From positions 20,486-84,485 of IMG/VR virus record IMGVR_UViG_3300028840_004314: DNA of 64,000 nucleotides. The stretch is one strand, 5' to 3'. The position numbers and the translations under genes were made by a program. The first letter of the stretch is position 1. The number at the start of each line of letters is the position of its first letter. Below are positions 1 to 64,000 of this stretch, in pieces. This DNA comes from a virus. Below the pieces are notes generated by a model. That model was not told where the DNA came from, searched no databases, and saw nothing but the letters and a program-made list of their open reading frames with translations.

Positions 1-1
1 A

Positions 2-1573
2 AAAGAAATCGCCCAGAATGCTACTTTCCAAGGTAGAAGTAGGGAGGGCTGGGAAGCCATCATACGAAGGCGAGCCATACATGTGAAGTATGGAGACGAT
101 CTTGAACACGCCATAAGGTGTTATGTTCGAGAGATACCACGTCTACGAAGGATGTTGGCTTTGAAGGAGAATCAATGGGAGCGGGCACAACAGAAGTTAG
201 TGAGGTTAATGGATAAGTTAGCCTGCTGTTTAAAAGAACAGGAGTTAAGGAAGGCCGGGGAAGTTATAAGAAACCCCCACCACACCACGTACTACATCGA
301 CTATGGAAGTGGAAACGATGCCAATACTGGACTTTCTACGGGACAGTCCTGGAAGACCATCACACAGTACACTACTACGACAGTCCGCAGTGCCGGCGAT
401 ATTGCCCTGCTGAGGGCCAATGTAACCTGGACACAGGGAACAGAAGCGGTGGACATTACGTGTGACGAGGATGGAACCCTGGATGCCTACATTAGTATCA
501 TCGGTTGTGATAGTGTAACTAATGATCCATGGTCGGATGGGAGTGATGTAAAACCCATCATCGATTTTGAGGACGCCGCCTACCAGATCGACCTTACTAG
601 CGACGATTACTGGTGGCTGGAGAGGTTGGACATTCAAAGAGGGGCAGATACCAATGGGTATTTGTACATTAACAATGGAATAAACAATCGGATCAAGGAT
701 TGTAAATTCAGCCTTGGTACTAATGCCAGTTCCATAGGTGTTAAGGTTGAAGGGACGGCCCCGTGGAACAATGTTTTGGATGGCTGTACCTTTGTGGATA
801 ACAATGGAACGGACATTTCCAATGTTACCGGTGTACTGGTAGTAAAGGATTGTACCTTCAACGCTGGGTCGGTGGATGGCTGTGATGTTTGCATGTCGGT
901 TTCCAACATGTCAGAGATCCATATCCACGATGGTTCCATAGGTTCAGACGCCGTGGACTATGACACGGCCGTATTTAGTATTGAAAGTACTGGAGGCGGA
1001 GGTCAGATTTCCGGAGTTGGTGTTACTGTTGGATGTACTTTATCCACTACTGGATTCGCGGCCGCCACAGCAGGTAGTTTTTTGAAATTGGGCGATTGTC
1101 CCTCCGCTGGGGACGCGTACGAGGAAACCTGGCTGGGCACTATCACAAGAACGACTGCAGATATTCGGGCAGGTGGTGGAACCTCTATGGCTAAGATGGA
1201 GCCCAGTTCCGCGGTGGGTTTGTACAACCCACTGGTGTTTGGTGATGTGGAAACAGGATTCCGGGCCATGTGGGGTACATCAGGTGCCTACACAGCCACG
1301 GTGTACGTGAGAACAGGTTCAGCTTGGGACAGTGCTTTGACGGCCGCCGAGTGCTATCTAATGTGTTCCTACCTGGATCATTCAACTAACGCCACCAGGA
1401 CCTTTGTACAAAGTACCGAAACGATAACCAACGACGCGGCTTGGACAGCCCTAACTTGTAGTTTAACTCCACAACAGGAAGGATGGATGTACTTCTGGAT
1501 TTACTTGGCGGAGTACGAGGACGCCACGGAGTACATTGAAGTTGACATACTACCTGTAGTGGTTAAGGCCTAG
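2..1573 (+). CDS. Beta-helix virion fibre/spike protein, 5' partial
   Basis: The frame is already open at the left window edge, so the real start probably lies outside. The first in-window start, GTG at 83, has no well-placed ribosome binding site. Residues before and just after the GTG are a charged helical stretch. Then YYIDYGSGNDANTG opens a region of short beta strands with regularly spaced rungs (IKDCKF, LDGCTF, VKDCTF), typical of right-handed parallel beta-helices in phage spikes and fibres. The last 150 or so residues are Thr/Ser-rich and look like a beta-sandwich. It begins a run of virion genes. No catalytic residues were identified, so an enzymatic spike is possible but unsupported. 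Confidence 0.6.
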   Translation, partial: KEIAQNATFQGRSREGWEAIIRRRAIHVKYGDDLEHAIRCYVREIPRLRRMLALKENQWERAQQKLVRLMDKLACCLKEQELRKAGEVIRNPHHTTYYIDYGSGNDANTGLSTGQSWKTITQYTTTTVRSAGDIALLRANVTWTQGTEAVDITCDEDGTLDAYISIIGCDSVTNDPWSDGSDVKPIIDFEDAAYQIDLTSDDYWWLERLDIQRGADTNGYLYINNGINNRIKDCKFSLGTNASSIGVKVEGTAPWNNVLDGCTFVDNNGTDISNVTGVLVVKDCTFNAGSVDGCDVCMSVSNMSEIHIHDGSIGSDAVDYDTAVFSIESTGGGGQISGVGVTVGCTLSTTGFAAATAGSFLKLGDCPSAGDAYEETWLGTITRTTADIRAGGGTSMAKMEPSSAVGLYNPLVFGDVETGFRAMWGTSGAYTATVYVRTGSAWDSALTAAECYLMCSYLDHSTNATRTFVQSTETITNDAAWTALTCSLTPQQEGWMYFWIYLAEYEDATEYIEVDILPVVVKA

Positions 1574-1602
1574 GACGATCAGAAGCCCAAGGTGATTTAG
1601 AA

Positions 1603-2295
1603 ATGACAACACCCTTTGCCAGAGCAGAATGGATAGGAGGATCTCCCTTTATGGTGGGATCCCTCCTCTACAATGTGGAGGGATGGTCTGGAGGGGCCCC
1701 ATACCTTGCGGCAGATCCAACGAGAACGGACGCCGAATGGTTAAGGACTTCTACACAAAGTTGGGCGTATCCAGACACAGAGTGGGAAGGTGTAATTCCA
1801 ATCGCTCGTGGAACGCGTCATATTGGATTTACAGATTGGGTGGAGACTATCAATGATGGAATTGGAGTAACCGACGTCGATGTAGGAAGTGTAGGTTTTC
1901 CACGTACAATTTCTGACGCCCTAGGTATGGCGGATTCAACTACAAAAGTATCTACTTTTGTTCGTACCGTGGCAGAATCTTTAGGGTTGACGGATGTCAC
2001 GTCTTCCCAGTATAATGGAGTACGATCCATAGACGATGGTATCGCAATCACCGATGTTAGTACAAGGGTATCCACTTTTGTTCGTTCTTTGGTAGACACC
2101 CTAGGATTATCTGACGCCGTGGTCAAGGACATGACTTGGACCATACTGGATTCCATGGGATACAGTGATTCACAGTTAGTGAGTTTTGGTCATGTAAGAA
2201 CTATCAATGATGTACTCGGTATGTTGGATGAAAAGGAAAAGGTGGAATTCGCTCTAGGTATGTGTGCTTTTTTGGTGATAAAACAGAGCAAGTAG
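1603..2295 (+). CDS. Virion protein with about seven 20-residue repeats
   Basis: A 230-residue protein of unknown function. AAGGTGAT lies at good distance before the ATG. After about 75 Trp/Gly-rich residues it consists of roughly seven repeats of about 20 residues with the pattern T-I-x-D-x-L-G-[LM]-[TA]-D followed by V-x(4)-F-V-R; for example TISDALGMADSTTKVSTFVR is followed by TVAESLGLTDVTSSQYNGVR. A regular repeat suggests a rod or fibre shaft. It sits between the beta-helix protein and further structural genes, so a fibre or decoration role is likely by inference. Confidence 0.6.
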   Translation: MTTPFARAEWIGGSPFMVGSLLYNVEGWSGGAPYLAADPTRTDAEWLRTSTQSWAYPDTEWEGVIPIARGTRHIGFTDWVETINDGIGVTDVDVGSVGFPRTISDALGMADSTTKVSTFVRTVAESLGLTDVTSSQYNGVRSIDDGIAITDVSTRVSTFVRSLVDTLGLSDAVVKDMTWTILDSMGYSDSQLVSFGHVRTINDVLGMLDEKEKVEFALGMCAFLVIKQSK

Positions 2296-2308
2296 AAAGG
2301 ACCTAACC

Positions 2309-2806
2309 ATGCTAGAAAGTAAAATCGGACTTCGTGGTGAAGTGATAGCCGAACTCCGTGGCCCGGATGGGAAGCTGAAGCAAAGATCGGTTACACATAA
2401 CTTGGTGACCGACCAAGGCGATGATTTCGCCAAGTCTGCCATTTACTCTGCGGCGTACAGTACCTGGGGAATGAAGCTCGGTACCGCCAGTACGGCGGCT
2501 GCCAAGAATGGGGCGGGAAGTTTCATCGCCGTTGGCGACTACGTGAGTGGTTCAGCCCAGGCTCTGGATGATTCCACTCCGAAGGAAGGAGCGGCTGCCA
2601 ATATTGTCCAATTCCGAAGACTGTGGGCGGCCGGGGAGGGTACCAGTGCCACGATCAATCGGGTGGCTATTGTGAATAACACAACGGACGCCGGGGAGGC
2701 AGATGCCACGGGAACCTTCGCCATCTCCGTCTTTTCTGCCACAATCGCCAAAGGGGCCGGCGACACTCTCACGGTGACATGGAATGTCACTTACACTGGA
2801 GCCTAA
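2309..2806 (+). CDS. Small virion decoration or fibre protein
   Basis: A 165-residue protein with AGAAAGG ahead of the ATG. The segment HNLVTDQGDDFAKSAIY near residue 30, followed by alternating small and hydrophobic residues and a Thr/Ala-rich beta-strand C-terminus (TLTVTWNVTYTGA), resembles small phage structural proteins often labelled head-decoration or tail-fibre-like. No enzyme motif is visible. The next gene starts 2 bases after its stop, so the two are probably translated together. Confidence 0.5.
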   Translation: MLESKIGLRGEVIAELRGPDGKLKQRSVTHNLVTDQGDDFAKSAIYSAAYSTWGMKLGTASTAAAKNGAGSFIAVGDYVSGSAQALDDSTPKEGAAANIVQFRRLWAAGEGTSATINRVAIVNNTTDAGEADATGTFAISVFSATIAKGAGDTLTVTWNVTYTGA

Positions 2807-2808
2807 TC

Positions 2809-3420
2809 ATGCAACGGTTTGTAGCTGCTGTAGACAATGTGTTGATTTTTGATCTGGTTGCCAAGGAGAGCGGATCAGCCATTTCGTCGGGTACTGTTAA
2901 CTTCTACCTGGTGGCTGATTCAGGATCCAACCAGGGCAAATGGTGGAACGCCTCTACCAAGACTTGGTCGGCCACAAAAGTCTCCGCTGGTGTAGGGACC
3001 TACAAGGACGGGAGTACATGGAGGGTCACCGTAGACGCCGACGCCTGGGTAACCAGAACACATTACATAGTGTACGCGGAAACCGCGGCCGGGACTCACA
3101 TCCCGTATTCGGAGAAGGTGGTGGAATTGGAATATTCCACTGGTGTGGGTACTGTAGTTGTGACGGATACTTATGGTGGAGGGGATTACAGATACCTTAC
3201 ATCGGCTGGTATTGGAATTGAAAACGCCCTGGTGTACGCCTTCCTATCCTCGGATTACAGTGCGGATAATGTGGGATCCGCCTACATCAAGGCACAAACA
3301 ACTACTACAAGCACTGGGGAATGGAATAGCCCATTGAATTTGGATCCTGGGACGTATACCTTGTACTATTACAAGGCGAATGCCTACGGTCCTGATATTA
3401 CGACTCTTGAGGTGTCATAA
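2809..3420 (+). CDS. Beta-rich virion protein
   Basis: A 203-residue protein starting at the ATG 2 bases after the preceding stop; a longer form starting upstream would overlap that gene and is less likely. The sequence is rich in Val, Thr, Tyr and Gly with alternating strands, and looks like one or two Ig-like or beta-sandwich modules. The C-terminal half (GIGIENALVYAF, then LDPGTYTLYYYKANAYGP) resembles a carboxypeptidase-regulatory or bacterial Ig-like fold. Its stop overlaps the next start by one base (TAATG). The structural role is inferred from context. Confidence 0.5.
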   Translation: MQRFVAAVDNVLIFDLVAKESGSAISSGTVNFYLVADSGSNQGKWWNASTKTWSATKVSAGVGTYKDGSTWRVTVDADAWVTRTHYIVYAETAAGTHIPYSEKVVELEYSTGVGTVVVTDTYGGGDYRYLTSAGIGIENALVYAFLSSDYSADNVGSAYIKAQTTTTSTGEWNSPLNLDPGTYTLYYYKANAYGPDITTLEVS

Positions 3421-4454
3421 TGGCTGTTATTGGGACTCCTGTAACTACTACTACGACCACATCCACTGGGGATGTAACGATATACGAGACCTTTCAAAAG
3501 AATGGTGTGTATTTCGATCCCACTTCCGTGGTGTTGAGTGATACTACTGGTACCTACGGAGTGAAGCGGGACGATACCGATGCCGTGGTAGTGGCGGCGG
3601 GTACGGCTTTCACCAAGACGGCCACAGGGAAGTATGAGTACACCTTCACTCCTAGTGTGGGTGGGTTGACTTACACCTATGTTACTAAATGGGTACACGA
3701 GGGAGAAACGTTCCATGATTCGGAACGTGTTACAGATCGGGCGGGAAGTAGTCTGGCCTCCCAGAGGTCCACAAGTAAGTGGCTCACCTGGTTTGCCAAT
3801 CAGGCGCTTCCTCGTACACTCGCCACTCCACAGGCGGGTCAAGAACAAATCATCGAGACTGCCATCCGATTTTGGAACACACATAGTGCCTACAAACTCA
3901 GTACAATGGTGGACACGCCGGCCCAGGGTGGTAGGGTCCAGCTGAATTCACAATTCAAGAACGTCGTACAAGCCTATCCTAGCCAGCAGGCGTCCACCAT
4001 TTTAAATCACCATCCATTGTGGACATTGGTTGGTGTGGAGATCCTGGATAATGTGACAGGGGACTTGATCCTCATGTCAGAGGCGTATAAGAACTACCAG
4101 ATCTATACAGGAACGGACTTCCGATGGATGTGGGTAAAGTCGGATGACCCCGACACCGGTGGGTACCTGTACGTTAGGAACCCTCCCAACAATTCCTCCA
4201 AACTTCTGGTGGTGGGTACAAAACGAATTACGTCTACGGAAGATGTAATCATAGAGCCTGTGTTGGAATGGCTTCTTCGGTACGCCTGGGCGTTGTTGAA
4301 GAAACATGAGGGACGGGCCTTACGGGCCGCCGAGACGGCCGGTATCAAAACGGATGGATCGGATTGGTACAGCGAAGGAGAAGAGGAACGGAAACAATTG
4401 GAGGAAGAATTGTCCAGAAATGGTAGATGGGTAGCTTTTGCTAGGAGATGTTAA
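3420..4454 (+). CDS. Neck protein, T4 gp13-like, with extra N-terminal beta domain
   Basis: A 344-residue protein. Residues 1-105 are a Thr/Val-rich beta-sandwich related in style to the preceding gene. The remainder resembles T4 gp13 (head completion/neck): an early helix (EQIIETAIRFWNTHSAYKL), a beta middle, and the C-terminal signature W-L-L-R-Y-A-W-A-L-L-K-K followed by GR-x-L, I-x-x-DG and EEERKQLEEEL, which matches the gp13 pattern of YA-x-AL, an I-x-x-DG turn and a Glu-rich helix. The family call is from remembered pattern and not from an alignment. It would join the portal/head side to the tail. The N-terminal fusion is unusual. Confidence 0.55.
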   Translation: MAVIGTPVTTTTTTSTGDVTIYETFQKNGVYFDPTSVVLSDTTGTYGVKRDDTDAVVVAAGTAFTKTATGKYEYTFTPSVGGLTYTYVTKWVHEGETFHDSERVTDRAGSSLASQRSTSKWLTWFANQALPRTLATPQAGQEQIIETAIRFWNTHSAYKLSTMVDTPAQGGRVQLNSQFKNVVQAYPSQQASTILNHHPLWTLVGVEILDNVTGDLILMSEAYKNYQIYTGTDFRWMWVKSDDPDTGGYLYVRNPPNNSSKLLVVGTKRITSTEDVIIEPVLEWLLRYAWALLKKHEGRALRAAETAGIKTDGSDWYSEGEEERKQLEEELSRNGRWVAFARRC

Positions 4455-4484
4455 AGTGATAACAACATACTAGGAACACTGAGC

Positions 4485-4760
4485 ATGCCAAAGAGGAAGC
4501 CGGTTAGAACACATACGTTCCGTTACGGTGTTTACAGAATCGAAGAGGCCTTGGGGGCCGATGGTGTTTGTGATGTACCAGACAACAGATTACGAAAAAC
4601 ACTGGATATGATGATCTACCAGGGAAATAGTCTAAGGGCGTTGAGAACGGCGATACATGAATCCATGCACGCCGAAGGTGTACCTGACAGATTCGTCCAT
4701 GGGCTGACTCCTGATAGGATCGCCAGTTTTCTATGGAGACTTGGTTGGCGACGAAGATGA
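4485..4760 (+). CDS. Small HExxH metallopeptidase-like protein
   Basis: A 91-residue protein. Residues 58-62 read HESMH, the zinc-binding HExxH motif, inside a helix (ALRTAIHESMHAEG). A later His in RFVHGL could be a third ligand. This is a minimal SprT/ImmA-type metallopeptidase arrangement seen in short phage proteins. Its stop overlaps the next start (ATGA). It lies in the virion operon, so it may act during assembly or enter the host with the DNA; both are guesses. Catalysis cannot be confirmed from so short a domain. Confidence 0.55.
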   Translation: MPKRKPVRTHTFRYGVYRIEEALGADGVCDVPDNRLRKTLDMMIYQGNSLRALRTAIHESMHAEGVPDRFVHGLTPDRIASFLWRLGWRRR

Positions 4761-5392
4761 TTAAACACATCGAACAATTAATGGAAGCCCATAGGGACAT
4801 CTTCAAGCCAATGCCAGAGGATGAACAGAGAAACATCTGGACTGACTTCCTGGCACAAATGGTGATATTGGAGGGATGGAAACTCACAGATCATGGAATA
4901 GAAGTTCCAGGTACTGTGAATTTCGGGGAGGATTTTACAGATGTGGAGGAACTACCCTTTAAATTCTGGACTGTAGGAGGCGATTTTCTCATATACAATG
5001 GAGTGTTGGCCACCTTGGCAGGTTGTCCAGTTCAAGTAAAGAAAACTTTCGACTGTGAAGGTAACATGCTGACTTCGTTGAAGGGTGGACCGAAATTTGT
5101 AGGGGCTCATTACGAATGTGGTTGGAATGTATTGAATTCCTTGGAAGGGGCCCCGGAGTTTATACCTGGAAACTTCTCTTGTAGCAATAATAACTTGGTT
5201 GATTTACGAGGTGGTCCAAGGGTGGTGATGGGTGACTATCGTTGTGAAAACTGTAACATAAGATCCTTCAAAGGGGCCCCAGAATATGTGGGCGGGAATT
5301 TCTACTATGCTAAGAATTCTGTGGATCTGGAGGATTACAAAGAACTACAGAAATGGTGGCTTCAACTTCGCCGAGAAGGTTTGAAGATATGA
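4757..5392 (+). CDS. Leucine-rich-repeat-like protein, candidate internal head protein
   Basis: A 211-residue protein started at the ATG that overlaps the previous stop. The N-terminus (MIKHIEQLME, then AHRDIFKPM) carries L-M-E before Ala, the cleavage pattern of T4-type prohead proteases, and closely matches two other proteins in this window (20319 and 21926). From about residue 75, short LRR-like units follow with the theme C/F-x-x-N-x-L-x-S-L-x-G-[GA]-P (for example NMLTSLKGGP). Such proteins occur in large myoviruses with no known function. Inference: packaged into the capsid and ejected, or a binding scaffold. Confidence 0.6.
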   Translation: MIKHIEQLMEAHRDIFKPMPEDEQRNIWTDFLAQMVILEGWKLTDHGIEVPGTVNFGEDFTDVEELPFKFWTVGGDFLIYNGVLATLAGCPVQVKKTFDCEGNMLTSLKGGPKFVGAHYECGWNVLNSLEGAPEFIPGNFSCSNNNLVDLRGGPRVVMGDYRCENCNIRSFKGAPEYVGGNFYYAKNSVDLEDYKELQKWWLQLRREGLKI

Positions 5393-6075
5393 TATTTGAT
5401 ATTGTAGATCGTATAATCAATGAGATCTCCTATCGTGGTACGGTACGAAAACAGAGATCCATTAACAGGCTGTTTCCTGATTTTGACGACAAGGTCCAGG
5501 GAGTAAGAAGCCGTGGTGGATTACGTCTCCAGGGACAGGACGAGAATACCTGGTACTTCAAGATCCATTCCGGTACCAAAGACAACGTTTGGTATGATGG
5601 TGTATTGGAGTGGTTGGATACACTGGATGTACTCCAAGAACAGGTATTCAATCGCCGCCTATGGGTGAAGGACAAAACACGGGTGGATCGTCGGCGGTTG
5701 GCCAAGGAGGTTTTGTACACGGCCAACATACGCTGGTTTTGTAGCTGTCCGGCCTTTCAGTATTGGGGCCCCTCGTACATCCTCAGTCTTTCCAGATACG
5801 ATGGGAAGTACGGGGATAGGGAAACCAGGCCACCTCGTATCAGGAACCCGCGGCAGTATGGTGCGGTGTGTAAACACCTGCAGAACCTAATCAACGTTCT
5901 GCCATTTTATGAATCCGATGTGGCTCGGTGGCTGACTGATTACTATGACGATGTAATACAGGAGTTGGAGTTGGCAGCCAGGGAGAACTACGGATGGATC
6001 CAAGCTGGGGCGGAGGAGCTTGGTAGACGTCAAGAGGAGCAAGAAGTAGAACAGGAAACGGAAAGGGAAGGATAA
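5389..6075 (+). CDS. SWIM-type zinc-finger-like protein in virion operon
   Basis: A 228-residue protein. The chosen ATG overlaps the previous stop and is preceded by GAGAAGG; an upstream in-frame ATG at 5353 is possible. Residues WFCSCPAFQYWG, followed about 40 residues later by GAVCKHL, give a C-x-C...C-x-H arrangement like the SWIM zinc finger, a nucleic-acid or protein-binding motif. The C-terminus is a Glu/Gln/Arg-rich helix. The position suggests a virion or packaged protein. The function is unknown. Confidence 0.55.
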   Translation: MIFDIVDRIINEISYRGTVRKQRSINRLFPDFDDKVQGVRSRGGLRLQGQDENTWYFKIHSGTKDNVWYDGVLEWLDTLDVLQEQVFNRRLWVKDKTRVDRRRLAKEVLYTANIRWFCSCPAFQYWGPSYILSLSRYDGKYGDRETRPPRIRNPRQYGAVCKHLQNLINVLPFYESDVARWLTDYYDDVIQELELAARENYGWIQAGAEELGRRQEEQEVEQETEREG

Positions 6076-6269
6076 TGAGTAGAATGGGGTGTCCACGTCG
6101 TGGTAGACTGTTGTTGGAATGTCAGGAGGACTTCAGTCGACGCATCGACGAGGAGGAAAGGATGTTACTTATGGAGACGGAGGGACTTAGTCGTGAATTC
6201 CTCCGGACAGTGAATGGAGACGGGGTGAGTTGGAAAGGGTCCCAGTTCAGAATAAAGAGGCCGAAGTGA
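6075..6269 (+). CDS. Small basic protein, unknown
   Basis: A 64-residue Arg/Glu-rich protein whose ATG overlaps the previous stop by one base (TAATG) and whose stop overlaps the next ATG (TGATG). This strict coupling is the main evidence that it is real. The predicted structure is helical. No family is recognised. Confidence 0.5.
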   Translation: MSRMGCPRRGRLLLECQEDFSRRIDEEERMLLMETEGLSREFLRTVNGDGVSWKGSQFRIKRPK

Positions 6270-7156
6270 TGTTTGATCTGATTGAAAATATCGAGAACTA
6301 CGACGTGGTGAACGAGACTACCACCGAGGACAACGTGTCTTTTGTACCGGCACAAATGGGAGTAGTACAACACAGGTTGAAATCCTTGTCCAAGAAGAAA
6401 ACCGATTGGAACCTGGAGGTCCTGGAGGACATGAACAAGCGGGCCGTGATGTTTGAAGATCAAATGGCCTTCATTGTCCCCGATGAACATTGGTCTGTGT
6501 TCCAGTCCATTTTTGGATCGGAGGATTTGAAGACGGGTAGTGTAGTAAACCTTCAACGATTCTTGAACGAATCCATGGAGGATGAGCTGGAAACCTTGAA
6601 CAATGAGGTCCGTCCGGCTATAATTAATCTATATGAGTCATCTATTTTTGATGCGGCCGACGCGAATATACGAAGATGGATGGCTTTTTTCAAGAGAAGC
6701 GACCACGTTCCACAATCGGATGTGCTTGTTTCTTTCATCGACAAGCAAAAACAGTTGGCGGCCGTTATTACTGGTCTGAAGAAAGCCTACGGAGGGGAGA
6801 AGGGCAGTTTGGAGATGCTGCTGGATGCTTTGGAACAAAAGGATCCTTTGTCCACGTTTGAGATATTCAAACGCCGCACCTATTTGTATGGGGCCAAAGT
6901 ATCCAGTTTTTATGAAGGCGTCCAATTGTATTTTGTATCAACGATTGATCCAACGTACACTTTACAGGAAAAGGTGGTCATAAGGTCGGAAGGAGTCGCC
7001 GAAGAGTTAACAGTAGACATGGGAAACGTTAGAGTTGTGCGTGATACTATCTATCCGATAGGGGAACAGTTCAGCTCTAGCTTCTTTAACCTCCTACGTA
7101 CAGCCTTGGATGACTACACCACGGATGCTGTGGCCTCAATGGACGAGGAGAGTTAG
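6269..7156 (+). CDS. Helical protein of unknown function in virion operon
   Basis: A 295-residue protein. The ATG overlaps the previous stop; a TTG 39 bases upstream is less likely. It is mostly helical with many charged residues (for example KSLSKKKTDWNLEVLEDMNK), a central helical bundle, and a beta-rich segment near residues 205-260. No motif is recognised. Its place between packaged-protein candidates and the neck/tail genes suggests a virion or internal head protein, by inference only. Confidence 0.5.
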   Translation: MFDLIENIENYDVVNETTTEDNVSFVPAQMGVVQHRLKSLSKKKTDWNLEVLEDMNKRAVMFEDQMAFIVPDEHWSVFQSIFGSEDLKTGSVVNLQRFLNESMEDELETLNNEVRPAIINLYESSIFDAADANIRRWMAFFKRSDHVPQSDVLVSFIDKQKQLAAVITGLKKAYGGEKGSLEMLLDALEQKDPLSTFEIFKRRTYLYGAKVSSFYEGVQLYFVSTIDPTYTLQEKVVIRSEGVAEELTVDMGNVRVVRDTIYPIGEQFSSSFFNLLRTALDDYTTDAVASMDEES

Positions 7157-7190
7157 AAATCCACGAGTGTTTAACAATCAGGAGTAAACG

Positions 7191-7634
7191 ATGAACGTCA
7201 CAAAGAGAATTTTGGAAGCCAAGGAGATTTCTTTGTTCAAGAAACTTCTAACTGTTATGGGGGATTACTGTGTATCCTTCCCTGCCACAGGTGTTGACAG
7301 ATTGTTAGACGCCGTGATGGCGGCTGGGAAGAAGGTTCTTCCCTCGGACAAAAGAGCCCAGGCCATTCTGAACCACGTTTTGGATCAGGATTCGTGTGCG
7401 GCCGCCGTTCAGTGTCTGCTCAACAAACGGTTTTCCGATCTTCCGGCGGACATTCGCCCCATTGCCAAGATAAGGCGAAGACATGAAGTGGTCGTATGGA
7501 ACCGCGGCGGTACCATTTACGACAAGATCCAAGGATTGATCAACTGGGAGGGTGGAAGTGGATCGGGTAACTGGTCCACCGTGGAAGGAGACAAGGCCAC
7601 ATTACTGGATACGGAACAACCCGAGGACGAGTAA
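7191..7634 (+). CDS. Unknown protein with candidate capsid-targeting peptide
   Basis: A 147-residue protein with AGGAG before the ATG. The N-terminus MNVTKRILEAKEI contains I-L-E before Ala at residue 9, which fits the (I/L)-x-E cleavage pattern of T4-type prohead proteases. The body is helical with scattered Cys; the last 30 residues are Gly/Ser then acidic. No family is recognised. Confidence 0.5.
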   Translation: MNVTKRILEAKEISLFKKLLTVMGDYCVSFPATGVDRLLDAVMAAGKKVLPSDKRAQAILNHVLDQDSCAAAVQCLLNKRFSDLPADIRPIAKIRRRHEVVVWNRGGTIYDKIQGLINWEGGSGSGNWSTVEGDKATLLDTEQPEDE

Positions 7635-7638
7635 ACCG

Positions 7639-8190
7639 ATGAGTGGTGTACAAGTAGATTTTAGTGACCTTCTTACGACGATCCAAGAATTAGAGGAACG
7701 GGTCATCTCCGAAAAGACCTCCGTACCTTCGGAGTTTTCCTACGATCCTATCATAAAGGCTTTTTGGGATCGAATCGTAAAGGAGGAGAGGGAGGCCAAG
7801 AACATACGTTTTGACATGGAAAACGACGATCCCATAGGAAAACCTAAGAAGGTTACTTTGGATATGAATTATCCAAATGGTGATCCAGTGGCCTTTCTAG
7901 CTCAGTTGTATAGTGCTGGTGGTGATTGGCAGAACTCCGTGGGCTACTTTCGTTGTCAGGATAGGCACAGGTACTTCATTGTTATTCCAGGACCGGAGGT
8001 CAACAAAAATCTGAGGAAGGACGAGGAAGGTTACTCCGTCAGTGATAACAACGAGGAGGACGGGGAGATGGTAACTGATATGGAGAAGGAACTTTGGGAA
8101 GCCATGAAACAAGAGGTGGCAGAGCGTTTTACAAAACACGTTAACGCAGACGACCATGACACGGAACCGGAGCGTGTATTTTACAATTAG
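7639..8190 (+). CDS. Unknown acidic protein
   Basis: A 183-residue protein starting at the ATG 4 bases after the previous stop; longer in-frame starts would overlap that gene by 80 bases. An N-terminal coiled-coil-like helix (LLTTIQELEERVISE) precedes a mixed domain with the segment VGYFRCQDRHRYFIVIPGP, then an acidic tail (DNNEEDGEMVTDMEKE). No family is recognised. Part of the accessory block between neck and sheath genes. Confidence 0.5.
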   Translation: MSGVQVDFSDLLTTIQELEERVISEKTSVPSEFSYDPIIKAFWDRIVKEEREAKNIRFDMENDDPIGKPKKVTLDMNYPNGDPVAFLAQLYSAGGDWQNSVGYFRCQDRHRYFIVIPGPEVNKNLRKDEEGYSVSDNNEEDGEMVTDMEKELWEAMKQEVAERFTKHVNADDHDTEPERVFYN

Positions 8191-8199
8191 GAGCCTGAA

Positions 8200-9324
8200 A
8201 TGATTAACGAACTCTATGACATCCTGGAGAGTATGGAGCCTTGTTGGGAGAAGGCCCCCACCATACCGGAACAACCTGTTGTCCAGAATCCTGGTGTTAA
8301 CGATAAGGAGCCGGAACTGGACAAGGAGGATGACACTGTGGTGGATCCTGAAAAGGTACATCCTGATAAGGAACCCAGTGGGATGGAACCTGTTTCTGGT
8401 AAGGAGACTGAACAGGATGTGAAGGAGTCTGAGAAGCCGGAGTACGATTTGGAGGGGGCCAAGGAAGCCATTGATTACGCCCAGTCTCTTATCGCCTCCG
8501 CGGAGAGTCCGGACCGGGACGCCGTGATACGCTCCGTCCAAGAAGAGTACGACCTCAGCCCACAGGAGGCCTCCATCGTTGTTGACCAAGCCAGGAAGGG
8601 TATGCTGGAGAAAGGAACCTTAAAGCTACCCGATAGTTTGGATCCGCTTCGTCTCTGTGACGACTGTTGCTGCACCTTCCGATCCAAGACAAGGGAGTGT
8701 ACAGAGTGCCAGTCCAAGAATACCTTTTCTCTGTTGGAAAACGAGGAGGACATCCAGGCCGACCTGGACGACATCACCGACGAGGTAGCCATGCAGGTCC
8801 TGGATACAGGTGGAACTATTCATCCTGGCAAACTGAAGAATCTGAGACTCCAGGTCGAAGAGTTTTTGAAGGGTATCGGTTACGACATTGACAAGCACAA
8901 CCCAGAGGACGTGATTCAGGCCATCGTCAATACCCTTCACACCTACGAAAGTAAGGTGACTGAGAAGTCGGAGGACGTTGAAGACGCCCTTACTGACATT
9001 GTGATCGATGTTGGTATGGAGATTGGAGGCGATCCGGAGGACCTGAAAGCCAAAGTCAAGTCCTTCTTGGATCACATGGACTTTTCCTACGACAAGGACG
9101 ACGTGGGAGAAGTGACTCAGGCCATTATCTCCACCCTGAAGACCTATCAGGAGTCCAGGGCCAAGAAGTTAAAGGAGCAAGACATGACCCCGCATCTTCG
9201 GGTAGTGGCCAGAGGACTCGAGGATCGGCGGGACGCCGAACAGATCGCCCAGTCCAAAAATGGACGGGTCGCCACGGATGATAGGGACGAAGAGAAATTC
9301 ATGGTTGTTGTGGATGCTTCCTAA
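8200..9324 (+). CDS. Zinc-ribbon protein with acidic linker and duplicated C-terminal domain
   Basis: A 374-residue protein. The N-terminus MINELYDILESMEP has I-L-E before Ser, a possible prohead-protease site. Residues 25-80 are a Glu/Pro/Asp-rich linker. Near residue 150, CDDCCCTF followed by CTECQSK looks like a zinc ribbon. The C-terminal half holds two related units of about 65 residues (compare QVEEFLKGIGYDIDKHNPED with KVKSFLDHMDFSYDKDDVGE). A zinc ribbon suggests nucleic-acid contact. Its stop overlaps the next start by one base. The function is unknown. Confidence 0.5.
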   Translation: MINELYDILESMEPCWEKAPTIPEQPVVQNPGVNDKEPELDKEDDTVVDPEKVHPDKEPSGMEPVSGKETEQDVKESEKPEYDLEGAKEAIDYAQSLIASAESPDRDAVIRSVQEEYDLSPQEASIVVDQARKGMLEKGTLKLPDSLDPLRLCDDCCCTFRSKTRECTECQSKNTFSLLENEEDIQADLDDITDEVAMQVLDTGGTIHPGKLKNLRLQVEEFLKGIGYDIDKHNPEDVIQAIVNTLHTYESKVTEKSEDVEDALTDIVIDVGMEIGGDPEDLKAKVKSFLDHMDFSYDKDDVGEVTQAIISTLKTYQESRAKKLKEQDMTPHLRVVARGLEDRRDAEQIAQSKNGRVATDDRDEEKFMVVVDAS

Positions 9325-10283
9325 TGATTTTTGAAGACCTACTCCAAAGTGTAGAAGAGGCGGGGTACATACTCCGTAAGGTGAAGGCCCCTTCTCGTCG
9401 GTGGATTTGGGAGTCCGTGGTGGACTACCCCAAGCCAGCCCTTCCCACTATTTGGAGGAAGGAAGGGGAAAAGTGGATTCTACGTGAAGAGGTTAGGGCC
9501 CAGATCAATGAGATCCTGGACACCTATCCGAAGTTTGATCTACTTCAAATAGGGGATCAGATCCACATCACTGGATCCATCGGTACTAACCAGTACACTC
9601 CGGATGCTGACATCGATGTACATATTGTAGTCGATCCAGGAATGTTCGGGGACCCAGAAGGGATACAACGAGAGGTGTTCAAGTTCTTCATAGATGCGGA
9701 CAACCGAATCGAAGGACACCCCGTGGAAGTGTATCTCCAGTACAACCCTGCTCAAGAAATGTTGTCGGATGCTGTATACGACTACAGGTCCGAGGAATGG
9801 GTGGTAGGACCTAAACTCGTAGACCCCTCTTATGACCCCCAGGAGGACTTTTCGGGCGTCCTGGCTGATGTCAGGGCCCAGGCCAGCCGGGCGGACCTAG
9901 GGATCGGTGAGCTACGTAGGGACATCGTGGATTATGAGACAATCCAGCAGGCCATTGAGGGCCTACCAAGTAGGGAACAGAAGATACTCCTCACGAAGTT
10001 ACAGGGGAAGTTGGTGGAGATACAACAGGATATTGATACCCTGTTGGACTTAAAGAAGGGTTGGGGTTTGATGCGACGGAAGTCCTCCATTCCAAAGGAT
10101 GAAACGGAGGCCCTTCAAAGTGTAGACCTGGCCAAGAGTTGGAGAGACGCGAATTTTACGTTCAAGATGTTGAACAGATACAAGTACATGCGGGTGATCG
10201 CTCTGTTGGATGGAATTGTAACGGGTAAAACGCTGGACGATGAAACCTTGGACACCATTAAGTCGGTTACAGGAATAGTGTAA
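9324..10283 (+). CDS. Nucleotidyltransferase-fold protein
   Basis: A 319-residue protein. Near residue 80 the segment HITGSIGTNQYTPDADIDVH gives the G-S...D-x-D signature of the nucleotidyltransferase (Pol beta) superfamily: a GS pair on the first helix and two metal-binding Asp residues. The rest is helical with conserved-looking Trp/Arg segments. Such folds transfer NMP to nucleotides, proteins, RNA or antibiotics; the substrate here cannot be told. It sits among candidate packaged proteins, so it could act in the host soon after injection (inference). TAATG coupling on both sides. Confidence 0.6.
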   Translation: MIFEDLLQSVEEAGYILRKVKAPSRRWIWESVVDYPKPALPTIWRKEGEKWILREEVRAQINEILDTYPKFDLLQIGDQIHITGSIGTNQYTPDADIDVHIVVDPGMFGDPEGIQREVFKFFIDADNRIEGHPVEVYLQYNPAQEMLSDAVYDYRSEEWVVGPKLVDPSYDPQEDFSGVLADVRAQASRADLGIGELRRDIVDYETIQQAIEGLPSREQKILLTKLQGKLVEIQQDIDTLLDLKKGWGLMRRKSSIPKDETEALQSVDLAKSWRDANFTFKMLNRYKYMRVIALLDGIVTGKTLDDETLDTIKSVTGIV

Positions 10284-10657
10284 TGAGAAAAATCAACGAG
10301 TCCATGTACATCTACAGCCAGGACGAGTTAGGTCAGCTTCCCAACTTGTCTTTGAAAAAGAACATTCAGGATTTTTCTCTGTCTGATTTAACGAGGGCCC
10401 TTGGACCCGCCAGTTGGGAGTATGATCCGGCTTCAGGTGTATCGGAGTTACAGGATTACATCTGGGTTGGGAATTTGGATGGAGAAGATTTTATCATCGC
10501 CAACCATGGCACTGGTCCGGCGTACAAGGCCAGTGATGAAGAGTTGGATCCTGAATTTGAAGACTGGTGGTTCGGCGGAAAAGCCGATCCTGAAAAAGTA
10601 AAGGAGTACATCCAACTGGAGTTGTCGTACAAAGAGATGTTTGGTGAGTACCAATAA
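10283..10657 (+). CDS. Unknown small acidic protein
   Basis: A 124-residue protein with start and stop each overlapping a neighbour by one base. The N-terminus MRKINESMY has I-N-E before Ser, a weak prohead-protease match. The body resembles SMI1/KNR4-style or similar small mixed folds only superficially (YIWVGNLDGEDFIIANHG). No call is made beyond hypothetical. Confidence 0.45.
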   Translation: MRKINESMYIYSQDELGQLPNLSLKKNIQDFSLSDLTRALGPASWEYDPASGVSELQDYIWVGNLDGEDFIIANHGTGPAYKASDEELDPEFEDWWFGGKADPEKVKEYIQLELSYKEMFGEYQ

Positions 10658-11133
10658 TGTCGAAGTTAATCCCAAGGTCCACGATAGATGCGTTGCGACA
10701 AAACGTTGTTGTCGCACTCGATATGACAGGCATCGACTGTGACCTATACATCCCGAACAATAGTGAGTCAGTAGAATCCGAGGATGCCTACGCCACCCCC
10801 GCCTCGTACACGTACACTCACTACACGACGGATGTTTTCATTGAATGGTCGCCTAACACACATCGTTTACGGGCCTTGGGTTTGTTTACAGATGATACAA
10901 ACCCAATTATCTGTAAATTCCCTCACAAGGGCGTGAACGACTCGGGTGTGACAGTTGCAATGGATCCGCTGATTAACAGTTATTTCAGTATCGATCCGGA
11001 GTATGTTCCATCCAACTTTTCCGGGTTCGATGAATTTCTGATAGTAGATATTCAAATACCGGCGATGCATGATGCCGCCATTGTGAAGTATTACAAGGTG
11101 GTGCCAAGAAGAAAAGAAACGTCTAGTGGATAG
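10657..11133 (+). CDS. Probable neck/structural protein (gp14-like position)
   Basis: A 158-residue protein. The pattern is an N-terminal helix, then GIDCDLYIPNN, an aromatic beta segment (TDVFIEWSP), ALGLFTD and a beta-rich end (VKYYKVVPRRK). T4 gp14 neck protein shows a comparable order, and the position between a gp13-like and a gp15-like gene fits. This is a pattern and context argument only. Confidence 0.4.
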   Translation: MSKLIPRSTIDALRQNVVVALDMTGIDCDLYIPNNSESVESEDAYATPASYTYTHYTTDVFIEWSPNTHRLRALGLFTDDTNPIICKFPHKGVNDSGVTVAMDPLINSYFSIDPEYVPSNFSGFDEFLIVDIQIPAMHDAAIVKYYKVVPRRKETSSG

Positions 11134-11142
11134 AGGTGTAAC

Positions 11143-11349
11143 ATGAGAGTAAACAGTATCAAAAACACAGGACATAGTCCAGTAACTGTGGAGTTGAAAG
11201 AGGGTGGAACTGTTCAGCTTCCAGTTGGGTGTGAACTCCAAGGAGTGGAAGTGAAAGGTCCTGGTTCCATAAAGGGAGAACATGAAGCCATTTACGACTG
11301 TAGTGATGTACGGGAATCCGGTCATGGACTTCAGAGATTGGACGGGTAA
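11143..11349 (+). CDS. Small beta-rich protein, unknown
   Basis: A 68-residue protein with AGAGGTG before the ATG. The sequence alternates hydrophobic and polar residues (SPVTVELKEGGTVQLPVG), as in a small beta barrel or beta sandwich. The next gene begins 1 base after its stop. No family is recognised; probably a minor virion or packaged component. Confidence 0.5.
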   Translation: MRVNSIKNTGHSPVTVELKEGGTVQLPVGCELQGVEVKGPGSIKGEHEAIYDCSDVRESGHGLQRLDG

Positions 11350-11350
11350 C

Positions 11351-11623
11351 ATGCAGTATGATCCACAATTGGTGACGGCTACTACCCAAGGTTGTGTGGA
11401 GGCCTGGTGCCAATACCAGGAAGCTCATAGGAATGTGTTGGATCAGCTGGATGAGATGGGAGTTTGTTCTTGTCCAAACTGTGCTGCCATTCCAAATTGG
11501 TCTCTGGAAGGGTTTATTGAAAATTGGATGAACCTGTATGTACTAGGAAACGATCCAGTTTTCCGACAAACTGTGATGACTGCCGTGATACAACACTTGG
11601 CCGGGCGACACAAAGGTAAATAG
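11351..11623 (+). CDS. Small Cys-containing protein, unknown
   Basis: A 90-residue protein. The ATG lies 1 base after the previous stop; an earlier in-frame ATG at 11282 would overlap that gene. It is mostly helical with CSCPNC in the middle, which could bind metal, and Trp-rich helices (SLEGFIENWMNLYVLG). Unknown function. Confidence 0.45.
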   Translation: MQYDPQLVTATTQGCVEAWCQYQEAHRNVLDQLDEMGVCSCPNCAAIPNWSLEGFIENWMNLYVLGNDPVFRQTVMTAVIQHLAGRHKGK

Positions 11624-11625
11624 TA

Positions 11626-12342
11626 ATGGCCTCTTTTATCAAAACAATTGATTTGGCAGCAAGATCCGCGTTATACTCTAAGTTCAGGAGTATAATGGGA
11701 CTTACTTCCATCAATGAGGGAGTAGTGTACTTTCCGAAGGAAGTCGCCTTTCGAGAACTGTCGGAAAAGAAAGGGGCCCAGCTGACGGAGTTCGTTAATC
11801 TATGGAGGAGTAAAACAGGACCGTCGTGGGATAGAATGAGAACTCCCGCGGCCAGGCGTGGCATGAACATGGCGTATGTCAGTGGAACCACCAATGAGAT
11901 AACGCGTGTAACAGCTATGCCAATCGACTTGGGGTATGATGTTTGGTTCTGGACACTGGATTTGGATATTCTGAATCAGGTGAGTGAAACGTATTTGTTG
12001 TGGCAACACGCGAATCCGTACATGTCTCTAACGTACGCGGATTCCTTTCCTATGGAATTGGATCTACACTTTGGAGACATGGTGTATGAGGGTACACAAC
12101 AGAACATGTACAATGAAGGTGAACACCACATACTACATGTTCCACTGCGGGTTGATGGTTGGATACCATCTTCGAGTACATCGAAGTTGATCGAAACCAT
12201 CATTATGCGTATTTGGGATGAAGATGATCTGGAGTCCCCCTACGAGGAAGTTATACCCTCCACTGGGGACAATTATGATGCGGAAGTAGCCGCCCGGTTG
12301 ATCTTGTCTACCAGGACAATTACTTCAACGTCAATAACATAA
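11626..12342 (+). CDS. Proximal tail sheath stabilisation protein, gp15-like
   Basis: A 238-residue protein directly before the sheath gene. After an N-terminal helical part, MPIDLGYDVWFWTLDLDILNQVSE matches in outline the T4 gp15 segment where the tail terminator binds the sheath (P-x-x-[LM]-x-[YL]-[ED]-[LV]-x-[IF]-x-T..., then an N-P-Y or P-x-F turn). The later LRVDGWIP matches gp15 VNGWMYP. Family knowledge: gp15 forms a hexamer capping the tail tube and the last sheath ring. Placement and length (gp15 is about 270 residues) both fit. Confidence 0.6.
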   Translation: MASFIKTIDLAARSALYSKFRSIMGLTSINEGVVYFPKEVAFRELSEKKGAQLTEFVNLWRSKTGPSWDRMRTPAARRGMNMAYVSGTTNEITRVTAMPIDLGYDVWFWTLDLDILNQVSETYLLWQHANPYMSLTYADSFPMELDLHFGDMVYEGTQQNMYNEGEHHILHVPLRVDGWIPSSSTSKLIETIIMRIWDEDDLESPYEEVIPSTGDNYDAEVAARLILSTRTITSTSIT

Positions 12343-12375
12343 GTAGTTAATCCTTAGTAAGTAGGAGAAAACAAA

Positions 12376-14025
12376 ATGGCCTTCTATTTGTCACCGGGTG
12401 TGTATACCAAAGAAACAGATCTGTCGACTCTCGTTCCTCGTATCGCAACCACCACAGCAGGGTTGGTCGGGTACTCCAAACGTGGTACGACCGACACTAA
12501 TCTCATCACCTCCGCTCAGGACTTTGTTGCTGAGTATGGGGAGCCGGAAGTGGGTACCTATTTCCACTACACGGCCCTGGCCTACTTGGAGCAGGGCACA
12601 CAACTCTACTGCAAGCGCGTTATCAACGGGGCCCTGTTTGGTGGTATGCATGTTGTCCAGTCTGGGGCCTCCGGCAATAACGTGGCCTTTGACACAGGAC
12701 AGTCCACCGCGGCTTTTTACAATCAGTCGGGATTGTCGGATGAGCTGTTCAGTATCGTCGCCGCCAACCAAGGGGCCTGGGGCAATTCCATCTCCTGTAT
12801 CATCAAGAATGTGCAGGGGGCCGTCTCCGAGGTGACCGAGCAGTACACGTTTGAGATCGATGTCTATTGGACGGACTCGGATGGGAATTCATCCAGGGTG
12901 GAGAACTGGAAGGTGTCCAGGAAGACAAAGCTGGATGGCAATGGGAAACAGTTGTACTTGGAATCCAGGATCAACGGATACAGCAAGTACATCAAAGTCT
13001 ACGACAACACCGGATTGGCCGACACAGTGGTTCCCAAGACCAACGCGACGGCTGTATCCTTGGCAGGTGGGTCCGATGGTAGTGTTGCAACGGCCGCCCA
13101 GATCGCCGGCACGGCCTCGGCCTCCTCTGGTTGGTACGCCCTCCAGAATCCGGACGACGTGGACGTTCGTGTCCTCCTGGGAGGCGGTTTTACGTCCAGT
13201 CACAGTGCCAGTGACATCGTAACCATTCAAAGTGCCATGAAAACCGTGGCGGAAGCCAGAAAAGACTGCGTGGCCATTCTGGATGTACCATATTCGGAAA
13301 CGGCGGACGTCGATGACACTGTCACCTTCCGAAGTACTACCCAGGCCTTTGACAGTTCCTACTGTGCTCTGTACTCCCCCTGGGTGAAAATCAACGACAA
13401 TTACAACGACCGCGTGGTTGATGTACCTCCGAGTGGGTACGTTGGGGCACAGTTGGCATACAACGATTACGTCAAGTATCCCTGGTTCGCCGCGGCTGGC
13501 CACAACCGAGGAAAAGTCAATTCCTTGTCATTGTCCAAGGTGTTTACGGAGGGTATGAGAAACACTATTCATGCCCAACAGATCAATCCGTTGCAGGTGT
13601 TCCGCGGTCGTGGTGTTCGTATTTGGGGAGAATTGACAGAACAGTCGAAATCGTCTGCCCTGTCTAGCCTGGCAGTCCGCCGAACGTTGATTATCATCGA
13701 GAAGTCCATCTCGGTGGTACTCCAGGACTTCGTGTTTGAGCCCAACAGTGAGCTAACCAGGTTCCGTATCGAACAAATCTGTACGGAGTACCTGAGTACT
13801 CTGTCGTCTCAAGGGGCCTTCCAAACGGAGGCCGGCGATGATGGGTTCACTGTGGTCTGTAATACCACAAACAATACGCCTGCGGTGATTGATGCCCACG
13901 AGCTTCATGTGGATATCTTTGTGAAACCCTCCAGGGCCGCCTATTACATCCAGCTGCAGACGATCATCACTACGTCGGGAACCTCGTTCAACGAGCTGGT
14001 GGCACGTGGGGCCTTGTTCCAGTAA
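12376..14025 (+). CDS. Contractile tail sheath protein
   Basis: A 549-residue protein with AGGAGAAAAC before the ATG. The N-terminus FYLSPGVYTKETDLSTLVP is the classical sheath opening. The C-terminal domain shows GVRIWGELT, SSLAVRRTLIIIEKSISV and FVFEPN, then a terminal beta strand region, as in T4 gp18 and R-pyocin sheaths. The protein polymerises around the tube and contracts to drive it through the cell envelope. Flanked by gp15-like and tube genes. Richer in GCC/GAC/ATC codons than neighbours, consistent with high expression. Confidence 0.96.
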   Translation: MAFYLSPGVYTKETDLSTLVPRIATTTAGLVGYSKRGTTDTNLITSAQDFVAEYGEPEVGTYFHYTALAYLEQGTQLYCKRVINGALFGGMHVVQSGASGNNVAFDTGQSTAAFYNQSGLSDELFSIVAANQGAWGNSISCIIKNVQGAVSEVTEQYTFEIDVYWTDSDGNSSRVENWKVSRKTKLDGNGKQLYLESRINGYSKYIKVYDNTGLADTVVPKTNATAVSLAGGSDGSVATAAQIAGTASASSGWYALQNPDDVDVRVLLGGGFTSSHSASDIVTIQSAMKTVAEARKDCVAILDVPYSETADVDDTVTFRSTTQAFDSSYCALYSPWVKINDNYNDRVVDVPPSGYVGAQLAYNDYVKYPWFAAAGHNRGKVNSLSLSKVFTEGMRNTIHAQQINPLQVFRGRGVRIWGELTEQSKSSALSSLAVRRTLIIIEKSISVVLQDFVFEPNSELTRFRIEQICTEYLSTLSSQGAFQTEAGDDGFTVVCNTTNNTPAVIDAHELHVDIFVKPSRAAYYIQLQTIITTSGTSFNELVARGALFQ

Positions 14026-14077
14026 TCTATAAGCCGATGACTTTTACCCTGACCGGTAGTTTATAGGAGACCTTATC

Positions 14078-14581
14078 ATGGCTTACATGTCAGTAGACTC
14101 ATTAAGAAACAACCTAACCAATCCCGCTCGCGGGTATCTCTGGGAGGCCCTGATTCCGAATCCTCCCAGTGGTGACTCGGAGACCATGTTGCTGAGGTGT
14201 GTTTCCGCCAGCCTTCCTTCCAGGTCGTTTGGTGCCATCCTGATTCCGTTCAAACAGAGTGCAGGGGTGAAGTTTCCTGGGAAACTCACCTACGACCACA
14301 TCATAGACCTCACCTTCTTGGAAGGGGAGGACAGGGCTATGTTCGATGCCTTCTATGAGTGGTGTAACACCATCGTCAATGACAAAACAGGCGTTGGTTC
14401 GGTGTCTGTCAAGACGGACATCTATCTCCATCTGTTGAATACTGATGGGGAGGTGGCTTTGAAGATCCGTTTGGTGGGCTGTTACCCTGAACGTATGTCC
14501 GATGTTCCCCTGGATATGGGTTCCGAGGCGGAGATGCGGTTCACCATTGGATTCTCGTTTGATCGTTGGGAAAAGGGATAA
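14078..14581 (+). CDS. Tail tube protein, gp19-like
   Basis: A 167-residue protein with AGGAG upstream. It has the standard tube-protein layout: N-terminal DSLRNNLTNPARGYLWEALI, a beta-barrel with CVSASLPSRSFG and FPGKLTYDHIIDLTF, and C-terminal MRFTIGFSFDRW. Such subunits form hexameric rings stacked into the inner tail tube. Directly downstream of the sheath, as in T4. Its stop overlaps the next start by one base. Confidence 0.92.
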   Translation: MAYMSVDSLRNNLTNPARGYLWEALIPNPPSGDSETMLLRCVSASLPSRSFGAILIPFKQSAGVKFPGKLTYDHIIDLTFLEGEDRAMFDAFYEWCNTIVNDKTGVGSVSVKTDIYLHLLNTDGEVALKIRLVGCYPERMSDVPLDMGSEAEMRFTIGFSFDRWEKG

Positions 14582-15183
14582 TGAGCCTTTTAGAGTTCCA
14601 TGCCAACTATCCTCCAATTGTGCACGCCCAGAGGGCCTACAACTGGGAGGTTCTATTTCCGGATATCCGAGGCATACCCTTCATCGGTAACATTGAGGGG
14701 TATGCTGTGTCCAAATTCTGCCAAAACGCTTCTTTTGGTCAGTATAACATTGGACAGACTACGGAAGTAAAGGAAGGTGTGGAACAGGCTTTCTTCGCGG
14801 ACCTATTATCCTTGGAAACCGCTAGCTTCACCTTTATTTGTCCAGTTCCAGATAACGTGATGTTTTACTTCACGTCCTGGAAAAGCCTGATTGTGGATAA
14901 ACGAGGTCATTACAGCCCAGCCAACAAGTACAAAAAGACCATCACAGTGATACTGTATGATAGGTCCGGCCTACCTTCCAACTTTATTCGGTTGGAGAAG
15001 GCGTTTCCTATCAAGTATCCCGCTTACAGTCTGACCTACGCCGGGGAGGAACTTGTAAGGTACGATGTGGATGTGAAATTTGACAAGATCAGTATGGGGA
15101 CCACGGCTGTGGCCTCAGCTGTTGGAGGTATTATTGAGGGGGTGAATAGTGGAGTGCAGGCTATAACCGATGTAGTGTTTTAG
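14581..15183 (+). CDS. Second tail-tube-like protein
   Basis: A 200-residue protein started at the ATG overlapping the previous stop. It shows the same fold signals as the tube protein before it (RAYNWEVLFPDI, AVSKFCQNASFGQ, RYDVDVKFDKI near the C-terminus) but is longer. A second tube-fold protein is often a tube initiator at the baseplate (T4 gp54 or gp48 role) or a minor tube subunit. Which of these applies cannot be told. Confidence 0.7.
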   Translation: MSLLEFHANYPPIVHAQRAYNWEVLFPDIRGIPFIGNIEGYAVSKFCQNASFGQYNIGQTTEVKEGVEQAFFADLLSLETASFTFICPVPDNVMFYFTSWKSLIVDKRGHYSPANKYKKTITVILYDRSGLPSNFIRLEKAFPIKYPAYSLTYAGEELVRYDVDVKFDKISMGTTAVASAVGGIIEGVNSGVQAITDVVF

Positions 15184-15197
15184 AAAGGAATAGAGAG

Positions 15198-15890
15198 ATG
15201 AGTCGAGTACAAGTACATCTACCTTCAGGGTGCCAGCCCTACCCTGAGGTAGATCCGGAGGAGGTTTACCTACACACCTTTAAGGGTAAACACCAGCAAA
15301 TCATCGCCGAGATGGGCCCTAAGAATCTGAAGAAGAAGTTCCTCCACTTGATGGAGGATGTTTTGGAGGGTCCGGATCCCAAACTTCTCACTTCTGGAGA
15401 CGTAAAACACATCATGCTGTGGGAGTTAATCAACTCCTATTCTCATCTGTACGGCGTACGATTCCAGTGTCCTGCATGTCAGTTGAAGGTGAAAATGCAG
15501 GTGGATCTTACCATGATTGAAAGCCATGAGATGATTTCCTTTTCTGGACATCACGAGGTGGAACTTTCCGATGGGAAAACAATGCGGATTCGTCCGTATA
15601 CCATAATGGATGAAATAGAATCCGTGAATTACGCCTTGTCAGGAAAATCCCCCGTGCTTTACGATTTGGCGTTGACAATGATTCTGGAGGATACAAACGT
15701 TCTGGAGCGGTTGACGATGTTAGAGAACATGGACGCCAGGGATGTACAAGCCATTCAGCAAGGACACAAGGAGTTGGAACATGGACCTGACATGTTGGCT
15801 CCTTTCACTTGTCCCTACTGTGATGAGGAGGACCGCGTCGCGGTTCCCTTTCGGTTTGACGGAATTATTCTCCTCGGGATGGGATCTTGA
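15198..15890 (+). CDS. gp26-like baseplate/tail assembly chaperone, zinc-ribbon type
   Basis: A 230-residue protein with AAAGGA upstream. It begins VHLPSGCQPYP and has two Cys pairs, FQCPACQL near residue 94 and FTCPYCDEED near residue 210, plus a middle segment MRIRPYTIMDEIE that resembles the T4 gp26 family (LPS...G..., I-R-P-x-T-x-x-x-E). It sits just before a short overlapping frame and the tape-measure gene, the normal place for tail assembly chaperones. The end (FRFDGIILLGMGS) runs into a frame that may be joined to the next ORF by frameshifting. Confidence 0.6.
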   Translation: MSRVQVHLPSGCQPYPEVDPEEVYLHTFKGKHQQIIAEMGPKNLKKKFLHLMEDVLEGPDPKLLTSGDVKHIMLWELINSYSHLYGVRFQCPACQLKVKMQVDLTMIESHEMISFSGHHEVELSDGKTMRIRPYTIMDEIESVNYALSGKSPVLYDLALTMILEDTNVLERLTMLENMDARDVQAIQQGHKELEHGPDMLAPFTCPYCDEEDRVAVPFRFDGIILLGMGS

Positions 15891-16056
15891 ACAATTATGG
15901 GGCTGTAAATTCGATCTGTTGTATTACACTTCCATAGGAGGGGAGGCGTTTGATAATACGGATCTGAAACAATTGAAATGGCTCCATGGGAAACTGATCG
16001 AACAAAGAAAAAAGGAAATGGAACCTCCTAACAAGGTTGTAGAATACCCGAGTTGA
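15742..16056 (+). CDS. Downstream half of tail chaperone pair, start uncertain
   Basis: The sequence after the upstream stop, EQLWGCKFDLLYYTSIGGEA and then LIEQRKKEMEPP, looks like the downstream part of tail assembly chaperone pairs. Upstream of about 15890 the frame is merely open. ATGs at 15742, 15781 and 15823 have no good ribosome binding site. The frame is +1 relative to the preceding gene, and CCC TTT CGG at 15846-15854 is a plausible +1 slip site. Either a frameshift fusion or translational coupling is possible. The tape-measure gene starts 1 base after its stop. Confidence 0.5.
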   Translation: MYKPFSKDTRSWNMDLTCWLLSLVPTVMRRTASRFPFGLTELFSSGWDLEQLWGCKFDLLYYTSIGGEAFDNTDLKQLKWLHGKLIEQRKKEMEPPNKVVEYPS

Positions 16057-16057
16057 A

Positions 16058-17635
16058 ATGGCTAAACAGATCCTAACCAAAGCGAGCGTTGATAAGGCCA
16101 TACTCCTTCAAAAGAGATTGGCGGAGGCGTACCTTCCCTTCTTTCAGTACGCTGTAACCTTCCTGGACGAACTGGGAAAACAGGGTAGGGATGAAAAAGG
16201 ACGATACACTCCGAAACGTCAGGTACGGGAGGCCTCCTTGGCTCGGGCGGCCATTGGGTACACCAAGAGATCCATTCGACTTATTGCGAAGGTGTACTTG
16301 AGTGAGACAAAACCAGAGGACAAGGATCTACAGGAACTTAATTTCAATCTGGACATTATACAGCAAAACTATGATGACATAGTACAGCTGTTGGATTCCG
16401 AGGAACAGGTGGCTGGTAAGTTGGACGACGCCTTGTCCAATCTGGGTTTGTCTGCCAGGGATTTGGATATGCGAGTCAAGGCCCAGCGGAAACGTCGACA
16501 AAGTGGGAGGGCTGGTCTTCGTCAGGGATTTGGTATACCGTACTTCAAGACGATCGCCGCCTACGGAGGTTTGAAGGCCGTTACGCAGGCCCTAGGTCCG
16601 TTGATGGGTCCTTTGTATGGTCCGCTTTCCCTATTGGGAGATATTGGTTTTGGTGTAGGTCGTGGTGGTATTGGTTTGTACAACACTCTTTTCAACAGGG
16701 AAAAGGGTGGGCCAATTGGTGGAGGTATAACTGACTTTAGTTTCCTGGAGGATGACGTTCCGATGGGACAGCCGGCGGCCGCCCCCGCAGCTACTGCGGC
16801 AGGTCCTTCAATTTCTCCGGCAGCCATCAAAAGCTCCATAACTGGTGGAATATCCGCTGGGCTGTTTGACTTTTTTAATGATGGGGCCCTTAAAGCCAAG
16901 TACACTGCCAGGGCCTTAAGAGCCTTGGAAACCATGGCCGGTCAGGATGGGAAAGGTGGAAAGTCCTCTTGGATTGGTAAGTTGGGGGATACATTCAAGT
17001 CAGTACTGGCTGGTATGGGACTGAGCGGTGGATTATCTGGGTTGTTATCCTCCTCCATTGTAAAGGGATTGGCCAAGTCATCCTTTGCGATCGCCGCCGC
17101 GGCTGTTACATTGTACGCCGGGAAGGTGTTGTGGGATCGTTGGGAGAAGACAAAGGATGCTGTAGGAGAGTTTATAGAATCCCGTGGTAGGGAAACAGGA
17201 TTCACCCAAAAACTGTTGGACCAGGCCCGTGCCCGACGTGAGGCTGGCGATTTTGAAGGTGCCAACCGATTGGAGGCCTCGGCTTACGCCACCTCCGAAC
17301 AGGGAAAGTTAGTTACAGCGGAACAAATGTACGGGGCCATAACAGGTACTCCTATACCCTCAGGGGAAGGGCTGCCAGAGGTGCCTATTGGAACCAGAAA
17401 CCCCGAATTAGATGCCGTAATGGATAAGGTATTCCCCAATATGGGACCCAAACTTCCTACAAGGGAGCAGCTGTCCCAGCCAGATCCATTCGCTTCTCCG
17501 GCTTGGCAGGAGTTTTTGAAAGAATTGAAAGCCATGAATCAAGGCGGTAGTCTAGACACAGAACGTATGATGGAGCCATCCCCCGTGGGTACTTCCAGGG
17601 AGACGGACGCCATTAACAGAATACCGGGTGAATAA
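16058..17635 (+). CDS. Tail tape measure protein
   Basis: A 525-residue protein. The N-terminal third is helical and highly charged; the middle is Gly/Ala/Leu-rich with hydrophobic stretches (GPLMGPLYGPLSLLGDIGFG; SSFAIAAAAVTLYAGKVLW near residue 340); and the C-terminus is Pro-rich. This pattern and the location after the chaperone pair and before the baseplate hub genes identify the tape measure, the T4 gp29 equivalent (about 590 residues). It would set tail length and leave through the tube on infection. The family call rests on layout, not on a specific motif. Confidence 0.7.
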   Translation: MAKQILTKASVDKAILLQKRLAEAYLPFFQYAVTFLDELGKQGRDEKGRYTPKRQVREASLARAAIGYTKRSIRLIAKVYLSETKPEDKDLQELNFNLDIIQQNYDDIVQLLDSEEQVAGKLDDALSNLGLSARDLDMRVKAQRKRRQSGRAGLRQGFGIPYFKTIAAYGGLKAVTQALGPLMGPLYGPLSLLGDIGFGVGRGGIGLYNTLFNREKGGPIGGGITDFSFLEDDVPMGQPAAAPAATAAGPSISPAAIKSSITGGISAGLFDFFNDGALKAKYTARALRALETMAGQDGKGGKSSWIGKLGDTFKSVLAGMGLSGGLSGLLSSSIVKGLAKSSFAIAAAAVTLYAGKVLWDRWEKTKDAVGEFIESRGRETGFTQKLLDQARARREAGDFEGANRLEASAYATSEQGKLVTAEQMYGAITGTPIPSGEGLPEVPIGTRNPELDAVMDKVFPNMGPKLPTREQLSQPDPFASPAWQEFLKELKAMNQGGSLDTERMMEPSPVGTSRETDAINRIPGE

Positions 17636-17637
17636 TT

Positions 17638-18513
17638 ATGGGTACTACATCGAATGTAGTTTCATTTAGTGCCACCATTAGTAACGCTACTGGTGTTATC
17701 AATTCTTCTGCCAGATCCTACCAGGATACTCGATGGGGCCCCGCCGGAGACTTTGGTTATGTGGGACAGAGTGTCAATCCCAATTATGTAATCATCATCC
17801 GAAGTCAGCAGTTGATGTGTTCGGTTAGGGCCTTGTTACAAGACAAGTTTACCATGAAGGCCACGTCGGAATGGCGTTCTGTTTTTGGTGGTGGTAGAAT
17901 ATCCTCCCGTATTCAAGAGGGTATCCAATATCTAACAGGAAGGGCCCTTGTGAATAAGTTGATGTCCCGTCGAATATGGTCGGGCACATCTCCTTTGACA
18001 TTTACTATTCCATTGAAATTCGAAGCTCTGGACGATGCTCTATCCGAGGTGTTTCTTCCCTGTCTGAAGCTGGAGCAAATGGTTTTACCTACCCAGTTTG
18101 ACACCAATAGTACAGGGGAGGTAGCTGTGGAGGGACAGGGAAGAGGCCTGTTGAATAGGTTCTCTGTTACTCCTCCTGGACCGTCTCCGTATGAGGATCT
18201 TCCTGGTTGGAAGGATGATGACTCCAGACGTAAAGGGTCGGAGCGTATTAGTGTTTCCATTGGCAATTTGGTGAACTTCCCCAACGTTATTATGAGGGAA
18301 GTTACAATCGATCTTGCTAACAAGTTCACGGAGGAAGGGCATCCAGTATCTGGCACGGCGAACATAGTCTTTGAAACCTACACCATGCTAACAAAGGAAG
18401 ATGTACTTGGTGGGGAGGAGGCTTTCGCCAGTACCAAGGGACGTGCAGAAAATAGTTCTTTGGTCTCCGCGGTACTTAGTGGTAGTGAAAAGTATGGAGT
18501 GATAGCCGGATGA
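17638..18513 (+). CDS. Baseplate protein at tube-hub junction, gp48-like candidate
   Basis: A 291-residue protein between the tape measure and the gp53-like gene. Near the C-terminus, ISVSIGNLVNFPNVIMREV followed by GHPVSGTANIVFET is typical of baseplate proteins of contractile tails that extend the tube fold or dock on the hub. An acidic/basic linker (GWKDDDSRRKG) precedes it. In T4 the tube-cap proteins gp48 and gp54 play this role; the exact equivalent is uncertain. Its stop overlaps the next start by 4 bases. Confidence 0.5.
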   Translation: MGTTSNVVSFSATISNATGVINSSARSYQDTRWGPAGDFGYVGQSVNPNYVIIIRSQQLMCSVRALLQDKFTMKATSEWRSVFGGGRISSRIQEGIQYLTGRALVNKLMSRRIWSGTSPLTFTIPLKFEALDDALSEVFLPCLKLEQMVLPTQFDTNSTGEVAVEGQGRGLLNRFSVTPPGPSPYEDLPGWKDDDSRRKGSERISVSIGNLVNFPNVIMREVTIDLANKFTEEGHPVSGTANIVFETYTMLTKEDVLGGEEAFASTKGRAENSSLVSAVLSGSEKYGVIAG

Positions 18514-18815
18514 ACCGACTAAAATTCTTCCAAAAAGTAACTGTAAACGGTACTCCAGAGGTGGACTTCCTCTGGAACAATCTGTCGAAATTCGAACTGA
18601 AATACGAGCCGTTCTACTATCGTATTGAAGAAGAGGATTTCATGCGGCCAGATCTTATCAGTTACAAGATATATGGCTCAGTAAGATACTGGTGGGTGAT
18701 CCTCTTGGTGAATAAAGTACAGGACCCTTACTCGGAGTTGACAGTAGGAGCCCTTATTCAACTACCGTCTATGCAGGACATCTATGAGTTCAACAAACGC
18801 TGGAGAGCCCGTTAA
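18510..18815 (+). CDS. Baseplate wedge protein, gp53-like (LysM-type)
   Basis: A 101-residue protein. RPDLISYKIYGSVRYWWVIL followed by LVNKVQDP is the hallmark of the gp53/LysM-like baseplate protein: D-x-I-S-Y-x-x-Y-G-x-x-x-Y-W-W-x-I. It clamps neighbouring wedges around the hub in T4. Start and stop overlap both neighbours, and the gene lies immediately before the hub gene as in many contractile tail clusters. Confidence 0.8.
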   Translation: MNRLKFFQKVTVNGTPEVDFLWNNLSKFELKYEPFYYRIEEEDFMRPDLISYKIYGSVRYWWVILLVNKVQDPYSELTVGALIQLPSMQDIYEFNKRWRAR

Positions 18816-20047
18816 TGGCCGTAGCTGCCCAATCTGTTCCTACTGGTTTACCAGGTGAATACAGTCTTCGTGTGAAGTTTGCGAACGACGACGATCTTGT
18901 TTTGGATCCTCGGGGTATTCGTGAACTCAGTATCACACACGACCTGAACAGAACACTTCCTTCCTTTAGGTTGAAGACGGAGGATGGTACTGGTATACTA
19001 AGCCATTTCACCAGCGTAGATGTCACGCGAACCATAACAATTGAAATTGGGAGTAAGTCGGGGGAATTGGATCCTTTTGTATCGTATACGTTCGACGACT
19101 ATCGGAAGTTTCCAAATTCCAATGACATCTATGACATTGAAGGGCTGTTGTCAGTACCTAATGTGTTTTCTCCTAGTTTCTGTAGGTCGTTTTCCTCCCC
19201 TAAGGCCGCCATCGAACAGGTGGGTGCCGACATGGGAATGGATGAAGTAGTTGTAAGTTCCAGTCTGGATTACGATAGGAACATCGTACAGCCGGATTGG
19301 TCGAATGCCACCTTTCTGAATTATCTGTCCAGTACGGTGGTAGGGGCCTCCCAGGAGGCCGGGTACTATTATTTCATCCGCAAGGAGGACCAGAAACTTA
19401 AGTTGTTTTTCAAACACCTTGGAGAATTAGTTCACTCTCCAGTTAAGTACAATTTCGTGGTGGGATCCGCCTTCGAGACCAAAACCAAGAAGGGTGATAC
19501 CGTTCAGTACTATCCAGTATGGAATTACCGCGTTGAGGAAAACCACCTGACGGTTGGAATCAAAGGCCTGACAAAACGTGGATACACGTATTTCGACTAC
19601 GATACAGGAACCTTCAAATACAATGAAGTGAATTTGGATTCCTTCCCGTCCTGTGCGGAGGCCTTTCTGATATCCAAGGATGATGACGCCGGACGTTTTC
19701 TGGATGTAGATACAGGTCAGACAAGCGCATACACCTCGGACTTTGTGGGACAGGTAAAGGGAACACATTACAAGAGAACAAACAAACTCGTACGGATGTG
19801 GATAACGTCCTTTGGTTTAGGGGATCTACATTCTGGTGATACTATTCTGTTAAAGTGGACTATTGGTGTTCTTCCGAACAGTGAGATGGAGTACCAGTAC
19901 CAGGGGTACTGGATGGTGGAGAAGGTGATACATAGGTTCGGTATGACTTGGATCTCCGAGATTCTACTTTGTAGGAATGGAGTAGATGTTGGGGATCTAA
20001 ACACATCCTTGGAAGTCGCCAGTAGAGTTCAAAGGAAGAAGGTATAA
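18815..20047 (+). CDS. Baseplate hub protein, gp27/gpD-like
   Basis: A 410-residue protein. The order is an N-terminal beta barrel (GIRELSITHDLNRTLPSFRL), a central domain with AIEQVGADMGMDEVVV and YYYFIRKEDQKLKLFF, and a second barrel ending in YQGYWMVEKVIHRF. This is the layout of the hub proteins T4 gp27, P2 gpD and the first part of VgrG, which form the trimeric hub that holds the spike. Followed directly by the PAAR and spike genes. Confidence 0.8.
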   Translation: MAVAAQSVPTGLPGEYSLRVKFANDDDLVLDPRGIRELSITHDLNRTLPSFRLKTEDGTGILSHFTSVDVTRTITIEIGSKSGELDPFVSYTFDDYRKFPNSNDIYDIEGLLSVPNVFSPSFCRSFSSPKAAIEQVGADMGMDEVVVSSSLDYDRNIVQPDWSNATFLNYLSSTVVGASQEAGYYYFIRKEDQKLKLFFKHLGELVHSPVKYNFVVGSAFETKTKKGDTVQYYPVWNYRVEENHLTVGIKGLTKRGYTYFDYDTGTFKYNEVNLDSFPSCAEAFLISKDDDAGRFLDVDTGQTSAYTSDFVGQVKGTHYKRTNKLVRMWITSFGLGDLHSGDTILLKWTIGVLPNSEMEYQYQGYWMVEKVIHRFGMTWISEILLCRNGVDVGDLNTSLEVASRVQRKKV

Positions 20048-20322
20048 TGGCTTCAAAAAACATAGCTTGTTTAGGTGATGGGGCCACTCACTCGGGTTCT
20101 ATTGTCACATCCGGGCAGGATGGGAGCTTCACGCTCAACGGGTTGGAAGTCGCCGTGGAAGGGGCCCGATTTTCTTGTAACATAAAGAAACATGGAACGA
20201 CGGATATTACACCGGCTTCCACCACTACTGGTGCCAATGGGAAAGCCATCATAGGTACTGGTTCCGTGGCTGGCTGTGGGGCCGTGATAACGCCTCCGGA
20301 TAGAAAGGCCTACATAGGATGA
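20047..20322 (+). CDS. PAAR-motif spike tip protein
   Basis: A 91-residue protein with NIACLGDGATHSGSIVTSG at the start, then VAVEGARFSCNIKKHG and GSVAGCGAVI. The repeated Gly/Pro-poor turns with H and C ligands match PAAR proteins, which form a zinc-bound cone that sharpens the tip of the central spike in T4 gp5.4 and type VI secretion systems. Coupled to the hub gene by TAATG. Length is normal for a stand-alone PAAR protein. Confidence 0.85.
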   Translation: MASKNIACLGDGATHSGSIVTSGQDGSFTLNGLEVAVEGARFSCNIKKHGTTDITPASTTTGANGKAIIGTGSVAGCGAVITPPDRKAYIG

Positions 20323-20966
20323 GAGAGTTACTAGACATCTTATTTGAAGCTGACGAAAAGAAACGTCATCGGGATTTGTTTCGTCCTGTAACTCCGGAGG
20401 AACAGGATGAAATGTACAAGGAGGAGGTTCGTGGATTTATCGAATGGGTTCAGGCTCTACCAGGTATTATAGTACATCGCGATGGTTCTTTGTCTACCAA
20501 CGGAGATGTTAACATAGCGGACTGGTTGGACGGATATACTGGCGGGGAAGAAGTGCAATTAGACGGACAACTTCCGTTCAAGTTTAGGTACGTTGGAGGA
20601 GATTTTGACTGTTCCCACTTACTTCTTCATACACTTAAGGGTTGTCCTAGAAATGTAGGAGGAAGTTTCTTTTGTGAACATAACAGTTTGGACTCTCTGG
20701 AAGGTGGTCCTAACAAAGTGGGAGGGATGTACGATTGTTCCGACAATGAATTAACTACTTTGTATGGTGTGGCAGACACGATTGGGGACAATCGAGTTTT
20801 TGACTGTTCAAATAACGCGTTAGAGGAGATAGATGAACTTCCTTCAAATGTGGATGGTTGTGATGTGGTTGCCGGCGGTAATGTAGAGTATCAGAAGAGG
20901 ATGGTCTACGACTACTTCGGAGAGGATTACGACGAGGATGATGAAGATTGGGAGATAGAGGCGTAA
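20319..20966 (+). CDS. Leucine-rich-repeat-like protein, paralogue of 4757
   Basis: A 215-residue protein. The N-terminus MRELLDILFE followed by ADEKKRHRDLFRPV has L-F-E before Ala (a prohead-protease-like site) and the HRDLFRP block shared with the genes at 4757 and 21926. From residue 80, LRR-like units repeat (RYVGGDFDCS, HNSLDSLEGGP, NELTTLYG), ending in an acidic tail. Proteins of this type occur in large myoviruses without assigned function. It is embedded between PAAR and spike genes, so it is expressed with the baseplate. Confidence 0.6.
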   Translation: MRELLDILFEADEKKRHRDLFRPVTPEEQDEMYKEEVRGFIEWVQALPGIIVHRDGSLSTNGDVNIADWLDGYTGGEEVQLDGQLPFKFRYVGGDFDCSHLLLHTLKGCPRNVGGSFFCEHNSLDSLEGGPNKVGGMYDCSDNELTTLYGVADTIGDNRVFDCSNNALEEIDELPSNVDGCDVVAGGNVEYQKRMVYDYFGEDYDEDDEDWEIEA

Positions 20967-21244
20967 TGGAGAGGCCTGAGGAAAGTACTAAATTACAGCG
21001 GGTATGTAGTAAACGTACCATATGTGAAGTACATCGTCAGATAAAAGATTTGGTATTTTTCGATGGTGACAAAAAGGAGATTTTGGCTTTAGTGGATGAA
21101 GCCTTTGAGATGGGTGTGGCGATGACTAAGAAGTTGGTGGAGTACAAGTGTAGTTTGCCTGACTGGAAAAAGAACACCAACAAGGAGGAGATCGCCCGTA
21201 TTCGGAAACTACGATTGGAATTGGAACGTCATGACAATGGATGA
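20966..21244 (+). CDS. Small helical protein, unknown
   Basis: A 92-residue basic helical protein. The ATG overlaps the previous stop; an in-frame ATG 18 bases upstream is possible. It is rich in Lys/Glu with one Cys-containing turn (VCSKRTICEVHRQIKDL). Its end overlaps the spike gene start. No family is recognised. Confidence 0.45.
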   Translation: MERPEESTKLQRVCSKRTICEVHRQIKDLVFFDGDKKEILALVDEAFEMGVAMTKKLVEYKCSLPDWKKNTNKEEIARIRKLRLELERHDNG

Positions 21245-21929
21245 TCACAAGTTTACAGGAATGTACCGCGGAAAAGTACTGGCTACCGACGCCAATGAGT
21301 CCAACCAATATGGACGGCTCAAGGTGGAGGTATATCCCATGATGTTGGGTAAAGCCACTGCCGTGGAACAAGGGAAACTGGGCAACACAGTTGAAGGAAT
21401 GACTACATCACAAATGCCTTGGGCTGTTCCTGCAACTCCACTCTTCTCTGGGGCTGGATCTGGACATGGTTGGTTCGCTGTACCTGAGGTAGGATCCTAT
21501 GTGTTCGTGTTCTTTTTGGAGGGCGACATCAACCAACCAGTGTACTTTGCGGAGGCCCCCACGGGATCCCACGGACTACCGGCCTCCCGTACGACTAATT
21601 ACCCTGCCAGGAGGGTCCTCCGGACCAAGGCTGGGTTGGAAGTCATCTTTGACGATACTGACACCCAGATCGATATAAAACAGCCTACAGGGTCGTACAT
21701 TCGGTTGGACAGCGATGGTAATATCAAGGTGGTAGCCACGGGAGATGTAGATGTACAATCGGAGGGTGACACAAACATAACATCTGAGGGTGATACACAA
21801 ATAACGACAACTAAAAGTGCGAAGGTGAACTCCACAGAAGGGGTACAAGTTACAAGTGTAGGTCCCGTTACAGTAACATCTTCTTCCACAGTAACCATAA
21901 CTGGAACAGCCGTGAGTATAAACACATGA
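21231..21929 (+). CDS. Central spike protein, gp5/gpV-like with C-terminal beta-helix
   Basis: A 232-residue protein. MYRGKVLATDANESNQYGRL is the OB-fold start of the gp5/VgrG/gpV spike family. Then GWFAVPEVGSYVFVFFLEGD and QPVYFAEAP, followed by VLRTKAGLEVIFDDTDTQI, lead into a repetitive triple-stranded beta-helix (SEGDTNITSEGDTQITTT; VTSVGPVTVTSSSTVTI). No lysozyme domain is present, unlike T4 gp5, so local cell-wall cutting must come from elsewhere. The PAAR protein would cap the helix. ATG at 21237 is an alternative start. Confidence 0.88.
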   Translation: MTMDDHKFTGMYRGKVLATDANESNQYGRLKVEVYPMMLGKATAVEQGKLGNTVEGMTTSQMPWAVPATPLFSGAGSGHGWFAVPEVGSYVFVFFLEGDINQPVYFAEAPTGSHGLPASRTTNYPARRVLRTKAGLEVIFDDTDTQIDIKQPTGSYIRLDSDGNIKVVATGDVDVQSEGDTNITSEGDTQITTTKSAKVNSTEGVQVTSVGPVTVTSSSTVTITGTAVSINT

Positions 21930-22228
21930 ACCTAATACAACAACTAATGGAAGCCGATGATGGACATCGCGAACTGTTTCGTCCTATGGACAGTAAGGAA
22001 GTACACAAGGCTGATGCCAATATGTCTGTGGATGATCTAAACAGGGAGGCCAATAATGTGTATCAACAGTTTCGTTCGGAACTCATAGAGATGGTCAAAC
22101 ACATTGGGGAAGGTCGTGGGGAGAATTTGCTGGAAGGTGTGTGTGAATTTATCTACGAGGACAGGCAGGAAATCATTGATATGATCATCGAGGGACTGGG
22201 CAATCCTGGTATGTTTGGAGCAGGCTAA
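21926..22228 (+). CDS. Small protein with capsid-targeting-like N-terminus
   Basis: A 100-residue protein with ATGA coupling to the spike gene. The N-terminus MNLIQQLME followed by ADDGHRELFRPM matches the N-termini of the two LRR-like proteins here, including L-M-E before Ala. The remainder is an acidic helical domain (LIEMVKHIGEGRGENLLEG). Because only the N-terminal block is shared among three otherwise different proteins, that block looks like a sorting or processing tag. Confidence 0.5.
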   Translation: MNLIQQLMEADDGHRELFRPMDSKEVHKADANMSVDDLNREANNVYQQFRSELIEMVKHIGEGRGENLLEGVCEFIYEDRQEIIDMIIEGLGNPGMFGAG

Positions 22229-22626
22229 TGGCACTTGTAAGTACAATTGAAACAGTATGGAGTGACTTGGATCCGGCCTTGGTGACGGATGCTCAGGGGG
22301 ATATCAAGAAGGGACTGAACCTGGAGGCGGTGAAGGGATCCATTGACAATATACTTCACACAAACCGCGGGGAGAGATTATGGCTTCCTGAATTTGGATC
22401 TTCCCTGATGGATGTGTTATTCGAGCCCATTAGTGAAGAAACCTTTGCGAATTTGGCCTCCACCTTGAAAGAAGAATTGACGAAATGGGATGATCGCATT
22501 ATAATCAATTCCATTGATTACACGGGTGATCCTGATTCCCACCAAATTACTTTGAAAATGCAATTCAGTGCTCGTGGGTACGATAGTGTTTTCCAGTACT
22601 CCACTACAATTGTTGGTACAGGATAA
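22228..22626 (+). CDS. Baseplate wedge protein, gp25-like
   Basis: A 132-residue protein. KGSIDNILHTNRGERLWLPE followed by FGSSLMDVLFEPI is the diagnostic core of the gp25/GpW lysozyme-related family, a small wedge protein that starts sheath polymerisation in T4 and is universal in contractile systems. Length is normal. Coupled by TAATG to the preceding gene and followed 6 bases later by the gp6-like gene, as expected. Confidence 0.93.
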   Translation: MALVSTIETVWSDLDPALVTDAQGDIKKGLNLEAVKGSIDNILHTNRGERLWLPEFGSSLMDVLFEPISEETFANLASTLKEELTKWDDRIIINSIDYTGDPDSHQITLKMQFSARGYDSVFQYSTTIVGTG

Positions 22627-22632
22627 TCAATT

Positions 22633-24345
22633 ATGGCTACAACTAATCCCCTCAGCTATACCACGTACGACTTTGACTCCATCAAAACACAGTTGGAGAC
22701 AAGGTTGAAAGCCACGGACGCCTGGAAGGACACTTATGAATCCTCCACTGGGCAGACGATGATCGAGATGTTGGCTGCCACTCTCCAACTGGCTATGTTC
22801 TATCTGGAGAGAAGGGCGGAGGAGTGTTACATTGACACAGCCCAGAATCGTTCCAGCGTGGTGAATCTGTGTAGACTAATCAATTACACACCTAAACGGA
22901 AAATCTCCGCCACAGGAACGCTGACATTCTCTATCGCCACAGCCAAATCTGTACGTGTGTACATCCCTCAGTACACCTCTTGCCAGACAGTCAACGGGGT
23001 GAAGTTTGTTACTACTACGGATGTAACTATTGAGGCTGGACAAACCTCTGTGGATGTAACTGCCATTGAAGGATCGCTCATCACAGAGTCCTTCACTGGT
23101 GATGGTACAGCCGATCAGGAACTATCCATAGACGATACGGCCGTGGAGAATGACGACCATACCGCCATCACTGGGTTTTCAGCCATCCGTGTAACTGTGG
23201 CGGGGGAGGATTGGACAAAAGTAACATCCTTCCTGTCATCCACCAACACCAGCAAGCACTACCGTCTCAGGGAGGAATTGGATCAGACGATGACCGTCAT
23301 ATTCGGGGATGATATCCGTGGAAAGGCCCCAGAAACTGGTGATACCATCACCGTGAGATACATTCGATCCACTGGGGCGGACGGTAACGTGTACGAGACG
23401 GGGAAGGTCACCACCCTAAATGACACTATTTACGACGCGGCTTCCGCAGAAACTACTGTTACTGTAACTAACAGTACAACTATGTCGGGTGGGGATGATG
23501 AAGAGGGGATCGAGGAGATTCGGACGGAGGCCCCCGATGTGTTTAGTACGGGGGACAGGGCAGTTACGAAGAACGATTTCAAGGCCCTCATCCAAAACTA
23601 TGGTAGTGTAGCGGACGTAAACGTGTGGGGAGAGAATGAGGAGAGTCCGCCCAACTACAACATGTTCAACAAGGTAAGGATTGTGATGTTGATCGACGGG
23701 TGGGCGGATCCCACTACAAGTTTCAAGACGGCCCTGTCGGATTACTTGTACGAGAAATCCATGTTGACGGTGAAGTACGAGTACATCGACGCCCAGATTT
23801 TGAACGTTATTGCCATGGTTGATGCCACCGTCAACGAAGGATATTCACTAAGCCAGACGGAGTCTGATATTGGTACTGCGTTGGACGCCGAATTCGTGTT
23901 GGGTTCCACTACCAAGTTGGGAACCAGTAAGTATGTGTCGAACTTGATTGAAACCATCGACGATTTGGCAGCCATTAACTATCATCATTTAACCCTTGAA
24001 ATCAAACAAACACTTTCAACTTCAGCAGATTCAGGATACGATTATGGGGCAACACTGTACGCCACACCTTTGAAGACTTCAAGTGTAAAGGTGTATGTTG
24101 GCAGTACTCAGGTAGCCATCGACGATGGTTCTGGGGCCTTAACTGATCAGTCCTCCACATACACAGTTACTGGTACTGTAAATTACACTACTGGTGCTGT
24201 GAATGTAAACTTCACGCCTGACGTATCTGGGGAGAGCGTTTACGTTCGATACCGACAGGATCAGAACGGGGATATCATTGTAGGCAACAAACAGGTATGC
24301 AAATTGGATTCCACCGAGGTTTCAAGCATCGCATACGTATCTTAG
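22633..24345 (+). CDS. Baseplate wedge protein, gp6/gpJ-like
   Basis: A 570-residue protein. The N-terminal region GQTMIEMLAATLQLAMFYLE and ERRAEECYIDTAQNRSSVVN fits the gp6/gpJ baseplate family; REELDQTMTVIFGDDIRGKA and IEEIRTEAPDVFSTGDRAVT are the family's middle signatures. Residues 470 to the end form an added beta domain. Family knowledge: gp6 dimers form the iris ring of the baseplate that opens on contraction. Directly after gp25-like, the conserved order. Confidence 0.88.
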   Translation: MATTNPLSYTTYDFDSIKTQLETRLKATDAWKDTYESSTGQTMIEMLAATLQLAMFYLERRAEECYIDTAQNRSSVVNLCRLINYTPKRKISATGTLTFSIATAKSVRVYIPQYTSCQTVNGVKFVTTTDVTIEAGQTSVDVTAIEGSLITESFTGDGTADQELSIDDTAVENDDHTAITGFSAIRVTVAGEDWTKVTSFLSSTNTSKHYRLREELDQTMTVIFGDDIRGKAPETGDTITVRYIRSTGADGNVYETGKVTTLNDTIYDAASAETTVTVTNSTTMSGGDDEEGIEEIRTEAPDVFSTGDRAVTKNDFKALIQNYGSVADVNVWGENEESPPNYNMFNKVRIVMLIDGWADPTTSFKTALSDYLYEKSMLTVKYEYIDAQILNVIAMVDATVNEGYSLSQTESDIGTALDAEFVLGSTTKLGTSKYVSNLIETIDDLAAINYHHLTLEIKQTLSTSADSGYDYGATLYATPLKTSSVKVYVGSTQVAIDDGSGALTDQSSTYTVTGTVNYTTGAVNVNFTPDVSGESVYVRYRQDQNGDIIVGNKQVCKLDSTEVSSIAYVS

Positions 24346-24360
24346 TACTGGAGTTTTAAA

Positions 24361-24753
24361 ATGGCAAACAACAGATCGACAAGTGCATCAAACGGAACAA
24401 ATGGAACGAAGGCCTCTCTACATAAGGGCTTGACCATAGCCCTGGCGATCTTTTCCATTGTGTCGATCGCCTACACGGCGGGAATCACCATCCGAAGTAC
24501 TTCGGTAGAGGACCTTCTAAAGGAATCTCAGAAGCAGTCCAAGGATGATATTCATCTTCAAAATCAGGCCGAACAGGTGGACGAGGATCTCCAGGATCTG
24601 AAGGTGGATGGCTGTCTACCCGCCCAGCAAAATGAGAAGGATATCATAGCAATCCAGGGTAATCTGGAACATCTGAAGAATGGACAGACCAGTATTATCC
24701 GGAGTCTGGATGATTTGAAAAAGGAAGTCAACAGATCCAATTCTGAAAGATAG
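24361..24753 (+). CDS. Membrane-anchored coiled-coil protein
   Basis: A 130-residue protein. Residues 1-20 are Ser/Asn/Thr-rich; residues 23-45 (GLTIALAIFSIVSIAYTAGI) form one transmembrane helix; and the rest is a Gln/Asp/Lys-rich coiled coil (LLKESQKQSKDDIHLQNQAE). It could be a holin-related or spanin-like lysis component, or a membrane-contact protein of the tail. No endolysin is next to it, so no role is assigned. Confidence 0.6.
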   Translation: MANNRSTSASNGTNGTKASLHKGLTIALAIFSIVSIAYTAGITIRSTSVEDLLKESQKQSKDDIHLQNQAEQVDEDLQDLKVDGCLPAQQNEKDIIAIQGNLEHLKNGQTSIIRSLDDLKKEVNRSNSER

Positions 24754-24756
24754 ACC

Positions 24757-25851
24757 ATGGCCGTTGACCTATTAAAAGTATTCCCAGAGAAGTTTCATAG
24801 TTCGGAGTTGTTGCAGGCCTACTTCGATACCTACGAGTATTACCTGGACGACTTCATAACTAAGACTGGGTCTCTACTTCAATTACAGGATCCTAACGAG
24901 GTTAGTGCCACCTATCTGCAAAGGTTGGCTAACCTGTTGAACTTCAAGCTCAGTAATCCGGATTCTGTTAGTGATGCCATTCGACGTAATGAGCTGATCG
25001 GGGCCGTGGACTGGTACAAAATGAAAGGGACCTACGAGTCCCTGTTACTCATCGCCCTCTGGGTGAAATTCGATTTCACCATTTACGATAAGTACACCAA
25101 CGACTATTCCACCTTTGTGGATCAGGAGTGGTTTGTTGGTGAGGAGGATGAAAACCCGACTGGGTTGGATTCCACGTATTACAAGAGTCCTCACTTTGGT
25201 TTGAGTGTGTCCTTGAACCAGGTGAGGGACGCCGGGACTTACGACGAAGGTTATTTGGATCGACATCTATGGCGTCCCTCCCTGTTTGTAGGTATCACTG
25301 ACCATGTGGAGAAAACCAGACCTGTAAACACGGTTCCATCTTACTTGATCGAACACAATTGCCTCACGGATGAGACGTTGGCAGCGGTGGAAATAGCCAC
25401 TACGGAAACGGTTACGAAGATTGTAGGTACATGGCCGGCCAGTAAATTGGTGTTTGATGGTGATGGTTTGTCCACCCCCAACCAACGATACTTTGACAAT
25501 GGAGATCAGTTTGATCAGGATCCATCCAGTTACATTGCCACTATTACTGGTTGGAAATTGAGCACAGGTGGTGGATCCGGTATGTTGGATCTTACACAGG
25601 ATTCCTCTTCCTACTCCCTGGATAATGTTGTACTTACTGGTACCGTGGATGGTTATTCTGTATCCGACAGTGAAATACAGATTTGGTTTACCGTTCCTCA
25701 AGCCACCGTACAATATGATATAAGCCAATTGGGTTTGTATGTTCAGATTCCTTCCGAGGAACTAATCATCGCTTCCACGTTTCCAGAGATCAACAAAGGA
25801 AGTAGTACAGCCCTGAAGGTTATCGTTACAATAGATAGATCCCAAACCTAG
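24757..25851 (+). CDS. Baseplate/tail protein, P2 gpI-like
   Basis: A 364-residue protein right after the gp25/gp6 wedge genes. Residues 50-110 (YLQRLANLLNFKL; ELIGAVDWYKMKGTYESLLL) are typical of the gpI/gp7-type baseplate proteins that follow gpJ in P2-like clusters. The second half is beta-rich (Gly/Ser/Thr, with a GW-containing sandwich) and may carry the fibre attachment. The fibre gene follows. Confidence 0.65.
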   Translation: MAVDLLKVFPEKFHSSELLQAYFDTYEYYLDDFITKTGSLLQLQDPNEVSATYLQRLANLLNFKLSNPDSVSDAIRRNELIGAVDWYKMKGTYESLLLIALWVKFDFTIYDKYTNDYSTFVDQEWFVGEEDENPTGLDSTYYKSPHFGLSVSLNQVRDAGTYDEGYLDRHLWRPSLFVGITDHVEKTRPVNTVPSYLIEHNCLTDETLAAVEIATTETVTKIVGTWPASKLVFDGDGLSTPNQRYFDNGDQFDQDPSSYIATITGWKLSTGGGSGMLDLTQDSSSYSLDNVVLTGTVDGYSVSDSEIQIWFTVPQATVQYDISQLGLYVQIPSEELIIASTFPEINKGSSTALKVIVTIDRSQT

Positions 25852-25861
25852 GAGATTTACA

Positions 25862-27049
25862 ATGCCGGCGAATGAAGGTTCACAAACACTTAGCATTAAG
25901 TACTTGGATGATGTTGACAGTGCCAAGGTCAACGAGAGATTCCTTAACACAAGGGACACCGGCATCTACGAGGGTGGGTACATCACTATCACTGATGGAG
26001 CCACCGGAGCCATTTCCTTGTCACCTGTTGTATGTGAGATAGGTGACGGTTCCTATCAGGTCCGGGCCCAAACTACCACCGCTGTTACCAAGACATTGGT
26101 GGAGACCACCGGGGAGTACTTGGTACTTCGATGGACTTACACGGGGGCCAACACCGACTTCATGGAGATTCTGGTTTCCAATAACCCCCAGAGTACCGAC
26201 TTGATTGTTGGGCAAGGTGTATGGACGGCTGGAACCCTTACCAGTATCACCTACGCTGACAGGAAAACTCCTGTTAACATGTGGAAGTACCTGCAGGTGG
26301 TTCCGACGTCTCCCGCCAGTTCCAGTGTCCGAGTACGTCCAGGAACTTACATGTCTGGAAGTGGTCCAGTGTCTATCACGGATCAATCTGTGAGTTTGGC
26401 CAGTTACTCCGCGGGGGAGGTTGTTTACATATACATAAACTCTGCGGGAGCCGTTGCCCATTCGACGTCTTCATCCTCCTATCTTGGGAATGTACTGTTG
26501 GCTTCCATTACTATTCCTGTGAGTGGGACTATCGCGGCCACAGATATCTCAGATGTTCGTAGCTTCCTCAGTCCTACATACAACTCTCAGGAAAGAACCG
26601 CTTACATAAAGATTATTGACAAGAAATCCAATGGAACCGATGGACAATCCATGAGTGGTAACAGTTGGAACACCAGGGAATTGACGGATGAAATTTCCGA
26701 CACACACAATTTGGCAACATTGTCTTCCAACCAGATCACACTATTGGCCGGTACTTATGAGTGTAGTATCGTGGCTCCGGTCACCGCCGCAGCCACACAT
26801 GTATCCCAACTGTATAATGTTACGGATGGAGACACAGAGGTTCTTGGACTGGGTACAGCGGGGGCTGCCAGTTCCAATGAAACACACGATAGCCCAATAC
26901 GTGGACAGTTTACTATCACCACTAGTAAAGTGTTTGATATTAGAACGTACGTGTCGGATAACAGTAAATCGGGTATATCACAGGAAGCCTTATCTGGTGT
27001 GGACAACATTTATACTATAGCGGAGTTTTGGAGAATTGGTTACTCCTAA
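25862..27049 (+). CDS. Tail fibre protein with C1q/collar-like C-terminus
   Basis: A 395-residue protein with AGGAGAT upstream. The N-terminus has a short trimerisation-like stretch (DDVDSAKVNERFLNTRDTG). The middle is beta-rich (VYIYINSAGAVAHST, GNVLLASITIPVSGTI), common in fibre shafts. The C-terminal 130 residues (SWNTRELTDE, LLAGTYECSI, SQLYNVTDGD, SPIRGQFTI, IYTIAEFWRIGYS) look like a C1q/TNF-like trimer head seen at fibre tips. It is likely to bind the host. Its position at the end of the baseplate genes agrees. Confidence 0.75.
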   Translation: MPANEGSQTLSIKYLDDVDSAKVNERFLNTRDTGIYEGGYITITDGATGAISLSPVVCEIGDGSYQVRAQTTTAVTKTLVETTGEYLVLRWTYTGANTDFMEILVSNNPQSTDLIVGQGVWTAGTLTSITYADRKTPVNMWKYLQVVPTSPASSSVRVRPGTYMSGSGPVSITDQSVSLASYSAGEVVYIYINSAGAVAHSTSSSSYLGNVLLASITIPVSGTIAATDISDVRSFLSPTYNSQERTAYIKIIDKKSNGTDGQSMSGNSWNTRELTDEISDTHNLATLSSNQITLLAGTYECSIVAPVTAAATHVSQLYNVTDGDTEVLGLGTAGAASSNETHDSPIRGQFTITTSKVFDIRTYVSDNSKSGISQEALSGVDNIYTIAEFWRIGYS

Positions 27050-27061
27050 GAAAGGTGATGG

Positions 27062-27808
27062 ATGGGATATGGGTTAACACGCAATAAGAAGAAGTTGATC
27101 GTCAGAAGAACTAAGGTACGTCCGGCCCTGGACGCCCACCATATTGAGGAGGTGTTGTCCAGTGGTTGTTGGTCAGGTGAGAGATGTTTTTTACTGGGTG
27201 GTGGTCCCTCGTTAGTTAACTTCGATTTCTCCAAATTGGATGGCGAACTTACTATTGGAGTTAACAAAACTTTCAACGATTACTACTGTACAGTTAATTA
27301 CTCCATGGACATAGGATTCTATGATTACATTACGAATCCTTCCCCACACCCACCTCACAAGGCTCTGTGTAAAAGGTGGGAGGAGTATCCTGGTATAAAA
27401 GCCATCCTAGTACCGGATAGGCCTTTTCGATTCAAAGACAACTCCTATGTTGTGCCGAAGGTAGCCAAGGAGTGTATCAATCTGGAGGTTATGGATGGGA
27501 TCTTTCCAGGAAACAATAGTGGATTTGGGGCCCTAATGTTGGCTTTACAGTTTGGAGCCAACCCAATTTACTTACTAGGCTATGATTTCAAAACGACAAA
27601 AACAAAAACGCACTATCATGAAGGTTACGAACACTACCGTAAGCAGGACACGGACAGTTTACAGCCAGTTTTGGACAAGTTTCGTCGTCAATTCGAAAGG
27701 TTGGAGCCGACGTTCCGCTCATTAGATGTCTCAATCATCAACCTGAATCGTGAAAGTGCTCTAGAATGCTTCCCAAAAGGCCGGATAGAAAATCTGTTAA
27801 AAGGGTGA
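27062..27808 (+). CDS. GT42/DUF115-like protein, candidate sialyltransferase
   Basis: A 248-residue protein with AAGGTGAT before the ATG. CFLLGGGPSLVNFDFSKLDG is the Rossmann-like nucleotide-binding start shared by DUF115/MptE-like proteins and GT42 sialyltransferases (G-x-G-P-S-L). NNSGFGALMLALQFGANPIY and LLGYDF, then THYHEGY, follow in the same order as the acceptor/His region of GT42 enzymes. With NeuA and NeuB types encoded nearby, transfer of a CMP-activated nonulosonate is a reasonable inference. DUF115 members with other roles remain possible. Confidence 0.6.
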   Translation: MGYGLTRNKKKLIVRRTKVRPALDAHHIEEVLSSGCWSGERCFLLGGGPSLVNFDFSKLDGELTIGVNKTFNDYYCTVNYSMDIGFYDYITNPSPHPPHKALCKRWEEYPGIKAILVPDRPFRFKDNSYVVPKVAKECINLEVMDGIFPGNNSGFGALMLALQFGANPIYLLGYDFKTTKTKTHYHEGYEHYRKQDTDSLQPVLDKFRRQFERLEPTFRSLDVSIINLNRESALECFPKGRIENLLKG

Positions 27809-28638
27809 AAGTTGTGGGGTATGGAAAATTACGTACGAGGAAGTCCACCCAATTCAACACTAAGCACGTATCACCTAAACCGGCCTTAAACATTTCTACG
27901 AAACAACGAAGTAGGGTTCCAAAAATCCCTACTGCCATACCCACAGCTACTCCATCCCCGAGCAAGAAACAACTATTCATTGTAGGTGGCGGATCCAGTC
28001 TGGCCAATTTCGAATTTAGTCGCCTGATGGGGCGGGATGTGATGTGTGTCAATACAGCCATATTCAGTGTTCCCTTCGCCAAATACTTTGTAACGAAGGA
28101 TTACACCTGGTTAGTGAAGAAGGGTGTAGTAAAAAGCAACACACAGTATGGTAATAGGGAAAGGTTTCTGAATCACAAAGCCATAAAGGTGTTCATGGCT
28201 TGTTTAGGAGAGACGTTGGTGTGTACTCCTGAGGGGTACATTGATACCAAATTCAGTTTGAGATACGACCTTACTATGTTTCATACCATTTTGGACTGTA
28301 TGAAGAAGGGAGGAATCGGTCTTACGAAGAAGGACGCCAGGTACGCGGGCGATAGTGGATACAGTGCACTACAATTGGCAGTCATATTGAAGTATGATCA
28401 GATCTTTCTACTTGGGTACGATATGACTACCACCAACAAAACACATTATCATCGAGGGTATGGAGATGGGGTGAAAGAATTTCAGACCCGACTTGATAGA
28501 TATTTGGTACACTACAGCAGGGCGATGGATGATATTAAGGAGAAGACAGAGATAGAGGTATTTAGCTGTTCCCCTATCAGTCGATTGAATGAATTTGTAC
28601 CGTTCAGGGACATCCAGGAGGTTTTATGCGCTCGTTAA
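27766..28638 (+). CDS. GT42/DUF115-like protein, second copy
   Basis: A 290-residue paralogue of the preceding gene, overlapping its end by 43 bases. A basic, Pro/Ser/Thr-rich N-terminal extension of about 65 residues precedes LFIVGGGSSLANFEFSRLMG. The later SGYSALQLAVILKYDQIFLL, GYDMTT and THYHRGY repeat the first copy. The P of G-x-G-P-S-L is Ser here. It is expected to be a glycosyltransferase or related enzyme with a different acceptor. Confidence 0.55.
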   Translation: MLPKRPDRKSVKRVKVVGYGKLRTRKSTQFNTKHVSPKPALNISTKQRSRVPKIPTAIPTATPSPSKKQLFIVGGGSSLANFEFSRLMGRDVMCVNTAIFSVPFAKYFVTKDYTWLVKKGVVKSNTQYGNRERFLNHKAIKVFMACLGETLVCTPEGYIDTKFSLRYDLTMFHTILDCMKKGGIGLTKKDARYAGDSGYSALQLAVILKYDQIFLLGYDMTTTNKTHYHRGYGDGVKEFQTRLDRYLVHYSRAMDDIKEKTEIEVFSCSPISRLNEFVPFRDIQEVLCAR

Positions 28639-29321
28639 CAATAGTGATAGCCACAAGACATCGACAGGAAAAGTTGGAGAAAACACTCAACTCCATTCCA
28701 ATACATGATTGGATTGACTTGATCATAGTGTGTGATGGCGATGTAGAGACATACCAATGGTTGAACGGCAATAAGGATCGGTACAACCCAATGTATACTT
28801 TGCTACTTCCAAAGCACGTGGGATCTGTGGCCGCCCGAAATAGGGTAACTCCTAGTATCCAGGATGGATTTCTGTGGGCCACGGATGACATCATCTTCAA
28901 GGAGGGATCTATCGAGAGCGCCTTTAAAACATTCAACAAGTATTTTCCGGATGATGATGGAGTAGTAGGGTTTGTACAAGAACCCGGTGACTTCCATCCT
29001 ACTGGTGTAGGACTGATGGGACTGAGATTTCTGATGAGATACCCAGGGATGAAGCCTTTTTATCCCGGGTTTTACCATTTCGCCTGTCAGGAGATCCTAT
29101 ACCTGGCAGATGGACGGTTTGAACAGGATCCCAACGCTGTTGTGATACATAAACATCCTGATGCACACCCAGAGGAAAAGGACATCACACACGTGGAAGC
29201 CAGAAGGTATAAAGCCCAGGACATGGCGTTGATAGCGGATCGAAAAAACCAGAACTTAGTATGGGGCCGTGACGATGAGGATCCACCAAGCGGACATATC
29301 GAAGAGCCTCCGTCAGTTTGA
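28626..29321 (+). CDS. GT-A fold (GT2-type) glycosyltransferase
   Basis: A 231-residue protein. TIVIATRHRQEKLEKTLNSI is the GT2 N-terminal strand-helix; DLIIVCDGD is the sugar-nucleotide-binding acid pair; SVAARNRV and FLWATDDIIF supply the conserved N-R and D-D of the metal-binding site. Shorter than typical GT2 enzymes but complete through the core. Acts on an unknown acceptor within the phage sugar island. Overlaps both neighbours. Confidence 0.75.
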   Translation: MRSLTIVIATRHRQEKLEKTLNSIPIHDWIDLIIVCDGDVETYQWLNGNKDRYNPMYTLLLPKHVGSVAARNRVTPSIQDGFLWATDDIIFKEGSIESAFKTFNKYFPDDDGVVGFVQEPGDFHPTGVGLMGLRFLMRYPGMKPFYPGFYHFACQEILYLADGRFEQDPNAVVIHKHPDAHPEEKDITHVEARRYKAQDMALIADRKNQNLVWGRDDEDPPSGHIEEPPSV

Positions 29322-30090
29322 ACCGGCCCTTCGCAAAAAGTTTCAACTGGAGAAGTACATTCGTATCACCCAGCCAGCCATTTTCTATGGGTGTCTGTCA
29401 GCTCACACTGCCAGGAAAATCATCAACCATAAAACAACGGCCGTGGTTTGCTGGCGTGGTACTGATGCCCAAAACTTGGCTAAGGCCCGACAAGGACTCC
29501 TGAAGGATCGTAAACTGGCTGAAGTGTTAGTACGAATGGTGGATTGTGACCATATAAAACATGTAGCCATTTCGGAGTTCATCGAGAAGGATTTACAAAT
29601 AGCAGGAGTCCCTTACAAGAGTGTTCCTGTGACGACGTTGGATCCAAACAAATGTAGACCTCTTCCTCGTGGGGACTGCCTGTATAGTTATGGACATCGC
29701 AGGCGTCCCCATATTTACAACGCCGCTTTAGTAGAAGCCGTGTTCCAAGAATTTCCTTCGGAGTATTGTTTGTATGGGGAGTTAGGAAGTAAAAACACCA
29801 GAATGCATCAAGACATGTTTAAGGTGTACATTCAGGTGGCGGTGGGTCTCCGTCTTACACAACATGATGGACTTCCAAATACTGTACTAGAATTAGGTTT
29901 GATGGGTAGACCTTGTATCTACAATGGAAAACTACCCAACGCCATTCCTTGGCGGAACAAGAAACATATCATACAGATCTGCCGACAACAACAGCAACGA
30001 CGAGGAGAAATAGATGCGGACATTGCGGAAGCTGTCCGAGAATACATAACTATCAAGGACGATTGGCTAAGGACGGAGTTTTACGAATGA
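29275..30090 (+). CDS. GT-B fold glycosyltransferase
   Basis: A 271-residue protein. ATG at 29275 is preferred; a GTG two codons upstream is possible. The C-terminal portion (MFKVYIQVAVGLRLTQHDGL, PNTVLELGLMGRPCIYNG) is the nucleotide-sugar-binding half of a GT4/GT1-like GT-B enzyme with the E-x(7)-style motif (PNTVLELG). The N-terminal half is short. Overlaps the neighbours by 4 and about 50 bases, so it is translated together with them. Confidence 0.65.
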   Translation: MRIHQADISKSLRQFEPALRKKFQLEKYIRITQPAIFYGCLSAHTARKIINHKTTAVVCWRGTDAQNLAKARQGLLKDRKLAEVLVRMVDCDHIKHVAISEFIEKDLQIAGVPYKSVPVTTLDPNKCRPLPRGDCLYSYGHRRRPHIYNAALVEAVFQEFPSEYCLYGELGSKNTRMHQDMFKVYIQVAVGLRLTQHDGLPNTVLELGLMGRPCIYNGKLPNAIPWRNKKHIIQICRQQQQRRGEIDADIAEAVREYITIKDDWLRTEFYE

Positions 30091-31571
30091 ATCCGAAAGT
30101 ATCGGTAATAGTTACATTGTATAACTACAAGGAGTACATCCCTGAGTGTATAAACTCCTTTTTGATTCAGGACTTTCCCGACTCTGAGATGGTTATTGTG
30201 GATGATGGATCCACGGATGATCCGGTTCCAACCCTACTCCCCTATTTGAACAAGAGGGTTAGGTTGTTTCAAATACCACACAGTAACTATGCCTGTGCCA
30301 AGAATGTTGGTATTCAAAAAGCCAGGGCGGACATCCTAGTAATGTTGGACGCCGATGACATGTTAACACAGGATGGAATCTCCACCCGCTATACGAAGAT
30401 CCAGGAAGGGTACGACCTGGTCCACGGACCGTCCATCCGCTTGGAAAGGGGCGGGGCCCGTCGTATTGACCCCATGTGGGATAAATGGGTGGAGACGCGT
30501 AGTCCTAAGTGGATACATGCCCAGGGTGTAATGCTTAGGAAATGGATCCACCGGGAGATAGGTTTGTATGACAGCTGGTTTTGGGCCAAGGCGGATCGGG
30601 AGATGTTTTACAGGATCGCCCAGGCCAAATACAAGATTGGAAGTGTGGATCGTCCTGTGTCCTTTTACAGGATACACTCCCGCCAGATGCACAGAAGTAA
30701 AAAGAAACAACAAGACAAGGACACCTTGAGTCGTAGGATGACAAAAGTGTTGGAGAGAAGGAGGAAAGGGAGTTTCAAAGGATTACAGATTTTGGAGACC
30801 GCAATGAAACCAGAACCACTCAGTCAGATGTTTCAATATAAGGAAAGTGATATAGCTGTTGTCCTTGGTTCTGGTCAGTCGATCAACAGAATAAGTAAGG
30901 CAGAATGGAAGGCCATTATACACAAGACAGATACATGGGCCATGAACAATTGGGTGTATCATCCTACCGTAGTTCCAAAGTTCTACCATGTGGAAGCCAA
31001 ATGGTACAACTACAATCTACTACGAGAAAGGTTGGAGGAGAAGAGATCCCAGTATCACAATACCAAGTTCCTGTTTGAAAAAGGTAAAGGTATTCGCCAC
31101 CCACAACAGGGAAGTAAGTGGTTGCACATGGTCGCCGATGGTTTTCCCTACAAATTCGAGTACCCTATGAAGAAAAGGGATCCCAAGAGGACCCATCCAG
31201 TCTATTCGGCAGATTACACAATGGATGGTGTGTACCTTACTAAAAGCTATGACATGTCCATGACATGTTTGTTAGAGTTGTTGTACAAGTTTGGGTACAA
31301 GTGGGTGGTGCTGTACGGGGTGGATCTTACTAACAGTTACTACTTCTGGTCGGGACATGAAGCCAAGTATGGGCAGGTACATCACCAAACAAACAAGGCA
31401 CACGAAGGGAAGGATCCAAAGCTACCACACAACACAGCCCTTATTAGTGATTTCATTGTGGATTTCCATGAGAGGAGATTCAAACCCAGTAACAGGGAAA
31501 TACTAGTAGGTCACACAAAGACAGCCTTGTGGCCAAGATTGGATTGTTCAACTGTAAGGGAATTGCTATGA
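30087..31571 (+). CDS. Bifunctional GT2 glycosyltransferase - GT42/DUF115-like fusion
   Basis: A 494-residue protein, start fixed by ATGA coupling. Residues 1-230 are a GT2 domain: VSVIVTLYNYKEYIPECINS, VIVDDGSTDDP, ILVMLDADDML (D-x-D) and WFWAKADREMFYR (the ED-type base region). From about residue 255, IAVVLGSGQSINRISKAEW and later WVVLYGVDLTNS resemble the GT42/DUF115 fold seen in two genes upstream. The fusion suggests two successive sugar transfers by one chain. No membrane segment is visible, so it is probably cytoplasmic. Confidence 0.7.
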   Translation: MNPKVSVIVTLYNYKEYIPECINSFLIQDFPDSEMVIVDDGSTDDPVPTLLPYLNKRVRLFQIPHSNYACAKNVGIQKARADILVMLDADDMLTQDGISTRYTKIQEGYDLVHGPSIRLERGGARRIDPMWDKWVETRSPKWIHAQGVMLRKWIHREIGLYDSWFWAKADREMFYRIAQAKYKIGSVDRPVSFYRIHSRQMHRSKKKQQDKDTLSRRMTKVLERRRKGSFKGLQILETAMKPEPLSQMFQYKESDIAVVLGSGQSINRISKAEWKAIIHKTDTWAMNNWVYHPTVVPKFYHVEAKWYNYNLLRERLEEKRSQYHNTKFLFEKGKGIRHPQQGSKWLHMVADGFPYKFEYPMKKRDPKRTHPVYSADYTMDGVYLTKSYDMSMTCLLELLYKFGYKWVVLYGVDLTNSYYFWSGHEAKYGQVHHQTNKAHEGKDPKLPHNTALISDFIVDFHERRFKPSNREILVGHTKTALWPRLDCSTVRELL

Positions 31572-32536
31572 AAGTGTTCGTACCTGCCCTACAGAAGGCC
31601 CCTGGAGGAGGGAAAAGTGCCTTCTATCATCGTCTCGCCAAGGAGATGAGGAAACAGGGAGTGGATGTAATCGCCGATCCGGAGGAGATCTGTGACATCA
31701 GTCTTAACAATGTGATAGCCTCTCATGGACCCAGTCGCAAGAAGGTGGTACGTATAGATGGAATATGGCATGATACTGCAAAGCCCTGGAAAGCCAGGAA
31801 CGCGGCCATCTCCAAGAGCCTTCACGAATCCGATGGAGTAGTGTATCAGTCGGAATTCTCCGCGAAGATGGGGGATGTATTTCTTGGAAAATACAAGGGA
31901 CCTCGGGCTGTAATACACAATGGAATGGATAGCCGGGAGTTCGCCTCCGTAAAACCTGACAAGTCCATTCTTACTGGCCGTTTTAACTTTTTGGCTGTGT
32001 CCAAATGGAGGCCACACAAAAGACTACATGAGATTGTAGATTCCTTTTTGTTAGCTGGAATCAAGGACAGTCTATTGGTGATAGCCGGAGATTTATCCAG
32101 GGCGGGTCTAAGACCACAGGCCATGCAAAACATCCGATCCCATCCACGTATAAAGTACGTCGGCGTTTTACCACAAGCCAGATTGGCGTCTCTTTGGAAG
32201 GGGGCCACGGCTTCCATTCACCTCTGTTGGTCGGATTCCTGCCCTAACAGTGTAGTGGAAGCCATCGTACACGGAGTTCCTGTCATCTGTACAAACACGG
32301 GAGGTACTCCTGAATTGGTAAGGCCTTCTGGAGGTAAGATCGTTTACTTGGATCATGATTATCCCATGGTGGCCTGTGACCTTTACCATCCTCCTCCCAT
32401 AAACAAGAGGGCACTGGCGACCGCCATGCAGGAGGTTACTAAGGTTAGTCGTATCATATCCTGTGACCACGTGCATATCAAAAACATTGCAAAGCAATAC
32501 ATTTCCTTTCTGGAGGAAGTACTGTGCAAGAGTTAA
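31568..32536 (+). CDS. GT4-type glycosyltransferase
   Basis: A 322-residue protein, ATGA-coupled to the preceding gene. KAPGGGKSAFYHRLAKEM at the start is a GT4 acceptor-side glycine loop. VIHNGMDSREF, FNFLAVSKWRPHKRLHEIVD, YVGVLPQARLASLWKGATA and CPNSVVEAIVHGVPVICTN give the complete donor-binding half with the E-x(7)-E-like motif. Retaining GT-B enzyme; the donor is unknown. Full length for the family. Confidence 0.85.
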   Translation: MKVFVPALQKAPGGGKSAFYHRLAKEMRKQGVDVIADPEEICDISLNNVIASHGPSRKKVVRIDGIWHDTAKPWKARNAAISKSLHESDGVVYQSEFSAKMGDVFLGKYKGPRAVIHNGMDSREFASVKPDKSILTGRFNFLAVSKWRPHKRLHEIVDSFLLAGIKDSLLVIAGDLSRAGLRPQAMQNIRSHPRIKYVGVLPQARLASLWKGATASIHLCWSDSCPNSVVEAIVHGVPVICTNTGGTPELVRPSGGKIVYLDHDYPMVACDLYHPPPINKRALATAMQEVTKVSRIISCDHVHIKNIAKQYISFLEEVLCKS

Positions 32537-33300
32537 TCTCCATTGTATCTACCCTCTACAACTATGAGCGGTATCTTCGAGATCTAATCGACTCCTGTAA
32601 AGCCCAAACGTGGGATAATTGGGAACTAATCATTGTGGATGATGGTTCTACCGATAACCCTCTTCCTACCATAACAGAGTGTGCAGATGGTTGGAAGGGT
32701 GGTACAATTAGATACATTCCCTTGTCGCGGAATTTTGGATACAGTTACGCCAAGAACATTGGTATAGATGAATCCAGGGGAGAATACATTGTCATGATCG
32801 ATGCGGATGACATGTTGATTCCGGATTCACTTAAACACAGGTATGAAGTACTACAAAATACCGACAAGTTGTGGGTCCATGGAAACGTGTTACAGAGAAC
32901 GGAGGATGGAAAATACCACGTTAGTGATATGAATAAACGCACACTGCTCAGGAGAGAACTACTGAGGCAGGGAAAGGATTTGAATACATATTACCATCAT
33001 CGATTGATACACGCCCAGGGTGTAATGGTACGAAGGGAATTTCATCGTCGCCTCGGTTTGTATGATGCCAGCCTCCGATTTTCTTCCGATAACGAAATGT
33101 TCCGTAGAGCCATTCGTTTCGGGATTCTTCCGGAGTACACAGGAAGGGTGGTGGCCGTTTACAGGTGTCATACTCACAGGATGAGTAAATCACCTGACAA
33201 GAAGAAACAAATCAAACAAGTCAAGCAATACATTTTGGATGTAGTTGAAAAGCGTTTTAAGGAAGGTATCAACGAAACCAATACTTGGGTTTTACAATGA
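32524..33300 (+). CDS. GT2 glycosyltransferase
   Basis: A 258-residue protein with a GTG start inside the previous gene. ISIVSTLYNYERYLRDLIDS, LIIVDDGSTDNP, AKNIGIDESRGEYIVMIDA and DADDML are the canonical GT2 motifs (DDGSxD and D-x-D). RFSSDNEMFRRAI provides the catalytic acid region. Closely related in wording to the GT2 half of the fusion at 30087, so probably a duplicate specialised for another linkage. Confidence 0.87.
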   Translation: MQELISIVSTLYNYERYLRDLIDSCKAQTWDNWELIIVDDGSTDNPLPTITECADGWKGGTIRYIPLSRNFGYSYAKNIGIDESRGEYIVMIDADDMLIPDSLKHRYEVLQNTDKLWVHGNVLQRTEDGKYHVSDMNKRTLLRRELLRQGKDLNTYYHHRLIHAQGVMVRREFHRRLGLYDASLRFSSDNEMFRRAIRFGILPEYTGRVVAVYRCHTHRMSKSPDKKKQIKQVKQYILDVVEKRFKEGINETNTWVLQ

Positions 33301-33965
33301 ACCAGAGAATAGTTACATTGATTCCTGCTCGCGGTGGAAGCCAGGGAGTCCGTCGAAAGAATGTTGCCATGGTGGCCGGTATGCCTTTGGTTGCTTACAA
33401 TATCACGGCGTCTCTCCTTTCCAAATCAAAGGAAACTTGGGTATCAACTGACAGTACATACATCAAAGAGGTGGCCCTAAGATACGGGGCTAACGTCCTG
33501 GACCGTCCAAAATCCTTAGGAAAGGCGGATAGTACAACGGAGTCGGTTATTGATCACTTTCTGTCCGAAGTGGAATGTGACACCGTGATATTGATGCAAC
33601 CCACTTCTCCATTCACCCTTCCCGAAGATATTAATAGGGGAATACATATTTTCGTGAAAGGACGGTTTCAATCCGTGTTCAGCTGTGTTGAAACAAACGA
33701 TATGTTGATTTGGAAATTCCGAGGAAGGAAGTTTGGTCCAATCAACTATGACCCCCGCAACCGTGGTAACAGACAAACACGACAAGATACCATTTATTGG
33801 GAGAATGGGGCCTTTTACATTTTTACAAAGAAAATGTTTCTAAGGAAACAGTGTAGATTAGGTGGTAAAATTGGAAGAGTACCGATGCCATTTTGGAGAT
33901 CCTTTCAAGTGGATGAACCGGAGGACCTCCAAGGTGTGCGTAAACTAATGGGAGGATGGGAGTAG
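33297..33965 (+). CDS. neuA: CMP-nonulosonate (CMP-sialic acid type) synthetase
   Basis: A 222-residue protein, ATGA-coupled. Residues 5-22, IVTLIPARGGSQGVRRKN, are the CTP-binding signature of the NeuA/KdsB cytidylyltransferases; VSTDSTYIKEVALRYGANV and VILMQPTSPF complete the active site. The family transfers CMP to Neu5Ac, pseudaminate, legionaminate or Kdo. With the NeuB-type synthase downstream, a nonulosonic acid is the likely substrate. Length is normal. The symbol indicates family, not proven substrate. Confidence 0.85.
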   Translation: MNQRIVTLIPARGGSQGVRRKNVAMVAGMPLVAYNITASLLSKSKETWVSTDSTYIKEVALRYGANVLDRPKSLGKADSTTESVIDHFLSEVECDTVILMQPTSPFTLPEDINRGIHIFVKGRFQSVFSCVETNDMLIWKFRGRKFGPINYDPRNRGNRQTRQDTIYWENGAFYIFTKKMFLRKQCRLGGKIGRVPMPFWRSFQVDEPEDLQGVRKLMGGWE

Positions 33966-33967
33966 GG

Positions 33968-34219
33968 ATGGACCAGGGATACAATACTTGTATTTTATGT
34001 GGTGCCAATACATTCCAACATGATGAGATTTGTCTTCATTGTTGTCGACATGGATGTAGACACAATGAAATGAAAGATAGGAAAGCCTTGAGTCCTCATT
34101 TTATGTTTCCAGAGGATACCCCGGAGGCTGAGATGGCGGATAGTGAGGTGGAGGATAGGTGGTACAACTCTCCTCCACCTGGAACCCATTTAGTAAATGG
34201 CCGACCAATACTAGAGTGA
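33968..34219 (+). CDS. Small zinc-ribbon protein
   Basis: An 83-residue protein. The ATG at 33968 is preferred over 33956 because GGGAG sits at usable distance. CILCGANTFQHDEICLHCC has two C-x-x-C pairs likely to bind zinc. The rest is acidic and Pro-rich. It lies between the CMP-sugar synthetase and a second zinc-ribbon gene; no enzymatic role is visible. Confidence 0.55.
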   Translation: MDQGYNTCILCGANTFQHDEICLHCCRHGCRHNEMKDRKALSPHFMFPEDTPEAEMADSEVEDRWYNSPPPGTHLVNGRPILE

Positions 34220-34224
34220 TCAAA

Positions 34225-34428
34225 ATGAGTACTAACAATAAAATGTTGTACGTCAAGGGAAAGTTGTTCTACTGTGAATGTGGATGTAATGTATTTCACG
34301 AGTGTGTCAAAAGAGTTCCCGAGGATCCTAACGTAAAAAGATACCTCTGTAACAGTTGTGACGTCGGATATTATGGAGAAGTAGCTGATGAGTCCCCCGA
34401 AGGAGACAATCTTGGAAAAGTTGTATAA
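34225..34428 (+). CDS. Small zinc-ribbon protein
   Basis: A 67-residue protein started at the ATG 5 bases after the previous stop. LFYCECGCNVFHECVK and later YLCNSCDVGYYGE provide C-x-C and C-x-x-C pairs, a small zinc ribbon. It overlaps the SDR gene start by 41 bases. Unknown function. Confidence 0.5.
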   Translation: MSTNNKMLYVKGKLFYCECGCNVFHECVKRVPEDPNVKRYLCNSCDVGYYGEVADESPEGDNLGKVV

Positions 34429-35203
34429 CGTCAAGGGAAAAACAATCGTTCTTACTGGAGCTTCCGGGTATCTGGCTGTAGAGCTCAGTTTACATCTGTA
34501 TCACCTTGGTGCCCAGGTGATAGGTTTGGACAAGGACAAGTCAACCTCTGGTCAATACTACAAATTCTTTCAAGTGGATTTCAATAGTCCGGAGTTTCCG
34601 AAGGTGTTGGAACGTATCACAAAGGAGGAGGAACATCTGGACGTTCTGATCAATATGGCTTGGGATTTGTCGTACAACACTGGGTTTAACATCCCAGGGG
34701 CCGAGAAATATACCTACGAGCATTGGTACAGGAACTTCATGTGTATGTACTGGGCTGTTTTGACCACGACATACATAGGAGAGATGATGAAACAGGAGGG
34801 TGATGGAAGTATCATCAACATTGGTACAATGTACGCCAAGACGTGTCCGGATCCAAACATGTACATAGGTACTAGATTTCGGAATCCACCCGCCTACTCT
34901 GCCATGAAGGCGGCTTTGGCCATGTACACAAAGAGGTGTGCCGTTGATCTTGGTGTATATGGTGTCCGATGTAATGTTGTACATCCTGGAGCCTTTCCCA
35001 AGGTAAAATCCAAGGCGAATGGGAACGCTGTTGATTTAGATCATGATCAGGATTTTCTCAACAGACTAGAACGTAAGTCCCCACTGAATATAACTGGACA
35101 TCCGGCGGATTTGGTGGGGTTGATTGTTTTCTTGTGTAGTGATTGTTCCAGTTATCTAACTGGGCAGGAGATTTCCGTGGACGGAGGTTGGGACATATGG
35201 TAG
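34388..35203 (+). CDS. Short-chain dehydrogenase/reductase
   Basis: A 271-residue protein with GGAGAAG before the ATG. IVLTGASGYLAVELSLHLYH is the NAD(P)-binding T-G-x-x-G-x-[LI] start; later YSAMK is the catalytic Y-x-x-x-K, and the C-terminus GQEISVDGGW is the usual SDR ending. In nonulosonic acid gene sets such as the flagellin ptm loci an SDR lies beside the CMP-sugar synthetase, so it may modify the sugar; this is by analogy. Confidence 0.88.
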   Translation: MSPPKETILEKLYNVKGKTIVLTGASGYLAVELSLHLYHLGAQVIGLDKDKSTSGQYYKFFQVDFNSPEFPKVLERITKEEEHLDVLINMAWDLSYNTGFNIPGAEKYTYEHWYRNFMCMYWAVLTTTYIGEMMKQEGDGSIINIGTMYAKTCPDPNMYIGTRFRNPPAYSAMKAALAMYTKRCAVDLGVYGVRCNVVHPGAFPKVKSKANGNAVDLDHDQDFLNRLERKSPLNITGHPADLVGLIVFLCSDCSSYLTGQEISVDGGWDIW

Positions 35204-35285
35204 GGTGGGTGTATGGGGCCCAGGAGGCCCGGATGGCCCTGTCCTGGTCCGAGGAGGGATCCTCCAGGTTAAGGAGGTGTTTACC

Positions 35286-36104
35286 ATGTTTGACGACGTG
35301 AGACCACTTCATGGTTTGTGTAATGTTAACGTAGAATTGACGTCCAGATGCAACAAAAACTGTTGGATGTGTGGACGTCGGGAACGTGAACGTTTGCACG
35401 GGCCCCAAGAAGAAGGAGACATGACTCAGGAGACCGTTTACAAGATCGCAAATGAACTTCCTCCGGGCCTGTTGGTACAACTACACAACAATGGAGAACC
35501 GCTGGTGTATCCACATTTTGGGCACGCCGCGGCCTGTTTCAATGTGAGACACTTTACAAACATTGTTACAAACGGGAAGTTGTTGTTTCGAAAACACGAT
35601 GAAATCATAGGAAAACTGGATACTTTATCCGTGTCTGTATTTGAGAATGATCCGGAGGCGGACGCACAATACGCCATTTTGGAGGGGTTTCTTGACAAGA
35701 AGGGGGATCAGCGGCCGTTTGTTACAGCCAGATTGATAGGTAACATCCCTCCAGAACAGGAGAAATGGTATACTGATTTGGGTTTGGAGATTGTACGACG
35801 TACTCTTCACGACCCAAGAGGTAGTGTAAACTACCGCAAGGAACCCACCAAACCAGAGGCAGGTTTTTGTTGGGACATGTTTACGCGGTTGGCGATCAAT
35901 TACAAGGGGGATGTTTCGTGTTGTGTACGTTATGATCCCGAGGGGGATCTCGTTCTGGGTAATATAAACGAAACATCCCTTTATGATATGTGGTACGGAG
36001 AAAAACGACAGTACATGTTAGCCAAGCACATCCAGGGGCGACGATGTGATTTGGATTATTGTGGGAAGAAATGTCACTATTGGGGAGTGCCTACCGGTGT
36101 ATAG
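35286..36104 (+). CDS. Radical SAM/SPASM enzyme
   Basis: A 272-residue protein started at the ATG 7 bases after AAGGAGGTG, the strongest ribosome binding site seen here; an upstream in-frame ATG at 35205 has none. Residues 22-29, CNKNCWMC, form the C-x3-C-x2-C iron-sulfur cluster site. Later VSCCVRYDPEGDLVLGNI and CDLDYCGKKCHYWG look like SPASM auxiliary-cluster cysteines. Members modify peptides or sugars by radical chemistry. Placed between the SDR and NeuB genes, sugar modification is a sensible inference. Substrate unknown. Confidence 0.85.
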   Translation: MFDDVRPLHGLCNVNVELTSRCNKNCWMCGRRERERLHGPQEEGDMTQETVYKIANELPPGLLVQLHNNGEPLVYPHFGHAAACFNVRHFTNIVTNGKLLFRKHDEIIGKLDTLSVSVFENDPEADAQYAILEGFLDKKGDQRPFVTARLIGNIPPEQEKWYTDLGLEIVRRTLHDPRGSVNYRKEPTKPEAGFCWDMFTRLAINYKGDVSCCVRYDPEGDLVLGNINETSLYDMWYGEKRQYMLAKHIQGRRCDLDYCGKKCHYWGVPTGV

Positions 36105-36122
36105 GGAGGGTAGGAGAATACT

Positions 36123-36944
36123 ATGAGCTGTAAGATTGTTGCTGACATTGGAATCAATCACAATGGTGATGTGGATTTGGCGAAACAGATGATATGTATG
36201 GCCAAACAGGCCGGATGTGATTACGTCAAATTCCAAAAGAGGACCGTGGGTCTGGTGTACACTCAGGAAGAGTTAGACAAACCGAGGGAGTCCCCCTGGG
36301 GAACAACGAATCGACACCAAAAGGAGGGTTTGGAATTCACGGAGGCGGAGTATGTGGACATTGATGCCTTCTGTAACAGTATACAGATACCATGGTTCGC
36401 TTCTCCTTGGGATCGTGTGTCTGTTGAATTCCTAACACAGTTCGAGCCTCCGTACATCAAGGTGGCTTCCGCGATGTTAACAAACATTGAAGTGTTGGAG
36501 AAGATTCGGGAAACTGGAATTCCAGTGATCCTTTCCACTGGAATGTCACTACAACATGAATTGGATCAGGCTCTGGAATATCTAGGAGGTCAGGTGGAGT
36601 ACATTCTGGCTTGTACCTCCACCTATCCTACTGCCACGCATGAGATGAATCTCCGGTTCATTACCACCCTGAAGAAGCAGTATCCACACTGGAAGATTGG
36701 TTTTTCCAATCATCATCCTGGTGTATTTCACATGGCCTCCACGGTGGTTCTTGGGGCCGAGATGATTGAATTTCATATTACTCCTGGACGGTCCTTTTAT
36801 GGATCTGATCAGGCCGCCAGTATTGAGGCTGAAGGCGTTCGTAAGTTGGTGAAGTATGTACGGGATACAGAAATTGCCATGGGACACGGTGATTGGACTG
36901 TATTCCCGAATGAAATTCCGATTCGTGACAAATTACGAAAATGA
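36123..36944 (+). CDS. neuB: Nonulosonic acid synthase, NeuB-type, without SAF domain
   Basis: A 273-residue protein with AGGAG upstream. IVADIGINHNGDVDLAKQMI, DYVKFQKRT, PWFASPWD, YIKVASAMLTNIEVLE, VILSTGMS and IGFSNHHPG are the NeuB TIM-barrel motifs for condensing phosphoenolpyruvate with an N-acyl hexosamine to make Neu5Ac, legionaminate or pseudaminate. FHITPGRSFYGSDQ is the last barrel motif. Cellular NeuB proteins (about 345 residues) carry a C-terminal SAF/antifreeze-like domain that helps form the active site of the partner subunit; it is missing here. Confidence 0.93.
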   Translation: MSCKIVADIGINHNGDVDLAKQMICMAKQAGCDYVKFQKRTVGLVYTQEELDKPRESPWGTTNRHQKEGLEFTEAEYVDIDAFCNSIQIPWFASPWDRVSVEFLTQFEPPYIKVASAMLTNIEVLEKIRETGIPVILSTGMSLQHELDQALEYLGGQVEYILACTSTYPTATHEMNLRFITTLKKQYPHWKIGFSNHHPGVFHMASTVVLGAEMIEFHITPGRSFYGSDQAASIEAEGVRKLVKYVRDTEIAMGHGDWTVFPNEIPIRDKLRK

Positions 36945-36957
36945 GGAGGAGTTTAGG

Positions 36958-37554
36958 ATGTTACTGATCAACGTAGGTGGTGCGAAGGGATTCAAAAACT
37001 TTTCTGACAAGGTTAGGGATAACTGGAAGGTAATGGATGTAGATCCGAAAAAAGCGGACTACCTCTATGACGTAAACAGCACGGAGCCTATCCCATTGAA
37101 TTCTGACAGTGTGGATGGATACTACTGTTCCATGATACTGGAACATGTGGACCCAGGAATTTTACCGGGTTTATTGAAGGAATTCTATCGTACCCTAAAG
37201 CCCAATGGAAGGATTCGGGTGGTAGTTCCTGACTTTCGGTTGGCTTGTTTCCATTACTTGAACGATCCACGTTGGTTGTGGCGAAAGGATCTTCCGACTG
37301 GTGACAAAACCTTCCCGGAAACGGCCCTAGGGAAGTTAATGCCTTGGTTCTATTCCAGGGATGGAGTAGTAAAGGGTGCCATGCGCCATGGTCACAAAAT
37401 GTGTTTTGACGCGGAAACCCTGAAGCAGTTTTTTATGGGGGCAGGTTTTCGGGGTATTGTGCAAAGGGACTATAATACAAAGGATTCCATGTTTGATGGA
37501 AAGGATTTCAAGAGATACGCGGAGTGGTCCATTTACTTGGAGGCACAAAAATAG
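36958..37554 (+). CDS. SAM-dependent methyltransferase
   Basis: A 198-residue protein started at the ATG 8 bases after GAGGAGG. LLINVGGAKGFKNFSD replaces the usual SAM-binding E-x-G-x-G-x-G loop in a loose form. Then KVMDVDPKKADYLYDVNSTE, GYYCSMILEHVDP and LKEFYRTLKPNGRIRVVVPD match the type-11 methyltransferase core. Probably methylates a sugar or small metabolite of the island. Confidence 0.75.
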   Translation: MLLINVGGAKGFKNFSDKVRDNWKVMDVDPKKADYLYDVNSTEPIPLNSDSVDGYYCSMILEHVDPGILPGLLKEFYRTLKPNGRIRVVVPDFRLACFHYLNDPRWLWRKDLPTGDKTFPETALGKLMPWFYSRDGVVKGAMRHGHKMCFDAETLKQFFMGAGFRGIVQRDYNTKDSMFDGKDFKRYAEWSIYLEAQK

Positions 37555-37613
37555 GTTCTTGATCTGGTCTACATGATATATGTAGGTGAAAGTATGGGTT
37601 TAGGAGTGTACTT

Positions 37614-37991
37614 GTGGATAGAAGAAACTTCTTAAAAAGGTTAGGCGGTACCATTGGGGCTGCTTTAATAGGCGTTAACCTTTTGGAAAAGGAAACTCCT
37701 TGGTCCTCCCCTAGTTCACTTCGTATCGTAACATTGGATTCTTTAGGTTCCAGTGTTTCTACTTGTGACGTGTGTCCTCTCAAAGCCAAAAACAAATGTA
37801 TGTGTCTTTGTAGACTGGGACGTAAACAAAACCCCGAAAACATTGAAAAGTACGAAAGATGGGTAGTCACACAATACGATTCTACCACTAAAGTAGCCAC
37901 TGTGTCGGAGACCTTTCCAAAACATATTGGAAATGGTGTATACGAATTCAACGTACAAACCCTAGAGGAACAAAATGCCAAAAAATCTTGA
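37614..37991 (+). CDS. Tat-signal-like Cys-cluster protein
   Basis: A 125-residue protein with a GTG start 7 bases after AGGAG. The N-terminus MDRRNFLKRLGGTIGAALIG has the twin-arginine pattern (R-R-x-F-L) and a hydrophobic segment, as in Tat-exported folded proteins. After it, CDVCPLKAKNKCMCLCRLGR clusters six Cys and may bind metal or a cluster. The C-terminal part is mixed. If exported, a host Tat system would be needed. No family is recognised. Confidence 0.6.
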   Translation: MDRRNFLKRLGGTIGAALIGVNLLEKETPWSSPSSLRIVTLDSLGSSVSTCDVCPLKAKNKCMCLCRLGRKQNPENIEKYERWVVTQYDSTTKVATVSETFPKHIGNGVYEFNVQTLEEQNAKKS

Positions 37992-38538
37992 AGTTAACGA
38001 TCGTCACAAAATCATCGCCTCCCGTTTAGAGGAGTTAGTTCCACCCAAGTCTTCCAGACGACAACGGAAACTGGTGATCGATGTGGGATGCTACAAAGGC
38101 CGGCTGGGTTATCTTCTTCGAAAGATGAAGTACAAAACCATCGGATTCGACATTAGCGTGAAGTGTGTTGATGAATGTCGGAGATTGGGACTTAATACCT
38201 TCATCAAAGACATCACAAAACAACCATTGAAGGCCTGGCCCAAGGCGGATGCTGTTGTATGCTCCGAATTGTTAGAGCATCTTACAGAGCAAGGATTTCA
38301 TGTGGCGGTCCGCAACTTGGATTCCATGCTGGATTCGGGTGGAGTACTAATCATCACTGTGCCCGAGAAAGAGGAAGCCATCGAGAAACATTCCTTCCAC
38401 AAAAGGTATGTAACCTCCAAAATGATCAAGGAAGCCTTCCCAGAGTATGATTTATTGGAGGAATCCTTGGTTTACAAAAACGAGGGAGCCAGACTCCGTA
38501 ACAGTGCCAACCTTATGCTGGTATTCAAGAAACAGTAG
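37975..38538 (+). CDS. Class I SAM-dependent methyltransferase
   Basis: A 187-residue protein. LVIDVGCYKGRLGYLLRKMK is motif I (D-x-G-C-x-x-G); TIGFDISVKCVDECRRLGLN is the acidic motif II region; DAVVCSELLEHL and DSGGVLIITVPEKEEA complete a methyltransferase domain. Overlaps the Tat-like gene by 17 bases. The substrate is unknown. Confidence 0.8.
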   Translation: MPKNLEVNDRHKIIASRLEELVPPKSSRRQRKLVIDVGCYKGRLGYLLRKMKYKTIGFDISVKCVDECRRLGLNTFIKDITKQPLKAWPKADAVVCSELLEHLTEQGFHVAVRNLDSMLDSGGVLIITVPEKEEAIEKHSFHKRYVTSKMIKEAFPEYDLLEESLVYKNEGARLRNSANLMLVFKKQ

Positions 38539-38546
38539 GAAGTTAC

Positions 38547-39245
38547 ATGCCATTCTTTAATTACGACGATCTGATCAAGCTACAACTCCGCCGTTTGAAA
38601 AAGAAACACATCAACATGGTGGAGATAGGGGCCTTTGATGGTGTGTACCTTCAACAGTACGTGGATTGGTACAGAGGAATCACAATACATGCCATAGAGC
38701 CCTGTAAACGGAATTACTCCGCCTTGGAAAGGAGATATAGGAAATGTCGCCAGGTACATCCAGTTAACTGTGCCATATCCTCCAAGGAAGGTAAACGGGA
38801 CTTGTTTATAGTGGATCATCCTAAGTATGAAGGGACCAAGTCCTCCCAATCCAATAGTTTGTACAAGAGTTTCGCCCAGAGTAAGAAGTCATCCAAAACA
38901 CGAGTAGAACAAGTGGAGACACTTACACTGAAACACTTTTGTGCCCGTTACAAGATCGAATTACTGGACCTGTTGAAATGCAACTGTGAGGGTGGGGAGT
39001 ACGACATTTTTACCGACACACAGGCCACAGTGGATATCCTGTCACGTACTAACATAATTGACATCGTGATCCATGGGAAAAGTCCTTTGTTTATCGAGGA
39101 AAAGTACCGTCGCAAAAAAAGGGAAATCAACGCCTTGTTAAAGGATCTAGGATTTGTTATCCTGGTGGGGCCAGATCTACAAACAATAAAGAAGCTACCA
39201 TACTACCACATTCGACAAGTGTGGACTAGGGATAAATTGAAATGA
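38547..39245 (+). CDS. FkbM-family methyltransferase
   Basis: A 232-residue protein. NMVEIGAFDGVYLQQYVDWY is the FkbM SAM-binding motif, IHAIEPCKRNYSALERRYRK the second, and VNCAISSKEGKRDLFIVD with VETLTLKHFC and LLKCNCEGGEYDIF the family signature (L-K-x-D/N-x-E-G-x-E). FkbM proteins O-methylate sugars and natural products. In the sugar island it probably caps or tailors a glycan. Confidence 0.87.
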   Translation: MPFFNYDDLIKLQLRRLKKKHINMVEIGAFDGVYLQQYVDWYRGITIHAIEPCKRNYSALERRYRKCRQVHPVNCAISSKEGKRDLFIVDHPKYEGTKSSQSNSLYKSFAQSKKSSKTRVEQVETLTLKHFCARYKIELLDLLKCNCEGGEYDIFTDTQATVDILSRTNIIDIVIHGKSPLFIEEKYRRKKREINALLKDLGFVILVGPDLQTIKKLPYYHIRQVWTRDKLK

Positions 39246-39835
39246 ATTACATCGTTTGTGGTTACTATACTCTCAACACGGATTACGAGGATATGGCCAA
39301 GGATCTGATAAAGACCTTGGAGACATGGAACCTGGATTACGATATCAGAGCCATCCAGAACCGTGGTAGCTGGTATACCAACATGCAATACAAACCTACT
39401 TTCATTCGTCAAATCATGGAGGAGTATCCTGACAAGAATGTAGTGTATTTGGATTGTGATGCTGAGGTGATTCAGGATCCCAAACTGTTTCACTATTTAA
39501 CATGTGATATCGCTGTACACGTATTGGATCATTCCAAATACGCCAGGAAGAATCACAAACCTGAGATGTTGAGTGGTACCATCTTTTTTAGAAACACAGA
39601 AGGAAACAGAACATTAGTGGATGAATGGATTCGTATTTGTCGGCAGAATGACAGGATGTGGGATCAGGTGGCTTTGGTGAAAGCCATTGGAACCAAACCG
39701 TTCCACAATCTTCCTGAAGAGTACTGTGTTATTTTCGACTACATGCGTACAGTGGAAAGTCCTGTGATAGTTCATTACCAGGCTTCTAGGAAGTTCCGTA
39801 GACAGAATGGACGTGTAACGACAAGAAAGGTATAA
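39242..39835 (+). CDS. GT-A nucleotide-diphospho-sugar transferase
   Basis: A 197-residue protein, ATGA-coupled to the FkbM gene. VVYLDCDAEVIQDPKLFHYL has the D-x-D metal-binding motif, and MLSGTIFFRNTEGNRTLVDE and RMWDQVALVKAI follow as in the DUF/PF03407-type nucleotide-diphospho-sugar transferases. The last glycosyltransferase of the island. Confidence 0.72.
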   Translation: MNYIVCGYYTLNTDYEDMAKDLIKTLETWNLDYDIRAIQNRGSWYTNMQYKPTFIRQIMEEYPDKNVVYLDCDAEVIQDPKLFHYLTCDIAVHVLDHSKYARKNHKPEMLSGTIFFRNTEGNRTLVDEWIRICRQNDRMWDQVALVKAIGTKPFHNLPEEYCVIFDYMRTVESPVIVHYQASRKFRRQNGRVTTRKV

Positions 39836-39839
39836 AGAA

Positions 39840-40214
39840 ATGAAAGAAGATCCGTGTAAAGAGGAAAAGTTGAGGAGATATGGACATCCAAAGTTCTATG
39901 AGTTGTTGGACGGTATGGCAAAACTGCATAGTGAGAAGAATCATGACTATGCGGGAACAGATGATCCTCTCAAGAATTTGAGGTCCTCCACCCGCCTGGG
40001 TTTGGAACCATTCATGGGCGTGTTGGTTCGTCTTCAAGACAAGTGGAGTCGTTTGGAATCCTACGCCAAACAGGGAAATCTCCTTGTAAAGGGAGAGGGT
40101 GTAGAGGATACGCTTATGGATAACGCCGTGTATTCCTTGTTGGCTATCATATTGTTACAGGAGGCCGGCGAGAAACAACAAGCCCAGGAGTCTGATCAAT
40201 CCGAGGACAAATAA
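39840..40214 (+). CDS. Nucleotide-modification-associated (DUF1599/MazG-like) protein
   Basis: A 124-residue helical protein. KLHSEKNHDYAGTDDPLKNL and FMGVLVRLQDKWSRLESYAK match, in outline, phage proteins of the DUF1599 nucleotide-modification-associated type with an all-alpha pyrophosphatase-like fold. A C-terminal acidic/Gln tail follows. A nucleotide-pool role is inferred only by family resemblance. Confidence 0.5.
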   Translation: MKEDPCKEEKLRRYGHPKFYELLDGMAKLHSEKNHDYAGTDDPLKNLRSSTRLGLEPFMGVLVRLQDKWSRLESYAKQGNLLVKGEGVEDTLMDNAVYSLLAIILLQEAGEKQQAQESDQSEDK

Positions 40215-40215
40215 C

Positions 40216-40671
40216 ATGAAATTCTATCTCGCACATCCAACGGCCGCAAAAAAGGTGATTCGTCAATGGCAACTGAGGGTGGAAAAGGAAACCTCCCTTC
40301 GGTTTTTGAATCCTTTGTTTGATATCGAAGAGGGGATGGGGGATTTTCATGGAAACCTGTTCAAGAGTAAGGAGTTGGTGGAGGCCGATTTGGCCGCCAT
40401 CTGCAAAGCGGATGGTATTGTTTCCTTTGTGCTGGATAGAAAGCACTGTTCCACTAACTGGTTCTCCAGAATATGGTGGACGATATTCAATCGTCCAGTG
40501 TATTCCTATGGAACTCCGATGGAGATTTATCAGGGGATGTTGAAAGAACACCACTACATAATTTGTTTGAACAACCAGCATCTTCATCCGTGGATCATGA
40601 CCATGGGAAAGAAAGTATTTCGATCTACAAAGGAGTTTGAACGATTTATCGTTACGGAGTTGGGCCAGTAA
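40216..40671 (+). CDS. Nucleoside 2-deoxyribosyltransferase-like protein
   Basis: A 151-residue protein starting 1 base after the previous stop. MKFYLAHP at the start and ADGIVSFVLD followed by YSYGTPMEIYQGML match the fold of nucleoside 2-deoxyribosyltransferases (Y-L-A-x-P, then a D-x-x-V strand and G-T-x-x-E). It would act on nucleosides or nucleotides. The family is broad and the catalytic Glu is probable, not certain. Confidence 0.5.
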   Translation: MKFYLAHPTAAKKVIRQWQLRVEKETSLRFLNPLFDIEEGMGDFHGNLFKSKELVEADLAAICKADGIVSFVLDRKHCSTNWFSRIWWTIFNRPVYSYGTPMEIYQGMLKEHHYIICLNNQHLHPWIMTMGKKVFRSTKEFERFIVTELGQ

Positions 40672-40695
40672 ACGAGGTTACACCTAGGAATAGCT

Positions 40696-42075
40696 ATGCC
40701 ACAACTAAATCCAAAAATCGAACAAAAGGTCCTGAAGTACATTCAGAAAAATCTGACCGCCTCCGGAAAACTTCCGAAGCCCATCATACAGGTGGCGAAT
40801 CAGTTTGGTGTACACAGACAAACCCTCTCTAAAATGATCAAACAGGTGAAGGACGGAAAGGCCCCTGGTGTTGTTACTCAAGAGGAGAAACTTCCAGTTA
40901 CGGAATGTGAAAAGAATTACAAGGAGGATACTGGTAGTGTCACTACCAGATCTCTTCACATTCGAACAGCCGAGGAGGCCTTGAGATACGCCGAGGTGGA
41001 TACCGATGTATGGGAGATCGACAGATACATTGTCAACTCCTGGGAAGTAACCACCAAGCTCCAGAAGTACAAACAAACGTCCAGTGGAGATACTGTGCGG
41101 TTGGATGACGAAGTGGGAACCTACACCAACTACCAGGTGAAGGTGTGGCTTCGAAGAAAACAAAAGGAAGTCCGAGCCATGGAGGTCCTACTCACGGACT
41201 TATCCAAACAAGGGAAGAAAACACTTACTCCCTATCAGTTCAAGATTCCCAAAAAACCGAGGAGACAATTGGAGATCTCCGTGGTCGATCCTCATCTTGG
41301 TTTGAGATGTCACAAAGGAGGATCCGACCACAACTGGAGTATGGATGAATGTGAACAAACCGTGAAGGATATGGTTGAACATGTTCTGGCCGACGTGAAG
41401 CCATTCGGTCCGTTTGAAAAGATCATCTTTCCCTTCGGAAACGACTTCCTGCACGTGGACAATGTATGGGGTTGTACTACACAAGGTACGAACCAAAGTG
41501 AGGCGGAGGCCTGGCAACACATTTACATCAGGGCGGAGAAGTTGGTGTTATGGATTACTGAACGACTGCGGAAGGAGGCCCCACTAAAGATCATTACTGT
41601 TCCTGGAAATCACGATCGACAAAGTGCCTTCACAATGGGACGATTGTTACAGGCGTACTACCATCAGTTTTGTCAGGTGGAAGTACTGTGTGACGCCAGC
41701 CCATACAAGTTCCACAAGTATGGTGTTAACTTGATTGGGTTCGAGCACGGACACAGTATCAAGAACACTGTACGATTGGCGGCCTTGATGGCAAACGAGT
41801 GTAGAGACATTTGGGCCAGCACATGTTACCGTGAATGGCATCTAGGAGATCAACACAGGAAAGGATCCTCCAAACCGTCCATGATGGAAGAACAAGGAGT
41901 GAGTATCGAGTTCCTCCCTGGACTTACTCCACCCAATGAATGGCATCGCTTGAAATCCTTCAATTGGCAGAAGCGGGCTGGGCTGGGTTTTGTGTGGGAT
42001 TACGACGCCGGACTCAAGGCCCGGGTCAATGTCAATATGGATTCCTACAGCGGTACAATAATGAGGCCAAAATAG
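40696..42075 (+). CDS. Metallophosphoesterase with N-terminal DNA-binding-like region
   Basis: A 459-residue protein. Residues 15-50 (ASGKLPKPIIQVANQFGVHR) resemble a helix-turn-helix. From about residue 190, DPHLGLR, GNDFLHVDN, IITVPGNHDRQSAFTMGRLL and GFEHGH are the calcineurin-like phosphoesterase metal motifs (D-x-H, G-D/N-x-x, G-N-H-D, G-H-x-H form varied to GFEHGH). Might be a DNA exonuclease or phosphodiesterase. Last gene before the convergent boundary. Confidence 0.8.
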   Translation: MPQLNPKIEQKVLKYIQKNLTASGKLPKPIIQVANQFGVHRQTLSKMIKQVKDGKAPGVVTQEEKLPVTECEKNYKEDTGSVTTRSLHIRTAEEALRYAEVDTDVWEIDRYIVNSWEVTTKLQKYKQTSSGDTVRLDDEVGTYTNYQVKVWLRRKQKEVRAMEVLLTDLSKQGKKTLTPYQFKIPKKPRRQLEISVVDPHLGLRCHKGGSDHNWSMDECEQTVKDMVEHVLADVKPFGPFEKIIFPFGNDFLHVDNVWGCTTQGTNQSEAEAWQHIYIRAEKLVLWITERLRKEAPLKIITVPGNHDRQSAFTMGRLLQAYYHQFCQVEVLCDASPYKFHKYGVNLIGFEHGHSIKNTVRLAALMANECRDIWASTCYREWHLGDQHRKGSSKPSMMEEQGVSIEFLPGLTPPNEWHRLKSFNWQKRAGLGFVWDYDAGLKARVNVNMDSYSGTIMRPK

Positions 42076-42079
42076 GATT

Positions 42080-42187
42080 CCTGGGCCCCTCCTGGGCCCC
42101 TCCTAGGGCTTAGGGCATATGGGGCAACCCCTAGGGCCCTCCTAGGGCGTATGGGCCTCCTGGGCCCCTCCTGGGCCCCTCCTAGGG
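42080..42187. repeat. GC-rich palindromic direct-repeat array
   Basis: Two identical 29-base copies start at 42080 and 42159. Each reads CCTGGGCCCCT twice, followed by CCTAGGG. GGGCCC and CCTAGG palindromes fill the spacer as well. The array lies between the ends of two convergent operons. It can fold into strong hairpins on either strand, so it may block read-through; any protein or replication role is open. Confidence 0.75.
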
Positions 42188-42287
42188 TCGGGAAAGGGCT
42201 GATACCTAAGGGCTTAGGGGCAAGTAAAAAACCTCCCCTAGGGGCGGCCTGGGATCGGAAAATAGCACTCATCCCTCTACCTGGGTT

Positions 42288-42325
42288 GGGGACGTCGATT
42301 TGGGCGTCCCCTTCCTTTCCCTTTA
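42288..42325. terminator. Stem-loop terminator between convergent operons
   Basis: GGGGACG at 42288-42294 pairs with CGTCCCC at 42305-42311, 10-base loop, followed by a T/C-rich run (TTCCTTTCCCTTT). It lies downstream of the metallophosphoesterase gene, on the plus strand, and just before the last minus-strand stop. The trailing T-run is imperfect, so efficiency is uncertain. Confidence 0.5.
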
Positions 42326-42598
42326 AATGAATTGACGCCGACGACGTCGACGACTACCTGGGGCGGGCGATACAGTGGTATCCTGAGGAGTGGTGGAAGG
42401 AATGGTGGCTGTTGTAGTAGTACTAGGCAAGGAGGCTATGGAGGCATTCACCTGGGCACAGAATCCATCACATTCCTCCGGTTTGGTACTCTGTCTCTGT
42501 TCCACCCAAAACATACATCCTGTGACGAGACAGGTTCGTTCCAAAAATGGACACATCTTTTTCTTGGCGACCGCCACGGACATTGATATACGTAACAT
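42323..42598 (-). CDS. Small Cys-rich protein, unknown
   Basis: A 91-residue protein with AGGAG 7 bases before the ATG on the minus strand. CPFLERTCLVTGC followed by CDGFC could bind metal. The second half is Thr/Pro-rich with an Arg6-type basic tail (SRRRRRRQ). Promoter-distal gene of the minus operon. No family is recognised. Confidence 0.55.
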   Translation of the reverse strand: MLRISMSVAVAKKKMCPFLERTCLVTGCMFWVEQRQSTKPEECDGFCAQVNASIASLPSTTTTATIPSTTPQDTTVSPAPGSRRRRRRQFI

Positions 42599-42609
42599 GT
42601 TTTCTCCTG

Positions 42610-42789
42610 TTAGTTTGTTTCTAAAATGGAGAATCCTTTGTTGTTGAAGTCTTCTTCCACGGCCTCCTGTATCAGTTCCTGACGTTCCTCTTCAGTTTCA
42701 CATTCGGCCAGATCATCGTCGTTAATGGTAGTGTATTGTGGACGGGCCTTTCCGGCGTATCCATCATTGAATTGCCATCTCACCAACAT
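42610..42789 (-). CDS. Small protein, 59 residues, unknown
   Basis: Begins MLVRWQFNDGYAGKARPQYT with AAAAGGAGATT upstream, and ends 12 bases before the next gene's start. The middle is Glu-rich (ECETEEERQELIQEA). The ribosome binding site, operon spacing and codon pattern match its neighbours. No known family. Confidence 0.6.
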   Translation of the reverse strand: MLVRWQFNDGYAGKARPQYTTINDDDLAECETEEERQELIQEAVEEDFNNKGFSILETN

Positions 42790-42804
42790 GTTAGAATCTC
42801 CTTT

Positions 42805-43086
42805 TTAACACATATCAAAACACAAGGTTCCTAGAATAACGACATCGTTGTAAGGCCAGGGTTCCTGGCAGGCATACATCGTGAACCACCTTTCCATAGG
42901 TGTAATGGAATCCAGGTATTCCCTACACCTTTGTTTGGCAGCCACAGGATCCTGATCCCAACCCTTGGCAAGTTCCAGATACTGGTCATACTGTCTCTGG
43001 GATATCAGGTCTATGTGAACTTCATCATGACTCTCTGGCCACATTAGAAGGTAACCTTCTCTTGTTTTGGTAGGTTCTGGCATCAT
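42805..43086 (-). CDS. Small protein, unknown
   Basis: A 93-residue protein whose ATG overlaps the previous stop (ATGA). The sequence is acidic and aromatic (MWPESHDEVHIDLISQRQYD) with a C-terminal VVILGTLCFDMC. No domain is recognised. Confidence 0.5.
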   Translation of the reverse strand: MMPEPTKTREGYLLMWPESHDEVHIDLISQRQYDQYLELAKGWDQDPVAAKQRCREYLDSITPMERWFTMYACQEPWPYNDVVILGTLCFDMC

Positions 43087-43298
43087 AACTCCTCTGTATC
43101 CTCTTCCTGTTCATTAAGTAGGGCTATCTTGAGTTCAATGGAGAGGGCCATACTTCCAGCAAGTTGTACGGCAGGACTCAGTTGGAACTCCCATTCGTTT
43201 GTGTACACAGTACGATGGGCTTCCCCTACTTTGCAATCATCAATGAAAACATGGTATATTTCACCGGGCTGTTTTTTGAATTGTATTGGACTCGACAT
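43083..43298 (-). CDS. Small beta-rich protein, unknown (DUF3467-like?)
   Basis: A 71-residue protein started at the ATG that overlaps the previous stop. VYTNEWEFQLSPAVQLAG resembles the short Y-x-N-x-x-x-[F]-x-L pattern of DUF3467, but the match is weak. The C-terminus is a Glu-rich helix. Its stop overlaps the next ATG. Confidence 0.45.
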   Translation of the reverse strand: MSSPIQFKKQPGEIYHVFIDDCKVGEAHRTVYTNEWEFQLSPAVQLAGSMALSIELKIALLNEQEEDTEEL

Positions 43299-43648
43299 CA
43301 AAAGATCTCCTCATAGGTGTTTATGATGCGGAATCCAAGTTGTGTTAACCTACACTTGATTTGGGCATACAACCCACAGACATTCGGATTGGAGGATTGC
43401 AACCCACCACGACAGTCGCCGTCTGTACGTAACTCGATCGAGTGTACTTCGACGTCATCCAGGCCGGTGAGTTCGGGATCCTCCAATGGATCCTTGAAGG
43501 GTGTGATATCGATCCATTCCTGGGATCCTATTGGCCGCACACGGAATCCAGGAAGATCGTAATCTCCTCCTCTTTCAATCTCCTTGAAAGTACAGGGTAA
43601 CTGTTCCAAGACTTCTTGTATTTCACTCCTCTTCCATATCTTGATCAT
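43298..43648 (-). CDS. Unknown protein, paralogue of the 43820 C-terminus
   Basis: A 116-residue protein started at the ATG 7 bases after AGGAG. VEVHSIELRTDGDCRGGLQS and LGFRIINTYEEIF match HAVELRTVGSCQGGLQS and LGFRVISEYHEIF in the second gene upstream. The two proteins also share GFRVRP/GFLVRP and I-x-PF-x-DP. So this is a duplicated small domain of unknown function. Confidence 0.55.
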   Translation of the reverse strand: MIKIWKRSEIQEVLEQLPCTFKEIERGGDYDLPGFRVRPIGSQEWIDITPFKDPLEDPELTGLDDVEVHSIELRTDGDCRGGLQSSNPNVCGLYAQIKCRLTQLGFRIINTYEEIF

Positions 43649-43671
43649 GTTAAACTCCTTTCCTCCATCCA

Positions 43672-43803
43672 CTATTGTCGTTTCAATCCCAACCGAACGA
43701 TCCAGAGGTCCACCAGTCCCTTACTAGGTAACCGTCCGGTCACTCGTCCATGTAGGATTATGGCATTCTTGAGTTTGTTTTTCAGTTGTTCTGTCAGAGT
43801 CAT
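43672..43803 (-). CDS. Small basic helical protein, 43 residues
   Basis: Starts MTLTEQLKNKLKNAIILHGR, with AAGGAG 10 bases upstream, and lies between two paralogous genes. Basic and partly amphipathic. It is too short for a family call; ribosome binding site and spacing are the only support. Confidence 0.45.
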   Translation of the reverse strand: MTLTEQLKNKLKNAIILHGRVTGRLPSKGLVDLWIVRLGLKRQ

Positions 43804-43819
43804 GGTATGTTGGCTCCTT

Positions 43820-44422
43820 CTAGAAAATCTCATGGTACTCCGAGATGACTCGGAATCCAAGGTTCTTCAGTAGGTTGAGTACTGTCAGGAACAGTTGTTG
43901 TACTTCCGTGTCTTCACTTTGAAGTCCACCTTGGCAACTACCGACCGTCCTTAACTCCACAGCGTGGGTTTCCTGGTTGTCTCTTTGTTCGTTGGCTCCT
44001 GGACTACTGGGATCTGCAAAAGGACGAATGGAAATAGCGTCAGAGTGTGGTCTTGGACGTACAAGGAACCCTTTTAAGTCCCAGGCACTTCCTGGCTCCA
44101 AGTCGTTTACTACACACTTGAAGTTCTTCAGAAGATTTCGGAAATGTTTGTGATTCCACACAGGGTAGGAAGGTGAGGACATCCCTTTTTTCATCCGGAT
44201 GAATTCCAGCATGGCCTTTCCATTCTTGAAGCAATCACATCCACGGAGGATCTTGAACGGTTTATCATTTCCAGGAGGTTTTCCTCCATTGAGGGCGTAG
44301 ACGTAACAACAGGAGTTACAACTGGAGTGTTCCCTGTCACACATGTCGTACAGGGCGTCTTCGATTTGTTCCTGTGTAGGCGTTTTACCTAGACACAGGG
44401 TCATAAGAAGTTCTTCGCTCAT
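43820..44422 (-). CDS. Cys-rich protein with duplicated C-terminal domain
   Basis: A 200-residue protein started at the ATG 9 bases after AAGGAGGG. The N-terminal half has a Cys cluster (CDREHSSCNSCCYVYAL, then GCDCFKNG) that may bind zinc. The C-terminal half is the same domain as the gene at 43298 (HAVELRTVGSCQGGLQS). Function unknown. Confidence 0.55.
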   Translation of the reverse strand: MSEELLMTLCLGKTPTQEQIEDALYDMCDREHSSCNSCCYVYALNGGKPPGNDKPFKILRGCDCFKNGKAMLEFIRMKKGMSSPSYPVWNHKHFRNLLKNFKCVVNDLEPGSAWDLKGFLVRPRPHSDAISIRPFADPSSPGANEQRDNQETHAVELRTVGSCQGGLQSEDTEVQQLFLTVLNLLKNLGFRVISEYHEIF

Positions 44423-44424
44423 TA

Positions 44425-44757
44425 CTAGTTTCCCTCCTTTGGACGAATGATGATACAGAATTCCCTCCAGGAAATGGTCCAACCACTGGAGATACTCAAC
44501 TTGTAGGAAAGATCCTTCAGTAGGGTGTGATCCAGTCTCTCCGGATCCACGACACGTCCCATCTTATCCTGTGGAATCACTTCCCACCGCTGTCCTCCGG
44601 ATTCAATGTACCATATCCTCTTTCTTCGCAGCGGTTCAATTGAACACATCGCTCGTGGGGATTCTGTGATGGTCATGGATTGGACCTTGTTGTCGGCGTT
44701 CCCTCGATAAATCAACTCTCCTTGAGTTCCATGTTTGAATTGATATACGTGTACCAT
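44425..44757 (-). CDS. Unknown protein
   Basis: A 110-residue protein with GAAAGGA upstream. Beta-rich N-terminus (HVYQFKHGTQGELIYRG), a mixed C-terminus ending ISWREFCIIIRPKEG. No domain is recognised. One of a run of small early-type genes. Confidence 0.5.
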   Translation of the reverse strand: MVHVYQFKHGTQGELIYRGNADNKVQSMTITESPRAMCSIEPLRRKRIWYIESGGQRWEVIPQDKMGRVVDPERLDHTLLKDLSYKLSISSGWTISWREFCIIIRPKEGN

Positions 44758-44774
44758 ATTGATCAGTTTCCTTT

Positions 44775-45314
44775 CTATCCCTGAAGGGACAGTACATCCT
44801 TAACTATTGATTGACGTAATTGGCGTTCCTCCCTCCTGGACATTCCGACCCAATCCCTCAGTACACGGAGGCTTTGGCGGAAACTCATACCCTCGGTGGC
44901 TTTCACATACTCGGTAGGAGGATCCAGAAGGAATACAACATACTGGCGTTGGGCTGAAGTAAGACACTCCAGGATCTCACTGAAGGATCCCTCCTCCGCT
45001 TTGGAGTCGGGGAGGACGGAATACATCTCGTCACTTATGGCATGGACGTTCGGACCATTGTAGGAGGCCTTCATGATACAAGCCATCGTGTTATTGATAC
45101 CACGGATGGCACAGTTCCTCCTGGACCTTCTCCGGTTCATATAGTTTTCCTGGCGGGCCCATATCTTGAGGAGGGCGGATTGGGCCAAGTCGTCCGCGTC
45201 AATGGCGTGGTCGCGTACCTTATGTCGATACACTTTGGAGATCTTTTCAACGCTGGGTGTGAGGGAGGTTATAAACTCCTCCATGGTTTGGGTGTTGCCT
45301 TGTTCGGTAGCCAT
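44775..45314 (-). CDS. Sigma-factor-like protein
   Basis: A 179-residue protein started at the ATG 9 bases after AAGGAG; a longer form would begin at 45368. DHAIDADDLAQSALLKIWAR is like sigma region 2.1-2.2 (DxxDLxQ-x-x-[FL]-x-[KR]-[LI]-W). A region-4-like helix pair near the end (SFRQSLRVLRDWVGMSRREE) and LTSAQRQYVVFLL resemble ECF-type sigma factors. It may redirect host RNA polymerase to phage promoters. Region 4 is not canonical. Confidence 0.55.
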   Translation of the reverse strand: MATEQGNTQTMEEFITSLTPSVEKISKVYRHKVRDHAIDADDLAQSALLKIWARQENYMNRRRSRRNCAIRGINNTMACIMKASYNGPNVHAISDEMYSVLPDSKAEEGSFSEILECLTSAQRQYVVFLLDPPTEYVKATEGMSFRQSLRVLRDWVGMSRREERQLRQSIVKDVLSLQG

Positions 45315-45391
45315 CGGCAATGCTCCTTTCGGTAGGTAATATGGGTGGGTGTTTTCTTCTTCTCTCATAACTCCTTTGCTAAATGAATAAT

Positions 45392-45423
45392 AGGGCGGCG
45401 AGGGAGAAGGTCCTCACCGCCCT
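45392..45423 (-). terminator. Stem-loop downstream of the 45442 gene
   Basis: An inverted repeat with arms AGGGCGG at 45392-45398 and CCGCCCT at 45417-45423, plus GAGG/CCTC inside, can fold into an 11-bp stem with one mismatch and an 8-base loop. On the minus strand it is followed by ATTATTCATTTAG, a weak T-tract. It may terminate or protect the 3' end of the preceding transcript. Confidence 0.45.
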
Positions 45424-45441
45424 GAACGATGGAGTAAGATT

Positions 45442-46512
45442 CTATTGAAGTCTGTGACAGGTCGGGCACAGGTCCGCGTGGCTGGAAAGGCTGGACGCCA
45501 ATCCATCGATCCTACGGACGGTGGCCGGACTCAGGTACTCACTATGCGTACCCACCCGCGTAATGAGGTTGTACACGTCGTACAACGTCTCAGGAGGGCT
45601 GTTAACCGCGGCATCGCGGATCTGGGTTTGGAGCACGCTTGGAATCCTGGCCAATTGCATGGTGGACTCAATCGTCTCCGCAACATGTTCGGGAGTGGTT
45701 CGGGTGTCGGCCATCAACTGAAGTCTCTGACGCTCGTTCTCGATCGCCACCTCGGAGGATTCCACGGTTTTACGGAACCAACCGCGGAAGTCATCATCAC
45801 CGTTGCCACGACGGAAGGACCAACTACCGAGTTTGTCCATCGTAATGGCTCCGTTGGAGCACCACTGGGCGAACACATAGGCCACCACCGTGGTGGATCG
45901 TTCAGCCAGCGGGCTGTGTCGTATCTGAATACCCGCGAACAGTTCACGCTGTGGGGAGTTTGTATTGATCGTGAACTGGTGGTCCGTCACAATGGCGAAT
46001 TGGAACTTCTTCCAATCTGGGTACACCTTGTGGTAACCGAGGATACGCTCGGCCCCAATGACCTCCGTCGCCACTTCTTGAAGCTGGTCCATCTTCATAA
46101 TGGACACCGACTCTTTGGCATTCTTGGAGATACTTTGAACCACGTTGTCCACCGCGATGAAGCGAAGCATCTGATCCATCATTCCTGAGATGTACCAGTG
46201 GTTCAAGTGGGGAAGGACCAACGTCGGATAGTCGTCCTCCTTGATTTTCTTCAGGTAGGCCTTCGGGAAACCTACATCGCTCGCCATCTTTGTAAGGGCA
46301 GGGCCGTCAAACTCCAGGTCAACGTCTCCCTGTTGGAAGTGGACGCGGTTCTCTCCGGATATGGAGAACTGGGCCCCTTCGGCCACATCCACGTCGAATT
46401 GTTCCGCTCGATTGAACGGTTCACATTTCCGGGCGAAGGCCTCAGCATCCATCAGGCCTGTCAATTCACTACCGCGTTCGGGTACTACACTGATCGTTTC
46501 ATTACTAGCCAT
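45442..46512 (-). CDS. DUF932-like protein with C-terminal zinc knuckle
   Basis: A 356-residue protein with GGAG upstream and its own promoter. GIQIRHSPLAERSTTVVAYV, then FAQWCSNGAI and LGSWSFRRG, match in outline DUF932 phage/plasmid proteins (G-x-x-x-x-[NH]-S...C-x-NG). The C-terminus ends CPTCH. The role of DUF932 is unknown; some members are linked to recombination or plasmid maintenance. High GC3 codon use suggests strong expression. Confidence 0.5.
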   Translation of the reverse strand: MASNETISVVPERGSELTGLMDAEAFARKCEPFNRAEQFDVDVAEGAQFSISGENRVHFQQGDVDLEFDGPALTKMASDVGFPKAYLKKIKEDDYPTLVLPHLNHWYISGMMDQMLRFIAVDNVVQSISKNAKESVSIMKMDQLQEVATEVIGAERILGYHKVYPDWKKFQFAIVTDHQFTINTNSPQRELFAGIQIRHSPLAERSTTVVAYVFAQWCSNGAITMDKLGSWSFRRGNGDDDFRGWFRKTVESSEVAIENERQRLQLMADTRTTPEHVAETIESTMQLARIPSVLQTQIRDAAVNSPPETLYDVYNLITRVGTHSEYLSPATVRRIDGLASSLSSHADLCPTCHRLQ

Positions 46513-46555
46513 CGTTTTTCTCCATCATCATTAGGTTAAATTGGTTGGTTACGTC

Positions 46556-46584
46556 ATTCTAATATCAAACTAACTAACGGTCAA
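46556..46584 (-). promoter_or_regulatory. Sigma-70-type promoter
   Basis: On the minus strand TTGACC (46579-46584) and TAGAAT (46556-46561) are separated by exactly 17 bases, matching the bacterial sigma-70 consensus at 5 of 6 positions each. It stands about 44 bases before the DUF932-like gene start. It resembles the promoter at 48655. Confidence 0.75.
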
Positions 46585-46603
46585 GGAAATAAAATCGAAA
46601 AAA

Positions 46604-47032
46604 TCAAACAAAACGGTGAAAAGGGAACTTTACTGTCATCTGCCCGTCTTTAACGCGTCCCCAGTTGTGGTGGTTGGAGAGATGCTTTACAACATCGCAA
46701 CAACAACTCCATCCATCCACTTCGTGTATCTTCAGTTTCTCCAATACTTCGTCGAGTTTGTTATCACACATAAAGTGATCCCTGGGAAGGGTCACCTCCA
46801 CTTGTTTTGTTTCAAGAACCAGACCCCACCGATCAGAGCCCTCAATATACATATCGAGATCAATACCATCAATCTCTCGGTTCATCAAAATCAGTTGTCC
46901 CAACTTGAGTAGGGGTATCTTGGCTTCCAGGATGTGAGTGCGACTGGATCCATCCACGATACGAAGACAAGCGTAGGATTCCTCCCCGTGGTCAACTAGT
47001 AAAAGGGACACTTTACCTTGCAACTGTTGCAT
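46604..47032 (-). CDS. Unknown protein
   Basis: A 142-residue protein started at the ATG 6 bases after AAAGGAG; earlier in-frame ATGs would overlap the upstream gene by more. Mixed alpha/beta with many charged residues (KVSLLLVDHGEESYACLRIV). SCCCDVVKHLSNHH is a possible metal site near the C-terminus. Not recognised. Confidence 0.5.
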   Translation of the reverse strand: MQQLQGKVSLLLVDHGEESYACLRIVDGSSRTHILEAKIPLLKLGQLILMNREIDGIDLDMYIEGSDRWGLVLETKQVEVTLPRDHFMCDNKLDEVLEKLKIHEVDGWSCCCDVVKHLSNHHNWGRVKDGQMTVKFPFHRFV

Positions 47033-47309
47033 ATGGTTCTCCTTTCCGGACAATTTCTCCATCATCCGTAAAGGTACACCCATCACTTCTTCCCGTACCA
47101 GGGATCGGAATGATGACTGTACGGTGTTTTGACATACTGCAAATTGTGAGGCGGTTAGGCCATAGACCCTTGCACCAATTTCCGAAGGCCACGTGGTGAC
47201 CGTTGTTATCCACCATGGACCCTCCGCAATACACCATGGTACACCTCATCAACCTACGCGTAGGCATTACAACCCACACGTCGTAATCGACACCTGAAAT
47301 GAGTTTCAT
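47013..47309 (-). CDS. Unknown protein
   Basis: A 98-residue protein whose ATG overlaps the previous stop (ATGA). VWVVMPTRRLMRCTMVYCGG and NWCKGLWPNRLTICSMSKHR contain several Cys and aromatic residues. No domain is recognised. It overlaps the next start by 20 bases. Confidence 0.45.
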   Translation of the reverse strand: MKLISGVDYDVWVVMPTRRLMRCTMVYCGGSMVDNNGHHVAFGNWCKGLWPNRLTICSMSKHRTVIIPIPGTGRSDGCTFTDDGEIVRKGEPYATVAR

Positions 47310-47737
47310 GGTCGATGCTCCGTCACAATAAGATTTTTGAACTCCCTTCCCAACACCATCCGAATGTAGTCAGTACCAAATTTGAATGACTTCCCTGTTC
47401 CCACTTCGTCCGCCAGGATGGGGTACGTCCGCCCACGACTGGCACCAGTGATTTTGAACTTCTTACCACTGGAGGGGCTGGTGAATTCCGCCCCGAGGTC
47501 GTCGGGTTTCAGACCCCACAGAGGGGCTTTCGCTCGGAACCTTTTGGCTTGTTCCGTCATTATACCATGTTCGGTAACAACGGAGGTCTGGATCTTCATT
47601 GTAAATCCGGTGGGACAAAAGCGGGCCCCTCCCATCTGTTGAATCACTACACCGTGGCGTTCCCCAATCTCTTTGAGGGCCATGTTGATTTGTTCCACCA
47701 GCATACGGGTGGTCTGTCGATTGATTTCGGTGATCAT
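47306..47737 (-). CDS. Conserved-looking phage protein, unknown
   Basis: A 143-residue protein with GATGGAGAAAAC upstream, a leader also seen before two other genes here. The N-terminal helix NRQTTRMLVEQINMALKEIG precedes a beta domain with GAEFTSPSSGKKFKITGASR. This layout is common in unassigned phage proteins. Function unknown. Confidence 0.5.
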   Translation of the reverse strand: MITEINRQTTRMLVEQINMALKEIGERHGVVIQQMGGARFCPTGFTMKIQTSVVTEHGIMTEQAKRFRAKAPLWGLKPDDLGAEFTSPSSGKKFKITGASRGRTYPILADEVGTGKSFKFGTDYIRMVLGREFKNLIVTEHRP

Positions 47738-47790
47738 TTTGTTTTCTCCATCGTTTGGGTTGGATGTTCAATTACTTAACTACGTGGATG

Positions 47791-48210
47791 TTACAGGCGG
47801 GCCGCAAATTCCTCCATATGAAATATACCAGTACGCCAGGAGCCGTACACTTCAAACCTAACATTACAACCATTCCTTCCACCACCAGGATGTTCGTAGG
47901 AAAAGGAGGGGGTGGCTCTCCATTGCTTTTTGGTTTTGTTGATGAAGAGGCTGATACTAGGTGTGCATTTTTCAATCACCCAATAGAAGGCCCCGAGTTC
48001 ATCCCGTGTAAGGTCCTTGGCATACAAATACAAACGTCCTTCATCTTTTTTGCCTGGCTGTTGATACAGTTCACGATTTTCAATGTACCAATCCAGTCCT
48101 GTGCGGGTACGCATGTACGCCAACAACCGCTCATACTGATCCGGCGGCATCCCCATTTCTTCAAGCCACAATTTGGCTTGATTACTGTCCATCGGTTTGT
48201 ACTTTGCCAT
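47791..48210 (-). CDS. Unknown protein
   Basis: A 139-residue protein started at the ATG after GATGGAGAAAAC; an upstream in-frame ATG at 48246 overlaps the preceding gene. Contains MRTRTGLDWYIENRELYQQP and an aromatic mid-section. Its upstream leader matches those of the genes at 47306 and 45442. No domain is recognised. Confidence 0.5.
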   Translation of the reverse strand: MAKYKPMDSNQAKLWLEEMGMPPDQYERLLAYMRTRTGLDWYIENRELYQQPGKKDEGRLYLYAKDLTRDELGAFYWVIEKCTPSISLFINKTKKQWRATPSFSYEHPGGGRNGCNVRFEVYGSWRTGIFHMEEFAARL

Positions 48211-48226
48211 TTTGTTTTCTCCATCG

Positions 48227-48421
48227 TTAATCTGGTTGTACTTCAAAACTGCGGACGTTCCTCCGACGGAACCACCTTCTCATTGCCGGAGCAAAATCCT
48301 TCGCTTGAGTCGGATCCATCTGAAACTTAATGGAACGACCGCTTTGGGTGTCCGTTAAGTACACATCCGACTTTTCTTCCAGGTTCGGAAGAAATACCTT
48401 TACTCTACGTACTTTCAACAT
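48227..48421 (-). CDS. Small basic protein, first gene of the minus operon
   Basis: A 64-residue basic protein (MLKVRRVKVFLPNLEEKSDV). The start is one of three adjacent codons (GTG, ATG, ATG); the last ATG gives the best distance from GAGAAG. It is the first gene after the promoter at 48655, following a leader of about 225 bases. Confidence 0.5.
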   Translation of the reverse strand: MLKVRRVKVFLPNLEEKSDVYLTDTQSGRSIKFQMDPTQAKDFAPAMRRWFRRRNVRSFEVQPD

Positions 48422-48654
48422 CATCACTTCTCTGTTAAAGGTTTCGGGTTTGTTTCGATCCTACCATGTCTGGCTTCGGTTTGCGGCTACCCCACATCCG
48501 GCGTCATTCGATCGCTCGGCCCTCAATTTCAAGACCTTGGTTTGGCGGCCTCCATATTATTCACTTTTCAAAGATCGGATTGGCTCATCTATCTGCCTCC
48601 TAAAACCGACCTTATTTAATTTTCAAATAACTTATTACTTATCCTACATTATGT
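48422..48654 (-). other. Long, partly GC-rich 5' leader
   Basis: Between the promoter and the first gene lies a leader of about 230 bases. The minus-strand segment around 48474-48545 is GC-rich (ends in GGGGTAGCCGCAAACC) against an AT-rich background and may fold. A six-codon ORF (MSQSDL) follows a good AGGAGG site near 48590. No known riboswitch class was recognised, and a plus-strand ORF here was judged spurious. Confidence 0.35.
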
Positions 48655-48683
48655 ATTCTAACCTATTGCTGTACATAAATCAA
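48655..48683 (-). promoter_or_regulatory. Sigma-70-type promoter of the minus operon
   Basis: On the minus strand TTGATT (48678-48683) and TAGAAT (48655-48660) lie 17 bases apart. The -10 is identical to that of the promoter at 46556. It precedes the genes from 48421 down to 42323. Confidence 0.7.
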
Positions 48684-48764
48684 GGGAAATCTCCGTATTT
48701 TCCGGATTTTTTCATAAATACGTCCTAATGGCCCTGGAGGGCTGAAAATAGGGTGAAAAATCGT

Positions 48765-48798
48765 GAAAAAAGGCCCTCCTCCGCTGGAAAAGGGCCTT
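48765..48798 (-). terminator. Rho-independent terminator after folE
   Basis: On the minus strand AAGGCCC pairs with GGGCCTT around a 15-base loop, followed by TTTTTT. It lies about 50 bases after the folE stop, closing the replication operon. A second weaker hairpin (AGGGTG/CACCCT) lies just before it. Confidence 0.8.
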
Positions 48799-48845
48799 AT
48801 ACTGAGGGAGATAAAGGTTAGGGTGAAAAACGATCCCACCCTAGG

Positions 48846-49430
48846 CTAGAAGTTCAAGAATTCCTGGCGTGTTGTTGCACTATCCTTCATGGCCCCTAAC
48901 ATACAACTTGTAACTGTGATACTGCCAGGCTTTTGTACACCCCTTCTGGACATACAGAAATGCTCGGCTTCAATTACAACTCCCACTCCTTTCGGTTCCA
49001 TCTTATTGAAGAGACAATGTGCCACCTGATTAGTAAGGCGTTCCTGTATTTGGAGGCGATTGGCGAAGCTATCCAGTAACCGGGCCAACTTGGAGATACC
49101 CACTACATTCTTGTTAGGAATGTATCCTATTTTGGCCTTTCCAACGAAGGGAACAATATGATGGGCACAGAAGCTGGTGAAGTGAATGTCCTTTACTACT
49201 ACCATTTGGTCGTAGGCTTCTTCCGAGAATGTAGTAGTGAGAATTTCTTCGGGATTCTGTATGTATCCTCGACCGAAGTACTCCACCCAGGCCTTGGCGA
49301 CTCGTTCCGGGGTATCCATGAAGTGTTGGTTGTTTAGATCTTCTCCTAGGGCCTGTAGGAATTGTATAGTGGCGACGGCTATTCCTCGGTACATTTCATT
49401 GGCTTTTTCTTGTCCAGTATTATCTGACAT
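48846..49430 (-). CDS. folE: GTP cyclohydrolase I
   Basis: A 194-residue protein started at the ATG 6 bases after AAAGGAG; an upstream start would add residues unlike FolE. TSFCAHHIVPFVGKAKIGYI carries zinc ligands Cys88 and His91, and EHFCMSRRGVQKPGS carries Cys159. GISKLARLLDSFANRLQIQE is the family core. It makes dihydroneopterin triphosphate from GTP, the first step to 7-deazaguanine (and folate). In this phage the queE, queC and DpdA genes point to the former. Preceded by a possibly structured leader. Confidence 0.96.
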   Translation of the reverse strand: MSDNTGQEKANEMYRGIAVATIQFLQALGEDLNNQHFMDTPERVAKAWVEYFGRGYIQNPEEILTTTFSEEAYDQMVVVKDIHFTSFCAHHIVPFVGKAKIGYIPNKNVVGISKLARLLDSFANRLQIQERLTNQVAHCLFNKMEPKGVGVVIEAEHFCMSRRGVQKPGSITVTSCMLGAMKDSATTRQEFLNF

Positions 49431-49454
49431 GGATGGCTCCTTTGTAGTTGAAAA

Positions 49455-49686
49455 AATAAACAGTGGATGACATTGTTGCGATTGCATAGAGAGAATCAGT
49501 TGGCCTTGCACCAACCAGCTTGTATTCATCTCCTGAATACAGGATTATGAGATTGTCAAAGAACTTACACCTAGCTATTAGCTTTGCTATCATTTTCTTC
49601 GGAGCTTCTGAGCATCGTTTTTGTCCTTATCCCAATATGGTAGTCGGGGGGACGATTAATGTAAAAGACTCCATCCACTGTTTATT
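49455..49686 (-). ncRNA. Candidate structured RNA in folE leader
   Basis: A perfect 15-base inverted repeat, AATAAACAGTGGATG (plus strand, 49455-49469) and its complement at 49672-49686, bounds about 200 bases. The minus-strand RNA could close this as a long stem. Inside are mutually exclusive hairpins: TGTATTC/GAATACA with AGGAGAT in the loop, or CCTG/CAGG with ATCT/AGAT. GTTGG/CCAAC can form another. A regulatory RNA for folE is suggested, but no known class is matched. Confidence 0.4.
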
Positions 49687-49697
49687 ATGAGGCAACG

Positions 49698-50051
49698 CTA
49701 GGCCGCGGATACAAAACCTAATCCACGTTCCGCGGCGTAAGTGAAGAAGGCTTTCCATATGGCTTTTCTATCGTCCTTTGGGAACCTATCGTGTAGGGCC
49801 CTTGTTAAGGCCACCTTCTTACCAGTGAACTTGTTGTAGGAATCGTTGGGATGTAGTTTGGCCATAGCGGACCATACCTCCCTTCCAGTTTCGGCGTCCA
49901 TTATCCGGCAGATGGTGTCTGTTCGGTGGTTCTCCAGGGTGGGGCGGGGACGTTTGGGATCCTTCTTGGAGAGGATATTGGTAATTGTCTTCCGCCGAAC
50001 TTCAAATACAATATGAAATTTTCTACCATTCGATACTGTTACTTCAAACAT
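49698..50051 (-). CDS. Unknown basic protein
   Basis: A 117-residue protein with AAAGGAGG 6 bases before the ATG. A beta-rich start (VSNGRKFHIVFEVRRKTITN) and a helical Lys/Arg-rich C-terminal half (KKVALTRALHDRFPKDDRKA). Lies between folE and primase. It may bind DNA or RNA (basic character), but this is unproven. Confidence 0.5.
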   Translation of the reverse strand: MFEVTVSNGRKFHIVFEVRRKTITNILSKKDPKRPRPTLENHRTDTICRIMDAETGREVWSAMAKLHPNDSYNKFTGKKVALTRALHDRFPKDDRKAIWKAFFTYAAERGLGFVSAA

Positions 50052-50063
50052 GACTAGCCTCCT

Positions 50064-50249
50064 TTATATGGTGTGGTTTCCAAGAATTCTCAATCGATCA
50101 ACTAGATTTCCCAATTGATAACGTAAATCACGGATGGTGGATTTTAGTTGTGTGATTTGTGATTCCAGTTGTTCTATTCTTTCCTCGTTGGCTGGAGTAA
50201 CATCCTTCACCCGTAATTCCGTCGAGTTCCTGTTTGGATTCTTCATCAT
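50064..50249 (-). CDS. Small coiled-coil protein
   Basis: A 61-residue protein with ATG overlapping the primase stop by one base; a second ATG follows immediately. Residues 20-55 form a heptad-like coiled coil (RIEQLESQITQLKSTIRDLR). Probably a small oligomer-forming partner. Function unknown. Confidence 0.5.
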   Translation of the reverse strand: MMKNPNRNSTELRVKDVTPANEERIEQLESQITQLKSTIRDLRYQLGNLVDRLRILGNHTI

Positions 50250-51199
50250 TACCCTTTCAAGTACTCCGTCCGTTCTATAAGTTTCCTGGTGTTGGCGAAT
50301 CCAAAACTATCAGGATCGTCGTCCTCCGGGAATCTTACCACCTTTATTCTATCAACGAAAATCCGAAAAGATCGGGCCATTTTTTTGGCCAACCAATAGG
50401 CGTCCCCATCCCAAAGGAAAATCAACTCGGATGGTTGTAAAGTTCTGATTTGACGTTCCTGCTCCTTGGTGATATGGGTCCCGAATGTACACGTACTACC
50501 CTTTCCCATTCTCCAGCTATCCAGTAGACCCTCTGTGAGAAGAAGAGGGGTTCGTGGTATGAGATCATCAAACAAGTACAGCGTATCATTGATACTAGTG
50601 GAGGATGTTTTTGTCTTCTGTGGAGATTTACCTGTAAGGTCCATTCCTTGAAACGCCAACATTTTATCCTGAAGGTAGATGGGAACTACCATTCTGTAGG
50701 CATATTCCCCGGAGAAGCAAAGGTGGGCTTCATACTCCACACAGGTTTTGATACTGATTTTCCTCTTGCGAAGGAAGGCGTTTAGGAATTCATTACTGGT
50801 ATTGGTAGTAATGGGTTTGGAACCCGCTGGAAGGGTAATTTCCTGGTCCTCCTGGTCCTCCTCCTCGTAAGTATCCTCTTCTGGGTATACTAAGCCCTTA
50901 ATAACGTCCAGGGCGGTCTGGCCCCTTTCTCCGCGTGTCTGTTTAGCCTTGATCTTTCTTTCAAAATAGGACCTACTATCCTCTGTAAGTACAGACATCA
51001 GGTAGGACAAGTGTCCTTTGTCACGGCACCTCCAACAACTGAAGAGGAGGGATTCAATAAAGATGCCACAGTGATTACTATGATCATCACAAAGTGGACA
51101 TCTAACGTTGATGGAACCCTCCGACACATTCTTACCGGACAGCCAGTATTGAATGCCGTAATCTTCCAACAACTCGATTATGATTTCTCGGTTTTCCAT
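50249..51199 (-). CDS. DNA primase, DnaG-type
   Basis: A 316-residue protein. CPLCDDHSNHCG followed by FSCWRCRDKGHL is the CHC2-type zinc-binding domain (residues 34-60). The toprim core follows: LLLTEGLLDSWRMG with the catalytic Glu223, and FLWDGDAYWLAKK with Asp264/Asp266. An acidic linker (YEEEDQEDQE) separates them. It makes primers for lagging-strand synthesis beside the replicative helicase. Shorter than cellular DnaG because it lacks the helicase-binding C-terminal domain. Confidence 0.9.
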   Translation of the reverse strand: MENREIIIELLEDYGIQYWLSGKNVSEGSINVRCPLCDDHSNHCGIFIESLLFSCWRCRDKGHLSYLMSVLTEDSRSYFERKIKAKQTRGERGQTALDVIKGLVYPEEDTYEEEDQEDQEITLPAGSKPITTNTSNEFLNAFLRKRKISIKTCVEYEAHLCFSGEYAYRMVVPIYLQDKMLAFQGMDLTGKSPQKTKTSSTSINDTLYLFDDLIPRTPLLLTEGLLDSWRMGKGSTCTFGTHITKEQERQIRTLQPSELIFLWDGDAYWLAKKMARSFRIFVDRIKVVRFPEDDDPDSFGFANTRKLIERTEYLKG

Positions 51200-51829
51200 T
51201 TAATCGTTGCCGCGGATGTAGTACATGTCGAAGATATCCTCAAAACAACTGGGGGCCGCACCGTACAATACATGCAGAATCTTTTTGCACACCGACTGTA
51301 TCTCCCACTGTGCGTGAGGGTCACAACGAAGTTTCAGAATGTGTCTCCACTCCCGAAAGTTGGCTGTTACTGTTATTTTTGTAAACCAGGCGTTGGGGAG
51401 AACAAAACGAGCATCCTCCTTTTTCACACCTTTATCCAATAGGGCGTTGTAGGTGTCAATACATATCTTCATGCAACTCTCAAACAACTCCAATTTACTT
51501 TTGTCCGAATCCACCAGCAAGGGGGAAGGAACAACGTAATTAGGACATTGTGAAGTGGTGGAACACTTTACATACCTTTGAGATTGTTGAGTGTAGGAGG
51601 CCAACCGATGACGTACTAACTGATGTGTCATAGCACGGGAGACTCCTTCTATGTGAAAAGTGGCGGAAGCGTGTTCCAACACGGATTCATGCCCTCGTCG
51701 TATCAGTCCCTTGATAAATTTTTCACGTTCCGAGTGGCATCGTGAAGGGGCGGAATCATAGGCCCCCCTTCCAGCTATTTCAATAACTTTTTCAGCGTTT
51801 TCAGTTACTTGTACCATAGTCACACTCAT
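51200..51829 (-). CDS. thyX: FAD-dependent thymidylate synthase
   Basis: A 209-residue protein started at the ATG 6 bases after AAGGAG. RHRLASYTQQSQRY is the ThyX motif RHRxxSxxxxSxR. HESVLEHASATFHIEGVSRA is the flavin/dUMP-binding lead-in. It makes dTMP from dUMP with methylene-tetrahydrofolate and FADH2. It boosts thymidine supply during phage replication. Its stop abuts the primase start. Confidence 0.95.
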   Translation of the reverse strand: MSVTMVQVTENAEKVIEIAGRGAYDSAPSRCHSEREKFIKGLIRRGHESVLEHASATFHIEGVSRAMTHQLVRHRLASYTQQSQRYVKCSTTSQCPNYVVPSPLLVDSDKSKLELFESCMKICIDTYNALLDKGVKKEDARFVLPNAWFTKITVTANFREWRHILKLRCDPHAQWEIQSVCKKILHVLYGAAPSCFEDIFDMYYIRGND

Positions 51830-52097
51830 CACAGTCTCCTTCACATGGGGAGTTTTCCACGGGTCCGAATGGGGAATCCAATTCTAGAACGTTGTCTAGA
51901 TACAATTTCATCCCCGGTTGTAGTTTATGCATAATCTCCAAATAGGCGGCCCGGGCCTCCTGTTCTGTCATAAAGGTAAACAGAATTTGGCATAGGGATA
52001 GTTGCTGATCGAAGATGATTTGATTCTTGAATGCGTACCACCCATTACACTTTTCCAGATCTACACACTGTTGTTTTGACCAAACGATCATACTCAT
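51801..52097 (-). CDS. Unknown protein with C-terminal Cys pairs
   Basis: A 98-residue protein with TAGGAG upstream. The N-terminus MSMIVWSKQQCVDLEKCNGW and a mostly helical middle precede SPCEGDCDECDYG, a Cys/Asp-rich end that could bind metal. It overlaps the thyX start by 29 bases. No family is recognised. Confidence 0.45.
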   Translation of the reverse strand: MSMIVWSKQQCVDLEKCNGWYAFKNQIIFDQQLSLCQILFTFMTEQEARAAYLEIMHKLQPGMKLYLDNVLELDSPFGPVENSPCEGDCDECDYGTSN

Positions 52098-52106
52098 TTA
52101 AAGCTC

Positions 52107-52436
52107 CTACTTTTCCCAACGATGTTTATTCTTTTTCCACTCGATCATATCCCCCAACTCCCTGGGCATTCTTGGTATCAGACGTTCCCATCTAGTACCT
52201 CTAGCCCCTCCTTCCATGAATTCGTCGATGTGGTCCTTGTCGTATCCTAAGGATTTTAGTTTACGACGGAGATTGTATAACTCCAGCTCGATTCCATTGA
52301 GCAGGAATTCTGACATATTTAGGAGGTCCCTAATATGTCTTTGTATTTCCCATTTGTTACAAAAGTCAACTGAACATGGTGGATCGATTTTTAATCGTCT
52401 ACGAATGAATGGTTTCAGTTTCCTTCTAGCCGCCAT
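52107..52436 (-). CDS. Unknown basic helical protein
   Basis: A 109-residue Lys/Arg-rich protein with TAGGAG upstream. Begins MAARRKLKPFIRRRLKIDPP, then helices with GIELELYNLRRKLKSLGYDK. It overlaps the end of the helicase gene by 11 bases. The basic start suggests DNA contact, but no domain is recognised. Confidence 0.5.
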   Translation of the reverse strand: MAARRKLKPFIRRRLKIDPPCSVDFCNKWEIQRHIRDLLNMSEFLLNGIELELYNLRRKLKSLGYDKDHIDEFMEGGARGTRWERLIPRMPRELGDMIEWKKNKHRWEK

Positions 52437-53910
52437 ACTTTCTCCTACTGAGCATGTCTAAAAACTTCTGCAAGTTGTCTCTTTCATTTCCTGCTCTTTT
52501 GGATGTAATTTCATCCACCGTTCCTTCCAGTACCAAATCAAAGTAGGTACAAGTTTCTATTTGTCCATCACGATGTATACGACCTTCTACCTGTATATTA
52601 TCAATGGCCCCAGGAGGGCGGTTTATGAAAATCATATTACTAGCCATCTGTGCGTTGATTCCTTCTCCACCACTGGCCGGGTGCATTACTAAACATTTGT
52701 ACTTTTCTTTCTCTGCCCAGTCGAAGAATTGTGTATCCTTGTTTTTGATTTCTCCACGTAAGGATCTGTAGGTGAATCCATGTTTCTTTAGGGCTTCTTC
52801 TATCAGCCGACCCTCTTCGATGTACAGATGTACAATAATGACTTTTCCTCGTATTTCCTCCAAAACTTCCAACATCAATTGGATTTTTGGATTTTTCTTC
52901 AAAGAAAGTAATCGGGTAGTAACTTGTTTACCAGCGTCGTCCCTTGAAAGAATGAATCCGGAACATATTTGTTGTTCCTTTTGGGCTAATTGTCCTGCAA
53001 GGAAGAAATTCTGTTCCTCCCTGGCTTCCTCCGCGTATCCCTGTAGCTCCATCATAGCGTCCTGTTGTTCCTTCGTGGGCCTAGCTGTTCTAACTTCGTA
53101 TACTTGTGGAGGAAGATCTAAACATTCCCTTTTTTCATACCGGAGTGTACACCAGGAGATTTTTTTCAGTAGTTTCTCCTTCGCCCCATCTTTTGGGACC
53201 CACTTAAACGGGCCATAGGGCCTGAAATATAATTCACGAAACGCCCAAAAGCTCCTTCCAAAGGTCTGTCCTTGATCCAATACTTCATACTCTGCCCATA
53301 AGTCCTCCAACTTATTGAAAGGAGTTCCTGTAAGACCAATAACGAAGGTTGATCGTTTAGTAAGTTGTTTGGCTATTCTCCGACGTATACCCTTCCTACC
53401 TTTCAGCTTGTGAACTTCATCGAAGATTATACAGTCAAAGTCATCAACAAAACTACGACGATTCACTACAATCCTATTCTTGTCCAATTCCTCCTCTGTA
53501 TCAGGATCTATCAGAGATTCCTTTTTACCGTAAATCCATTGAAGTCCCTCATAGTTTATCACATAGATTCTGGCTTTCTGACCAAGTTTTTTGATCCTGT
53601 CTTTGATTTTACCATCTAGTATTTTGTATGTCCAGGTTGTGTGTTGTTCGATTTGTGGTGCCCAGGTTTTTCTTACAATGGAGCTAGGAGCCACAACAAG
53701 GATTCGTTTGGCTCTCCATAACATAGCCATGTACAAAGCCGTAAGGGTTTTACCCGTACCAACGTCGTGGACAAAGGCGACTCTGTTTCTGTTTTTGTCC
53801 AAACCAAAGGCGAAGGAAACTAATTGGTGATGACGTGGTTCTGTAATGAAGTCCACGTCCGCGAACATCTTCCTTAGTTTGGAGGGTTTGAGGTTCTTGT
53901 AGTCGGTCAT
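52426..53910 (-). CDS. SNF2-type SF2 helicase/ATPase
   Basis: A 494-residue protein. Motif I is HDVGTGKTLTALYMAML (Walker A at residues 49-55), motif II CIIFDEVHKLKG, motif III GLTGTPFNKLEDLW, motif V ASGGEGINAQMASNMIFINR, and motif VI VEGRIHRDGQIETCTYFDL. These mark the SNF2-like branch of superfamily 2. It probably remodels DNA-protein complexes or assists recombination-dependent replication. Complete in length. It overlaps the DnaB-like gene by 4 bases. Confidence 0.93.
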   Translation of the reverse strand: MTDYKNLKPSKLRKMFADVDFITEPRHHQLVSFAFGLDKNRNRVAFVHDVGTGKTLTALYMAMLWRAKRILVVAPSSIVRKTWAPQIEQHTTWTYKILDGKIKDRIKKLGQKARIYVINYEGLQWIYGKKESLIDPDTEEELDKNRIVVNRRSFVDDFDCIIFDEVHKLKGRKGIRRRIAKQLTKRSTFVIGLTGTPFNKLEDLWAEYEVLDQGQTFGRSFWAFRELYFRPYGPFKWVPKDGAKEKLLKKISWCTLRYEKRECLDLPPQVYEVRTARPTKEQQDAMMELQGYAEEAREEQNFFLAGQLAQKEQQICSGFILSRDDAGKQVTTRLLSLKKNPKIQLMLEVLEEIRGKVIIVHLYIEEGRLIEEALKKHGFTYRSLRGEIKNKDTQFFDWAEKEKYKCLVMHPASGGEGINAQMASNMIFINRPPGAIDNIQVEGRIHRDGQIETCTYFDLVLEGTVDEITSKRAGNERDNLQKFLDMLSRRKYGG

Positions 53911-55388
53911 CTTCCACGTTCCCTTCTACGTCCGCGTCCTCTTCTCCTAGGTGGAGGGTCTTGTAAGTTGTTATCATTTCCCTCTTCGTTTCCTTCCACC
54001 AGGTCGTCATCCAGGGCGTCCTCGTCGGTTATACTCATGGGCCAACTAGCCAAACAGAATTGTCCAATGTCCAGGTTCTGTTGAATTTGGCACCCAAATT
54101 GATCATCTCCAGTTCTGTTAGCCACAATCCACATACTACAAGCGTTGTTTTGTGCCATGTCTTCGGTGGCCCCTAGTGCGATCATCATATCCACATTGGC
54201 TCCCTTTCGGATATCACCAGACGGATCCTTCTTGGTTAACCGGGCCTTGCCAATTGTGTCCCTTCTTCCTTGTGTACAGGTAAAGGTGAGAATGTTTCGT
54301 TCATCACAAATACGTTTGTGTTGTATGTAACACTCGTTGAGTTGATCCCTTTGTTGAGATGTGGATTTAGGTAGTTTCATTATGTCGATGTAGTCGTTGA
54401 TCAACACATCTGGAATGAAATTCTCATAGATTTCCAGGTAGTCCAGGAGACGTTCTATCTCCTCGATAGTACAGGAACCCATTGGGTATTTCTTTAGAAT
54501 CACTTGACTACCGCGTTTGCGTACTAGCTTTCGGAAGTGTTGTATCCTACTCAGATTGTATACGGAGTCCACGGAGTAGAAGGCTCTTTCGGTGATGACA
54601 CCAGTTTCACTTCTAGTGATAAATTCTACATCCTTAGGTTCATGGGCTCTGGTAAGGGCTCCGATCATCATGTCGTATCGACGCTCCAATTCCGCCAAGG
54701 TGATTTCGTGGGAAAGATGAAGCACATTAAGACCACGCATGATGGCCCTTTTCGCCATATGATTCAGGCACCAGGATTTAGTTCCCTTGAGGGGACCCAT
54801 AACACATATGAAATCCCCACGACAAAATACAGTATCCAATCGGTCGTCGATATGTGGGATCCCAGTTTTCAGTATCTCGTCAGCCTGCTCCGAATAGTAG
54901 GTTGGGATGGCCCCTTCCTGGTATTTCAATCCCGTATCATAATCCATGTGATCGTTTCGGAGAGTTTTATACATGAAATTTCTGGCGTCATCGAAACGCT
55001 CGGACTCCACCATCTTCACAAACTCAATGGCGGCGTCCTGGAATTCAATCCGCTTTACAAAGTCCCCTACACGCTTTAGGATGTATTGAGAATCCGGCGG
55101 ATGGAGTTGTTGTATTTTACGTAGGTACGCCAGATAATCCTCCCTGATCAGCGGATCCACCTTACGTTTGTTCAAGTACCGAGATAGTTCGTCCCCAATG
55201 TGATTTGTAATCGGTTTACCAAACTGGTTGAAGTACCTTTGGCAGATTGAAATCAGATTTTCGGTGATTTCTGAATCGAAATACTCAGGTCGAATAACGC
55301 CCTTAGTTGCCAACAGGAACTGTTTATCGACGATACTGAGATATACAAAACAATCCTGTATGTGTTGCGTTAGATCGTGTTTACCCAT
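53907..55388 (-). CDS. Replicative DNA helicase, DnaB-type
   Basis: A 493-residue protein. Residues 1-140 resemble the DnaB N-terminal helical domain; residues 180-420 are a RecA-like core with VMGPLKGTKSWCLNHMAKRA, IDYIDIMKLP-like Walker B (VLINDYIDIM), and SQQRDQLNECYIQHKRICDE. The P-loop reads GPLKGTKS, so the usual Gly before Lys is Thr. The C-terminus is acidic and then Arg-rich (RRRGRGRRRERG). It unwinds DNA at the fork and pairs with the primase gene nearby. Confidence 0.87.
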   Translation of the reverse strand: MGKHDLTQHIQDCFVYLSIVDKQFLLATKGVIRPEYFDSEITENLISICQRYFNQFGKPITNHIGDELSRYLNKRKVDPLIREDYLAYLRKIQQLHPPDSQYILKRVGDFVKRIEFQDAAIEFVKMVESERFDDARNFMYKTLRNDHMDYDTGLKYQEGAIPTYYSEQADEILKTGIPHIDDRLDTVFCRGDFICVMGPLKGTKSWCLNHMAKRAIMRGLNVLHLSHEITLAELERRYDMMIGALTRAHEPKDVEFITRSETGVITERAFYSVDSVYNLSRIQHFRKLVRKRGSQVILKKYPMGSCTIEEIERLLDYLEIYENFIPDVLINDYIDIMKLPKSTSQQRDQLNECYIQHKRICDERNILTFTCTQGRRDTIGKARLTKKDPSGDIRKGANVDMMIALGATEDMAQNNACSMWIVANRTGDDQFGCQIQQNLDIGQFCLASWPMSITDEDALDDDLVEGNEEGNDNNLQDPPPRRRGRGRRRERGR

Positions 55389-55928
55389 TTAGTTTTTGGA
55401 GTTCTTTCTTTTTGATCTTCGTGCGGATGTTCCAAAACCCGGCATGATTTGTTTCATATATTGTGGAAACAACACTCTCCATGTGGTATCCGAAATCAGA
55501 TGCCCAATACGAAGTCGTTTACCCTGGTTGATATACTCACCCTCCAACATAGTGAAGAGTTGTCGTACCACTTCGGAATACGACATCCTTGTACTTTTAC
55601 AGAAATCCGTTATACGGTCGTGACATTCCTCGAACTTGTAATACTCTTTGTCACTGGTTTGTAGGTCGTAACGTTTTTGGTTTAGGAATTTACGAGCGAA
55701 TCTGTCTGCTAGCTTCTTGACCGTTTCCACATCGGAGCCATGGTTCTCGAGCCAATTACGACGCCGCTTAGTTTTTTCCCGCTTCTTGGAACGTTCTTCG
55801 ATTGTATTGACCCTCATAACGGAGGCGCCAATCTTCACAGTACAGTTGATGTCGGCGATCCAATCTCCTGCTTCGTTTTGTTTGAGACTCTTGTAAACCG
55901 TGTCACTTAGTTTCATCTGTATCAACAT
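55389..55928 (-). CDS. Unknown basic protein, first gene of replication operon
   Basis: A 179-residue protein started at the ATG 6 bases after AAAGGA; a TTG 18 bases upstream is possible. Many Lys/Arg residues (RSKKREKTKRRRNWLENHGS) and a helical core (ECHDRITDFCKSTRMSYSEV). Right before the DnaB-type gene, it might be a helicase loader or single-strand binding factor, but no motif confirms this. Confidence 0.5.
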   Translation of the reverse strand: MLIQMKLSDTVYKSLKQNEAGDWIADINCTVKIGASVMRVNTIEERSKKREKTKRRRNWLENHGSDVETVKKLADRFARKFLNQKRYDLQTSDKEYYKFEECHDRITDFCKSTRMSYSEVVRQLFTMLEGEYINQGKRLRIGHLISDTTWRVLFPQYMKQIMPGFGTSARRSKRKNSKN

Positions 55929-56316
55929 AGGAGTTCCTTTCGCCAATCCTGTATATCAATGAAAATCATCGCAGAAACCGTGAAGGCGAAAAATTTTTTT
56001 GGAAAATCGCGATTTTCTTGGCCACGCCATTCTCTTTTTTTGATATATATCCATGTACCATGGACGACAGGACAGGGGACAGGGATATATATTTTTTTTC
56101 TAGTCTTTAGTCTATTAGGAACTAATAGATCATAGCCTTTAAAACATACCTGAAGGTATGTAGGCGTGGTGTTCACCACCACGCGTTGTTGATTGGATTT
56201 TTCCCATAATTGTACTGAAATAAAAACTTGAAATTTTTTCAAATTTCCTGTATCATAGAAACTTGGACCAGATATCTGTTGGTGTACAGAAAGAATTTTC
56301 ATGTAAGGGGTTGATG
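55929..56316. promoter_or_regulatory. Divergent control region, possible replication origin
   Basis: No gene is present. The region is AT-rich and packed with inverted repeats: GAAAATCGCGATTTTC (56002-56017), CCATG/CATGG (56051-56063), ATATATATCC with GGATATATAT (56043-56092), CTATTAG/CTAATAG (56112-56128), ACATACC/GGTATGT (56144-56161) and GCGTGGTG/CACCACGC (56164-56184). It lies between divergent operons (helicase one way, queE the other). Inference: promoter/operator cluster, possibly also an origin. Confidence 0.6.
56228..56256 (+). promoter_or_regulatory. Sigma-70-type promoter for queE
   Basis: TTGAAA (56228-56233) and TATCAT (56251-56256) are 17 bases apart, each matching the consensus at 5 of 6 positions. 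Transcription would start near 56263, giving a leader of about 50 bases before the queE ATG. Confidence 0.75.
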
Positions 56317-57030
56317 ATGTCACAATTGAAGGTGTACAGTATCTTTGATTCGATTGATGGTGAAGCTAACGCCTTTGGTGGAGCGGGAGAGCCTTCCACT
56401 TTTCTTCGTCTGGCTGGTTGTAACTTGAACTGTGCCTATTGTGACACAAAGTACGCCCTGAGTTTGGAATCCGGGCACAGCTACAATGTGGACAGTCTCA
56501 TCAACACCCTGGTCATCAAAAAGAAACTTACTTTTACGGGCGGGGAGCCCTTGTATCAAGGACCACCCGTGGTGGAACTGATCACCGGTTTGATACGAAA
56601 GAATCCAGAAATCCGTATCACAGTGGAAACAAATGGGTCCGTTAACTTTGGTCAATATGGACTCCATCTTTTCCCAAAGAAGAATCTCCGTTTCGTTATG
56701 GACGTGAAAATGCCCTCCTCGGGCGTGGAGGTCCCTTGTGTATGGGACAATTTCGACATTTTAACAGAACATGACGCCGTAAAATTCGTTTGTTGTGATA
56801 TGGACGACGTAAATTTCATGTTCAATAACATTTTACGGAGCACAAGCAGTATATGCCCTGCTAAACGATACATCAGCCCTGGAATTGGGGAGCCTGGTCC
56901 TTTTCAATTGGAGTGGGCCACACAATTGGCTCAAATGGTGGGTGTTCAGGCGAAATTTGTACGGGCCGGGTTACATTTTAGCCTACAGATCCACAAGGTA
57001 TTATGGCCTCATGTGGAGGATGGGCGGTGA
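56317..57030 (+). CDS. queE: 7-carboxy-7-deazaguanine synthase
   Basis: A 237-residue protein. Of two adjacent ATGs, 56317 is 6 bases after AAGGGG and is chosen. The N-terminus MSQLKVYSIFDSIDGEANAF and CNLNCAYC (Cys35, 39, 42; C-x3-C-x2-C) are QueE features, with TGGEPL for SAM binding. The radical SAM enzyme makes 7-carboxy-7-deazaguanine from carboxytetrahydropterin, the product of QueD. QueD was not found in the window. Under its own promoter and first in the DNA-modification operon. Confidence 0.93.
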   Translation: MSQLKVYSIFDSIDGEANAFGGAGEPSTFLRLAGCNLNCAYCDTKYALSLESGHSYNVDSLINTLVIKKKLTFTGGEPLYQGPPVVELITGLIRKNPEIRITVETNGSVNFGQYGLHLFPKKNLRFVMDVKMPSSGVEVPCVWDNFDILTEHDAVKFVCCDMDDVNFMFNNILRSTSSICPAKRYISPGIGEPGPFQLEWATQLAQMVGVQAKFVRAGLHFSLQIHKVLWPHVEDGR

Positions 57031-57302
57031 GTAGGAAAAGTGAAAAAACTACAGATTGTGTCCACGTAATTGGACATTTTTATGGACTAAAGCGGCTCAT
57101 ATTGATAAATGAACGTGAAGAGTTAGTACAGTACTTTAAGGCCTACAGTACATCGATTTTTAAGCCAGTTGGAAAGAAAGTTGAAAAGGTAGTACAGTTC
57201 TTTGATAATCGACGAGGATACGGTGATTGGTTTAAGTATTGTCCCCGCTGTGGGGAGAAGTTGGATTGGTCCCGGATTAAACAGAATTTTGGTACTAAGT
57301 GA
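57027..57302 (+). CDS. Small zinc-ribbon protein
   Basis: A 91-residue protein. The preferred start is the GTG that overlaps the queE stop and stands 7 bases after GGAGG; an ATG at 57003 is possible but has no such site. CPRCGEKLDWSR near the end is half a zinc ribbon, paired with earlier Cys. Sits between queE and the repetitive protein. Function unknown. Confidence 0.5.
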   Translation: MSRKSEKTTDCVHVIGHFYGLKRLILINEREELVQYFKAYSTSIFKPVGKKVEKVVQFFDNRRGYGDWFKYCPRCGEKLDWSRIKQNFGTK

Positions 57303-57325
57303 AACATTTTAGGAGACAGTTGACC

Positions 57326-58081
57326 ATGGCAAAGAAGAAAGACAAACCTCAGACCCCTCCGCCCGCCGAAGATGACAAGTGCGAAGTTTTCGGGACCGGT
57401 TTTGATCCCGACAACAAGGAGTGTCAGGAGTGCGAAACGGAGTACGCTGACGATTACAAGCAGTGCAAGGAGTTGTGCGAGAAGGGTGACGAGCCCAAGG
57501 ACGCCCCCGAAGAGCCGGAACTTCCTGAGGAGGAGCAGGTAGAAAACCAGGAACCCGCTGAAGAGGCCGAGCCAGAAGAGGCCGAGCCCGAAGAGGCCAA
57601 GCCCGAAGAGGCCAAGCCCGAAGAGGCCAAGGACAAGCCCAAGAAGAAGGGCAAGAAGGGCAAGGCGGACGCCAAGGACACCAAGTCGGCGGAGAAGCCC
57701 AAGGACAAGCCCAAAGACAAACCCAAGGACAAGCCCAAGGACGATCAGAAGGCCAAAGACAAAGACAAGCCCAAGGACGATCAGAAGGCCAAAGACAAAG
57801 ACAAGCCCAAGAAGCCGGTAGTTCGTAAGGTTTGTCAGGCCATGATGAATGATGGCAACACCGAGGACGAGATCCTTACCGAGCTCCAGCGGATTTATGA
57901 AGAGGAGCTGGACAAGGATGAGGCGTTTGCCAAGAAGCGTGCCAGATCGACCTACAAGTCGGTCCTTCGTAAGAACAAGAAAGTCGCGGCGGCCGCTGAA
58001 CCCGAGACGGGTGACAATGATCCCGAGCCGGGTGACGGTGAAACCGACCAGAGCGATGAAAATACCAACGAGGCCGAGTAG
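57326..58081 (+). CDS. Low-complexity Glu/Lys/Pro-rich repeat protein
   Basis: A 251-residue protein started at the ATG after AGGAG. The N-terminal 50 residues hold five Cys (CEVFGTGFDPDNKECQEC). Then about five E-E-A-[KE]-P units, then KPKD/DDQKAKDKDKPK units, and a helical C-terminal domain (KVCQAMMNDGNTEDEILTEL). The coding DNA uses AAG/GAC/GCC nearly always, unlike neighbours, suggesting strong expression or a distinct origin. Charge-block pattern might condense DNA or form droplets. Function unknown. A strong terminator follows. Confidence 0.6.
   Translation: MAKKKDKPQTPPPAEDDKCEVFGTGFDPDNKECQECETEYADDYKQCKELCEKGDEPKDAPEEPELPEEEQVENQEPAEEAEPEEAEPEEAKPEEAKPEEAKDKPKKKGKKGKADAKDTKSAEKPKDKPKDKPKDKPKDDQKAKDKDKPKDDQKAKDKDKPKKPVVRKVCQAMMNDGNTEDEILTELQRIYEEELDKDEAFAKKRARSTYKSVLRKNKKVAAAAEPETGDNDPEPGDGETDQSDENTNEAE
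57560..57631 (+). repeat. Tandem 15-base repeats coding EEA[KE]P
   Basis: Five adjacent copies of GAAGAGGCC(G/A)AGCC(C/A), the last incomplete, inside the low-complexity gene. They can vary in number by replication slippage, keeping the reading frame because 15 is a multiple of 3. Confidence 0.85.
57740..57811 (+). repeat. Tandem 36-base repeats coding a 12-residue unit
   Basis: Two adjacent identical 36-base copies, each starting GACGATCAGAAGGCC, encode DDQKAKDKDKPK twice. Perfect identity implies recent duplication or ongoing length variation in frame. Confidence 0.85.
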
Positions 58082-58134
58082 GCCAACAGTACTGACATGA
58101 TCCCCGATTAGGTAGGTTGGGTGGTTCAGTTGCT

Positions 58135-58175
58135 CCGGTAGGGTCTAATGGGTGGGCCCTACCGGTTTTCTTTTT
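58135..58175 (+). terminator. Rho-independent terminator
   Basis: CCGGTAGGG pairs with CCCTACCGG around a 13-base loop, followed by TTTTCTTTTT. The stem is 9 bp and GC-rich. It separates the low-complexity gene from queC; transcription of queC must pass it or use another start. Confidence 0.85.
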
Positions 58176-58190
58176 GAAAGGGGTGAGATG

Positions 58191-58892
58191 ATGGCGGGTA
58201 CAATGACAGATAAGAGGGTGCTGTTGTTTTCAGGGGGGATAGATTCATTGGTGTCCTGGGAGTTTCTGGACAGACCAAAGTGCGTTTACTTCGATTTGAA
58301 GGTGGATTACTCGGAGAGGGAGAAGGTAGCTGTAAGAACCTTGGTTCCCAACGTCATCATAGACAATTCCTTGAATATGTCAGAACGCCAACAACGCGGA
58401 CATCTCGCCATCATTCCGTACCGAAACCTTCTGATGGCCATACAGGCCACTAAGTATGGAGATAACGTTTTCATAGGCGGGTTGGCTGATGACATCATGA
58501 AGGACAATGGACCCGCCGCCTACGCCAGTATGGAAATCATACTCAATCACTTATCTGAAACACATCAGAATTTCTCCGTACGTGGTGGACTTCCTGGTAG
58601 TATGACGAAGAGCCAGGCTGTGGGATGGTTTTTGAGGTATAGTAAGTTCAAGGACCCAGTGTATACCCTGGTTAAACATTCTGTGTCCTGCTACAGTACG
58701 GAGTCTAACTATTGTGGTAGGTGTAAATCCTGTTTTCGGAAATGGTTGGCACTAAGGGTCAATGGGATTGATATTCTGGAGTATGACAAGGATGCCATGC
58801 AGTACCATGTAAAACATATGTTTGAAGGATCGTGTCACCCGGATTTGGTGTTTGAAGCGGAGCGTTACGCCGTACCGTACATGAAAGGATAG
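58191..58892 (+). CDS. queC: 7-cyano-7-deazaguanine synthase
   Basis: A 233-residue protein started at the second of two adjacent ATGs, 7 bases after AAAGGGG. VLLFSGGIDSLVSWEFL is the PP-loop ATP site. CYSTESNYCGRCKSCFRKW supplies the zinc-binding Cys set. It turns 7-carboxy-7-deazaguanine into preQ0 with ATP and ammonia. With the DpdA-like gene next, preQ0 is probably put into DNA. Confidence 0.93.
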   Translation: MAGTMTDKRVLLFSGGIDSLVSWEFLDRPKCVYFDLKVDYSEREKVAVRTLVPNVIIDNSLNMSERQQRGHLAIIPYRNLLMAIQATKYGDNVFIGGLADDIMKDNGPAAYASMEIILNHLSETHQNFSVRGGLPGSMTKSQAVGWFLRYSKFKDPVYTLVKHSVSCYSTESNYCGRCKSCFRKWLALRVNGIDILEYDKDAMQYHVKHMFEGSCHPDLVFEAERYAVPYMKG

Positions 58893-58898
58893 TACAAT

Positions 58899-59870
58899 AT
58901 GTTAGAGAGGTTATACTGTGCCGGGGCCCTTCATACCAGTGGTTGGGACTTATGGGTGAAGGAGATGATTGAGACTGAGAGGATGTATGTTTTGGAGTCC
59001 TTTTGGTACGGTGGGTCCATAAAGAACAAATTCAATAAGTCTAAGCACTTCAAATTGTTTTTGGACTCTGGGGCCTTTTCCTGGTACAACTCTGTGACGA
59101 AAAAGGGCCAGGTTCCTACGGCGAAGGATAAACAGGAGTACATGGACAGGTACATCGCTTTCATCAAGGAGTTTCCGGATCGTTGGCATTGTTGTGCCAA
59201 CTTGGATGTTATTGGCGATCCAGAGCAGACTTGGAAGAACCAGAAGTACATGGAGGAACAGGGGGCTACACCCATTCCGGTGTTTCACTATACACACAAT
59301 CAGGCTGACATTCACAAGGAATCCGCGGAGTTTGATTACTTCATCCGATATATCGAGGAGTATCCCTATATCGCCGTGGGTGGTGGTGCCAGTAGTGGTC
59401 TTACGAGGGAGTCCTACGTCGAGCGGTTTGGCGATAAGGTGTTTGGTGAGATCGAGAACCGGGGATTGAAGACCAAGGTCCACGGTTTTGGAGTAACCTC
59501 CTTTATGTTGATGAAGCGGTACCCATGGTACAGTGTTGATAGTACCTCCTGGATTCAATATTCAGCCAATGGAAGGGTTCTTATTCCTCAGTTTGATTTG
59601 GAGGGAGAACCCATTTTTGATGATACACCAAATGCCATGTTTGGTAGTGCTGTTTCCAGGGAGATGGGACGTCACTTTGATCTTTGTCTCTCTGACATGG
59701 AACGGGAGAGAGTACATAGGTACTTTGATGAGCTTCATCCTTTGGTCAATGTTCCGGATCTGGAGAAGTATGACTACATCCGCAACTTGGCCAACTTCCT
59801 CTTCTTTGAGAATTTTGTTAACTCCACAAAGGGAACACAATCCGAGTTAAAAGGAAGGACGTTTTTCTAA
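58899..59870 (+). CDS. dpdA: DpdA-like DNA guanine transglycosylase
   Basis: A 323-residue protein. LFLDSGAFSWYNS (catalytic Asp56 region), CANLDVIGDPEQTW, PIPVFHYTHN, VGGG and VHGFGVTSFMLMKRYPWYSV, then DSTSW, follow the order of the tRNA-guanine-transglycosylase barrel in phage DpdA proteins. DpdA swaps guanine in DNA for preQ0 or a relative. It follows queC directly and its stop overlaps the sliding clamp start by one base. TGT-like enzymes acting on tRNA are an alternative, less likely in a phage DNA operon. Confidence 0.87.
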   Translation: MLERLYCAGALHTSGWDLWVKEMIETERMYVLESFWYGGSIKNKFNKSKHFKLFLDSGAFSWYNSVTKKGQVPTAKDKQEYMDRYIAFIKEFPDRWHCCANLDVIGDPEQTWKNQKYMEEQGATPIPVFHYTHNQADIHKESAEFDYFIRYIEEYPYIAVGGGASSGLTRESYVERFGDKVFGEIENRGLKTKVHGFGVTSFMLMKRYPWYSVDSTSWIQYSANGRVLIPQFDLEGEPIFDDTPNAMFGSAVSREMGRHFDLCLSDMERERVHRYFDELHPLVNVPDLEKYDYIRNLANFLFFENFVNSTKGTQSELKGRTFF

Positions 59871-60931
59871 TGAATCGAGTAGAACTGGTAGATAGATTGA
59901 GTATCGCGGCATCCTGTGTTGGAAACAGTAACCTTGTGAAGGAGTACAACTATCTGGGTGTGAGAGGCTCCAAAGTTACAGCCAACAATGGAGTATGCTC
60001 TGTGATGGTTCCTTTGGAGGATCCTGTCGGTTTTGTTGCCGCTGTTCCTGGGGTGGAGTTTGTAAGACTATTGAAAGACATGTCGGCCAAGGAGGTTTCG
60101 TTTGTGAAGGATGGAAACTCTCTTCAGGTGAAGAGTGGGAGGAGTAAGGGGGAGTTTGGTGTGTTATCGGAGATACCTGGGGCTCTGGATCACGATCCCA
60201 ACGGGTTGGCTTGGCACACTTTGGGGGAGGATCTTCGTACTGGGTTGTTGAAAGCCAGTATGTGTGTATCCAAGGACCTTCGCGGAGTTTTACGGGCTGT
60301 ATTGGTGGACGGGAAAAGGCTGATCGCCACCGATAGAAACAGGATCATTCGATACAACCTGGAGGATAAACATACACGCTTCATTCTACCGTTGGAGATG
60401 ATACGTCTTCTTGGTAAGTACAAGAAGGAGATTACCAAGATTTCCGAGTTGAATCCGGAGGACGGGCTTATCCGATTCCGCCATGAGTGTGGGGCCATCT
60501 TTACTACGCAGGTTCTTCAGGAGGACTACCCTGACTTGAATCCACACTTCCCGGACTTTGACAAACTGACTACCTTGGAGTTTTCCTCCGGCCGTAGAAG
60601 GTCCGAGGGTATTCATACCGTGGTGGAACGTCAATTGAATTTCATGAAGGAGGTAAAGGAGTTCGATAAGGAAACTGTGATTAACGTGGACGGGGACACA
60701 TGTACGTTGACGTCCTTGGATCACAACAAGGCCCAGCTGGTGGACACAGTTGCCTTGGGATCCGATACGGAGGAGGAGTTGGAGTTTACAGTCAACCTGA
60801 ATTTGTTGAAGGACGTTTTGGAAACTACCAGGATGTTTTACTTTGAGAAGTCCAAGGGTCTTATCGGATTCAAAACTGACAAATTTGAATACATCACCCT
60901 TACTAAAAGGAAACAGAAGGAGGAGAAGTAG
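59870..60931 (+). CDS. DNA polymerase sliding clamp, DnaN-like
   Basis: A 353-residue protein with three repeats of the clamp fold: N-terminal MNRVELVDRLSIAASCVGNS, a middle with MCVSKDLRGVLRAVLVDGKR and IATDRNRIIRYN (the DnaN-like A-T-D-x-x-R), and C-terminal KGLIGFKTDKFEYITLTKR, the usual final strands. It would tether the phage polymerase to DNA. Directly upstream of small DNA-repair-type genes and the polymerase. Confidence 0.8.
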   Translation: MNRVELVDRLSIAASCVGNSNLVKEYNYLGVRGSKVTANNGVCSVMVPLEDPVGFVAAVPGVEFVRLLKDMSAKEVSFVKDGNSLQVKSGRSKGEFGVLSEIPGALDHDPNGLAWHTLGEDLRTGLLKASMCVSKDLRGVLRAVLVDGKRLIATDRNRIIRYNLEDKHTRFILPLEMIRLLGKYKKEITKISELNPEDGLIRFRHECGAIFTTQVLQEDYPDLNPHFPDFDKLTTLEFSSGRRRSEGIHTVVERQLNFMKEVKEFDKETVINVDGDTCTLTSLDHNKAQLVDTVALGSDTEEELEFTVNLNLLKDVLETTRMFYFEKSKGLIGFKTDKFEYITLTKRKQKEEK

Positions 60932-60932
60932 T

Positions 60933-61055
60933 ATGGAGTCATCTACAAAACACCAACAGGAGGAGCAGTTCGATAGGTGTATTGTACTGGGGGTGTTGTT
61001 CACCATCCTATTTGTTGCATTGGTGGTGGTTGTTGTGAGTCTGGCAACATCATAG
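60933..61055 (+). CDS. Small single-pass membrane protein, 40 residues
   Basis: An ATG after AAGGAGG begins MESSTKHQQEEQFDRCIVLG, followed by a hydrophobic helix (VLFTILFVALVVVVVSLATS) that spans the membrane. Its start lies 1 base after the clamp stop. Function unknown; small lysis or superinfection-related roles are possible. Confidence 0.55.
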   Translation: MESSTKHQQEEQFDRCIVLGVLFTILFVALVVVVVSLATS

Positions 61056-61090
61056 GGTGTGTCCAGGGAGTATTGTAAGGAGTTTCATTG

Positions 61091-61501
61091 ATGGGAACTA
61101 ACTTCTACACTATGGATGGGAAACATGTAGGGAAACGATCCGCGGCCGGTTGGTTTTGTTGGGATTGTGGAGTTACCCTGTGTAAGGCGGGGAACGCTGG
61201 TGTCCATCTTAATAAGGAATGGTACGAATCTTGTCCTAAATGTGGTAGTAAACCCGAGGAGGAATCCTTGGAAGGTGGTTCTGTGGGAAGGGAGTTGGGT
61301 TTTAACACAAGTAGTCCCTGTAGGAAGACGGGAGTAAAAAGTTGTGCCAGTTTTACATGGGCGGTACCACCGGAGTCCATTCGCCAGAAACGATCTTTCC
61401 GCGACGGGTATGATAGAAGGTATAGTAAGGAGGAATTTGATGCTGTGTTGGAGGAGTGTCCAATACAGTATTACGATTCTATAGGACATATTTTTAGTTG
61501 A
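61091..61501 (+). CDS. Zinc-ribbon protein, unknown
   Basis: A 136-residue protein with AAGGAG 8 bases before the ATG. GWFCWDCGVTLCKAG and SCPKCGSKPEEE are two C-x-x-C pairs, a probable zinc ribbon. The C-terminus is charged and mixed (RDGYDRRYSKEEFDAVLEEC). It sits in the replication/repair operon; no activity is assigned. Confidence 0.55.
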   Translation: MGTNFYTMDGKHVGKRSAAGWFCWDCGVTLCKAGNAGVHLNKEWYESCPKCGSKPEEESLEGGSVGRELGFNTSSPCRKTGVKSCASFTWAVPPESIRQKRSFRDGYDRRYSKEEFDAVLEECPIQYYDSIGHIFS

Positions 61502-61514
61502 CGGGAGGTTGACT

Positions 61515-61922
61515 ATGAGATTGTGGCACCATGCTTTGTTGTCTCATCTACCTAAGCAGTGGCTTCAAGGACAACATAGGGAGTGTTGTGCCCTTCGAGG
61601 GAGGGGTTGGGGTAAGATGCACAGTACTGTGGACTACGTGTTTTGTCATCCATACTCCATGTTGTACTTCTATCATCAGAAGGTGATAGACGTACTTATT
61701 TCTAAACATAAGGTTAATGTGAATTTGGTTTGGACGTTTCTACCTTACCGAGGGAAGAATATTGGAAGTGATTACTCCGACTTTGTTATGAATCCGCCGA
61801 AGGGTTCCGTATTATCCACATATCCGGAACATAACGATGAGTATTTACAGGAGTGTTTGGAGAATCTTCGTGGGAAGGGTATCCACATATCCGAGGAGGT
61901 TCTAGAAGATGCAGGAGTGTAA
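61515..61922 (+). CDS. Pyrimidine-dimer glycosylase-family (Pyr_excise) protein
   Basis: A 135-residue protein with GGGAGG before the ATG. MRLWHHALLSHLPKQWLQGQ, HRECCALRGRGWGK and VDYVFCHPYSMLYFYHQKVI match the T4 DenV/PF03013-type family, which includes UV endonuclease-like proteins: a conserved start, R-E-C-x-A-L-R-G-x-G-W-G and a Y-x-x-H core. DNA repair of UV damage is the family role. Activity on the modified DNA is not known. Confidence 0.75.
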   Translation: MRLWHHALLSHLPKQWLQGQHRECCALRGRGWGKMHSTVDYVFCHPYSMLYFYHQKVIDVLISKHKVNVNLVWTFLPYRGKNIGSDYSDFVMNPPKGSVLSTYPEHNDEYLQECLENLRGKGIHISEEVLEDAGV

Positions 61923-62220
61923 AGACTGCTTCTTTTTTAGGCCGGTTCGTCGTAGCGGGAATGGTCTAGTTAGGACGGCGAAATGTCTACATAGGGATTG
62001 TTTTGATCAAGTTCCCTATATCAGTGAGTATGGTTTGGCGTGTTCTAGAACAGTGAGGAAGTACAATTATCTGGATTTTAATTTGGAGGGAAAATGTCCT
62101 AGGTTCGTTAGGGTGGAACACCTTAGGGCTCCCATTTTTCCAGGAATAGGGTGGTTGCGTTGGCTTACTAAGGATGTGATGCACATCGTGGAGACAGACA
62201 GTACAAAGGAAGGGTCGTAG
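61909..62220 (+). CDS. Small Cys-rich protein, unknown
   Basis: A 103-residue protein with GAGGAGG upstream, overlapping the previous gene by 14 bases. CKDCFFF, CLHRDC, LACSRTV and KCPRF provide six or more Cys at spacings that fit a zinc site or cluster. The C-terminus has a Trp-rich helix. Just upstream of the polymerase, coupled by 1 base. Confidence 0.5.
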   Translation: MQECKDCFFFRPVRRSGNGLVRTAKCLHRDCFDQVPYISEYGLACSRTVRKYNYLDFNLEGKCPRFVRVEHLRAPIFPGIGWLRWLTKDVMHIVETDSTKEGS

Positions 62221-62221
62221 T

Positions 62222-64000
62222 ATGGGGTATGTTCAACCATTCTTTTTGGATGGTGGCGATATTGTGGAGCCTACACCTAGGAAACCTAGGAAACGGTCTG
62301 GTAGTAAGTCCAGCTCTGGACGTAAGCAATCCACAAAAAAGCCAGTGATACGTGATTGTAGTACATGTAAACTGGACCAACAATGCCGTACGCCGGAGAT
62401 GGACCTATACGGCGAAGGAGGGGCCGGTATTATGATCGTATCCCTTAGGCCCGGTTTAGAGTCCGACCGCGAAGGTAGGGCGGCCTTGGGATCCTCCTGG
62501 CTCTTGATAGGGGACGCCCTCCGGGCCCATGGGTTCAACCTTCGAAAAGACTGTATTAGTACAAATTTGGTTCTATGTAGACCCCCTTTCAATCCGGATG
62601 GCACTGTACGAGATCCTAGCGCCTTTGAGATCGAGTGTTGTACTCCTAAACTACACAAAGACATTTCTGACATCAAACCTAAGGTGATTATCGCTTTTGG
62701 ATCCCCGGCTCTCCAGGCGGTCGCGGGACATCCGGAGATGCCCAAGTTTAGTGTAACTAACTATCGTGGGCGTGTTCTTCCAATAAGGAGATGGAATGCT
62801 TGGGTGGGTTGTAGTTTTCATCCTAGATTTGTACGTATGACTCGGGATGACAACTTGTACACAGCTCATGAGGAGATGCTGATACGTGATGTGGGGGAGG
62901 CTTTAAAGTATTTGAACGAGCCACTACCGGAGGCTCTTACAGAGGATGGTAACATATGGCTCAAGGACGCCAAGGAGGCCAGGGACTACCTGTATAAGTT
63001 GGCGGATGATATTGATGGTCCTCCTGTAACTTTTGACTATGAGACCAATTCAAAGGATCCCTTTGAGGAGAATTTGGAAACACTATCTGTGTCGTTTGCC
63101 ACCACACCCAAGAAGGGGTATGGAATAGCATTATGTAGGGAGTGGAATGGGTGGAGTGATGATGAGCAGGATATGGTGGAGGATGCTCTTTGTGACTTTC
63201 TTACTAGTGCCAGACGTAAGGTAGTACAGAATTCCAACTATGAACAGCTGTGGTCCAGCCAGTTTTATGGTTGTAAGGTGAGAAACGTCATACACGACAC
63301 TATGTTGGGTAATCATGTAGTTTATTGTCGTAAGGGGTGTAACGGTTTGGATGAAATTACGTACGCCCTCACTGGAATAACCTACAAGAAGATGGTGGAC
63401 ATTCGGAATTTGAAGGCGGAACCACCCCAGAACGTCATCAATTACAACTGTTTTGACGTTCGTTACCAGATTATGGGTTATAAGTCCCAGAGACAGGTGA
63501 TGGAGAAACCTCAAAAGGACTTCTATGTGATGTGTAATCGTTCCTTACCTACGTTGGCCAGAATGTCCAACCGTGGAACGCGTATAGATGTCCCAAAGTT
63601 GAAAGGTTTTCAGGAGTCCTGTGCGGAGGAGTTGGATACAACTACAAGAAGGTTGATGAAATTAGATTGTGTCCATCAGTTCGAGAAGAAAAACAACAAA
63701 ACACTCAATCTGAACGCCAAACAGCAAATAGCCAGTATTGTGTTCGATATTCTAGGAGAGAAGCCCACCCGGTTCTCCAAGAAAACGGAAAACAGGTCCA
63801 TGGATAAGAAGGTGGTGGAAGAACTTTTGCTGGATCATAAACATGAGGAGACGAAGGAGTTTCTTACACTGTTGGATCATTACAATAGGTACGAGAGTTT
63901 CCGAAAACTGATCAAGAACTGGTTTGGTTTGATTGATCCCAATGGGTTCCTTCATCCATTGTTTAAGTTGCATGTAGCCAGGACGTACCGGTCCTCCTCC
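62222..64000 (+). CDS. Uracil-DNA-glycosylase-like / DNA polymerase A fusion, 3' partial
   Basis: The frame runs off the window; 593 residues are present. Residues 1-45 are basic. Residues 46-206 look like a family-4/5-type uracil-DNA glycosylase: CSTCKLDQQC Cys set, SWLLIGDALRAHGF, VIIAFGSPALQAVAG and SFHPRFV. Residues 268-420 are a 3'-5' exonuclease: VTFDYETNSKD (Asp272/Glu274), NSNYEQLW, HDTML and YNCFD (Tyr408/Asp412). The PolA palm follows (RTYRSSS near the edge). Klenow's Exo II Asp is Glu341 here. Fused UDG-PolA chains are known in some large phages. Confidence 0.85.
   Translation, partial: MGYVQPFFLDGGDIVEPTPRKPRKRSGSKSSSGRKQSTKKPVIRDCSTCKLDQQCRTPEMDLYGEGGAGIMIVSLRPGLESDREGRAALGSSWLLIGDALRAHGFNLRKDCISTNLVLCRPPFNPDGTVRDPSAFEIECCTPKLHKDISDIKPKVIIAFGSPALQAVAGHPEMPKFSVTNYRGRVLPIRRWNAWVGCSFHPRFVRMTRDDNLYTAHEEMLIRDVGEALKYLNEPLPEALTEDGNIWLKDAKEARDYLYKLADDIDGPPVTFDYETNSKDPFEENLETLSVSFATTPKKGYGIALCREWNGWSDDEQDMVEDALCDFLTSARRKVVQNSNYEQLWSSQFYGCKVRNVIHDTMLGNHVVYCRKGCNGLDEITYALTGITYKKMVDIRNLKAEPPQNVINYNCFDVRYQIMGYKSQRQVMEKPQKDFYVMCNRSLPTLARMSNRGTRIDVPKLKGFQESCAEELDTTTRRLMKLDCVHQFEKKNNKTLNLNAKQQIASIVFDILGEKPTRFSKKTENRSMDKKVVEELLLDHKHEETKEFLTLLDHYNRYESFRKLIKNWFGLIDPNGFLHPLFKLHVARTYRSSS

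Follow-up and report, generated by a model that had tools for sequence, protein, structure and literature searches.

The 7-deazaguanine bases of phage DNA are predicted from gene content, and a QueC encoded without an amidotransferase is taken to mean 2'-deoxy-preQ0 (dPreQ0). The chemistry of the pathway and the precedent for protection against restriction are set out in Hutinet 2019 (PMC6884629). Here we analyzed a 64,000-base stretch of viral DNA (the window), comprising bases 20486-84485 of a linear 84,485-base virus record, alongside the closest described systems. Phage CAjan, like the window, encodes a DpdA transglycosylase together with FolE, QueE and a QueC and has no amidotransferase; however, the CAjan QueC keeps a Tyr35/Tyr131 signature, whereas the window QueC belongs to another clade that lacks it, and QueD is not in the window's record. 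In Enterobacteria phage 9g, which has a dG+ pathway, dpdA lies directly before the clamp and polymerase genes as in the window, and the DpdA proteins are 37% identical; 9g differs in having QueD, FolE beside dpdA and a Gat-QueC fusion, the window's record being without a Gat domain. Campylobacter phage CP220, in which dADG replaces all guanines, resembles the window in that its QueC has a changed substrate motif (FPDC in CP220), but this QueC keeps Tyr35 and Cys134 and lies outside the variant clade, whereas the window QueC lies inside it. QueCs of the window's own divergent clade are found in Menderavirus, Bacteroides phage BS162P1, phage NCTB and gut phage MT835752, most of which have FolE, QueD and QueE as well as a DpdA or TGT-like gene, with QueD at times distant; in Menderavirus types DpdA1 gives way to a TGT-like DSGGLQ protein, and INO1 and HAD genes are neighbours. 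Finally, Cap9 of type IV CBASS shares the QueC fold and a short architecture similar to that of the window QueC; in contrast to the window QueC, which stands with DpdA and QueE, Cap9 keeps the motifs Y/FxQ(x)5E and YxDC (PMC13329287), and its gene partner is a CD-NTase.

Gene Content and Organization of the Locus

A contractile tail sheath gene in the record (match 2.5e-74) makes the source, judged by its genes, an uncultured tailed phage that would be a myovirus by morphology. The initial annotation had listed FolE, QueE, QueC and DpdA in the window, with FolE in a divergent operon, and both points were borne out: the family matches were far above chance, and FolE lies within a minus-strand replication block at 42-56 kb together with primase and helicase genes and the thymidylate synthase gene thyX (51200..51844, minus strand; PF02511, 4.8e-64). 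FolE, a GTP cyclohydrolase I (48846..49529, minus strand), matched PF01227 at an E value of 7.6e-66 (221 bits, above the cut-off) and phrog_2197 at 3.6e-68, and has the zinc ligands FCAHH and EHFC; its start is perhaps at 49430 (MSDNTGQ...). Since it lies near ThyX and 7 kb away from the rest of the set, a role in folate is possible, and FolE could serve that purpose instead.

The plus-strand block begins at 56.3 kb and holds QueE, two small ORFs, QueC, DpdA and a DNA polymerase sliding clamp, followed by three small ORFs and a gene of uracil-DNA glycosylase plus DNA polymerase I type. QueE (56314..57030, plus strand), a radical SAM 7-carboxy-7-deazaguanine synthase, matched phrog_2076 (9.8e-29) and, above its cut-off, PF04055; the Cx3Cx2C motif is present, and the match to TIGR03963 (1.8e-39, 135.7 bits) is below the 260-bit equivalog cut-off. 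The probable starts of QueE and QueC are 56314 and 58188. The first small ORF (57003..57302, plus strand) ends in a zinc-ribbon-like CPRCG and gave a 15-residue PHROGs match (E 0.0043) and no match in a Pfam search; the second (57326..58081, plus strand), between queE and queC, encodes a protein with a Cys-rich N-terminus and Lys/Glu/Pro/Ala low complexity, for which Pfam and PHROG searches gave no match. Between the queE unit and queC-dpdA-clamp sits an intrinsic terminator (58135..58165, plus strand; fold z -2.84) consisting of a hairpin with a 13-pair stem followed by a T tract, TTTTCTTTTT. The gap between queC and dpdA is 6 bases, and the start of the clamp gene (59870..60931, plus strand; phrog_947, 5.7e-27) overlaps the dpdA stop (TAATG). 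Given this terminator, the short gap and the overlap, queC-dpdA-clamp looks like one unit and queE like part of another. The polymerase gene (62222..64000, plus strand) ends with the record after 593 of about 885 amino acids, and as its homologues in three of the closest relatives (L042, L044 and L045) have 883-888 amino acids, the record is cut inside this gene. The order queC-dpdA-clamp-polymerase is common to the window and its closest relatives L042-L045, and dpdA-clamp-pol recurs in phages 9g and PSASB_03.

Of the group 2 gene set of Hutinet (FolE, QueD, QueE, QueC and DpdA), all but QueD were found. The absence of QueD from the window, already remarked in the initial annotation, was confirmed and extended to the whole 84,485-base record, in which neither PF01242 nor a phage QueD profile gave a match. 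However, this absence is weak evidence, given the truncated polymerase gene at the record end and the distant queD of other phages: QueD was present in 9/9 comparison phage records, in several of them tens of kb from queC and sometimes more than 50 kb away, and one of the four closest relatives carries it on a 33-kb contig. We rejected a pathway that dispenses with QueD as a real trait, as all nine comparison phages have the enzyme, including a 114-aa QueD in MT835752; most simply, queD would lie beyond the record end, with supply by the host as the alternative. No separate QueF was found in the 84.5-kb record, where PF14489 matched the FolE gene alone, a T-fold cross-match that we discarded as a QueF candidate, and no GATase_6/Gat domain of an amidine-forming amidotransferase was found there either; on both enzymes the earlier reading thus stood.

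DpdA Resembles Phage DNA Transglycosylases

The DpdA1-like protein encoded at 58899..59870 (plus strand; phrog_887, 3e-47) is a predicted DNA guanine transglycosylase with 37.3% identity to phage 9g DpdA over 77% and about 34% identity to CAjan DpdA. Across 19/19 aligned DpdA sequences D56 (DSGA), D103, H130, H195, S212, D214 (SVDS) and W218 were invariant, so that the two catalytic aspartates (D56 and D214) and the DpdA1 histidine (H195) are kept throughout. A conserved histidine near position 196 separates DpdA1 from DpdA2, which lacks it (PMC6884629), and the invariant H195 therefore indicates DpdA1 rather than DpdA2. An AlphaFold2 model (pLDDT 81) gave as its top fold match the tRNA-guanine transglycosylase 5egr (probability 1.00; TM 0.59/0.54; E 1.2e-3). 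By its sequence and modelled structure the protein thus has a transglycosylase fold with its catalytic residues, groups with the phage DNA enzymes, and is predicted to exchange guanine in DNA.

The Window QueC Belongs to a Divergent Phage Clade

The QueC of the window (58188..58892, plus strand; 234 aa) is a divergent phage-type protein, scoring 40 bits against PF06508 (gathering cut-off 22) and 21.1 bits (cut-off 150.3) against TIGR00364, the QueC equivalog; for comparison, PF06508 scores of 156-251 bits were obtained with the QueCs of CAjan, Dp-1, Vid5, nt-1, HVTV-1 and CP220. It keeps SGGIDS, IPYRN, K141, SCY (Tyr189) and C(x)7CxxCxxC, with a first zinc spacing of 7, not 8. The substrate motifs YxQxHxxE and YPDC are lost, the corresponding residues being L35, V37, Y39, M131 and N134. 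The protein carries no Gat domain of the kind that defines archaeosine-type Gat-QueC, the YxDC motif of Cap9 and the QatC motifs are likewise absent, and no CD-NTase or QatB partner gene was seen beside it. It gave no QatC match, and the clade members tested reached at most 22.9 bits against a cut-off of 280.

Scans of viral contigs with single proteins (window QueC and QueE as queries) returned no relatives, and it was a profile that found them. The best phage relatives of the window QueC were from gut and Bacteroides phages, phage NCTB and Menderavirus, and a profile of these yielded 82 viral contigs, of which 80 were kept; in one scan, these 82 contigs with the variant compared with at least 570 with a canonical QueC. 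Residues were counted in 76 aligned variants, leaving aside L049, L050 and L052, which are near-identical and whose ATP loop reads SGGMDC, and some positions also in a set of 77. The results showed that the clade retains its ATP and zinc sites and that Tyr35 and Tyr131 are kept in 0/76 and 0/77 variants; Cys134 is replaced by Lys in 65/76 (Asn in the window) and His39 by Tyr in 52/77. As a control, Tyr131 and Cys134 were present in all 79 canonical phage QueCs, and we gave no weight to the control figures for Tyr35, Gln37 and His39, since the search pattern itself partly selects for their conservation. The QueCs of validated phages also keep Tyr35 and Tyr131, the exception being Phe131 in CP220, the dADG phage.

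In a FastTree phylogeny the variants formed one clade (73/73 variants with 0/41 others; support 0.97, branch 0.87), in which the window QueC joined L042-L045 with support of 0.999 and lay outside the group of QueCs from phages whose dPreQ0, dG+ or dPreQ1 is proven. The window QueC thus falls in a distinct variant clade of phage proteins, recovered here from viral contigs. Its novelty is provisional, because Cui 2023, which reportedly names DpdL, DpdM, DpdN, dDG and dCDG and lies outside the literature covered here, might already describe it. The clade is undescribed in a survey of the QueC family (PMC13329287), and the report on Menderavirus mentions the 'weak homology' of its que genes, which it reads as queuosine genes (PMC9025141).

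The Variant Appears to Replace QueC in DNA Modification

A DpdA/TGT-type gene was located within 6 kb of the variant in 53 of 58 distinct loci, the window included (DpdA1 in 40 and TGT-like in 13); in the canonical controls such a gene occurred in 65/80 loci, counted anywhere on the fetched stretch. Most variant loci carry FolE, QueD and QueE, and 24/26 records encode no PF06508 protein besides the variant, nor does the window's record. Being nearly always the sole protein of its family in such company, the variant appears to stand in for QueC within a DNA-modification pathway.

With the genes, their catalytic residues, folds and operon order and the QueC clade as the direct observations, we consider it likely that the phage encodes a pathway that swaps some guanines for a 7-deazaguanine, and we infer its reactions, the source of QueD and the resulting protection. 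FolE would convert GTP to dihydroneopterin triphosphate, from which QueD, encoded past the record end or by the host, would form carboxy-tetrahydropterin and QueE 7-carboxy-7-deazaguanine (CDG). The divergent QueC would use ATP to activate the CDG carboxyl and give an amide-level or nitrile product, and DpdA would exchange guanine in phage DNA for that base. DNA modified in this way should block host restriction enzymes, so protection is plausible. Against the pathway stand the lack of QueD in 84.5 kb, the scores of QueC and QueE below their equivalog cut-offs and the place of folE near thyX, apart from the other genes; that no modification takes place at all seems improbable.

Identity of the Modified Base

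The initial annotation had named 2'-deoxy-preQ0 as the likeliest product, and on this point we depart from it: a dPreQ0 product is not secure, since the window QueC lacks Tyr35 and Tyr131 and sits outside the validated group. In E. coli QueC either Y35A or Y131A alone abolishes function, and both tyrosines are essential for preQ0 formation (PMC13329287). A reading with somewhat better odds, which we put forward tentatively, is that the variant works on CDG, as a carboxamide-forming enzyme or amide ligase, so that the DNA would contain dADG or a 7-deazaguanine with a decoration. In the AlphaFold2 model of the window QueC (pLDDT 91.6) the single Foldseek match below 0.001 was Cap9 of type IV CBASS (9nto_B, E 5e-6), an enzyme that joins CDG to a protein N-terminus via an amide bond (PMC13279940), but by sequence profile the window protein is nearer QueC (4e-13) than Cap9 (1e-9), with QueC structures ranking first. 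Replacement of the substrate-side motifs with retention of the adenylation and zinc sites fits such a change of reaction, as does the altered motif of CP220, and CmoY, an amide ligase acting on carboxymethylcytosine in phage DNA (PMC12783734), provides a precedent. Together, the Cap9-like fold, the CmoY precedent and the lost tyrosines make an amide-level product plausible.

Neighbouring genes are also consistent with an amide-forming variant. In the four closest relatives, L042-L045, the variant QueC comes after a glycosyltransferase gene and is fused to a HAD-type domain; at other loci a separate HAD ORF abuts or overlaps it. HAD genes of three families were found in 25/57 variant loci other than the window against 1/80 controls, and INO1 in 9/57 against none of the 80, with profiles that were seeded from variant loci of related phages, so that the contrast with the controls is partly built in. 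Neither a HAD domain nor INO1 nor a neighbouring glycosyltransferase occurs in the window, and for these reasons we treat the association as a lead only. Overall, an amide-level product, either dADG or an N-substituted carboxamide, has in our view a little under an even chance. A broader version, in which the whole clade no longer makes preQ0 and instead links CDG by an amide bond to an amine, ammonia included, with HAD, INO1 or glycosyltransferase proteins as partners in some phages, and in which the carboxamide of 7-deazaguanine that DpdA would install is one so far unseen in DNA, is speculative and on present evidence unlikely.

An ordinary dPreQ0 pathway, in which the divergent QueC still makes preQ0 through other residues and DpdA inserts it, is a somewhat unlikely second, and we view dPreQ0 as the product with the same reserve. 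The gene company is that of proven dPreQ0 phages, namely FolE, QueD, QueE, QueC and DpdA with no amidotransferase (PMC6884629); E42, R99-N100, D133, K165 and C188 are kept in 76/76 aligned variants, and the Tyr that is frequent at His39 might do the work of Tyr35 from a shifted position. Nevertheless, this explanation has to accommodate the clade-wide loss of the two tyrosines that E. coli QueC needs, one of which, Tyr131, is uniform among the canonical controls. Formation of dCDG or some other product is doubtful. The weakest alternative, that the genes serve to raise queuosine or folate in the host, with FolE supplying ThyX-linked folate, QueE and QueC serving tRNA queuosine and DpdA acting as a tRNA transglycosylase, could draw on the nearness of folE to thyX, the TGT fold of DpdA and the queuosine reading of the Menderavirus genes, but it is very improbable given the phage DNA type of DpdA (phrog_887, and its similarity to 9g DpdA), the coupling of dpdA to the sliding clamp and the loss of DNA modification in CAjan without dpdA (PMC6884629).

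If phage QueC has two clades with different active sites, the rule that equates QueC without an amidotransferase with dPreQ0 fails for part of the viruses. Any new base matters for the range of restriction and defence systems that its phage evades, and the base in the DNA of this phage may be a new one.

QueC Variants and Their Gene Neighbourhoods

Two of the viral sequences compared, L060 and L062, each encode a Gat-QueC-type protein together with a variant QueC, i.e., a member of the divergent phage clade that lacks Tyr35 and Tyr131 and includes the window QueC. The Gat-QueC-type protein of L062 is full length, the variant QueCs of both records carry a D-R motif, and we suggest that the two proteins do separate jobs in these phages. 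The zinc cysteines are gone, with Tyr35 and the YPDC motif retained, in two other phage QueCs, those of Edwardsiella phage ZHS (L006, 8375-9259) and Pseudomonas phage PSASB_03 (L007, 1289-2140); Cys188 is also missing in 33 of the 79 canonical control QueCs.

In all four closest relatives (L042-L045), a family 2 glycosyltransferase gene, Pfam-confirmed in L043 and L045, lies upstream of the HAD-fused variant QueC, and the upstream region also encodes a second radical SAM protein (L042, L043, L045) and a P-loop kinase (L043, L044). At nine further variant-QueC loci (L095, L105, L106, L108, L113, L117, L118, L119, L121), a myo-inositol-phosphate synthase (PF01658) gene is found nearby, often accompanied by a small HAD protein.

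Other Features of the Window

Between queE and queC, a gene at 57326-58081 encodes a Lys/Glu/Pro/Ala low-complexity protein with a Cys-rich start, comparable to gp55 of phage phi38:2, a similar repeat protein encoded near queF and dpdA. A near-identical motif resembling LLEAHRDLF(K/R)P recurs near the N-terminus of many short ORFs in the structural genes' region (window 4733, 20319 and 21926; 159, 513, 2046, 3128 and 4211 within 159-4525 of viral sequence L001).

The late region contains a sugar-decoration cassette (31529-39245, +) with GT1- and GT2-type glycosyltransferases, a NeuB match (1.1e-61), a CMP-sugar synthetase-like protein (CTP_transf_3), an SDR, a SPASM radical SAM protein and methyltransferases including FkbM, which suggests phage-encoded synthesis of a nonulosonic-acid-type glycan.
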